From positions 1 to 33,960 of the forward strand of contig CAKZVK010000090.1 in the NCBI GenBank assembly GCA_937921825.1: a DNA stretch of 33,960 nt. Reading direction: 5' to 3'. The position numbers and the translations under genes were made by a program. The notes beneath the pieces were generated by a model. It ran no database searches, was not told the DNA's origin, and worked only from the letters and a program-made list of their open reading frames with translations. The stretch is from an uncultured Saprospiraceae bacterium (GTDB lineage: Bacteria > Bacteroidota > Bacteroidia > Chitinophagales > Saprospiraceae). The stretch's first letter is position 1. Each line of letters opens with the position of its first letter. This document shows positions 1 to 33,960 of the stretch, piece by piece.

Positions 1-1031
1 TCCTGATTAGGTTCGTGTCTTGTCTTGGTCATATTATCTGCCACTACAGATGTCAATAAAGAATCTATAGCTCCTAACAAGGCTAAAGTCAAGGCAGTGA
101 ATATAAATGGAGAGACGCTAGAGAAACTAAATTCAGTTAAAATAGCCAAGTTAGGTAGAGGCATTCCACTAGGTATCTCCTCTATAGGTCTATAATCCAA
201 ACCAAGCAAAATGGCAGCCCCAGACATTACAAATAATGCGACCAAGGTGCTAGGTATAGAAGTTGTTATCTTCTTAAATCCAAAAATGATAACGATGGTA
301 CATAATGCGAGTATTAATTCTAACCAATTGATATTTTTAAAAGCCCTAGGCATAACTTTCAAAGACCCAATGACACCAGAGGCATCATTTCCCGCTAGGG
401 TTTTTGACTCTTTAAGGATTTGAGCTTGAGTGATCTCACCTGCTCTTGCTATTGTCTCTTTGAAATCTTCCAAGACTAGTATTCCTTCGCCTGCCTCTTC
501 TTTTAGAATATTTTCCAATATAATTTCCTCTGCGAAGGGTTTAAATCGGTCCACAAATTCTGCATCTTCTTTGGGATAATAGCCTATGGAAGGTAATATC
601 TGAGTCACTACTATTATGACCCCTATAGCTGTCATAAAACCAGAGACAACAGGGTATGGTATATATTTTATGTACTTGCCCAGTCCTATTATTCCAAGAA
701 CTATCTGCATCAGGCCAGCCAATAAGAAAACGGTCAGTATAGCTGGTAAGGCTTTGCTTACTTCACCATCAAAGGCCGCAACAATTCCTGCTATCACTAC
801 CATACTTACAGCTGTCATAGGCGCTGTAGGGCCAGATATCTGAGTATTAGTGCCACCAAATAAGGCGGCAAAAAAACTTATGAAAATTGCACCATAGAGA
901 CCTGCACTCGGTCCTAAACCTGAACTGACACCAAAGGCTAAGGCAAGAGGCAAGGCAACGATACCTGCGGTAATGCCACCAAAAAGATCTCCTTTGAAAT
1001 GCGAAAAGTTAAATCCAAACTTGTTTGTCAT
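1..1031 (-). CDS. SulP-family anion transporter, truncated by the window edge (N-terminal ~343 residues)
   Basis: This inner-membrane carrier of the SulP family (sulfate, bicarbonate or another anion) reads open off the left edge, so the C-terminus and any STAS domain are not visible. It starts MTNKFGFNFSHFKGDLFGG and continues ITAGIVALPLALAFG, the first SulP membrane segment. Further on come FGGTNTQISGPTAPM and, close to the window edge, the family signature ALLGAIDSLLTS followed by VADNMTKTRHEPNQ. Several hydrophobic segments match SulP topology. Residues of about 145-190 form a hydrophilic loop that is longer than I expect for the family. The substrate cannot be read from the sequence. The start is the only ATG ahead of the conserved first helix. 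It lies 168 bp downstream of the aspartic-protease gene on the same strand and may have its own promoter. Confidence 0.93.
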   Translation of the reverse strand, partial: MTNKFGFNFSHFKGDLFGGITAGIVALPLALAFGVSSGLGPSAGLYGAIFISFFAALFGGTNTQISGPTAPMTAVSMVVIAGIVAAFDGEVSKALPAILTVFLLAGLMQIVLGIIGLGKYIKYIPYPVVSGFMTAIGVIIVVTQILPSIGYYPKEDAEFVDRFKPFAEEIILENILKEEAGEGILVLEDFKETIARAGEITQAQILKESKTLAGNDASGVIGSLKVMPRAFKNINWLELILALCTIVIIFGFKKITTSIPSTLVALFVMSGAAILLGLDYRPIEEIPSGMPLPNLAILTEFSFSSVSPFIFTALTLALLGAIDSLLTSVVADNMTKTRHEPNQ

Positions 1032-1199
1032 TGATAGATTCTTAGGTCGAAAAATAGGTGGATAGTAAAAACTAGAAACACAAATTTATAAGTGAAAATC
1101 GTATGAAGCTAGTCTATATACTCGCCAATATACCTAAATGGGTAATATGCTTAATAGCTGGCTAGACGCAAAAATGAGAATAATCTTCTGAATGAAAGA

Positions 1200-2102
1200 T
1201 TACAAAATTAGATAGAGCATCTGAGACTCAATATCCAAAAGCAATTCACTTACGGGCAATTGTTCTATACTCAGAATGCCGGCAAAATTTACAGGAGTTT
1301 TATCGGCTAAGGCTGTAAAGCTTGCAATGCCAAACTGGAATTCTTTGACTCTCAGATTAGAGATAAGAACATCTGGGGCTTGATATATCTCTGAGTCCAT
1401 CTTTTCTACATCTGCTGTCACATATTCAAATGAATGTGATGCTAGCTCAAAAGACTCAGAATATTTAGCATGGAATCTAGAATCTAACATACTGACAGAG
1501 GCACCCGTATCGAGCATAAAGAGATGTTCTTCCTCACCTATTTTTAAAGGCACATAGATCAAATCATCTTTGATTTCTATGTTAGTAGTTATTGTTCTTT
1601 TGCCTGCAGTAAATCGACTTTTTGAATCTCTGCTGTATAACTGTATTACTTTGTTGAGGTTGTCAATATGGATAATCTCACTCGTAAAGAAGGAAGCGCC
1701 TATAATGCCTAAAAGATTCCCTTGAGCTAAGCCATTGAGATGTTCAAGGGAGCTCAGATAAGCAGGTTCGTTTTCAAAGACATAGCCTCCTATATTTAAT
1801 GCTGAAACCGTAGTAGAAAGAGCATTTATTTTACCTGAAAGTGTCTGGAACTCAGTAGTTGAAGCAGCAGATAAAGTGTCAGTGTTGTATATATCGCTAT
1901 TCAGTATTACGGCATCTGCTCCGCTATCAAAAATAAAATAGCCCGATTCGCCATTGCATGAGCCTTCTATCACAATAAGACCAGATTGGTTTGTAAATGG
2001 AATGCTATAGACTGCATCTACATCTTTTGCACTCACTGTATTGCATAAAAATGCAATTATCAAGCTGAGAAAGAAAGTAATATTGTGTGATAAAGAGGTC
2101 AA
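1200..2102 (-). CDS. Secreted protein with two retropepsin-like aspartyl protease domains
   Basis: An N-terminal signal peptide (residues 1-25, ending TVSA) precedes two retropepsin-like halves. The first has FDSGAD with catalytic D59 and a downstream hydrophobic-Gly element, LLGIIG (130-135). The second has LDTGAS with catalytic D198 and FAGIL (273-277). Retropepsins normally work as homodimers with one DTG per subunit; here both halves are in one chain, so it could fold as an internal dimer. This is inferred from motif order. The predicted location is periplasm or outer envelope. The substrate is unknown; the family label is clan AA aspartic protease or gag-polyprotein-like aspartyl protease. 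A run of 11-bp-spaced TAACAT-like repeats lies upstream at 2167-2209, suggesting phosphate control. Confidence 0.85.
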   Translation of the reverse strand: MTSLSHNITFFLSLIIAFLCNTVSAKDVDAVYSIPFTNQSGLIVIEGSCNGESGYFIFDSGADAVILNSDIYNTDTLSAASTTEFQTLSGKINALSTTVSALNIGGYVFENEPAYLSSLEHLNGLAQGNLLGIIGASFFTSEIIHIDNLNKVIQLYSRDSKSRFTAGKRTITTNIEIKDDLIYVPLKIGEEEHLFMLDTGASVSMLDSRFHAKYSESFELASHSFEYVTADVEKMDSEIYQAPDVLISNLRVKEFQFGIASFTALADKTPVNFAGILSIEQLPVSELLLDIESQMLYLIL

Positions 2103-2166
2103 AAACTAAGGTTTTATCGATAGATATACTCTAAAAATAAACCTATTAGGCCTTGAATCCAAGGAT

Positions 2167-2209
2167 TTGGTAACATTCAGTTAACATTGGCCTTATTTTC
2201 TGTTAACCT
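2167..2209. promoter_or_regulatory. Candidate Pho-box array upstream of the aspartic-protease gene
   Basis: GTAACAT (2170-2176) and TTAACAT (2181-2187) are direct repeats in exact 11-bp register, and TTAACCT (2203-2209) follows at twice that spacing. PhoB/PhoP response regulators are known to bind 7-bp or TTAACA-type direct repeats with an 11-bp period. The array lies 65-107 bp upstream of the minus-strand protease start. The only other neighbour is the 3' end of the TonB gene, so it can only serve the protease. Binding by a PhoB/PhoP homologue is inferred. Confidence 0.5.
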
Positions 2210-2239
2210 AGAGGCTGGCTACACAGTAACATATGAGTA

Positions 2240-2270
2240 TAAAAAAGCCTGCTAGGAATACTAGCAGGCT
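2240..2270 (-). terminator. Intrinsic terminator of the lipoprotein/TonB operon
   Basis: A perfect 10-bp stem, AGCCTGCTAG (2246-2255) with CTAGCAGGCT (2261-2270), encloses a 5-nt loop. Read on the minus strand it ends in a run of six T (complement of 2241-2246). It lies about 50 bp after the TonB gene stop codon. Confidence 0.88.
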
Positions 2271-2321
2271 CTAATTCATTCCTGAGGAATGGAAAAATTG
2301 CGTCTTATAATCTTTTGGATA

Positions 2322-5177
2322 TTAGATGAATCTATAACTCAATCCAAATGAGAATGCTCTTCCTCTATCGAAAAGCTCAAATATGGCTTCGTCATCAGAT
2401 TCATATCCTTGATAAAATTTCTTGTTTACTGATCCCAGTAAATTTCTAGCTCCGAAAGTGATTCTAGTTATATTATCGGCACCTAAGCTCTTAGATACTC
2501 TAAGGTCTAAGCTGTGGAAGCTATTACTGTAGACATCTGGTCTACCAAAGCCTGCAATCTTTAATGTCTTTCCTTGTACGTTGTAAGAAAGATTAGCCTC
2601 TAGACCAGCTTCTAATTTTGCATAGTTAAGGCCTGCATTGATTACATAAGGAGACTGATCTACTAGATCTCTAGTTGTGCTTGTAAGCTCTCCATCTCTT
2701 GCCGTGGACATAAAGCCATCTAGCTCTTGTTGGTTTTTAGTCACTCTACTCTTTACGAAAGTAGTATTCACATTAAGAGCTAGTCTGCCTGCATTCTCTG
2801 GTAGCAAGTTGAGATTTCTTCTGAACTCCAGTTCCAGACCAGCTACAGTAGCTGACTCTGCATTACGTGGTGTAAAAGTATTAGGCGAGGTAGCGTCAAA
2901 GGCTGTAAGCTCTATCGGGTTATCAAAAAACTTAAAGAAAGTACTGACAGAAAACATTTGGTTACTTGGTAAGAAGTACTCCCATCTTAAGTCAGTATTG
3001 ATGATTTTAGTATCATTGAGATCAATGTTCCCGATGAAGGTTCTTCCCGAGATTCTATCATCGATTTGAGCGATTGACTTCTCTTTGAATGTTGGTCTTG
3101 CTAGCGTTCTACTAGCACTAAATCTAAGATTCATCGTTCTTCCTGTGTCATCATTAGCTAGTGACTGCACTAAACTTAAACTCGGTAAGAAATCTAGCTC
3201 ATCAAGAACTAACCTATTATCATAAAAATCTGTCTGAGGGTCTATGATCACTTGCTTTCTTCCTGAGTACCAGTTCTGAGCTTTTTCTACTCTCAGACCG
3301 TAGATAGCCTTAAGAGAGTTAGAGATAGGAAAATCATGCATAGCGTAGGCAGCTGCGATATTTTGCTTAGCCTGATAGGTTTTAGACGGCTCATAAGCAC
3401 CATTGACGTAGGTTCCTTTTTTTGTTGCTGGTGTCCAATAATTATCTGCATAGAAAATCTCGTCAGGGTTACCTGTCAAGTCTACTGTGGCCGCTCGATG
3501 AAAGAAGAAGTTATAGTCTTGAATAAAGAAATCCCTTTCTCTCAACACATTGGCTAGTCCAAAGCTAAGTTTATGTTCTTTCTCTGCTTCTGAAGTAAAT
3601 GAATAAGCCGCATCGATCTTTCCAGAGTAATTGTTCTCATCTAGATATCTCCATGTTCTTGTCGGTACTCCTGCAGTACTCGCATTAATCTCATACTCGA
3701 AAGTCTCATCATGAATTTCATATGGTGTCAATCTGATGTCAGGCTCGGTCATCTTAGAGATTGTCGGACTGAACTTCCAATCGATTTTTAGCTTGTCATT
3801 ATTATTAGTATGACTACCCGCAATCAAGAAATTATTGACAGCTCTTTCTGAGTACTCAAGGTTATTCAATGCTACTAGAGATTGATTCGTATTCTTTCTT
3901 GTGCTAGAAATCATGGCAGCTCGACTCTCTCCATTTTGTATACGCATACCCATGAGGGAGATTTTATGATTATCATTTTTGATCGCCATACCTAAGACCG
4001 TATTCCAGATAACACTTGAGATTCCTAACTCACCGACATCTGACTTATCAGCTGCTAATCCGAAAATAGTTCTGTCTTCGTTCTTTCTATACTCACCAAA
4101 TTCTAAGTTATCAAAGTACTCTGTCTCTGCTCTATAGCTCGCACCCACTGTATAGCCAAAGTCAAATTTATTGAGCTTTACTTGATCTCCGTATGATAGA
4201 GCTATGTTGCTATTCACGCCATTTTGCTTTCGCATGGTAGACATCGTATTAGAAAAGCTCGATGTCAATTGGGTAAGTTCTACATTGTTATCTGTTCTAG
4301 AAGGTATTACAAAATCCGGATCAGAATCAATCTTCAGTGCCCTGCTCCCATCATCAAAACCTAAGAGATCTGTAGCCCCTCCTTTATAGGTTAAGAAATT
4401 GCTATTCAAATGCATAGAAGGATTATAGCCGATTCCAAGTGAAGCTGTAAAAGTCTTCTCATCAGGAAAGTCTTTAGTTACTATATCTACCATACCCCCT
4501 ACAAAATCCCCAGAAAGGTTCGGCGTAAAAGATTTGAAAACAAGAAGATTGTCTACAATATTAGTAGGAAAAAGATCCAACTGAACTGAGTTCTTATCTG
4601 GATCCAAGCCAGGTATATCCATTCCGTTAAGTATTGTTCTAGAATATCTATCACCCAGTCCTCTAACCACTACATGCTTTCCGCTCTGTACAGATACTCC
4701 AGTTACTCTCTTGATTGCAGATCCCACATCACCGTCTCCAGATTTTTTGATAGCCTGAGATGAGACACCATCTAAGAGCCCTGGAGCTCTCTTCTGTATA
4801 GTCATAAGAGCTGCTTCCGTATTTCTAATGGCCTTAGCAGTAACTACGATTTCGTCTATTACCTCTCCTTCTTCTTTCAATACGAGGTCTAGTTCTGTAA
4901 CCTGACCTGCGAGTACTTCTACTGCCTCTATGACAAGATCAGCATAGCCTATATAAGAAGCCGTGATTGTATATGTTCCTACAGCAACCTCATGGCTGTA
5001 TGTCCCATCCAGTTCTGTCGAAAAGCCTTCTCCAGTTTCTTGAATGATGACATTGGCAAAAGGAACTGTCATTCCTGATTCATCTGTCATTGTTCCTGAT
5101 ATTGTCCCTGTCTGAGCAATAATCAGTGAAGAAACAAGAGAGAAAATACAGATTAAAAAAACTTGCAATTTTTCCAT
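2322..5177 (-). CDS. TonB-dependent outer-membrane receptor with N-terminal carboxypeptidase-regulatory-like domain
   Basis: This outer-membrane active transporter is energised by TonB-ExbBD. A signal peptide (1-21, ending IIAQ) is followed by a carboxypeptidase-D regulatory-like beta-sandwich (about 22-112, with VPFANVIIQETG and GTYTITASYIGY). A plug domain follows (about 120-235, with VVRGLGDRYSRTILNG and SGDFVGGMVDIVTKDF), and a 22-strand-type barrel runs to the C-terminal aromatic residues (LSYRFI). Its 951 residues are normal for the family. It is the second gene of an operon with the lipoprotein at 5209-6636 (31-bp gap), and a strong terminator follows it. The ligand cannot be read from the sequence. 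The neighbouring porin, Na+/phosphate transporter and Pho-like boxes suggest a phosphorus-containing substrate, which is inference. Confidence 0.93.
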   Translation of the reverse strand: MEKLQVFLICIFSLVSSLIIAQTGTISGTMTDESGMTVPFANVIIQETGEGFSTELDGTYSHEVAVGTYTITASYIGYADLVIEAVEVLAGQVTELDLVLKEEGEVIDEIVVTAKAIRNTEAALMTIQKRAPGLLDGVSSQAIKKSGDGDVGSAIKRVTGVSVQSGKHVVVRGLGDRYSRTILNGMDIPGLDPDKNSVQLDLFPTNIVDNLLVFKSFTPNLSGDFVGGMVDIVTKDFPDEKTFTASLGIGYNPSMHLNSNFLTYKGGATDLLGFDDGSRALKIDSDPDFVIPSRTDNNVELTQLTSSFSNTMSTMRKQNGVNSNIALSYGDQVKLNKFDFGYTVGASYRAETEYFDNLEFGEYRKNEDRTIFGLAADKSDVGELGISSVIWNTVLGMAIKNDNHKISLMGMRIQNGESRAAMISSTRKNTNQSLVALNNLEYSERAVNNFLIAGSHTNNNDKLKIDWKFSPTISKMTEPDIRLTPYEIHDETFEYEINASTAGVPTRTWRYLDENNYSGKIDAAYSFTSEAEKEHKLSFGLANVLRERDFFIQDYNFFFHRAATVDLTGNPDEIFYADNYWTPATKKGTYVNGAYEPSKTYQAKQNIAAAYAMHDFPISNSLKAIYGLRVEKAQNWYSGRKQVIIDPQTDFYDNRLVLDELDFLPSLSLVQSLANDDTGRTMNLRFSASRTLARPTFKEKSIAQIDDRISGRTFIGNIDLNDTKIINTDLRWEYFLPSNQMFSVSTFFKFFDNPIELTAFDATSPNTFTPRNAESATVAGLELEFRRNLNLLPENAGRLALNVNTTFVKSRVTKNQQELDGFMSTARDGELTSTTRDLVDQSPYVINAGLNYAKLEAGLEANLSYNVQGKTLKIAGFGRPDVYSNSFHSLDLRVSKSLGADNITRITFGARNLLGSVNKKFYQGYESDDEAIFELFDRGRAFSFGLSYRFI

Positions 5178-5208
5178 TAATCTAAATTGTGTTTGAATGT
5201 ATTAAGTC

Positions 5209-6636
5209 TTATAAATTATTAGTTGCTGAGATCCATGACCATCCTAAGAATGGCGCTGGGTCTGCTCCTCTTGTTGGAGAATCTACCACTATATTACCCG
5301 ATGAAGACAAAAGATTCTCTATGGCTACCTGCTGATCATTACTAATCATGCAAGGCTCATCGCCGTCACAATCTCTATCTCCATAGACAGTAGTCCAGTC
5401 AGAGAAATTTCTATTGCCCACCCATTCTGAAGCTTCTATGCTTAGGTTCCCAGCAATGTAATTAGTATAGGAATCGGACTTCTCAGTGGAGCAATCAGAA
5501 GCATCACATGAATGACGAATCTTTATGTTGTCTCCAAAACCTCTCCATGAAGCATTTCTGATGACACCTTGAGTTTTTGACTTTAAGTCCGCTGCGGTAT
5601 CCGTCTCCCCATCTTTATCTATTAGAGTAATATCTTGTATAGTAAAAAAGCCATCTGTAAGAGAACCCTCTGGTCCATCTATCTCTATAGCGTTATCTCC
5701 AGCGGTAGCTCCAGAAGTAATAACGATGGCATTAGTAATAGTGCCTGCATAGTTCTGATCGATATCCAGACCGTCATCTTCTCCATATGCTACGCATACG
5801 TTAGTACAGTTCACCGTACCACCGAACCACTCTATCCCGTCATCTAGATTAGCTACTACTTCTATATTCTCTACGACGGTGCCATTACCTACACCACCGA
5901 AAGTGATACCATTCAGCTCATTGTCTCCTCCTATCACGATACCTCCATGTCTTACAGATATATACTTGATGACTCCTGAGTTATCTGCAGGATCATCTCC
6001 ACCATATCTCCCAAAAGTATCATCGGCTGGGATACCTTCGATTTGTGCGACATTATCACCATCTGCGGCTGATATAGGTGCCTTTCCTAAGATGACAACT
6101 CCACCCCACAATTGATTATCTGCTTCTGTAAGATTAGGGCTGACGATCATTCCCGGCTCTATCTCATCCTTAACTGAAGTAAATATTATAGGCTCATCTG
6201 CTGTACCATTAGCCATTATTGCGGCTCCTTGTGCTACTATTAATGCTGAGGCCAATGAGCCTGTTGCATTCTCTGCCTTTATTACTGTACCTGCTTCTAT
6301 CGTAAGTGTATTACCCGCATCTACTACGACCTTGCCATTCAGTACATAGATATTATCCTTAGTCCATACTTCTCCAGCTGAGGTAAATCCTGATTTTACT
6401 ACTTGAGGAAATTCAGAGTTGACATTAGGATCTGTTATACAATCACAGTCTGCTGTAAGGATTTCACCTTCAGCACATGTCAAGCCTGCACAAGGTTCTG
6501 TCTGAACACAGTCACAATTAATGTCTTGTATAAATCCAGTAGGACAAGTATTATCACATAATTCATCCGAACAGGATACTTGTATTAATGCAATTAGAAA
6601 AGCTAGTGTGAGTTTTAGATAAGTTCTCATTTTCAT
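5209..6636 (-). CDS. Cys-rich beta-rich lipoprotein, partner of the TonB receptor
   Basis: A signal peptide ends in a lipobox-like IQVSC (Cys23), suggesting an outer-membrane lipoprotein. Residues 23-71 hold two short Cys-rich EGF-like modules (CPTGFIQDINCDC and CAEGEILTADCDC). The remaining ~400 residues are rich in Gly, Asp and Asn, with repeated short strands such as LNGKVVVDAGNTLTIEAGTVI and GVVENIEVV-like segments; this looks like a parallel beta-helix. Proteins of this kind occur beside TonB receptors in Bacteroidota and are thought to act as surface partners for ligand capture, although no enzymatic motif is visible. It is the first gene of the operon. The upstream region carries a TAnnTTTG -7 element and Pho-like boxes. 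MKMRT is the first ATG; the internal MRT start is an alternative. Confidence 0.8.
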   Translation of the reverse strand: MKMRTYLKLTLAFLIALIQVSCSDELCDNTCPTGFIQDINCDCVQTEPCAGLTCAEGEILTADCDCITDPNVNSEFPQVVKSGFTSAGEVWTKDNIYVLNGKVVVDAGNTLTIEAGTVIKAENATGSLASALIVAQGAAIMANGTADEPIIFTSVKDEIEPGMIVSPNLTEADNQLWGGVVILGKAPISAADGDNVAQIEGIPADDTFGRYGGDDPADNSGVIKYISVRHGGIVIGGDNELNGITFGGVGNGTVVENIEVVANLDDGIEWFGGTVNCTNVCVAYGEDDGLDIDQNYAGTITNAIVITSGATAGDNAIEIDGPEGSLTDGFFTIQDITLIDKDGETDTAADLKSKTQGVIRNASWRGFGDNIKIRHSCDASDCSTEKSDSYTNYIAGNLSIEASEWVGNRNFSDWTTVYGDRDCDGDEPCMISNDQQVAIENLLSSSGNIVVDSPTRGADPAPFLGWSWISATNNL

Positions 6637-6651
6637 TTTTTATTTACAATG

Positions 6652-6659
6652 CAAAAGTA
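6652..6659 (-). promoter_or_regulatory. Bacteroidota -7 element for the lipoprotein/TonB operon
   Basis: The minus strand reads TACTTTTG, matching TAnnTTTG, 16 bp upstream of the lipoprotein start. No clear -33 TTTG is present, but a Pho-like repeat pair (6690-6707) begins about 31 bp further upstream, as expected for an activator-dependent promoter. Confidence 0.55.
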
Positions 6660-6689
6660 TTGGCCACATCTAATCTTAAAATGATGCCT

Positions 6690-6740
6690 ACGTTAAATGA
6701 ACATTAAGAAAAATCTACAGGATTAACATGCGGTTAATAT
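6690..6740 (-). promoter_or_regulatory. Candidate Pho boxes facing the lipoprotein/TonB operon
   Basis: On the minus strand TTAATGT (6707-6701) and TTAACGT (6696-6690) are in 11-bp register. A second pair, TTAACAT (6723-6729) and TTAATAT (6734-6740) on the plus strand, is also spaced 11 bp. The TTAA core is self-complementary, so the strand of the second pair is ambiguous. They fill the space upstream of the -7 element at 6652-6659. Confidence 0.5.
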
Positions 6741-6780
6741 TGGAAGACTTGACCTCTATTTTCCATCCAAATACAATTAA

Positions 6781-6922
6781 TTATCATAGGCTTAATATTC
6801 AGGTAACAAACAGATGTTAGCTTTGAGTCAAGCCAAGGATGGAATAGATTTTTTCTGGACAATTGAATTGAAGCCATTCTTGGCCTTCTTATTAGTTGGA
6901 AAGCATAACATTGAGTTAACAA
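6781..6922 (+). promoter_or_regulatory. Candidate Pho boxes facing the porin/Na-phosphate operon
   Basis: A triple repeat in exact 11-bp steps occurs at 6781 (TTATCAT), 6792 (TTAATAT) and 6803 (GTAACAA). A second pair lies at 6905 (ATAACAT) and 6916 (TTAACAA), again 11 bp apart. The second pair ends nine bases before a weak -7-like TACTTTCA (6931-6938). This resembles the known geometry in which a Pho box replaces the upstream promoter element. Both the regulator and its activity are inferred. Confidence 0.5.
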
Positions 6923-6970
6923 TGGATTACTACTTTCACCTCCGTTTTTAATAATCAATCAATTGTCCAA

Positions 6971-8182
6971 ATGATAAAGCACTTTTTGTGTACAATCTCT
7001 GTACTCCTTTTTCTCATAATTAGCACTCCTCTTTCTGGCCAATTTGTACCAGCAAAATTTGGTAAAGGCCTCAGATTCAATGGTGTAGACTCCTCATTTT
7101 ATCTCAAGCTTGGTTTTAGGTTTCAAAATCTCATAGTTGCCGACTGGGACTTAGCAGATGAAGCAGAATCATACACAGCGGCTAATGATGTCAATGCTTT
7201 TGTGAGAAGATCAAGACTAAAATTCGATGGATGGGCATTTACACCTAAACTGCAATATAAACTAGAGCTCTCTCTTTCTAATAGAGACAACGGTGGAGGT
7301 GGAAACAAAAGTGAATTTGGTAATGCCGCTAATACGATCCTAGATGCTCATGTTACCTACAATTTCTATAAAGGATTCTCGGTAAGATTCGGTCAAGGGA
7401 AGCTCGCTGGTAACAGAGAACGGGTAATCTCTTCTGGTAATCTACAATTTGTAGATCGATCTCGATTGAACTCTAGATTTACAATAGATCGTGATGTGTT
7501 TATACAACTTAGCCACAAACATACTCTGGGAGATAATTTCATAGTAAAAGAAAGTGCCTCTATTGCTTCAGGAGAAGGTAAGAATCATTTGACTGGATAC
7601 AATGGTGGATTTGGGTATACCTATAGATTAGAATTCTTGCCTTTTGGTAGTTTCCAATCCAAAGGTGATTATGTAAACTCCGCTATTAAAAGAGAAAGTA
7701 CTCCAAAGCTTGCAGTTGGCTTCACCTACGATGACAATAGAAAGGCGGGAAGAGAAAGAGGTCAGAAAGGTGACTTCATCTACAATAGTGCTGGAGAAAT
7801 TACAGGAAAGAATCTAAGCACCTTCTTTGCTGATTTAATGTTCAAATATCAGGGTCTATCCGTTATGTTTGAATACGCTGATAAGGCTGCAGATGGAGGA
7901 CCTAATGTCATAGATATAGACGATTCAATCATAGGAACCTACTATACTGGATCGGCCTACAATATTGCAACAGGCTATATGTTCAAGAATAACATAGAAT
8001 TGGCGGTGAGGTATACTGATGTAAAAGCAGATACTGCTACAGATGAAAAACATTATACTTTCGGACTAAACAAGTTCTTTGTTGGTCATAAATTGAAGAT
8101 TCAAACGGACTTCTCACTAATAGATAGAGCAGATAGACAGAATACAGCGATGTGGAGAACACAAGTAGATATACACTTCTAA
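6971..8182 (+). CDS. OprO/OprP-like phosphate-selective porin
   Basis: This predicted outer-membrane beta-barrel channel allows anion (phosphate or polyphosphate) entry to the periplasm. A signal peptide (1-24, ending PLSGQ) is followed by GKGLRFNGVDSSFYLKLGFRFQ, typical of the O/P porin family start in Bacteroidota. Arg/Lys-rich strands follow (VNAFVRRSRLKFDGWAF, GFSVRFGQGKLAGNRERV, RSRLNSRFTIDRD), and the chain ends with the aromatic residue expected for BAM recognition (QVDIHF). Its 403 residues are usual. The Na+/phosphate cotransporter gene follows after 32 bp, so the two probably form an operon for outer- and inner-membrane steps of phosphate uptake. Pho-like repeats lie directly upstream. 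Substrate selectivity is inferred from family and context. Confidence 0.88.
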   Translation: MIKHFLCTISVLLFLIISTPLSGQFVPAKFGKGLRFNGVDSSFYLKLGFRFQNLIVADWDLADEAESYTAANDVNAFVRRSRLKFDGWAFTPKLQYKLELSLSNRDNGGGGNKSEFGNAANTILDAHVTYNFYKGFSVRFGQGKLAGNRERVISSGNLQFVDRSRLNSRFTIDRDVFIQLSHKHTLGDNFIVKESASIASGEGKNHLTGYNGGFGYTYRLEFLPFGSFQSKGDYVNSAIKRESTPKLAVGFTYDDNRKAGRERGQKGDFIYNSAGEITGKNLSTFFADLMFKYQGLSVMFEYADKAADGGPNVIDIDDSIIGTYYTGSAYNIATGYMFKNNIELAVRYTDVKADTATDEKHYTFGLNKFFVGHKLKIQTDFSLIDRADRQNTAMWRTQVDIHF

Positions 8183-8214
8183 ACCAATCATAACTAAACT
8201 AACAAGCGATCAAA

Positions 8215-9999
8215 ATGCAAAAATCAATTCTTTTCATCATTGTTACTTTTCTACTTGCACCAACCTTTGCTTTTGCAGGTGATGGTGATTCTTTTGGCTT
8301 TGGTACTTTTATAAATATCGCAGGTTCATTGGCCTTTTTCATTTTCGGTATGAAAATGATGAGTGAGGGTATCCAAAGAGCTGCAGGGTCACAAATGCGA
8401 AATATCCTCAGAAGCATGACTAAGAATAGATTCTTAGGTGTCTTTACAGGATTCCTCATTACAGCTTTAGTGCAGTCTTCTTCTGCAACTACAGTTATGA
8501 CAGTTTCTTTTGTAAATGCAGGATTACTATCACTAGTGGAATCTGCAGGTGTCATGATGGGAGCTAATATTGGTACCACAGTTACTGGATGGATCATTGC
8601 TATTCTTGGATTCAAAGTAAAGCTTAGTGCTTATTCTATACCGCTATTCGCTTTAGGGGTGCCCCTTATGTTCTCTAAAGTGGGTAAGAGAAAGTACTGG
8701 GGAGAATTTTTGATTGGGTTCGCTATACTATTCTTAGGTCTTTCTTACCTGAAGAATTCTGTACCAGATCTAGGTGGAGAAGCATTAGCCTTTGTAGAAA
8801 GTTGGGCTAGTTACGGTATTTTTTCTAGAATTCTATTTGTGATGGTAGGTGCACTAGTTACTGTTATAGTCCAGTCTTCAAGTGCTGCTATGGCCATTAC
8901 TTTGACTCTAGTCTATGCTGGATGGTTGCCTCTAGAAGTTGCTGCCGCGATGGTTCTAGGAGAAAACATAGGTACGACAATAACGGCAGAGCTAGCCTCC
9001 ATAATCGGTAACACATCATCTAAAAGATCTGCTCGTATACATTCTCTATTTAATATAATAGGTGTATTCTGGATGGTCTTACTTCTTCCGTGGGTTATAG
9101 AATTTTTGACTTCTTTCGTGGAGAATTTCACAGGAATATTTGAGAGTAATGCAAAGATCAAGACTGGTGATCTGGATCAAACGAATACCATGAATACTTA
9201 CATTCTTGCGGCTTTCCATACTACTTTCAATATTCTGAATGTGGCCTTGCTTATAGGTTTCGTGCCATGGCTTATAAAAATGTCTATCAAGACTGTAAAG
9301 GATAAAACTGGTGATGAAAGTATCGATACTTTAAAGTTCATCAATGCAGCTAATAGAACACCTGAATTAGCGACTGTGGAGCTACAAAAAGAAGTAGCCC
9401 GTTATGGAGAGATCACCACTAGAATGCTAGGCTTCAGCAAGGAGCTACTTAACAGCTCCGATGAGAAAGAAAAGTTAGCTCTTATCTCTAAGTTGAAAAA
9501 GTATGAAGACATCACGGATAAATTTGAAAAAGAAATAACAGAATATATCACTAATCTCTCGGATAAGGAGATGACGCATAAGACAAGCATCAGGCTAAGA
9601 AGCTTCTTCAACATCTGTAATGATATGGAACGCATAGGTGATATTTTCTATCAATTTGCTAAGTCTGTAGAAAACAAAATCAATAGAAAAATCTACTTTA
9701 TTCCTGAGCAGAGAAATCAACTGAATGACCTCTTTGCTATTGTAGAGAGATCCTTTGATGAAATGAATCACAACCTCAACTTAGATTCTTATGATTCTGC
9801 AACATTGAGTAAATGCTATGATCTGGAAGAAGAAACAAATGTCCAGAGAAATAGTATGCGAAAGTACAATCAAGAGAATCTTGGAGACACTAACTACGAT
9901 GTCAATGCAGCTATGATTTTCACTAATTTGTTTTCGTCATTGGAGAGAATCGGTGATCATATTGTCAACATAAATGAGTCTGTAGCTGGGGAGATATAA
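8215..9999 (+). CDS. Na+/phosphate cotransporter (NptA/PNaS family) with C-terminal PhoU-like domain
   Basis: This is a predicted inner-membrane sodium-coupled phosphate importer. The diagnostic inverted duplication is clear. QSSS at 87-90 is followed by GANIGTT (116-122). The second copy has QSSS at 220-223 followed by GENIGTT (249-255). The N-terminus has a signal-like hydrophobic stretch ending FAFAG and then FFIFGMKMMSEGIQ, typical of the family. Residues of about 375-590 form a helical PhoU-like bundle (RTPELATVELQKEVARYG, ICNDMERIGDIFYQ, SLERIGDHIVNI), which usually senses or modulates phosphate status. The 594-residue length fits NptA-PhoU fusions. It is the second gene of the porin operon. 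Confidence 0.93.
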   Translation: MQKSILFIIVTFLLAPTFAFAGDGDSFGFGTFINIAGSLAFFIFGMKMMSEGIQRAAGSQMRNILRSMTKNRFLGVFTGFLITALVQSSSATTVMTVSFVNAGLLSLVESAGVMMGANIGTTVTGWIIAILGFKVKLSAYSIPLFALGVPLMFSKVGKRKYWGEFLIGFAILFLGLSYLKNSVPDLGGEALAFVESWASYGIFSRILFVMVGALVTVIVQSSSAAMAITLTLVYAGWLPLEVAAAMVLGENIGTTITAELASIIGNTSSKRSARIHSLFNIIGVFWMVLLLPWVIEFLTSFVENFTGIFESNAKIKTGDLDQTNTMNTYILAAFHTTFNILNVALLIGFVPWLIKMSIKTVKDKTGDESIDTLKFINAANRTPELATVELQKEVARYGEITTRMLGFSKELLNSSDEKEKLALISKLKKYEDITDKFEKEITEYITNLSDKEMTHKTSIRLRSFFNICNDMERIGDIFYQFAKSVENKINRKIYFIPEQRNQLNDLFAIVERSFDEMNHNLNLDSYDSATLSKCYDLEEETNVQRNSMRKYNQENLGDTNYDVNAAMIFTNLFSSLERIGDHIVNINESVAGEI

Positions 10000-10088
10000 A
10001 TTGGTCTTGGGATTAGGGCTTGAGGTTGATGGGTCATGGCTTTTAGACTGATAGCTTTTAAGGTACTATATTCTAATTGTTTAGCACT

Positions 10089-11201
10089 ATGGAGAATAAG
10101 GTTAAAGAAGTATTCAAATATTTTTCTAGGCTCGGTTTCGTAGCTTTTGGAGGACCGGCTGCTCATGTCGCTATGATGCAGGATGATCTCGTAGAAAAGA
10201 AAAAATGGCTAAGCTCAGAGGAGTTCCTAGATTATATGGGAGCGACTAACTTGATCCCTGGTCCTAACTCCACAGAAATGACGATGCACTGTGGCTATCA
10301 CAGAGCTGGGGTCAAGGGCTTATTTGTGGGCGGTATGTCATTCATTATTCCAGCTGTTCTCCTGACACTAGCAGTTGCAGTATTCTTTGATAAGATTAGT
10401 GAGTTAGCATGGACAGAGCCCATAATCAATGGAATAAAGGCTGCTGTCATATCCTTCATCATTGGTGCAGTATATAAACTGGGTAAGAAGGCTATAAAAG
10501 AGTCTATTCATTATGTACTGGCAGGACTTGTCATTGTAGCAGCCTTCTTTGGGATAAATGAAATCTTATGTATTCTCGGCGCTGGTGTCTTAATGTTGCT
10601 GGTAAGCTTGGTCTATAAAAACAGAAGTGTAGTGAGTATGCACTTACTCCCACTATTCTTTCTTGCCCCTATAAATTATACGCATCTCAAATTGTTCCTC
10701 ATATTCTTGAAGGTAGGATCTGTCTTATTCGGTAGTGGCTATGTGTTATTTGCCTACTTAGATGGGGAGCTTATAGATGGTCTAGGGTGGTTATCACATG
10801 ATGACCTAGTAGAGGCTATTGCGGTAGGTCAGATGACTCCAGGGCCCGTTCTATCAACAGCGACCTTTATAGGCTATAAGGTGGGAGGTTTTGGAGGCGC
10901 AGCACTAGCGAGTATCGGTATCTTTCTACCCTCTTTTTTTTATGTATGGATACTAAATAACTATGTCCATAAAATGCGTAAGAACAAGATCTTAAAGAGA
11001 TTCTTAGAAGCTGTAAATGTCGCTGCCGTTGCTGTGATGCTTGTCGTCTGTGTCAAGATGGGACAAAGCATCTTGATTGATTGGCGTACAGGGCTTATCT
11101 GTGCATTAAGTTTCTTTGTATACTTCTACTTCAAAGGCATCAATACACTGTACATAATTCTCGGAGGAGCTGTCCTAGGATATTTGCTATCTTTCGTTTA
11201 A
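10089..11201 (+). CDS. chrA: Chromate transporter, two-domain (long-chain) CHR family
   Basis: This is a membrane CHR-family transporter. The duplicated CHR domain is visible: FSRLGFVAFGGPAAHVAMM with NLIPGPNSTEMTMH in the N-terminal half, and FLKVGSVLFGSGYVLFAYL with MTPGPVLSTATFIGY in the C-terminal half. Both halves keep the family's FGG/FGS and PGP motifs. About ten to twelve hydrophobic segments fit the long-chain type. The family exports chromate in characterised members, but in marine Bacteroidota the natural substrate may be another oxyanion. I chose ATG at 10089 (MENKVKEVFKYF); a TTG at 10077 would add four residues. A small membrane-protein gene follows after 16 bp. Confidence 0.92.
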   Translation: MENKVKEVFKYFSRLGFVAFGGPAAHVAMMQDDLVEKKKWLSSEEFLDYMGATNLIPGPNSTEMTMHCGYHRAGVKGLFVGGMSFIIPAVLLTLAVAVFFDKISELAWTEPIINGIKAAVISFIIGAVYKLGKKAIKESIHYVLAGLVIVAAFFGINEILCILGAGVLMLLVSLVYKNRSVVSMHLLPLFFLAPINYTHLKLFLIFLKVGSVLFGSGYVLFAYLDGELIDGLGWLSHDDLVEAIAVGQMTPGPVLSTATFIGYKVGGFGGAALASIGIFLPSFFYVWILNNYVHKMRKNKILKRFLEAVNVAAVAVMLVVCVKMGQSILIDWRTGLICALSFFVYFYFKGINTLYIILGGAVLGYLLSFV

Positions 11202-11217
11202 GAAAGTGTAATTACAA

Positions 11218-11493
11218 TTGGCGGATTATTACAAAGAAGGATTTATAGTACAACTTATTTTCTATGCACTCATATGGCTGGTCAGTGAGTACATCGGCTT
11301 ACTGCTCTGTATGATAATGTCTTTTGTTATAGGAGGTTTATTAGTCTTTGCCTATCTGGTGGAACTCGTACAGAAGTCCAAAGTTCCAAAAGCTTACTTC
11401 AGATGGATGTTGGTTTCAGCACTTGCGCCAGCGATTGTAGCTATTGCATTCACCTATTTATACGGAGGTAATTTTAGTTGGCTACAAGAATAG
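11218..11493 (+). CDS. Small integral membrane protein, unknown function
   Basis: The 91-residue protein has three predicted membrane helices (about 8-29, 31-50 and 62-83) and no enzymatic motif. It appears to start at TTG, because the first in-frame ATG falls inside the second helix. The reading ADYYKEGFIVQLIFYALIW gives a sensible polar N-terminus. It lies 16 bp after chrA and is probably co-transcribed with it. It converges tail to tail with the next gene, with a 16-bp gap. I do not recognise the family by name, although similar short membrane proteins occur in Saprospiria-like genomes. Confidence 0.65.
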   Translation: MADYYKEGFIVQLIFYALIWLVSEYIGLLLCMIMSFVIGGLLVFAYLVELVQKSKVPKAYFRWMLVSALAPAIVAIAFTYLYGGNFSWLQE

Positions 11494-11509
11494 CCACACT
11501 AAAATCTTA

Positions 11510-12784
11510 CTAAGTCTTCCTCTTCTTCTTTTCTGCTGCCGGGAACAATATATTATTCAAGATCAATCTATATCCAGGAGAATTAGGATGGAGATTCAGA
11601 TCTGTCTCAGGATCACCTACATAGTGACGATAATCTTCAGGGTCATGTCCTCCGTAGAAAGTCCACGTACCAAAGCCATGAGAGCCATGAATATATCTTG
11701 CTTCATTGATCGCATTGTTTTCACCCATGACTAGGACATCTGACTTTATGAGGTCTTTAGAGTAAGCAGTAGTCTGGCCCATGAAAGCTTTAATTGTCGT
11801 TGTATGATTTTGTGTCAGCATAGATGGTACGGGGTCCCACTTGGCTGAAAAATCAAATAAGGTGAAGTAATCATTAGTAGGTGTTACCTTTCTCTTTCTA
11901 TGATCTATAGTAGAAAACTCATATTCTAATGGATTCTTCACCAGCTGCCAATCTTTAAAGGCAAAAGTCTGAGAAAAATCTAGCTTACTATCCAAGTCAG
12001 AGTCGGTACCATCTCCATCATACATATCTGCACAGATATCATGACCCTGGCAGGCAAGAGCGATATCATAGGTATCTGTAGCAGAGCACATAGCAAACAT
12101 AAAGCCGCCACCACTTACATATTCTCTTATTCGTTTGACGACATCTAGTTTGAGCTGAGAGACTTTTTTGTATCCTAGCTCAGTGGCCATAGCTTCCATC
12201 TTCTGTTGGTTGGCTTTGTACCAGGGCTTATTGCCTTGTGAGTAGTAGAACTTTCCATATTGCCCCGTAAAGTCTTCATGATGTAGATGCAGCCAGTCAT
12301 ATTGTGCGAGCTTGTCATCTAGTACATCTCTATCATAGACTGTTTCATAAGGTATCTCAGCATAAGTCAGTACTAGAGTTACAGCATCATCCCAGGGTTG
12401 AATCTTCTCTCCCTTAGCATTAAAGTCTGGAGTATAGACGGCGATTTTAGGCGCCTGCTCTAGCTTTATCGTTTCCATGTTCTTCTCAGGATTAGCGATG
12501 TCCTGTCTGATCTGTCCAAACTGTGCATTAGAAATGACCTTATAACTTACCCCTCTGGTCTTGCATTCCTTTTCAAAAACCTCTTGATATTCAAAAGCAA
12601 AACTTCCACCTTCATAGTTAAGCAGCCAATAGGCTTCTTTTCCTAAGTCTATTACCCAGTATGCTATACCATAAGCTTTAAGGTGATCTTTCTGCCCTTC
12701 ATGTGACATAGGCAGCAAGATATAGGAGGCTTGAAGACAAAAACTCAATAATATGCAACTAAAAAAGGTAACCAGTCGTTTCAT
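11510..12784 (-). CDS. Conserved Bacteroidota secreted protein (family often labelled 'asparagine synthetase B')
   Basis: A signal peptide (1-19) precedes a globular domain beginning YILLPMSHEGQKDHLKAYG and IAYWVIDLGKEAYWLLNY. It continues with APKIAVYTPDFNAKGEKIQPWDDAVTL (split here around residues 151-177), YDWLHLHHEDFTGQYGKFY and GGGFMFAMCSATDTYDIAL. These blocks are characteristic of a widespread Bacteroidota family. Database entries commonly call it asparagine synthetase B, but I see neither the N-terminal Cys nor the ATP-pyrophosphatase motif of that enzyme. The alternation of strands with a GGGFMFAMCSA turn suggests a GATase/ThuA-like flavodoxin fold in the periplasm. The function is unknown. 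It is divergent from the VWA membrane gene, which also has a GATase-like segment. Confidence 0.75.
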   Translation of the reverse strand: MKRLVTFFSCILLSFCLQASYILLPMSHEGQKDHLKAYGIAYWVIDLGKEAYWLLNYEGGSFAFEYQEVFEKECKTRGVSYKVISNAQFGQIRQDIANPEKNMETIKLEQAPKIAVYTPDFNAKGEKIQPWDDAVTLVLTYAEIPYETVYDRDVLDDKLAQYDWLHLHHEDFTGQYGKFYYSQGNKPWYKANQQKMEAMATELGYKKVSQLKLDVVKRIREYVSGGGFMFAMCSATDTYDIALACQGHDICADMYDGDGTDSDLDSKLDFSQTFAFKDWQLVKNPLEYEFSTIDHRKRKVTPTNDYFTLFDFSAKWDPVPSMLTQNHTTTIKAFMGQTTAYSKDLIKSDVLVMGENNAINEARYIHGSHGFGTWTFYGGHDPEDYRHYVGDPETDLNLHPNSPGYRLILNNILFPAAEKKKRKT

Positions 12785-12963
12785 TTCTCGTATAAATTAT
12801 AGTGTGAAATTAGCACATAATCATAACGAACAACAGTAGTCTGCAGTTTTAAATTCAAAACGCTTAGTAGATAATTAACACTTTAGCTTATTAAGAGTCA
12901 GATTATCATACATTAGCAGTATTTTTAATATTTATTTTTACTAGAATAGTTTAGTACAGAGAC

Positions 12964-15063
12964 TTGGAGCAATTACAACTATCATATCCTAATTACTACC
13001 TGATATTCATTGCATTGACCGCCATAGTCTTTGCCCTTGGATTATATTTCAGAGATCGACGTATAAAGGAGAATAAATCTTGGTTGCCTAAGGTCTTAGG
13101 CATCTTAAGATTTCTAAGCATCCTGGGTATTTTATTTCTCTTATTAGCTCCTCTACTTAAGCGATTTATACAGGACGAGCAGAAACCATTGCTAGTCATA
13201 CTAAAGGATGAAAGTAGTTCTATTCAAGCTGCTACAGATGCAACTGCGCTAGAACAATTAGGTTCCGGTCTAGAACAAATCCAAACTCAGTTAGCAGAAA
13301 AATTTGAGGTTGTCAACTTAGCATTCGGCGAAAATCTTGCGGCTAATCAGAGGGACACTGTAGCACCTCAATCAACCAATATCTCTACTCCACTAGAATA
13401 TGTTTCGGAGACTTTTGAAGATCAGAACCTTGGAGCTATAGTTCTAGCCACAGATGGCATATTCAATGAAGGAAAGAATCCACTCTATGCTGACTTAGAG
13501 TTCTCTGTTCCTATCTACTCTATTGCTCTCGGTGACACAACTATAAGAAGAGACTTATTGATCAAAAATGTCCTACACAACAGGATCGTCTATCTCAATG
13601 ATAAATTTCTAATTGAAGCTGATATACAAGCATTCAATGCGAAGGGGAATAAAAGTAAAATCACTCTATCTAAGGAAGTCGGAGGTAAGCGTATAAAAGT
13701 AGACTCGAAGCCTATTAGCATAGACAAAGAGAACTACTTCGAAACTTTCCAATTTGAACTGGAAGCCGATCAAATTGGGAATGTAAAATACATTCTGTCT
13801 CTGAATGGCATCAATAACGAAGTCAGCAAAGTCAATAACAGCAGAAACATCTACCTAGAAGTACTAGACGCTAGACAGAAAATCTTGTTACTAGCCCATG
13901 CGCCACATCCTGACATCAAGGCACTAAAGAGCATGATCAAAGCCAATAAGAATTATGAACTAGATATAAAGTATGCCAAGGAAGAGCTGCCGCTCATACG
14001 TCCTTATGATGTAGTCATCCTACATAACCTTCCTAGTGCGAGACATGGAATTAGTGGTGTTATAGAAGAGATCAATAGAATAAAAAAACCTGTCTTCTAC
14101 ATCAGTGGTGCTGCAACTAATACCAATGCCTTCAATGCTGCTCAAGAGGTACTGACAATAAATGGTGGCAATAATAGTCTTAATGAGGTCACACCTCTAA
14201 TGGCGGAGAACTTTGACCTATTCACAATGGATGAATCTCTAGGCCCTGAAATAAAACAGTATGTTCCTCTCAAAGTAATGTTCGGTGAGTACAAGACAAG
14301 TAGCACAGCGAAAATTTTATTGAACCAAAAAGTGGGCAATGTAGCAACCAAGTATCCTCTTCTGGGCTACTCTGATCTAAACAATCATAAGCAAGCAGTA
14401 CTAGCGGGTGAAGGTATATGGAGATGGAGACTTTTTGAGTATCAAGAATATAAAGAGTACAAGCATTCTAGCAATGTAGTCATGAAAACTATTCAGTACA
14501 TCTCTCAGAAAAATGACAAACGTCAATTTAGAACCTATGTGTCTAAAAACACTTTTAAGGAGAATGAGACCATCACTTTCGATGCTCAATTGTATAACGA
14601 AAGTTATGAGCAGATAAATACTCCCGAAGCAAAACTACAGATCACCAATGCGGACGGTGAGAGCTTCGACTACACCTTTTCTAAGACGAATAACTATTAC
14701 TACATAGATGCTGGACGATTCCCAGAGGGTAATTATCGCTTTAAGGGCACAACCAATTACAATGGTAAAAACCTGTCCGCTGATGGCAAGTTCTCCGTAC
14801 AATCTATAATAAAAGAACAATATGATCTAACAGCTAGGCATGATCTACTCTATGATCTATCGCAGAGATTTGGAGGGTCGGTTGTCTACCCTTCCGAGAT
14901 CAATCTGCTTGCTGACAAACTGGTCAACAATGAGAATATAAAGCCGATTCTGTACCAGAAAGCAGAGACCATTCCTATTCTCAACCTTCGATGGTTATTG
15001 GGAATATTGATTTTTCTACTTGCCATAGAGTGGTTTCTTAGAAGATATTTTGGGGCTTATTAA
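12964..15063 (+). CDS. Membrane-anchored VWA-domain protein with GATase-like region
   Basis: Two membrane helices (about 11-28 and 44-64) are followed by a VWA-like domain. The domain has LKDESSS (D82-x-S84-x-S86, a MIDAS-like motif) and IVLATDGIFNEGKNP, the conserved Thr-Asp-Gly strand. Residues of about 308-400 (ILLLAHAPHPDIKALKSM, YDVVILHNLPSARHG, VFYISGAATNTN) look like a class-I glutamine-amidotransferase/flavodoxin fold without a clear catalytic Cys. A beta-sandwich-like region and a final helix (about 676-692) close the protein. This layout matches the large VWA membrane proteins of Bacteroidota, whose role is unclear. The start is TTG at 12964: a stop codon lies in frame at 12952, and no ATG precedes the first helix. 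Confidence 0.8.
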   Translation: MEQLQLSYPNYYLIFIALTAIVFALGLYFRDRRIKENKSWLPKVLGILRFLSILGILFLLLAPLLKRFIQDEQKPLLVILKDESSSIQAATDATALEQLGSGLEQIQTQLAEKFEVVNLAFGENLAANQRDTVAPQSTNISTPLEYVSETFEDQNLGAIVLATDGIFNEGKNPLYADLEFSVPIYSIALGDTTIRRDLLIKNVLHNRIVYLNDKFLIEADIQAFNAKGNKSKITLSKEVGGKRIKVDSKPISIDKENYFETFQFELEADQIGNVKYILSLNGINNEVSKVNNSRNIYLEVLDARQKILLLAHAPHPDIKALKSMIKANKNYELDIKYAKEELPLIRPYDVVILHNLPSARHGISGVIEEINRIKKPVFYISGAATNTNAFNAAQEVLTINGGNNSLNEVTPLMAENFDLFTMDESLGPEIKQYVPLKVMFGEYKTSSTAKILLNQKVGNVATKYPLLGYSDLNNHKQAVLAGEGIWRWRLFEYQEYKEYKHSSNVVMKTIQYISQKNDKRQFRTYVSKNTFKENETITFDAQLYNESYEQINTPEAKLQITNADGESFDYTFSKTNNYYYIDAGRFPEGNYRFKGTTNYNGKNLSADGKFSVQSIIKEQYDLTARHDLLYDLSQRFGGSVVYPSEINLLADKLVNNENIKPILYQKAETIPILNLRWLLGILIFLLAIEWFLRRYFGAY

Positions 15064-15116
15064 GCCTTCATCATGGTGACATCTTATAAAATTCAAAGTC
15101 AAAAGAAAAAAGTACT

Positions 15117-15605
15117 ATGAGAGGATTAATGAGAATATTGATCATGTTCGGTCCGATGATATTCAGACAGATACAAAAAATGCAAAGGAATAAAGCTCGT
15201 CAGCAGCCTACACAATATCCTGATAGACAAATCCCTAGAAACAGAAACAGCAATAGAGATAGACCTGACCACAGAAGTAATAGAGATAGCGTAGATAACA
15301 GAAGAAGTGACAGAGGAAGACAAAGAGAAGATAGAGGGGAATATGTCGAATACAAAGATCTCAACAAAGAGCTGGGCAGACCATCTCCAGAAGAAAAAGC
15401 ATTCGACCTTAGCGAAGAAGAAATAATGCTAGATAAAGAGGACTTACGTCACTTTGATCGCAAACCCACGTATCCAGATTCTAAATCTATCGAAGAAGAG
15501 CTAGATGAACTCAAAGAGAAACCAATGATTCAGGAGGCTAAGAAAAAGCAAAGCGATCTAGACCTAAAGGATTTATTCTTAGACGAAGAAGATATAGCAG
15601 ATTAG
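15117..15605 (+). CDS. Charge-segregated low-complexity protein, unknown function
   Basis: The 162-residue product has a short hydrophobic N-terminus (MRGLMRILIMFGPMIF). A strongly basic Arg/Asn/Asp-rich stretch follows (about 22-75, repeated NRD/RSD units), and the C-terminal half is acidic (EEKAFDLSEEEIMLDKED, ending DEEDIAD). The middle and end are probably disordered, and the N-terminus could anchor it to the membrane. It lies 53 bp after the VWA gene on the same strand and may be co-transcribed. Its stop codon overlaps that of fadE by three bases in convergent orientation, so no room for a terminator exists between them. I recognise no family. Confidence 0.7.
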   Translation: MRGLMRILIMFGPMIFRQIQKMQRNKARQQPTQYPDRQIPRNRNSNRDRPDHRSNRDSVDNRRSDRGRQREDRGEYVEYKDLNKELGRPSPEEKAFDLSEEEIMLDKEDLRHFDRKPTYPDSKSIEEELDELKEKPMIQEAKKKQSDLDLKDLFLDEEDIAD

Positions 15606-16795
15606 TCTAGACGACTCTTATACTTATCACTAAAGATCTCTCTTCCAATAATTAGTTTCATAATCTCCGAGCTGCCGGCATAGATTCGAGAGACTCTGGC
15701 ATCGGCAAACATTCTACTAATTTCATACTCAGACATATAGCCTGCACCACCATGGAGCTGCACACCTAGATCTACCATACGGCCTTCTAGTTCTGTAGCC
15801 AATAGCTTTACTTTGGCTCCTGCGTTAGCGGTAAGAGTTCCGAGGTTATTCAGGTCTACACATTGATCTATGTAAGCCTCTAGCATATCTAACTCCGCAT
15901 CCATTTCGGCCATCTTGAATTGCGTATTTTGAAAGTCAGAGATACTCTTGCCAAAAGCCTTACGTTCCATGACAAACTCTCGAGTAATATTAAAAGCATG
16001 TCTCGCACAGGCTGCAGACTGACAAGCGACGATAAGTCTTTCTTCAGCCAGACCAGTCATCAAGTAACTAAACCCTTTGCCAGGTTCTCCTAGGATGTTT
16101 TCTTTAGGAATTTTGACGTTATCAAAAAATAGCTCAGCGGTATCTTGAGCTTTCAGTCCTATTTTTTCAAGATTCTTTCCTCTACTGAATCCTTCCATGC
16201 CAGACTCTACGACACATAAGGTCATCGCATGTCTACCTTCGCCTGGTACAGCTTTGGCTGCCGTCACGATTAAATCCCCATTGATTCCATTAGAGATATA
16301 AGTCTTATTTCCATTCAGTAAGAAATAATCTCCTTTATCTTCAAGAGTTGTACGCATTCCAGATAAATCACTCCCTGCATCTGGCTCAGACATTGCCACA
16401 GCCAATACTTTATCACCTGCTACTGCTGGTGGTAAAAAGCGCATCTTCTGCTCTTCATTGCCTAGCTTCTGAAAGTATGGCCCTACCAATCGACTGTGTA
16501 GTGAATTAAACCAATCGATACATCCTGCTCTAGCAGTCTCTTCTATGATTATCTGCTCGTACTTAAAATCTGTATCACCAAAGCCCCCATATTTTTCATC
16601 AGGCCAGATCATAAGGAAACCCATATCGCCTGCTTTCTTAAAAGCCGACCTATCGACGATACCGTCTTTTCTCCATTGAGCCATGTGAGGGGCTATCTCT
16701 TCATTTATGAAGTTACGATAGGCCTCTCTAAAAGCTAATTGGTCTTCAGAGTAACGTTGTTGTGTTGTAGTAGCAATTGATCCAGATGCTTCCAT
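15602..16795 (-). CDS. fadE: Acyl-CoA dehydrogenase
   Basis: This FAD enzyme makes trans-2-enoyl-CoA from acyl-CoA in the first beta-oxidation step. Signature 1 is MSEPDAGSDLSGMRT (135-149); signature 2 includes QLHGGAGYMSEYE and SRIYAGSSEIMK. The catalytic Glu of medium-chain enzymes (the E of IYEGT) is Ala here (IYAGS). The helix-G position instead reads LAEERL with E252, as in long-chain and isovaleryl-CoA dehydrogenases. This placement is from motif comparison, so long- or branched-chain substrates are plausible. Its 397 residues are typical. It is the last gene of the fadN-fadA-fadE operon, six bases after fadA, matching the Bacillus subtilis fadNAE order. Confidence 0.93.
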   Translation of the reverse strand: MEASGSIATTTQQRYSEDQLAFREAYRNFINEEIAPHMAQWRKDGIVDRSAFKKAGDMGFLMIWPDEKYGGFGDTDFKYEQIIIEETARAGCIDWFNSLHSRLVGPYFQKLGNEEQKMRFLPPAVAGDKVLAVAMSEPDAGSDLSGMRTTLEDKGDYFLLNGNKTYISNGINGDLIVTAAKAVPGEGRHAMTLCVVESGMEGFSRGKNLEKIGLKAQDTAELFFDNVKIPKENILGEPGKGFSYLMTGLAEERLIVACQSAACARHAFNITREFVMERKAFGKSISDFQNTQFKMAEMDAELDMLEAYIDQCVDLNNLGTLTANAGAKVKLLATELEGRMVDLGVQLHGGAGYMSEYEISRMFADARVSRIYAGSSEIMKLIIGREIFSDKYKSRLD

Positions 16796-16801
16796 GCTGT
16801 A

Positions 16802-17974
16802 TTAGTTAAGTCTTTCGAATATGCCTGCTATACCTTGTCCTCCACCTACACAGGCAGTGACCATACCGTACTTCTGGTTACGAAGTCTCATTTCATTTAG
16901 TAATTGTATAGTCAGCTTTGCACCAGTACAGCCTAGTGGGTGCCCAAGGGCGATCGCTCCACCATTAGGGTTTACTATATCGGGGTTCAAGCCAGATTCC
17001 TTTATTACCGCCAAGGACTGAGTCGCAAAAGCCTCGTTCAGCTCTATCTGTTCAATGTCTGATAACTTAAGCCCTGCCTGACTCAGTGCTTTAGGAATAG
17101 CCACACAAGGTCCTATCCCCATATATAACGGATCTACACCACCTACAGCACAAGAAATCAATCTCGCTTGTGGAGTTAGATTCAGTTTCTTGACCATTTC
17201 CTCACTGACAACTAGCGTAAAGGCCGCTCCATCAGAAGTCTGAGAAGAATTACCCGCGGTGACTACTCCACCCATCTTGAAGACGGCTCTTAGTCTACCT
17301 AGACCTTCCATACTTGTACCCCTTCTTAGACCCTCGTCTGTATCTACTACGTGACTAGTCTCTACTCTTTTCCCATCTTTAACAAAGACATTCTCTACGG
17401 TTACAGGAACGATCTGATCTTTGAATCGACCACCATCAATTGCTGCAGCTGCTTTTTCATGTGATTGTACAGAAAAGGCATCTGCCTGCTCTCTCGTCAC
17501 TTCATACTTCGCTGCTACAGCCTCTGCAGTGTGCCCCATACTCACATGGTAATTTATGTTTTCTACATTGGCTTTATAACTTGGAGCCAACTTATACCCA
17601 GTCATCGGTATCATGCTCATACTTTCTGCTCCACCTGCAACATAGATATGACCGAATCCAGCTTTTATCTTACCTACAGCCATAGAAATAGCTTCTAGAC
17701 CAGATGCACAGTATCTATTGATCGTGATGCCCGGCACTTCTTTTCCCAGTGCTCTCGCAGAGATGAGTCGTCCTACTTGTAAGCCCTGCTCACCTTCAGG
17801 ATTGGCACATCCCACTATGACGTCGTCTACTGTCTTGGGATCTACTTCAGGAACTTTTGACATCAGATGTTTGATCACATCTACGGCCAGATCATCTGAG
17901 CGATAGTTCTTGAATCCACCTTTTTTTGCTTTACCCACTGCTGATCTATAACCAGCTATTATGTATGCTTCCAT
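16802..17974 (-). CDS. fadA: Acetyl-CoA C-acyltransferase (3-ketoacyl-CoA thiolase)
   Basis: The enzyme cleaves 3-ketoacyl-CoA with CoA to release acetyl-CoA, the last beta-oxidation step. All three active-site blocks are present: [11 protein letters not shown] with nucleophile C89, [15 protein letters not shown] with H345, and [10 protein letters not shown] with the acid/base C375. The length of 390 residues is normal for a thiolase homotetramer. It starts [19 protein letters not shown]. The cytosolic protein probably works with FadN and the acyl-CoA dehydrogenase encoded on either side. The four-helix-bundle gene and its repeats lie between this gene and fadN, so transcription from the fadN promoter has to pass through that insert. 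Confidence 0.96.
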
Positions 17975-17985
17975 GTTTTTAATTC

Positions 17986-18040
17986 TAGTATTAAGATTTT
18001 TAGTATCAAGTAGAAAGACTCTCTTTTGGTCTTCTACTTT
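17986..18040. repeat. Flanking repeat of the four-helix-bundle cassette (downstream side)
   Basis: Plus strand: AGTATTAAG and AGTATCAAG occur as direct copies 13 bases apart (17997 region and 18002-18010). They lead into a hairpin of AAGTAGAAAGAC (18008-18019) with GTCTTCTACTT (18029-18039), which has one bulged A and a 9-nt loop. The same AGTAT/AAGTAG vocabulary recurs in opposite orientation upstream of the gene. Confidence 0.6.
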
Positions 18041-18372
18041 AGACTTTTCTTTAAACCAATTATCATTTTTTCTATTTCTTGTATTCTATTCAGATCATCT
18101 GCATTGAGATACTCTAAATCACTAGCGACAAGTATTTGAGTTTCTAATTCGAAAGCTGAACCTAAGGCTACATCAAGATGGTAGTTAAGCTGCTTATTAG
18201 AACCTCTTCCACAACCTTCAGCTATATTACTGGGTATGGAAATAGTACTTCTTTTCATTTGACTAACAAGTCCAAATCTTTCCTCTTTCGGAAACGTATT
18301 TATCCTTTCAAAAACAATTTTAACAAAGTCTCGAGATTTGTTCCAAACACCTAATTTTCTAAAATCATGCAT
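18034..18372 (-). CDS. Four-helix-bundle protein (S23 / 23S rRNA intervening-sequence type)
   Basis: The 112-residue product has the complete TIGR02436-type pattern: FRKLGVWNKSRDFVKIVF, FPKEERFGLVSQMKRSTIS, IPSNIAEGCGRGSNKQ and YHLDVALGSAFELETQI. These proteins form four-helix bundles, assemble as pentamers in solved relatives, and resemble the Avd accessory protein of diversity-generating retroelements. Their cellular role is not known. The gene is an unrelated passenger inside the fad operon (65 bp after fadN, 59 bp before fadA). AGTAT/AAGTAG repeats flank it on both sides, and the downstream repeat overlaps its stop codon. This suggests it arrived as a small cassette. No reverse transcriptase or template repeat is nearby. 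Confidence 0.88.
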   Translation of the reverse strand: MHDFRKLGVWNKSRDFVKIVFERINTFPKEERFGLVSQMKRSTISIPSNIAEGCGRGSNKQLNYHLDVALGSAFELETQILVASDLEYLNADDLNRIQEIEKMIIGLKKSLK

Positions 18373-18385
18373 CTTTATACATACT

Positions 18386-18430
18386 GGTCTTTGTGATACT
18401 AAATCTTTGTACTAAATACTTTCTACTTCC
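18386..18430. repeat. Flanking repeat of the four-helix-bundle cassette (upstream side)
   Basis: Plus strand: GATACTAAATCTTTG, TACTAAATA and CTTTCTACTT follow each other. They match the reverse complement of the other flank (CTTTCTACTTGATACTAAAA), so the gene lies between imperfect inverted repeats. It sits in the 65-bp gap between fadN and the four-helix-bundle gene. Confidence 0.55.
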
Positions 18431-18437
18431 TATTACT

Positions 18438-20840
18438 TTAATTCCTTAACGGTTTGTTATGCATTAAAATATGCTGGATTCTATCCAACGTTTTTTGATT
18501 TCCTAGAAGGCTTAAAAATGCCTCTCTTTCTATATCTAATAAATACTGTTCGCTTACCTTTTGCTGACCTGTAAGATCTCCTCCTGAGATTACATACGCC
18601 ACCTTTTTGGCAATCTCCACATCATAATCTGACATGTATAAGCCTAGTCTGAATTCATTAATTGCAGAGTATAAAGCAGATAAGCCTGTCCTTCCTAAGA
18701 CTGTAACATCATGACGAGGCACACTAGCTACATAGTCTTTAGCGAGCTCTAGTACTTTCTCTTTTGCCTTAGTGATATTTTTAGGAGTATTAGGCGTGAT
18801 AATATCCTTAGACTGTAGTAATAGGTTGTGATTATAAGCTTCATATGCTGAAGTCGCTACTGTAGCTGTTGCAATAGGCTTAAAGTGTTCTATAAGAGTC
18901 GGGATCTGAACATCCCCTTCGAAATAACTATCAGAGGCTCTCAAGGCCATCTCTTTAGTACCTCCTCCACCGGGGATAAGTCCTACACCTACTTCCACTA
19001 ATCCTATGTACGATTCAGCAGCCATGATAGTTGCATCACAGTGCATTGCTAACTCGCAACCTCCACCAAATACATAACCCTGACCTGCCAATACTACTGG
19101 CACCTTAGAGGTTCTACATCTCATCGTCAGTTGCTGAAACTCATGAACCATCTTATCCAGCTCGTCAAATTGCTTTTGCATAGCCATCATTCCGACAGGC
19201 ATCAAATTCGCACCGACAGTAAAGTTTTTAGCATTATTACCAATCACGACACCTTTCCAACCCTCTTCTTCAGCCATAGTGATGGCATTATCTAGTGCCT
19301 TGCCTATTCCTTCTCCGATGGCATTGCTCTTACTCACAAACTCTAGACACATAACACCGTCTCCGATATCATGGACTACAGCTTCACTATTTTTGAATAC
19401 CGGCGTATTCTTCCTAAAGGCCTCCAATACCAAGATACCTTCCATACCAGGAACTACTTGGTAAGACTTCGTTTCTAGGCTATAGTATAATCGTTGATTG
19501 TTCTCCCACTTGTAAAAGGACTTATGTCCAGCATCCACCATCTGAGTTACCCAAGCAGGGATCGTTTCTCCACAATCTTTAGCAAGCTGAATACCTTTTT
19601 CTAGACCCATCAAATCCCAAGTCTCAAAAGGTCCATAGTCCCACATGTAACCAGCTCGCATAGCATCATCGACACTGTAGAACTCATCTGAGATTTCAGG
19701 AATTCTATTAGCGGTATAGGCGAAGATAAATGCAAAGTATTCCTTTAAGAATTTGTTCTCTCTCTCTTCTCCATCCACTAGCGCATTGAATCTCTTATCG
19801 AGTAACTCTATACCCTTTGCTTCTTTTACAGCAGCTAACTTCGGTCTGATGGCAGGCTCATATTCCATCGTCTTCAGATTCAATGCATTGATGATCTTGC
19901 GACCATTCTCATCTTTCTTTTTAGTTTTCTCATAGAAGCCCTTGCCGGTCTTATTACCTAAGAACTTATTCTCTACTAGAAAATCCATGTACTTAGGCAT
20001 CTCAGAACCGTTGACCTTGTCCACGTAGCTATCTCCTTTGGTATTGGCAAGGACAAACTTGGTAACCTTGTCTCCCGTATCTACCCCGACTAGATCTTGC
20101 AGTCTGTAATGAGCTGTCTTAGGTCTGGCCACTAAGGGACCCATAATGGCATCTACCTCTTCTATACGCATCTCATACTTAGCAGTTAGCTCAGTAAGTT
20201 TGACACCAGAAAGGACTCCTATCCTGTTAGCGATGAAACCAGGAGTATCTTTACAGAGCACTGTCTTCTTACCTAGATAGGTATCTCCAAAATCCATAAA
20301 GAAATCAGTCACTTCAGGATCAGTTCCTGTATGAGGGATGACTTCAAATAGAGGCATGTACCTTGGTGGATTAAAGAAATGGGTTCCGCAGAATTTCTGC
20401 TGAAACTCCTTGGATCGACCCTCTACTAGCATATTAATCGGAATACTCGAAGTATTAGAGGTCACCAAAGCAGACGCTTTCATGTGTTGCTCTACTTTCT
20501 CGAATATCTGCTTTTTGATGTCTAATCGTTCTATGACCACTTCTATGATCCAATCAGCGTCCGCAATTTTATCAAAATCATCATCAAAGTTTCCAGTGCG
20601 AATACGAGAAGCAAATTTCTTATCGTAAAGTGCCGCTGGCTTGTTTTTGATTGCTGCCTTCAAGGCACCATTAACGAGGCTATTTCTCTTTACAGGGTTA
20701 GATTTTTCTTCATCTGTAAGATTAAAGGGCACAATATCTAGTAGTAAAACATCTAGACCGATATTAGCCAAGTGACAAGCAATCCCAGATCCCATTACAC
20801 CTGACCCTAGAACGGCCACTTTTTGAATTCTATATTTCAT
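18438..20840 (-). CDS. fadN: 3-hydroxyacyl-CoA dehydrogenase / enoyl-CoA hydratase, FadN type
   Basis: This bifunctional enzyme performs the two middle steps of beta-oxidation: hydration of enoyl-CoA, then NAD-dependent oxidation. The dehydrogenase domain comes first: Rossmann motif VLGSGVMGSGIA (10-21), then NTSSIPI, FCGTHFFNPPRYMPLFEV and the C-terminal half with GDTYLGKK and DTPGFIANRIG. The crotonase-fold hydratase domain is near the C-terminus (about 485-690), with oxyanion-hole-like AGQGYVFGGGCELAMHCD and VGVGLIPGGGGTKEM. This order is that of B. subtilis FadN and the reverse of E. coli FadB. It is the first gene of the operon. Its leader (20841-20944) has short inverted repeats, and a TACATTTG -7 element lies at 20952-20945. 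Confidence 0.94.
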   Translation of the reverse strand: MKYRIQKVAVLGSGVMGSGIACHLANIGLDVLLLDIVPFNLTDEEKSNPVKRNSLVNGALKAAIKNKPAALYDKKFASRIRTGNFDDDFDKIADADWIIEVVIERLDIKKQIFEKVEQHMKASALVTSNTSSIPINMLVEGRSKEFQQKFCGTHFFNPPRYMPLFEVIPHTGTDPEVTDFFMDFGDTYLGKKTVLCKDTPGFIANRIGVLSGVKLTELTAKYEMRIEEVDAIMGPLVARPKTAHYRLQDLVGVDTGDKVTKFVLANTKGDSYVDKVNGSEMPKYMDFLVENKFLGNKTGKGFYEKTKKKDENGRKIINALNLKTMEYEPAIRPKLAAVKEAKGIELLDKRFNALVDGEERENKFLKEYFAFIFAYTANRIPEISDEFYSVDDAMRAGYMWDYGPFETWDLMGLEKGIQLAKDCGETIPAWVTQMVDAGHKSFYKWENNQRLYYSLETKSYQVVPGMEGILVLEAFRKNTPVFKNSEAVVHDIGDGVMCLEFVSKSNAIGEGIGKALDNAITMAEEEGWKGVVIGNNAKNFTVGANLMPVGMMAMQKQFDELDKMVHEFQQLTMRCRTSKVPVVLAGQGYVFGGGCELAMHCDATIMAAESYIGLVEVGVGLIPGGGGTKEMALRASDSYFEGDVQIPTLIEHFKPIATATVATSAYEAYNHNLLLQSKDIITPNTPKNITKAKEKVLELAKDYVASVPRHDVTVLGRTGLSALYSAINEFRLGLYMSDYDVEIAKKVAYVISGGDLTGQQKVSEQYLLDIEREAFLSLLGNQKTLDRIQHILMHNKPLRN

Positions 20841-20867
20841 TTCAATTTATCTATCAAATTAAGTACG

Positions 20868-20952
20868 ATTCCTGATCTTGAGGTCAGGGAAGAACCACTA
20901 TCTAAATGCTTGAGAATCAAGATGGTTCATTATGTATCGAACAGCAAATGTA
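20868..20952 (-). promoter_or_regulatory. fadN promoter (-7) and structured leader
   Basis: The minus strand reads TACATTTG (20952-20945), a TAnnTTTG -7 match, about 105 bp upstream of the fadN start. The leader holds nested inverted repeats: GAACCA (20892-20897) with TGGTTC (20923-20928) enclosing CTTGA/TCAAG (20909-20921), and CCTGA/TCAGG (20871-20888). These could be operator half-sites or RNA hairpins. No regulator gene is visible nearby. Confidence 0.4.
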
Positions 20953-21013
20953 AGTTGAATACAAACAAAGATATTAATATTAAATCGCATCTGTTCTATG
21001 CAGTAAAATAAGC

Positions 21014-21021
21014 TACATTTG
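21014..21021 (+). promoter_or_regulatory. Bacteroidota -7 element for the ABC-F gene
   Basis: TACATTTG matches TAnnTTTG exactly and ends 20 bp before the ABC-F start codon. TGTTC about 18 bp upstream is a weak -33 candidate. Confidence 0.5.
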
Positions 21022-21037
21022 CAGCCAAATTATCTAG

Positions 21038-22669
<1,632 letters not shown>

Positions 22670-22689
22670 TTTACAACTACAACAAAAAA

Positions 22690-22720
22690 CAAAGGGGCCG
22701 AAAAAATCAGCCCCTTCCTT
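22690..22720. terminator. Bidirectional intrinsic terminator between convergent genes
   Basis: AAGGGGC (22692-22698) pairs with GCCCCTT (22710-22716). The A-rich run on the left and the T-rich run on the right let it act on both the ABC-F gene (plus) and the PDZ gene (minus), which converge here. Confidence 0.8.
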
Positions 22721-22742
22721 TATATGTACTCTTTATAAACTA

Positions 22743-23666
22743 TTACCGTCCTAGGAATAGTACTTTACTCTTTTGCTTAGTCTCTCCTTGATCTATGACA
22801 AAATAATAAGTGCCAGGCACTTGGTCAGAAAAAGTAAAACTTGTTCTTAAGCTACCATGAAAATTCTCGATATCCTCCTTATAGACTAAAGACCCTTTGC
22901 TATCTAATATATAAAATGCTAGAGGTTCATTAGAAGGCGACTCGTACCTTAGATATGATATTTCTTTTGTAGGATTGGGAAAGACAGACAGGCTTGGCTC
23001 TATCACTTCCTCAGTAACATTAGTAAGCTCTACTATCTCCTCAAATTGAACAGGAGCTTGCTCACAGTTTTCGAAAGTAACCCTGATTGTCGGTTTACCT
23101 GCGATTACTACATCTGCATTTTTTATACTTCCACTTTTGCTGTACTCAAGATTTAGTGTCTGCCCTACCTCAGCGGATCTGACAGCCATCTGAAGATCAC
23201 AGTAGCTTGTTATTGCATGATCGCCTAAGCTATATATAACATCACCAGCTATCAAACCAAGCTGGCTTGCTGGACTCTCTTCTGCAACACTTTTCAATAT
23301 AATACCCGTAAAATTCTCATTAGAAGAACCGCTAACACCTAAAAAAGGCTTGAACACTAGGGTTTCTTTTTGACACAACTGTGCCTCACTTTTTGAGCCA
23401 CTGTAGAAGACGAAGTGTCGGATATCCTCCTTGGTATAATATCCAAACAGAGATACTCTCTGACCCTCAGGGTGGTTATTGATAATTTGTTCAAAGTTCA
23501 TCGTTTTAGCCTGCTCACTCTCATAGGTATCATGGCTCACCATCTGACCATAAGCATCGTACTTTTTTACTTGGAGAGAATTGAGGCCATTGGAATGTTG
23601 CTGACTAAAGCAAAGATTCCCAACAAATAACATCACAATACACAAATACATGTTCTTCATTAACAT
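22743..23666 (-). CDS. Secreted PDZ-domain protein with type IX secretion C-terminal domain
   Basis: A signal peptide (about 1-22, ending CFSQ) is followed by a region of unknown fold (23-110). A PDZ domain follows (about 112-195: FLGVSGSSNENFTG, ESPASQLGLIAGDVIYSLG). The C-terminal ~80 residues form a T9SS type-A sorting domain (LSVFPNPTKEISYLRYES, FYILDSKGSLVY, GTYYFVIDQGETKQKSKVLF). T9SS cargo crosses the outer membrane and is anchored at the cell surface or released. PDZ domains bind C-terminal or internal peptides, but no protease domain is present, so a binding or scaffold role is inferred. MLMKNMYL offers two nearby starts; ATG 23660 is an alternative. Confidence 0.87.
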   Translation of the reverse strand: MLMKNMYLCIVMLFVGNLCFSQQHSNGLNSLQVKKYDAYGQMVSHDTYESEQAKTMNFEQIINNHPEGQRVSLFGYYTKEDIRHFVFYSGSKSEAQLCQKETLVFKPFLGVSGSSNENFTGIILKSVAEESPASQLGLIAGDVIYSLGDHAITSYCDLQMAVRSAEVGQTLNLEYSKSGSIKNADVVIAGKPTIRVTFENCEQAPVQFEEIVELTNVTEEVIEPSLSVFPNPTKEISYLRYESPSNEPLAFYILDSKGSLVYKEDIENFHGSLRTSFTFSDQVPGTYYFVIDQGETKQKSKVLFLGR

Positions 23667-24049
23667 TGTTATTAAGTTATATAATAAATCGTTTTAGCAG
23701 CTCTCTTAGTAGATAAATAGCAGAGCTCAGTTCTATAAATTCTCAGAAAAACTGACCTGAACAGGTCAGAGGGTTGATCACAGTTCTTTTGACTAGCAAA
23801 AGAAAGCTAAGTAACTAAGTTTAACAATAAGATATTGCCTTGGTAAGGATACTTGCAGTTATGTGTAAAACAATAGGCATAAGGAACTAAATCCAATTAT
23901 GCTCGACGGCTAATTTTAGACGTTTATAACAAAATCTCAGAGAGGTCATAAATACATTACTGATCCTAATTATAACTTAATAATCAGAGGAGGAATGGCT
24001 GCTGTATAGAATCCCCTGACAAGGAACTTTTTCTTTAACATATAAGTTA
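23667..24049. other. Gene-free spacer upstream of the PDZ gene and the tRNA
   Basis: No credible ORF is visible in this AT-rich 383-bp stretch. Its clearest structure is an 18-bp palindrome, CTGACCTG-AA-CAGGTCAG (23752-23769), 86 bp upstream of the PDZ gene start and possibly an operator. An AGGAGGA followed by a four-codon ORF (23995-24009) is probably chance. Confidence 0.6.
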
Positions 24050-24057
24050 TATATTTG
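24050..24057 (+). promoter_or_regulatory. Promoter -7 element of the initiator tRNA gene
   Basis: TATATTTG matches TAnnTTTG. The expected transcription start (about 24064) falls at a small leader hairpin, CCGATT (24062-24067) with AATCGG (24074-24079), just before the tRNA, which would be removed during 5' processing. Confidence 0.6.
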
Positions 24058-24088
24058 CGCTCCGATTGAATGAAATCGGTAACAATAT

Positions 24089-24161
<73 letters not shown>

Positions 24162-24166
24162 CTAAG

Positions 24167-24202
24167 AGTCTTGTAAGTCACTGATTTACAAGACTTTATT
24201 TT
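24167..24202 (+). terminator. Element-borne terminator now serving the tRNA-fMet gene
   Basis: AGTCTTGTAA (24167-24176) pairs perfectly with TTACAAGACT (24186-24195) around a 9-nt loop, followed by TTATTTT. It starts at the last base of attL, so all of it except that base is element DNA. The native terminator was displaced to 33838-33878. Confidence 0.85.
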
Positions 24203-24209
24203 GCAATGT

Positions 24210-24230
24210 GGCCAAAATTGTTGCCAAAAA
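24210..24230 (+). other. Candidate integrase arm-type sites, left end
   Basis: GGCCAAAAT (24210-24218) and TTGCCAAAA (24221-24229) are close copies spaced 11 bp. Similar TTACCAAAA and TTGCCATTT words occur at the right end (33641-33706). Repeated short words near both ends are typical of arm binding by tyrosine integrases; binding here is inferred. Confidence 0.35.
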
Positions 24231-24266
24231 CAACATTTAAACACCTTCCAATACTTTGATCTTTGG

Positions 24267-24734
24267 CTATATTATTACCACCCCATCCTTTCTGACACGT
24301 ATACCATAGTCACTTAACTTATTTACAGAATAACCACTATCCAACTCATACCAATCATGTTTGGTTGGAATCATATCATTAATTTGCTTTGAAAGCGAAA
24401 TAGATTTTGAAGAAGCGCTTTTCTTTTGAATTATCAGTTTCCTTTTTTGCTTCAAAGTCTCAGGGTCCAATTTTTTCAAAGAGTCAATTTTGTTATTTAC
24501 ATCATCTAATATCTTAAACTCAGAAATCAGATTAGGTAGCAGTTCATCAATTTTATTACTGACCGAATTGAAACTCTTATTCAAAGCAAAAACAATAGAT
24601 TTGGATTCAGATAATCTTTTCTCTAATTCATCTATTTCTTCATTATCATTTGTAGATTCTAACATTGATTCAAATTGCTCAATGAGTCCATTGTGCTTTG
24701 TTAGTTCCCCTTCAGGATTATACATTCCCATCAA
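24267..24734 (-). CDS. Coiled-coil protein of unknown function (element cargo)
   Basis: The 155-residue protein is mostly helical, with long heptad-like stretches (about 15-45 and 60-115: FESMLESTNDNEEIDELEKR, DDVNNKIDSLKKLDPETL). A short C-terminal globular piece follows, DWYELDSGYSVNKLSDYGIRVRKDGVVII. There is no signal peptide and no membrane segment. It is the gene nearest attL, transcribed toward the tRNA, and stands alone. I recognise no family. Its position at the end of the element opposite the integrase is where satellites and prophages often carry accessory (for example defence or superinfection) genes, but nothing in its sequence shows such a role. Confidence 0.65.
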   Translation of the reverse strand: MMGMYNPEGELTKHNGLIEQFESMLESTNDNEEIDELEKRLSESKSIVFALNKSFNSVSNKIDELLPNLISEFKILDDVNNKIDSLKKLDPETLKQKRKLIIQKKSASSKSISLSKQINDMIPTKHDWYELDSGYSVNKLSDYGIRVRKDGVVII

Positions 24735-24896
24735 AAGATATTTTTTATTGTTTGATAAAAACTATAGAATCAATTGGTGTTTCGTTTCTACATATCCACA
24801 TAAGCCCAAAAACAACCCATAATCAATAAATACAACCCTTTGTCATTTTCTTTAAAGTTAGAAATTAAATATTCCTATGTTCGGAAAAAAGGAAAT

Positions 24897-25292
24897 ATGA
24901 AAACACTTATTCTATTTATTGGATTTGCCTTCACTGTAGCAAGTCAAATGTCAAATTGCGGAAGTAATAGCAATGGTGATGAATGTATTGAAGTAAATGA
25001 AGTAAATGCATCAAGATTATCTAACACATCAGCAAAGGTGAGTTGGTCGCATAGCTGCCTTCAATGTAGTTCGTGGAAATTAGGAAGCAAAAGGAAATTT
25101 TTGGGAGTATTCCCATTTTGGTACAGCTGGGAAACAATTAACGAGCCATTAGGTAACTCTTTTCTTGGATACGATGTGGTTAAAGTAGGGCTAAAAAAGA
25201 ATAAAAAATACAAGTTTAAAGTTAAAGCAAATAATATGGGGGTTACGTGCAATTCAAGCACAATCGGCACCTCCGATCAAGTAGATCTGTAA
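24897..25292 (+). CDS. Small exported protein with a fibronectin-III-like fold (element cargo)
   Basis: A signal peptide (1-16) is followed by QMSNC, an imperfect lipobox, so the product may be a lipoprotein anchored at C21 or a plain secreted protein. The rest looks like one FnIII-like beta-sandwich: VNEVNASRLSNTSAKVSWSH for the first strands and VKVGLKKNKKYKFKVKANN for the late strands. Several Cys residues (C55, C57, C67-like spacing) could pair in the periplasm. ATG 24897 is preferred over an upstream TTG because it places the hydrophobic segment at the N-terminus and follows an AAAAAAGGA stretch. It is one of only two plus-strand genes in the element, consistent with a lysogenic-conversion-type surface gene. 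The function is unknown. Confidence 0.65.
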   Translation: MKTLILFIGFAFTVASQMSNCGSNSNGDECIEVNEVNASRLSNTSAKVSWSHSCLQCSSWKLGSKRKFLGVFPFWYSWETINEPLGNSFLGYDVVKVGLKKNKKYKFKVKANNMGVTCNSSTIGTSDQVDL

Positions 25293-25307
25293 AAATTTTA
25301 GGTTAGA

Positions 25308-25339
25308 TAATAAAAGCCCCTAGAATCAATCTAGAGGCT
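25308..25339 (-). terminator. Terminator of the two-gene cargo operon
   Basis: AGCCCCTAGA (25315-25324) pairs with TCTAGAGGCT (25330-25339) with one mismatch and a 5-nt loop. Read on the minus strand it ends in TTTTATT. It lies 36 bp after the stop codon of the 25375-25944 gene. Confidence 0.75.
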
Positions 25340-25374
25340 AATCATACCGCAATGCCATTAACAAAATATATTCC

Positions 25375-25944
25375 TTATGCAGCTTCGTACTTACTCCATT
25401 CGCTTTCTGTAAGCCCTCTACCGTTCTTAGTTCTGCTTATAAATCCGTGTCCTGATCTTGGTGGTAATAGTTCGTCATTCTCTCTATGTGCAGCATACAG
25501 ATGATTTTCTGATATGATAGTGTTTAAGCTAGTTAAGATTGTAAGCAAGGTTCTTACTTCCTTTTCTGCTTCATTCTGTAAAGATGTAACCGCTGCATCA
25601 TGTTGTAACCAAGTCAACCTATTTACAAAATCGGGAAAGTTAGCTTTACTCTTAATATGCTGTTCACCATCAAGAACTAAATAATGGATTATGTCACTAA
25701 CGATATAGCAGTTATCAGTATCGAATTTATCATTACCGAAAACATACTTTAACATTGCATTCATGAGACCGACTATTGATAGTCCTTCATCACCTTTGCC
25801 CTTGTAGCTGTTAGGGTCTTTGAGTATAGAAATTATCCTGTTGTAAATCTTCTCAGAGAGAGAATAAACTTCATCTTCTAGCTTGTCAAAGATGATTGAA
25901 GATTGATTATAAAGGTCTTGTAGTTCAGTAAGTTTAATATCCAT
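25375..25944 (-). CDS. Hypothetical helical protein (element)
   Basis: The 189-residue protein is mainly helical (LQDLYNQSSIIFDKLEDEVY, GLMNAMLKYVFGNDKF, LQNEAEKEVRTLLTILTSLN). A basic C-terminus follows, with PPRSGHGFISRTKNGRGLTESEW, a stretch that could bind nucleic acid. There is no signal peptide, membrane helix or known motif. It lies 31 bp downstream of the 25976 gene on the same strand, ends at an intrinsic terminator, and so belongs to the operon controlled by the triple operator at 26553-26626. I do not recognise the family. Confidence 0.65.
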   Translation of the reverse strand: MDIKLTELQDLYNQSSIIFDKLEDEVYSLSEKIYNRIISILKDPNSYKGKGDEGLSIVGLMNAMLKYVFGNDKFDTDNCYIVSDIIHYLVLDGEQHIKSKANFPDFVNRLTWLQHDAAVTSLQNEAEKEVRTLLTILTSLNTIISENHLYAAHRENDELLPPRSGHGFISRTKNGRGLTESEWSKYEAA

Positions 25945-25975
25945 TTCTTTTGATTTGTGATTTATGAAAAAGTGA

Positions 25976-26551
25976 CTATGCAGCCACTTGTAAGAGTCTT
26001 TCTATTCTAAACATTCTCCACCCGTCTTTCTCAGTGTCGTAGTACTTGATTGCATCGGGTTTAGATTCTGTTCTTACTCCTTTGCCCGTGAAAGCATACA
26101 AAGAGCCATTTAAAGTGCCTGTAGCCGTTCTAATAGCTCCTGTGGCCTTTCTGTAACTAAATGATACGATTCCATTCTTTAGGGCTTTAACTGTCTTGTA
26201 TGCTCTCCATGCAGCTTTCAGGCATTCAGAGAATGTTGCATAAATCCCCTTCTTCATGTAGTACCAAGCATTAGAAAAGATTGTAGATAGTTTGGACGGT
26301 TCAACTTCTGTTGCTTCAGGTAGATTCTCAAAGTATTCAGCAAAGTATCTATTTACAAACTCCTTGTCCTGAGTTATCATACCTCTAAGCTCAATTAGCT
26401 GATCTTGTGTCAATGCCTCTAATTGTGCTTTCACTTGCCTTTCTTGTCTGCTGCCTAAGTTGTATTCCTTACCGTCCTTCATTTCATAGAAGTAAACAAA
26501 ATCTTCGTTTAAGGTCTTTGCTAGTTCGTTGATGTTGGTTGTGTTATTCAT
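25976..26551 (-). CDS. Phage-type protein with C-terminal SH3-like beta-barrel segment
   Basis: The N-terminal half is acidic and helical (LAKTLNEDFVYFYEMKDGK, ALTQDQLIELRGMIT). The C-terminal part, LKNGIVSFSYRKATGAIRTA then GTLNGSLYAF and YYDTEKDGWRMFRIERLLQ, resembles the small SH3 beta-barrel (DUF2693-like) proteins common in Bacteroidota phages. I recall that family from pattern, so the assignment is tentative. I chose ATG 26551, which starts MNNTTNINEL directly after operator 1; an ATG at 26560 would add MFT and overlap that operator. A TATATTTG -7 element lies at 26578-26571, between operators 1 and 2. It leads a two-gene operon. Confidence 0.6.
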   Translation of the reverse strand: MNNTTNINELAKTLNEDFVYFYEMKDGKEYNLGSRQERQVKAQLEALTQDQLIELRGMITQDKEFVNRYFAEYFENLPEATEVEPSKLSTIFSNAWYYMKKGIYATFSECLKAAWRAYKTVKALKNGIVSFSYRKATGAIRTATGTLNGSLYAFTGKGVRTESKPDAIKYYDTEKDGWRMFRIERLLQVAA

Positions 26552-26552
26552 G

Positions 26553-26626
26553 GTAAACATTTTGTGTACCCAAATATACGGTAAACATTTTGTTTACTCC
26601 AAATATTCAGTAAACATTTTGTGTAC
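26553..26626. promoter_or_regulatory. Triple palindromic operator between divergent promoters
   Basis: Three 17-bp copies occur at 26553-26569, 26581-26597 and 26610-26626, starting 28 and 29 bp apart. The middle one, GTAAACATTTTGTTTAC, is a perfect 7-3-7 palindrome; the outer two differ by one base (GTGTAC end). The leftward -7 element TATATTTG (26578-26571) sits between copies 1 and 2, and the rightward TACCTTTG (26634-26641) lies just past copy 3. A dimeric repressor binding here would control both directions; the adjacent 69-residue protein is the obvious candidate. Confidence 0.75.
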
Positions 26627-26633
26627 TTTTCTT

Positions 26634-26641
26634 TACCTTTG
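26634..26641 (+). promoter_or_regulatory. -7 element of the small regulator gene, probably leaderless
   Basis: TACCTTTG matches TAnnTTTG and ends only five bases before the ATG at 26647. Transcription would begin at or next to the start codon, implying a leaderless mRNA. Confidence 0.55.
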
Positions 26642-26646
26642 TACCT

Positions 26647-26856
26647 ATGGCAAACAAAAAGAGACTAACAAAGGAAGAAGCACTTGAATATTGCTTCGAG
26701 CAAATAACACCATCTGTATTAACTGATAAAGATGAGTACAATAAGTACAAGACTTACAGACAAAGAATTAAAACAGGCAAAGCAGGAAAGAACGCTATAC
26801 AAACTCTATTTGATAGGTTTGGCGTCTCTGAAAATTGCTACTACACAATTGAGTAA
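26647..26856 (+). CDS. Small basic protein, candidate Cro-like regulator
   Basis: The 69-residue product reads KKRLTKEEALEYCFEQI, KYKTYRQRIKTGKAGK and NAIQTLFDRFGVSENCYY. The helical, basic composition with a short recognition-helix-like segment fits a small DNA-binding protein of the type seen in Bacteroidota phages, although no profile could be run. It is divergent from the 25976-26551 operon, and three palindromic operators lie between the two starts. This arrangement suggests that it represses both promoters. It converges with terL, whose stop is 28 bp away. No Shine-Dalgarno is visible, in line with the predicted leaderless mRNA. Confidence 0.6.
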   Translation: MANKKRLTKEEALEYCFEQITPSVLTDKDEYNKYKTYRQRIKTGKAGKNAIQTLFDRFGVSENCYYTIE

Positions 26857-26883
26857 TTATTTAACAACTTGCTCTAGTGGTAG

Positions 26884-28314
26884 TTAAGATTCAGTCAAAT
26901 ACTCATACTTCTCTTTCCACCTTCTGACACCTCTATATCCATTTTCAAACATTGCCCCTATCAAATAATCAAAGGCATCACTAGCATCATGCAAATGTCC
27001 ATTATCTCTGTTCTTGTATTTCTTCTTATCCTTAGTTCTAACGGCTTTTTTTAAGTCATCAATTAGTACTGTGTTACCATCCTTATTAAAGCCCATAGGA
27101 ATAGTTCTCATAACCTCGTGAGTCATATCAAATATCCATTCAAAGTGAGAATGACCAGACTTGTATCTTCTTAGATGATTTGCGCTAATCATAAACTTAT
27201 CCAGTATCCTATCAAAGTCATTTATTCCACCCCTACTGTTCCGAGAATACCCACTATTATCGCCTGTAACTCTCAACCCCATTTTGTCCGCATAGTCTAG
27301 GATATTGTAATCACTTATAAGCACATCACACAAAGCCTCTGTACCACCAGTAACCTGAACTGTATCATAAATGTATAGACCAAAGTCATCAATCAATTGT
27401 GCTATAATACATGTACAAGGGTCATAGTTGAAATCAAAAGACAACCATACAAATTCATTAGGGTTAATCTCTAAACGGTTTCTTCTTACAAGTGAGGAAT
27501 GCGCACTTAGAAATAATGGATAAAATGGATTCTCGTTATCTATAATATTCCAGTCCCCGTTTACGAACATTTCAAAATCCTGTGAAGACATAACCTCTTT
27601 TTTATTCTCTATCCAGTCCTCACTAATATTAGGGTTATCATAGACGCTTGAAGGTAAATAACTGAATCGTTCGGGCAATGTGCCAGTAATCCACTTGTCG
27701 TATATTTCTTTCTTAATCCAATTAGGTGAAGGGTTGCATGTAGATGCTATTATTCTTGGAGGAATCTCAATTCCATTATCTAAGCTTTTCTGCCTTTCCT
27801 TCATCTTCCATGTTCCTACACGTTCAAATGATTTTTGCCAAGTCTTCTTATGAATTCCTGATATCTCTTCAAATAGAAATCCATCAACTTCCAGTCCTTT
27901 GAAATCCTCTAAATATTTGAATTGACTATCGAAGTTTTCAGCAAAGAATATTATTTCCAAACCACCTTTAAACTTGCAGATATAACCATTGTGAGAAGTA
28001 GGCATTTGCTCAATCTCTTCTTGGTCAAATACTTCCCAAAACTTGGGCATGGTCTGACTTGTGAATTGTGGCCTATCCTCTCTTATCATAGCATATCTTG
28101 GATACTGGTCACCAAACTTTAGATTAATCTGATCTAGCAGAAACATAAGAGCAATTGACTTACCACCTCTTACAGATCCCCCGTAATTAATATAATCGTA
28201 ATTACCACTAAAACATGTAGTTAGAAACTCCTGCTGCTTATCAAAAGGGATTCTTTCTAGCAGTCGATGAGAATCCTCATTATAGCTCCTGAGCTGTGTA
28301 ATTCCCTTCACCAT
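26884..28314 (-). CDS. terL: Phage terminase large subunit (packaging ATPase-nuclease)
   Basis: This is the motor and headful/cos nuclease of DNA packaging. The ATPase domain has Walker A GGSVRGGKS (45-53), Walker B VDGFLFEE with E149/E150, and a coupling motif STCNPSP (191-197). The RNase-H-like nuclease domain keeps its acidic residues: D294 in SFDFNYDP, D352 in GDNSGYSRN and D443/D446 in HLHDASDAFDYL. At 476 residues it is complete. The start overlaps the terS end by 35 bp, and it is the last gene of the seven-gene rep-packaging operon. No portal gene follows, which is the usual neighbour in phages. This is the key sign that the element depends on a helper for heads. Confidence 0.93.
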   Translation of the reverse strand: MVKGITQLRSYNEDSHRLLERIPFDKQQEFLTTCFSGNYDYINYGGSVRGGKSIALMFLLDQINLKFGDQYPRYAMIREDRPQFTSQTMPKFWEVFDQEEIEQMPTSHNGYICKFKGGLEIIFFAENFDSQFKYLEDFKGLEVDGFLFEEISGIHKKTWQKSFERVGTWKMKERQKSLDNGIEIPPRIIASTCNPSPNWIKKEIYDKWITGTLPERFSYLPSSVYDNPNISEDWIENKKEVMSSQDFEMFVNGDWNIIDNENPFYPLFLSAHSSLVRRNRLEINPNEFVWLSFDFNYDPCTCIIAQLIDDFGLYIYDTVQVTGGTEALCDVLISDYNILDYADKMGLRVTGDNSGYSRNSRGGINDFDRILDKFMISANHLRRYKSGHSHFEWIFDMTHEVMRTIPMGFNKDGNTVLIDDLKKAVRTKDKKKYKNRDNGHLHDASDAFDYLIGAMFENGYRGVRRWKEKYEYLTES

Positions 28315-28768
28315 CTTTTCTTACTATTGCTAGTTTCTTAATACTCTCTTTCTTTACTTCTTTCTTATCTACAAGGCCTAGCATTCGAGATATAATGTTT
28401 GCATTAAATATTCCTACTGCTGCCCTCTCAAATTGCTGCACCTCGATAATTTGTTTAATCTGGTCAATGACAGCCATAAAACCTTCTGCCGATTTGTTAT
28501 TAGACTTAAAGTTTCTAAAGTAATTCTCTGAGCATCCTAAGTAACTACATAGGCCAACGAGAGTAAAAGGTCGCTCCAATTCTACCCTTACAGATTTACC
28601 AAACTCAGGGCCAGCTTTTACAGGAATAGACTTTTCTAAGGGGTTGTCACAACACCATTCAAAATATTTACATGCCTCCTCCCACAAGAGTTGAGGACTG
28701 TCAAACAACTTATTTCGCCCATGCTTACTTCTGAACTTCCAAAAGGCGTTTTTCTTAGGTGCTGGCAT
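28280..28768 (-). CDS. terS: Phage terminase small subunit
   Basis: The small subunit recognises the pac or cos site and loads the large subunit. The 162 residues contain SPQLLWEEACKYFEWCCDNP, FTLVGLCSYLGCSENYFRNF (helix-turn-helix-like, about 85-105) and IKQIIEVQQFERAAVGIFNANI, then SRMLGLVDKKE. These follow the order of the gp3-like terminase small subunit family of Bacteroidota phages. It starts one base inside the stop codon of the upstream gene (TAATG overlap), and its last 35 bp overlap terL, so the three are translationally coupled. In characterised satellites, an own small terminase redirects helper packaging to the island; that role here is inferred. Confidence 0.88.
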   Translation of the reverse strand: MPAPKKNAFWKFRSKHGRNKLFDSPQLLWEEACKYFEWCCDNPLEKSIPVKAGPEFGKSVRVELERPFTLVGLCSYLGCSENYFRNFKSNNKSAEGFMAVIDQIKQIIEVQQFERAAVGIFNANIISRMLGLVDKKEVKKESIKKLAIVRKDGEGNYTAQEL

Positions 28769-29085
28769 TACTTATGTGTTACTTGTTCTGACAATATTGT
28801 AGTAGTATTAATCTTTTCAATATCTATAGAGTATGAAGTATTATTGGCTTTCAATTGCTCCAATATTTCTTCTAAGGTGTTGCCCCAATAAACTCTTCCT
28901 TTAACAGGCTTAAAGTGCAGATTGATTCTTATTTCGAGCCAAGAAATATTGCTTACAAAGTGATACAACTCTGAAGTCTTAGTGATATGATGAAACCTTG
29001 CTTCCTTACTTAAATCAATGCCGTGTTCATCTTTGATTTTTTGGACGTATTGTTCTATTCTTTTCAAACCCTTTAATTCTTTCAT
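28768..29085 (-). CDS. Hypothetical protein upstream of terS
   Basis: The 105-residue protein starts with a basic helical segment (MKELKGLKRIEQYVQKIKDE). A mixed alpha/beta part follows (ISWLEIRINLHFKPVKGRVYWGN, TLEEILEQLKANNTSYSIDI). It has no known motif or signal peptide. Its position between the helicase loader and the terminase genes, with TAATG coupling to terS, suggests a role in replication or packaging, for example as an adaptor. I do not recognise the family. Confidence 0.65.
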   Translation of the reverse strand: MKELKGLKRIEQYVQKIKDEHGIDLSKEARFHHITKTSELYHFVSNISWLEIRINLHFKPVKGRVYWGNTLEEILEQLKANNTSYSIDIEKINTTTILSEQVTHK

Positions 29086-29126
29086 TTTATTGATTTTAAT
29101 TTTTTAACTCAGATTTATTTCCTTAT

Positions 29127-29963
29127 TCAGTCTGCATTTATTCTGTGGTCCTTACCCTCTATATGAATGAAGTTGAACATCTCATGAAACCTCGAATAAA
29201 TTCGTTTATCATACTTTTCTTTTATCCTCTCGGGCTTCAGATTAGAAGTACAATGAGTTAGTAGTTGTTTGTTATATCTTGCCGTTAGAATCATTTCCAT
29301 ACAATCGACTTTTGTACCGTATATTTTACATTCTTGTTCTTGGGCTAAATCGTCAAAAGCAAAGTCATAGCCATAGAGGAATCTCCTTTGTGTATAGTCT
29401 CTTAGACTTGAAGCATCACTAGACATTATCACCTCTGAAACGATTTCTTTGGCTGACACGAGCTTTATCTTTTTTATTTCTGTGCCTTTGGCAAACCTGC
29501 TAAAAGCTTCAAGGATTGTGGTTTTACCAGTACCAGTATCACCGTACAGATACAGACCTTTCGATAAATCATATTTTGACTTTGGGTCATTCATGAAGTA
29601 CAGAACAAGGTCTCTTAGTATCTCCTTTTTCTTTTTGTCAAATTCTAGTTTCTCTTTGCCTGTAAGCCGCATTAAAATTTCCATGAAGTTGTTAGCTGCG
29701 TACTTATAAGTTAGCCCCTCTACAGTTTTTAACTTCTTTGGCCTATTGAATTCTTTCAGAACTTTATTGAAAGGATTAATAACTTCTACTTGGGCATTTT
29801 CTTGCTTTGGTTGTCGCTCTTTCTTTGGCTGTCGTTCCATCTCTCTTATCAATTCGTCTACTGTTACCGACTTAGGATTTAGCTCTTCCTCTGACAAAGA
29901 TTCTCTTATGTGTTTTGGCATGTCACTTGTAGTCATCTTCCCAACTGTTTTTTGATTCGTCAT
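29127..29963 (-). CDS. DnaC-like AAA+ ATPase, helicase loader
   Basis: The disordered basic N-terminus (1-75, with a repeated RQPK/ERQPK stretch) is followed by an AAA+ core. The core has Walker A GDTGTGKTT (141-149), Walker B FAFDD (201-205), sensor-1-like THCTSNL (237-242) and an arginine-finger region YDKRIYSRFHEM. This is the DnaC/IstB-type architecture. Its place next to the DnaD-like initiator suggests that it loads the host replicative helicase at the element origin. It has 278 residues and overlaps the initiator gene by 41 bp, which implies coupling. Confidence 0.88.
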   Translation of the reverse strand: MTNQKTVGKMTTSDMPKHIRESLSEEELNPKSVTVDELIREMERQPKKERQPKQENAQVEVINPFNKVLKEFNRPKKLKTVEGLTYKYAANNFMEILMRLTGKEKLEFDKKKKEILRDLVLYFMNDPKSKYDLSKGLYLYGDTGTGKTTILEAFSRFAKGTEIKKIKLVSAKEIVSEVIMSSDASSLRDYTQRRFLYGYDFAFDDLAQEQECKIYGTKVDCMEMILTARYNKQLLTHCTSNLKPERIKEKYDKRIYSRFHEMFNFIHIEGKDHRINAD

Positions 29964-30708
29964 TTAATTTATTATTTGCTTCCATTGACTCACCTTTGCT
30001 TCTTCGCTCCCTTACATCTATCATATAGTTATCGAAATTTGACAATCTGAAAATTGTCTTTGGCTTTAAATTGCGCCTCATCTTTTCGCTATCCTGCCAT
30101 TCCGATTTTTTTAAGAGGGAGACATCTTTAATATCCTGTAGGTTATACTGCTTTAAAAGTGTCTTAACTAACTTTCTGTGGCTTTCCGTTTTTATTTTCA
30201 AACCACTTGCAATATTCTCTTTGAAGAAGGTAAGCGCAGCGTCTATTTTTTCTTCTATAGTATTGTCTTGTATAGTCTTACTTTCTATAGTCTTACTACT
30301 TATAGTATTACTTGTATGCAATTCACCGTCATCGGCTGAGCCGTTTACGGGTATCCGTTCATCGGCTTTCCGTTCATCGGTTTCCCCGTTATCGGTATTT
30401 CGCAAATCGGGTTTAGGTGATATAATCCATTCTGCACCCCCAAAGACACCTTTCTTGTTCTTGCTCTGTATTCGCTTCAGGTAGCCAGCTTGTTCTAATT
30501 CCTTTGCATAAAGCGTTATCTTATAGTTTGTGTCTTTCGTTTGCGCCGCTGCTCCTGCAACTGAATACTGCCAGCCTTTAGGCTTTGACCATACATAGGC
30601 CCAAAGTCCTTTTGCACCAAATGACAATTCAGTATGATTAAGAATCTCATTCGGGGTAGGCGTCCAGTTCTTACCTAGTTTGGTAACTTTTGCTTTTGCT
30701 TCACTCAT
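29923..30708 (-). CDS. DnaD-like replication initiator carrying internal 15-bp iterons
   Basis: The N-terminal winged-helix domain (about 1-95: NWTPTPNEILNHTELSFGAK, GLWAYVWSKPKGWQYSV, GYLKRI) resembles phage replication initiators. Residues of about 98-152 form a low-complexity linker made of pentapeptides (ADERI, PVNGS, ADDGE, TISSK, TIESK, TIQDN, TIEEK), coded by 15-bp DNA repeats. The C-terminal domain ends with RNLKPKTIFRLSNFDNYMID, like the conserved phage DnaD C-terminus. The protein probably binds its own coding region, as lambda O does. It follows the 30705 gene with a 4-bp ATGA overlap and overlaps the DnaC-like gene by 41 bp. The initiator role is inferred from domain order and neighbours. 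Confidence 0.8.
   Translation of the reverse strand: MSEAKAKVTKLGKNWTPTPNEILNHTELSFGAKGLWAYVWSKPKGWQYSVAGAAAQTKDTNYKITLYAKELEQAGYLKRIQSKNKKGVFGGAEWIISPKPDLRNTDNGETDERKADERIPVNGSADDGELHTSNTISSKTIESKTIQDNTIEEKIDAALTFFKENIASGLKIKTESHRKLVKTLLKQYNLQDIKDVSLLKKSEWQDSEKMRRNLKPKTIFRLSNFDNYMIDVRERRSKGESMEANNKLNDESKNSWEDDYK
30256..30420 (-). repeat. Two-block 15-bp iteron array, candidate replication origin
   Basis: Block A has four TATAGT-starting units at 30256, 30271, 30286 and 30301 (for example TATAGTCTTACTTTC). One transitional unit at 30316 ends in CCGTC. Block B has six units at 30331, 30346, 30361, 30376, 30391 and 30406, starting ATCGG (TACGG in the second), for example ATCGGCTTTCCGTTC. All eleven units share one 15-bp register. 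Block A is AT-rich and block B is GC-rich, resembling an unwinding element beside initiator sites. The array is in frame inside the initiator gene. Confidence 0.8.
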
Positions 30709-31043
30709 ATTGCCAACTCAGTTTGAATAGGTTTCACCTCTGCAAGCTTCAGGTAATGAGCTAGGTTCTTGGTGACCTTGCATTTCATTTTCTCCTTAGA
30801 TTCTAAAAGCTTCCCTTCAAGTATTAGAATTTTGATGTACTGCGTAATACAGTTTATTTCAAACCCTGTGAGTTTAGAGGCCATCTTTCGAGTGACAGGC
30901 TGTCCGAATTTTTTGATTACTTCATAGAGCTTATCACAATTACGGCCTTGAGTACCCTCTGTTAACTGCCTAAAATATGCGTATGTATTCTTAATTTCCT
31001 TATTCGGATGCTTAGGACTATGTGTTCTACCTTCGTACTGCAT
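30705..31043 (-). CDS. Predicted winged-helix protein
   Basis: The 112 residues include a helical, basic core with LYEVIKKFGQPVTRKMASKLTGF followed by EINCITQYIKILILEGKLLES. This order (helix, turn, helix, then a two-strand wing ending KCKVTKN) suggests a winged-helix DNA-binding domain. It follows the HTH gene after two bases and overlaps the initiator start by four (ATGA), so it belongs to the replication-packaging operon. A role as replication accessory or regulator is inferred; I do not recognise the family. Confidence 0.65.
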   Translation of the reverse strand: MQYEGRTHSPKHPNKEIKNTYAYFRQLTEGTQGRNCDKLYEVIKKFGQPVTRKMASKLTGFEINCITQYIKILILEGKLLESKEKMKCKVTKNLAHYLKLAEVKPIQTELAI

Positions 31044-31045
31044 TT

Positions 31046-31285
31046 CTAAGCTTTGATTAGTGTTTTTCTTCCAATCTTCTTTTTCTGCAACTCTCCAATT
31101 CTGACTAATTTGTCTACCATTGAAACAGAGATATTTAACTGATCAGCTTTCTCTTTACGGGTTAGCCATATCTTTTCTTTGTGGCTTGACAGCAAATTAG
31201 ATTCAGAAATCCTAAGCAATACTCTATTTGCAATATCATCTACCAATGTATCTATTGATCTTGTACTTAATATTAAATTGTTCAT
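31046..31285 (-). CDS. Excisionase/AlpA-like helix-turn-helix protein
   Basis: The 79-residue protein has an N-terminal helical segment and a C-terminal MerR/Xis-type HTH: IWLTRKEKADQLNISVSMVDKLVRIGEL, followed by a short basic tail KKKIGRKTLIKA that would insert as a wing. Such proteins in tyrosine-integrase elements act as excision directionality factors or as activators of the replication operon. It is the first gene of the seven-gene operon toward terL. A 17-bp palindrome (31287-31303) lies one base upstream of its start codon, so it may regulate its own expression. The exact role is inferred. Confidence 0.8.
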   Translation of the reverse strand: MNNLILSTRSIDTLVDDIANRVLLRISESNLLSSHKEKIWLTRKEKADQLNISVSMVDKLVRIGELQKKKIGRKTLIKA

Positions 31286-31286
31286 C

Positions 31287-31359
31287 TGTGAAAAGTTTTC
31301 ACAATGTATGCGAGAGATAAGGCAAGATAATTTTGAGATAATTATCCTTTATGCCTTAT
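31287..31359. promoter_or_regulatory. Operator region of the replication-packaging operon
   Basis: TGTGAAAA-G-TTTTCACA (31287-31303) is a perfect 8-1-8 palindrome touching the HTH gene start. A second nested dyad lies at 31317-31359: ATAAGGCA (31317-31324) with TGCCTTAT (31352-31359), enclosing GATAATT (31326-31332) with AATTATC (31340-31346). No TAnnTTTG promoter could be placed with confidence in 31286-31428. Confidence 0.55.
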
Positions 31360-31428
31360 TTGCCTAATCAACTGATAAACAATGGTACTAGACAGAGTAA
31401 TTTGCTTATTGCTAGATAACTATCTCGC

Positions 31429-32217
31429 CTAAGAAGGGAAGTGTCTAAGATGCTGGATGACGTCTGCAGAGTTTCCTGAAGCATTTATTACATGCTCTTT
31501 GTAGTCAGGCCCCCAAGACGATGAGAAAACGTGCTTATCTTTAATATCTATATTAATGAATTCTTGATATATCCTTTGTGCAGAAACTCCTGCATACTTA
31601 TTCTTAAAATAAATAAGCATTTTTTCTTTGGGATACTGATCATATTCATTCTGCTCAAAATGGTTTTCCTTGCCTAATTCTATTTTTATCCAATGTAATA
31701 AAGCGTAATATTTTGCAGGTATTTTTTTAGTTTCTAAGTCTTGGCTTAAGATATTTCTTGGATAATCAGGGTCTATTCTGTAGCTAAGAAATTCCTTCAA
31801 TTCTTCGATTTCATAAAATTCATTTATTCCTTCACAAATAGCCTTGACAATCCCTTTCTTCTTATACCCCCTACCAAAAGCAGCCAAATATTCTTTCAAC
31901 CTTCTTTCACTATCTGAATCCAATATTTGCAAAAAATCAAAGATGTTTAGAGGCACAAAATCCCCATTAACTATGTCTTCTAAGGTTGCGCTATATTCAA
32001 CTTTAGACAGTCTGATATCAGATGCTGTGCAGCCTTTTAGTTTTGCAACTACATCAAGTGAAGAGTAAGGATAAATAATTTCGTCTCCATCAAAGACACC
32101 TATGTCTCCCCATTTTTTATACTTCCTCTTTCGCCATTCTTTCATCTCATAAGTATCATTTCTTTGTCTAAATTTAAGTTCCTCCTCCTTACTTGGTCCT
32201 TTTTTATCATTATTCAT
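31429..32217 (-). CDS. Unknown protein co-transcribed with the integrase
   Basis: The 262-residue protein has a basic N-terminus (KEEELKFRQRNDTYEMKEWRKRKYKKW). Alternating alpha/beta segments follow, and the C-terminal part is KYYALLHWIKIELGKENHFE, MLIYFKNKYAGVSAQRIYQEF and FSSSWGPDYKEHVI. It contains no known catalytic motif, signal peptide or membrane helix. Its start overlaps the integrase stop by four bases (ATGA), so the two are coupled and it could act in recombination, in lysogenic control or in interference. Genes beside integrases in Bacteroidota elements often have similar length and order, but I cannot name this one. Confidence 0.65.
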   Translation of the reverse strand: MNNDKKGPSKEEELKFRQRNDTYEMKEWRKRKYKKWGDIGVFDGDEIIYPYSSLDVVAKLKGCTASDIRLSKVEYSATLEDIVNGDFVPLNIFDFLQILDSDSERRLKEYLAAFGRGYKKKGIVKAICEGINEFYEIEELKEFLSYRIDPDYPRNILSQDLETKKIPAKYYALLHWIKIELGKENHFEQNEYDQYPKEKMLIYFKNKYAGVSAQRIYQEFINIDIKDKHVFSSSWGPDYKEHVINASGNSADVIQHLRHFPS

Positions 32218-33608
32218 ACGGCCTTTAGTTTAGGTTGGTTACTAACAATATCAGCTTCATCTTTTTTCATCAGCTTCATCAGCCTATCGGCCTTATCTTC
32301 ACTACTGACACCGATGTAGGAAAGAAATGTAGACTCCTTAGAATGACCAGTACAGGCCATCAACAATAACATTGGAAAACCTTTGTGATAGTTAATTGAT
32401 GCCCAAGTCCTACGTCCTGAGTGAGCGGAAATTTTACTGTATAGAGGCAACTTATCCTTATTTACCTTTCCTTTATCATGTACAGATACATCCACACTTT
32501 GAGTAAGACCTGCTAAACGGCAAATTACTTTTATTGTGTCATTGAATTTCTGAGAAGACATAACCGGAGCGGTATTATTGTACTTCGCAAGTAACTCAAA
32601 CAGTTTTTTATTTATCGGGATAGTAACTTCTTTTTTGCCTTTCTGCGTTTCAATTTTGATGAAATAATCCTCCCCTTTATTGATAATATTTTCAGGTTCA
32701 ATTGATGTAAAGTCACTCCATCTTAGTGAGGAATAGCACGCTACCAAAAACCAATCTTTTACTTTATCAGCAAACTCAAGTGTTATTTTTTCTTTCTTAA
32801 GTTCTTCAACATGTTCATTTAGATCACAGTCACTAATTAATTGAACTTGTTTTTCATTCAAAGCGATTATAATAGTCTTCACCCTTTTTACCCCAAACTC
32901 TTCGTCTGTAAAGATCGTGTTTGAATGCAAGTCTTCTTTGTAAGATTTTTTCAGTAGCAGTTTAATCGTTGCAAAATCCTTATTGGCAGTATTTGCACTA
33001 TTTGTACCCGTGTTATCATAGAGCCAAATAAGGTAGTTGTCGACAAAAGAAATATCAAAATCATTATAGTTGATACCTCCCCCTGTAGCCAAATGATAAG
33101 ATTTCAACTTATTAGCTACAGTAGTGTATTTCTTTATTGTGTTTTCAGAAAGAGAACTAAGGCGTTTCTTTCTCTGCGAATAATCTGAAATAAAACCAAT
33201 GAAAGTACTTGAGTCATAAGGGTCAGGACCATCCTTTATTTTTCTTCCTAGCGATCTATCTAACCTATCTTTGAAGTCAGCTAATGTTATTGAAGTATTG
33301 GAATCATAGATACTAATGATTTTTTCAGCTATTCTATCTAGTTCGTCTTTTACTGTTTTGTAATATCTAAATGTAGATGCTGGACGCTGTTTTATTGCGT
33401 TCCATTCTGAAGGTCTACAACTCTGTTTGGTTGGGTAATGTAACCGTATGTGTTTGTTTGCTGAAGGATTAAAGTATCTAAACCTAGCATAGATAGGAAC
33501 AGGCTTTTTAGCTTGCTCTGACTTTTTACTTTTGGGATTGCTTCTAAGATTAAACTTGATGTTATCTTCTGTCTGTTTCTTAGTGGCAGTTGTATTACCT
33601 TTGATCAT
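32214..33608 (-). CDS. int: Tyrosine recombinase (phage-type integrase)
   Basis: This site-specific recombinase inserts and excises the element at tRNA-fMet. The basic arm-binding N-terminus (1-120) is followed by a SAM-like core-binding domain (about 135-225: FIGFISDYSQRKKRL, NTIKKYTTVANKLKSYH) and a catalytic domain. The catalytic set is complete: R296 in SSLRWSDF, K323 in TQKGKKEV, H396-x-x-R399 in SAHSGRRTW, H422 in CTGHSKES and the nucleophile Y431 in FLSYIG. The 464-residue length and motifs fit Bacteroidota integrases. The gene starts 210 bp from attR and reads away from it. Palindromes and TTACCAAAA-like words between the gene and attR may be arm sites or its own operator. Confidence 0.94.
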   Translation of the reverse strand: MIKGNTTATKKQTEDNIKFNLRSNPKSKKSEQAKKPVPIYARFRYFNPSANKHIRLHYPTKQSCRPSEWNAIKQRPASTFRYYKTVKDELDRIAEKIISIYDSNTSITLADFKDRLDRSLGRKIKDGPDPYDSSTFIGFISDYSQRKKRLSSLSENTIKKYTTVANKLKSYHLATGGGINYNDFDISFVDNYLIWLYDNTGTNSANTANKDFATIKLLLKKSYKEDLHSNTIFTDEEFGVKRVKTIIIALNEKQVQLISDCDLNEHVEELKKEKITLEFADKVKDWFLVACYSSLRWSDFTSIEPENIINKGEDYFIKIETQKGKKEVTIPINKKLFELLAKYNNTAPVMSSQKFNDTIKVICRLAGLTQSVDVSVHDKGKVNKDKLPLYSKISAHSGRRTWASINYHKGFPMLLLMACTGHSKESTFLSYIGVSSEDKADRLMKLMKKDEADIVSNQPKLKAV

Positions 33609-33640
33609 ATCTTAAAGTTTCGCACCTCTAAGATAAGTTA

Positions 33641-33706
33641 AATGGCAGCCAGTTTCATGGTTGCCATTTCAATTTTGGTAACATAATTGCAAATTGTTAC
33701 CAAAAT
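33641..33706. repeat. Two inverted repeats upstream of the integrase (arm sites or operator)
   Basis: ATTTTGGTAACA (33672-33683) and TGTTACCAAAAT (33695-33706) form a perfect 12-bp inverted repeat with an 11-bp spacer. AATGGCAGCC (33641-33650) and GGTTGCCATT (33659-33668) form another with one mismatch. The TTRCCAWWW word is shared with 24210-24230 at the other end, which favours integrase arm binding; an integrase operator is the alternative. Confidence 0.5.
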
Positions 33707-33818
33707 CTATTCCTAGTCCATGTTCTACTGTGAGGCTAGAAAGTTAGATATACTGTAAAAAATAGAGATTTATGATTAATGTAAAGAGTACTGAGGCACA
33801 CCAAACCAACAAATATAT

Positions 33819-33838
33819 TCCTGCCCCCGCTACTAAGA
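33819..33838 (+). repeat. attR core (20 bp)
   Basis: The sequence is identical to 24148-24167. Only the 3' portion of the tRNA is present here, not a second tRNA gene. The sequence to the right is host chromosome. Confidence 0.92.
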
Positions 33839-33878
33839 AAGACCTAATTGATTGATTATCAGTTAGGTCTTTTTATTT
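33838..33878 (+). terminator. Displaced native terminator of tRNA-fMet
   Basis: AAAGACCTAA (33838-33847) pairs perfectly with TTAGGTCTTT (33863-33872), followed by TTTATTTTC-like T-rich sequence. Before integration it would have followed the tRNA directly, at the same distance as the element-borne terminator at 24167 does now. Confidence 0.8.
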
Positions 33879-33960
33879 TCAGTCAATTAAGCAATAGAAT
33901 GTCAATTAGATAAGAACTGCTAGAATTGAGTTTCATATCTCTTTGCAGGTAGAATGAGAA

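Follow-up and report, generated by a model that had tools for sequence, protein, structure and literature searches.

PICIs carry a divergent pair of regulatory genes with operators between them, together with defence genes as cargo. Phage satellites more generally are characterised in PMC13376191 by genes for regulation and replication, an integrase that lies between att repeats, a lack of viral structural genes and a size of 7-20 kb. For cf-PICIs, PMC10690885 describes genes for capsid, protease, portal, connectors and HNH, and calls these elements 'widely distributed across Bacteria'. A 2024 review (PMC11389934) lists P4-like elements, PICI, cfPICI, PLE, PICMI, VEIMEs, tycheposons and soil types; the two occurrences of 'bacteroid' in its available text both concern NBU elements rather than satellites. 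Within the openly accessible literature, we found no satellite family described from Bacteroidota.

Here we analysed a window (the whole stretch of DNA under study) of 33,960 bases from the chromosome of a Saprospiraceae (Bacteroidota) bacterium. It contains an element of the composition and size given in PMC13376191. The absence of structural genes in it was judged from a family search (whose PHROGs control missed 6 of 10 genes), from size and from a comparison with local phages. The element spans 9,691 bp bracketed by a perfect 20-bp direct repeat, TCCTGCCCCCGCTACTAAGA, at 24148-24167 and 33819-33838 (spacing 9,671), at the 3' end of an initiator-type tRNA-Met. This repeat is the sole exact 20-mer occurring twice on the + strand of the window, and no other stretch of at least 18 bases does so. 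Its attL copy overlaps the 3' end of tRNA-Met(cat) at 24089-24162. As read from the sequence, the tRNA has three G-C pairs beside the anticodon loop and a 1:72 mismatch, which we take to be marks of an initiator tRNA, and we therefore assign it to that type. The repeat search, ARAGORN and Rfam agree with the preliminary description, which had placed perfect 20-bp att repeats 9671 bp apart at a tRNA-fMet 3' end; an excised molecule would measure 9,671 bp. The window is the entire contig C90, and therefore just 122 bp lie to the right of attR. Scans for sigma-70 promoters and terminators gave nothing beyond the level of shuffled sequence. Among 41 ORFs of at least 50 aa listed for 20000-33960, 14 within the element were taken as genes, and all 14 are uninterrupted. 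The features are as follows:

24089-24162, + strand: initiator-type tRNA-Met(cat), the attachment gene (ARAGORN; Rfam tRNA, 63.7 bits)
24148-24167: attL, 20-bp direct repeat (exact repeat search)
24267-24734, - strand: 155-aa coiled-coil-like ORF, cargo (weak mixed matches only)
24840-25292, + strand: 150-aa lipoprotein-like ORF, cargo (weak fn3 match, PF00041, E 0.0065, below cut-off); the listed start is TTG, and the true start may be an internal ATG
25375-25944, - strand: 189-aa protein adjoining the WYL_2 protein (91% in the C73 element of the same genome, 26% in that of G150)
25976-26560, - strand: switch gene for a 194-aa WYL_2 protein made up of an N-terminal half and the WYL_2 domain (PF10902, 7e-18)
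26553-26626: three candidate palindromic operators, GTAAACANNNTGTKTAC, at 26553, 26581 and 26610 (mismatch-free matches nowhere else in the window)
26647-26856, + strand: gene divergent from that of the WYL_2 protein, encoding a 69-aa candidate repressor (four homologues in relatives, at 36.9-48.4%)
26884-28314, - strand: TerL, 476 aa, with apparent ATPase and nuclease motifs (phrog_979, 5.4e-10; no Pfam match)
28280-28768, - strand: TerS, P22 gp3 type (PF16677, 1.8e-27; phrog_606, 1.4e-41)
28768-29085, - strand: 105-aa ORF (nothing above cut-off in Pfam or PHROGs)
29127-29963, - strand: DnaC-like helicase loader (phrog_50, 1.5e-15)
29923-30708, - strand: DnaD-like replication initiator (phrog_428, 7.5e-21; PF09524, 9.8e-10)
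30253-30313: 15-bp repeats, 4.1 copies, within the initiator gene, candidate origin (TRF score 59, 76% matches)
30705-31043, - strand: 112-aa winged-helix-like protein (98% in the C73 element; weak phrog_1687 MarR match, E 0.049)
31046-31285, - strand: HTH_17 protein, 79 aa, Xis-like (PF12728, 4.8e-5, below the Pfam cut-off; phrog_2907 excisionase, only 2e-4)
31429-32217, - strand: 262-aa protein after the integrase (no Pfam or PHROGs family)
32214-33608, - strand: tyrosine integrase, 464 aa (phrog_1, E 5.9e-28; PF00589, 1.1e-9)
33819-33838: attR, 20-bp direct repeat (exact repeat search), adjoining a terminator-like hairpin at 33836-33874

This inventory bears out the intact integrase, the DnaD-like initiator with its DnaC-like loader, and the terS and terL genes of the preliminary description, each recognised through the families given above; the HTH/Xis-like gene is likewise present, with weak matches. 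A search with the integrase returned 5 of 296 at 1e-60. An ORF of 221-276 aa follows the integrase in the C73, G150, G149, G135 and G254 elements, so that this position is kept, with sequence similarity to the 262-aa protein of the window undetectable. The initiator genes of C73 and G149 showed no repeat comparable to the candidate origin.

No portal, capsid, holin or lysin family was matched by the 14 proteins in Pfam or PHROGs, consistent with the earlier claim that structural and lysis genes are absent. In a control with 10 genes taken from phage regions of this bacterial family, PHROGs failed to recognise 6, and the absence of a family match is therefore not proof. Weak matches to virion families were seen for the WYL_2 protein (tail fibre, 0.044) and the 155-aa ORF (PmgS-like head morphogenesis, 2.6e-4; tape measure, 4.5e-3), the latter of which we read as coiled-coil noise. 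A direct comparison of the 14 proteins with 273 ORFs from eight phage-gene-bearing Saprospiraceae stretches yielded matches for only three of them: TerL, the integrase, weakly (E 0.001), and the 189-aa protein, of which 41 residues align with a TerL (E 0.004). The closest relative of TerL, at 40-42% identity, lies in a phage region of genome G068. Searching named genomes and viral contigs with TerL gave nothing, and phage records gave 3 matches at 23-24%; the viral contigs hold no close relative and thus no sign of the element TerL in packaged DNA.

In common with PICIs (both the SaPI and the Gram-negative types, as far as the accessible sources describe them), the element is small, has its integrase at one end, and has att repeats, its own replication genes and TerS. 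It also shares the PICI-type divergent regulator layout, with the WYL_2 and 69-aa genes facing each other across the three palindromes and no match to known PICI regulators; Pfam and PHROGs scans of the window named no Stl, Rpp, Cpm or Ppi. Unlike PICIs, which have no TerL of their own (going by the contrast drawn with cf-PICIs in the accessible text), the window and G149 elements also carry TerL. Further differences from PICIs are the switch of a WYL_2 and a 69-aa protein, the host family Saprospiraceae, and the tape measure or morphogenesis-type protein of some members. The cf-PICIs share the possession of both TerS and TerL but encode capsid, portal, protease and connectors, none of which was recognised in the 14 proteins. 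With TerS and TerL and without capsid genes, the element therefore fits neither the classical PICI nor the cf-PICI.

Other satellites resemble it in part, as far as their accessible descriptions extend. PICMI of Vibrionaceae are small, lack capsid remodelling genes and combine integrase, HTH and replication genes, but they integrate at fis and use a primase (PMC10803314), in contrast to the tRNA-fMet site, DnaD/DnaC pair and terminase found here. AH14b of Pseudomonas has its own replication gene, a primase, and uses a helper capsid, as would the element in our reading, but has no recognisable terminase (PMC4936722). MulchRoom and MiniFlayer of Streptomyces encode their own terminases; they also encode capsids and lack key replication genes, whereas the element shows the reverse (PMC10690885).

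The WYL_2 protein is 83% identical in the C73 element and 36-45% in seven others, and has weak fold matches to the WYL regulators PafBC and BrxR. The 69-aa protein gave a three-helix AlphaFold2 model (pLDDT 76), with no match at E <= 0.001 in a PDB fold search; in some relatives an XRE-like repressor appears to replace it. The operator layout is similar, with different sequences, in C73, G149 and G144:C21. Most family elements carry a WYL_2 protein. Matches occur in 10 of 298 Saprospiraceae genomes, not each of them shown to be an element, and those in G113, G223, G225, G050, G115, G511 and G522 are not established as such. Alignment searches gave 6 of 298 in the order, all from the same family or the own genome, and 2 of 395 in the phylum at 1e-20 (the own genome and one C-terminal match); no clear member was found outside Saprospiraceae in either search. 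As a satellite-only mark, the C-terminal domain was rejected: 54 phage records (Vibrio 22, Riemerella 18, Bacteroides 7, others) and 20 viral contigs match, those phage records listed doing so in the C-terminal part. For the N-terminal half, occurrences were seen in the elements and at the end of one contig with phage genes, L013.

We compared other Saprospiraceae genomes, most of them fragmented assemblies. The window's own genome holds another element built in this way (C73, 7.8 kb). It sits at the 3' end of a phosphoribosyltransferase-like gene, is bounded by a 24-bp repeat, and has a TerS-like ORF and no TerL. That call (134 aa) is weak and rests on phrog_15125 (1e-5, a family without assigned function) and on a short N-terminal match to the G135 ORF and to an ORF just upstream of TerL in G108. 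Four further repeat-bounded elements with TerS or a TerS-like ORF occur in other Saprospiraceae. That of G150 (16 kb), bounded by a 23-bp repeat and inserted at the tRNA also used in the window, has a TerS-like ORF, called from position only (126 aa), and a 616-aa protein; that of G149 (20.5 kb, 17-bp repeat in tRNA-Ala) has TerS, TerL and a 629-aa protein. The G144:C19 element (14.3 kb) has a TerS-like ORF below cut-off (PF16677, 1.8e-4) and a tape measure, and ends in the same tRNA-Pro-like stretch, a reading by eye where ARAGORN calls no tRNA. At tRNA-fMet, the G135 element (21.9 kb) holds a TerS-like ORF and DISARM genes, with no WYL_2 match. Boundaries were not found for G144:C21 and G070, which have a 590-aa-type protein and no TerS seen, or for G246 (TerS-like). 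G254 (repeat-bounded, 12.7 kb) was set aside as a family member, reading of its ORFs, as distinct from a family search, having revealed no terminase. The gene plan of the window element, whose synteny the preliminary description proposed to look for in relatives, recurs at other sites with modules swapped.

The 112-aa gene differs by 13 base changes between the window and C73 elements, 11 of them at third codon positions, and it remains open. The WYL_2 gene shows 34 synonymous and 32 non-synonymous codons and the 189-aa gene 19 and 17, and selection in these two is less clear.

The slot beside the switch varies in content. It holds TerS together with TerL or with a tape measure, TerS by itself, or a phage morphogenesis-type protein that in some members comes with TerS and in others stands without it. 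The proteins of 590 and 616 aa share 24-26% identity with a phage-region protein of G119, G164 and G107, encoded there 0.06-1.4 kb downstream of a portal gene (in G164, phrog_7376, 8.8e-15) and a 294-300-aa gene. Three satellite copies separate from three phage copies with 100/100 support, a result equalled by 47 of 500 label shuffles (few rows). The G164 portal, 294-aa gene and capsid candidate matched no ORF of the compared satellite stretches, only other phage regions. A tape measure search gave 5 of 298 at 1e-10, one being the satellite itself. We read the slot gene beside TerS as a replaceable tool for taking over one helper step.

Together, gene content and the recurring plan suggest that the element probably belongs to a PICI-like family of phage satellites that would package itself into helper procapsids, where the use of a helper is what we infer from sequence. 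The preliminary satellite reading gains from the repeated plan at other sites and from the deletion test described below; its fit to PICI is loosened by TerL beside TerS, which is atypical of them. While the element is quiescent, the switch would be held by the 69-aa protein or, in some relatives, by an XRE-like repressor. A helper phage or a damage signal, which the WYL_2 protein may sense, would then lift this repression. The integrase and the Xis-like HTH protein would excise the 9,671-bp circle, and the DnaD/DnaC pair would load the replicative helicase of the host, for which the 15-bp repeats within the initiator gene may be the site. The TerS-TerL motor would cut concatemers and dock on the portal of helper procapsids, which would be filled by headful packaging; helper tails would deliver the element, and integration would restore the tRNA.

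No resident helper came up in two phage queries, and satellites moved by natural competence are reported in Streptococcus (PMC13376191). Both points favour an integrative element that moves otherwise, by conjugative mobilisation or natural transformation, its terminase being an accessory phage defence or there by chance. This is unlikely: no relaxase or conjugation family was matched among the window proteins in Pfam or PHROGs, and 9 of the 10 listed elements, all but G254, carry TerS, a TerS-like ORF, TerL or a phage morphogenesis-type gene. The two phage queries covered the own genome (G000, 172 contigs), where a capsid fragment ends contig C25. The proposed search for an element-free tRNA-fMet locus in sisters matched 9 of 14 genus genomes, the own included. 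Of the remaining eight loci, those of G302, G251 and G304 lack an integrase, which counts for the satellite reading, one is occupied by the G135 island, and four are unreadable (contig ends, partial matches). Flanking genes at sister loci are partly or wholly non-syntenic, and the three are therefore not strict empty sites.

A dead remnant, namely a prophage stripped of structural genes by deletion, is quite unlikely too. It would account for the phage-type terminase and replication genes and for the TerL relative in the G068 phage region, which has a tape measure gene (phrog_9959, 1.1e-62). Over the 40 of 43.6 kb of that contig compared, only TerL and, weakly, the integrase (E 0.001) matched, and the ORF in the TerS position has no similarity to the window TerS; a deletion copy of this phage was accordingly rejected, and the possibility raised earlier, that the same genes sit in a full-length prophage, failed there. 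The 14 uninterrupted ORFs, the perfect att repeats, a plan without recognised head genes that recurs at other sites and in other genera, and the third-position bias in a gene common to the window and C73 elements also stand against a remnant. An autonomous mini-phage with capsid and portal too divergent to recognise is very improbable: six ORFs have no assigned function (262, 105, 69, 189, 150 and 155 aa) and PHROGs has the gaps described, but these ORFs of 69-262 aa compare with portals of 591-615 aa and capsid candidates of 364-369 aa in the phage regions, 9.7 kb leaves scant room for head, neck, tail and lysis modules, and phage-region ORFs were matched by TerL and weakly otherwise.

Within the satellite reading, we tentatively suggest that this may be a separate Saprospiraceae family, in which a cassette beside TerS holds a helper-type gene of a differing virion-assembly step in each element: the large terminase, a tape measure, or a protein that phages encode after portal. 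At least one of these genes would form a lineage specific to satellites, and elements would exchange them while sharing a WYL_2/69-aa or WYL_2/XRE switch. Members with TerS and TerL would supply the whole packaging motor themselves and need from the helper only its empty procapsids and its tails. If the satellite reading is right, the family would bring the satellite strategy to Saprospiraceae, with a packaging design between those of PICI and cf-PICI.

The element spans positions 24148-33838, and the 20-bp repeats and initiator-type tRNA-Met that bound it lie where the preliminary description had placed them; its open reading frames and family matches likewise agree with that account, with TerS and TerL (small and large terminase) both uninterrupted. 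Its anatomy, integrity and recurrence are direct observations. In 1-kb steps, GC content was 33-39% inside the element versus 36-44% in the chromosomal part of the window. TerL displays an apparent Walker A motif (GGSVRGGKS), what looks like an acidic Walker B motif, and apparent nuclease residues (SFDFN, GDNSG, HDASDAF). Directly past attL, we observed a hairpin-like stretch at 24167-24200 (GTCTTGTAAGTCACTGATTTACAAGAC). It may act as a substitute for the terminator of the tRNA, which has been displaced to 33836-33874. Of these two stretches, a scan for terminators listed just the displaced one.

The element had been described as devoid of structural and lysis genes, and no virion genes were recognised when its 14 proteins were compared with Pfam and PHROGs: portal, capsid and lysis families were all absent, and tail or head matches were weak. 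As a control for the sensitivity of PHROGs, ten genes from phage regions of related genomes were scanned, four of which matched tape measure or portal families and six nothing. Because PHROGs was blank on these six, we also ran the 14 proteins against the 273 ORFs of eight stretches bearing phage genes (G068, G164, G119, G276, G238, G108 and two of G107). TerL matched four of them, the integrase one (E 0.001), and the 189-aa protein encoded beside the WYL_2 gene a single TerL over 41 residues (E 0.004). None of the remaining element proteins matched any of the 273. This outcome does not alter how probable we consider the satellite reading.

Judging from its gene families, the element would replicate, be packaged and make use of a helper. 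Two phage queries gave no match in its own genome, but this assembly is broken into 172 contigs, and one of them, C25, ends in a capsid fragment. There (L051:12842-15089), an integrase split over two ORFs precedes the fragment, which is of HK97 type and truncated where the contig stops; the pair may belong to a prophage or to a capsid-forming satellite. We compared the element with PICI, cf-PICI, PICMI, AH14b and Streptomyces satellites through excerpts of their descriptions (PMC11389934, PMC10690885, PMC10803314, PMC4936722, PMC13376191). On these excerpts, the element would work like a PICI, but it departs from the PICI family in having a TerL of its own, and it has no recognised regulator in common with that family.

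The element is one member of a family. Searching 298 genomes of the bacterial family with its WYL_2 protein (194 aa) gave matches in 10, its own included, at 13 places. A search with the WYL_2 alignment retrieved four named records, each of them a metagenome assembly from Saprospiraceae. Contig C73 of the same genome carries a second element of 7.8 kb, which is bounded by 24-bp repeats and sits at the 3' end of what reads as a phosphoribosyltransferase-like gene. It encodes an integrase, an HTH protein, DnaD and DnaC types, a TerS-like 134-aa ORF and a partner of the 69-aa type, and no TerL was seen in it. Identity between the two elements reached 98% for a 112-aa protein, 91% for the 189-aa protein and 83% for WYL_2. 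Their modules form a mosaic of 83-98% and 37-49% identity, which shows that the two have exchanged modules.

TerL relatives were found in 6 of the 298 genomes, own genome counted: G068 (42%), where the gene adjoins a tape measure gene, G149 (31%, in the C-terminal part) and, with lower similarity, three others. The G149 match belongs to another satellite, a 20.5-kb element bounded by 17-bp repeats in tRNA-Ala and encoding an integrase, a DnaD-like initiator, DnaB, TerS (Terminase_2), TerL and a 629-aa protein. Along 370 residues, this last protein is ~24% identical to the product of the gene that follows the tape measure in the G068 phage. Three further elements have the following features:

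G150 element: 16 kb; same tRNA as the window element, overlapping 23-bp repeat; related integrase (38-40%)
G144:C19: same tRNA-Pro-like sequence at both contig ends; primase, TerS-like ORF and 921-aa protein
G135:C25 island (L103:3106-14628, L084:2016-9930): same genus as own genome; 21.9 kb at tRNA-fMet; 16-bp repeats

The G150 element also has an ORF in the DnaD position, DnaB, a TerS-like ORF and a 616-aa protein. Beside its tRNA (L044:7827-8855) lies a metallo-beta-lactamase-fold protein, probably defence cargo because its sequence matches the LmuA (6.4e-21) and RTasMBL (5.1e-18) defence models. On G144:C19, the TerS-like ORF matched PF16677 at 1.8e-4, below cut-off, and phrog_309 at 2e-3; the 921-aa protein matched tape measure family phrog_20660 (2.9e-16) and was 24-26% identical to the G119 and G164 tape measures across most of its length. 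The G135 island encodes an integrase (26% to that of the window), an HTH protein, DrmA, DrmB, a DrmMII-like methylase and a TerS-like ORF that shares 43% identity along 101 residues with the ORF lying upstream of the G068 phage TerL; the WYL_2 search found no match in this genome. By gene content, a DISARM defence system thus sits on a satellite-like island.

On G144:C21 and in G070, a 590-aa type protein, assigned in G070 by resemblance only, follows a primase, and no TerS was seen in either; boundaries were not found for the former, and the G070 contig ends within the 590-aa-type gene. G246 encodes an integrase, an HTH protein, a replication-type ORF and a TerS-like 174-aa ORF (short N-terminal match), with no TerL seen. 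Contig G238:C12 (L013), which may be either a phage or a further satellite, has TerS- and TerL-like genes and, at its end, a WYL_2 protein of the satellite type, present as its N-terminal half. In G522 (L088), a WYL_2-type gene lies ~7 kb from a tmRNA gene, and the G511 stretch L089 also has a tmRNA; both are possibly further integrated elements.

Between the divergent genes for WYL_2 and the 69-aa protein, a putative switch pair, GTAAACANNNTGTKTAC occurs in three copies, with no other mismatch-free match in the window; allowing up to 3 mismatches, there were 16 matches versus 6.0 expected. As we read the palindromes listed for C73, G149 and G144:C21, each of these has three at the equivalent place, of different sequence. 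In G150, G144:C19 and G223, a gene that reads as XRE-like replaces the 69-aa gene and the palindromes are less regular. The 69-aa protein was modelled as three helices (pLDDT 76), and its fold search gave no PDB match at E <= 0.001. A 254-aa ORF near a WYL_2 gene (L082:961-1725) contains two stretches resembling this protein. WYL_2 weakly resembles the WYL regulators PafBC, BrxR and CapW (best E 0.015); from the title of one CapW structure, we would guess that it senses single-stranded DNA.

Finally, homologues of the 590/616-aa proteins (24-26%) are encoded in phage regions of G164, G119 and G107. They lie 0.06-1.4 kb downstream of two genes, one for the portal (phrog_7376 in G164; assigned in G119 and G107 by resemblance to the G164 portal) and one of 294-300 aa, which is in a MuF-like position and matched no family. 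The sole family matched by these proteins was phrog_19383, of unknown function (590-aa 5e-6, 616-aa 0.009, G119 copy 4.4e-17). In a six-row tree with one long phage row, label shuffles gave 47/500 as low, which is weak with so few rows. The three satellite copies nevertheless form one side of a 100/100 branch in this tree, so that a phage gene has probably given rise to a lineage particular to the satellites.
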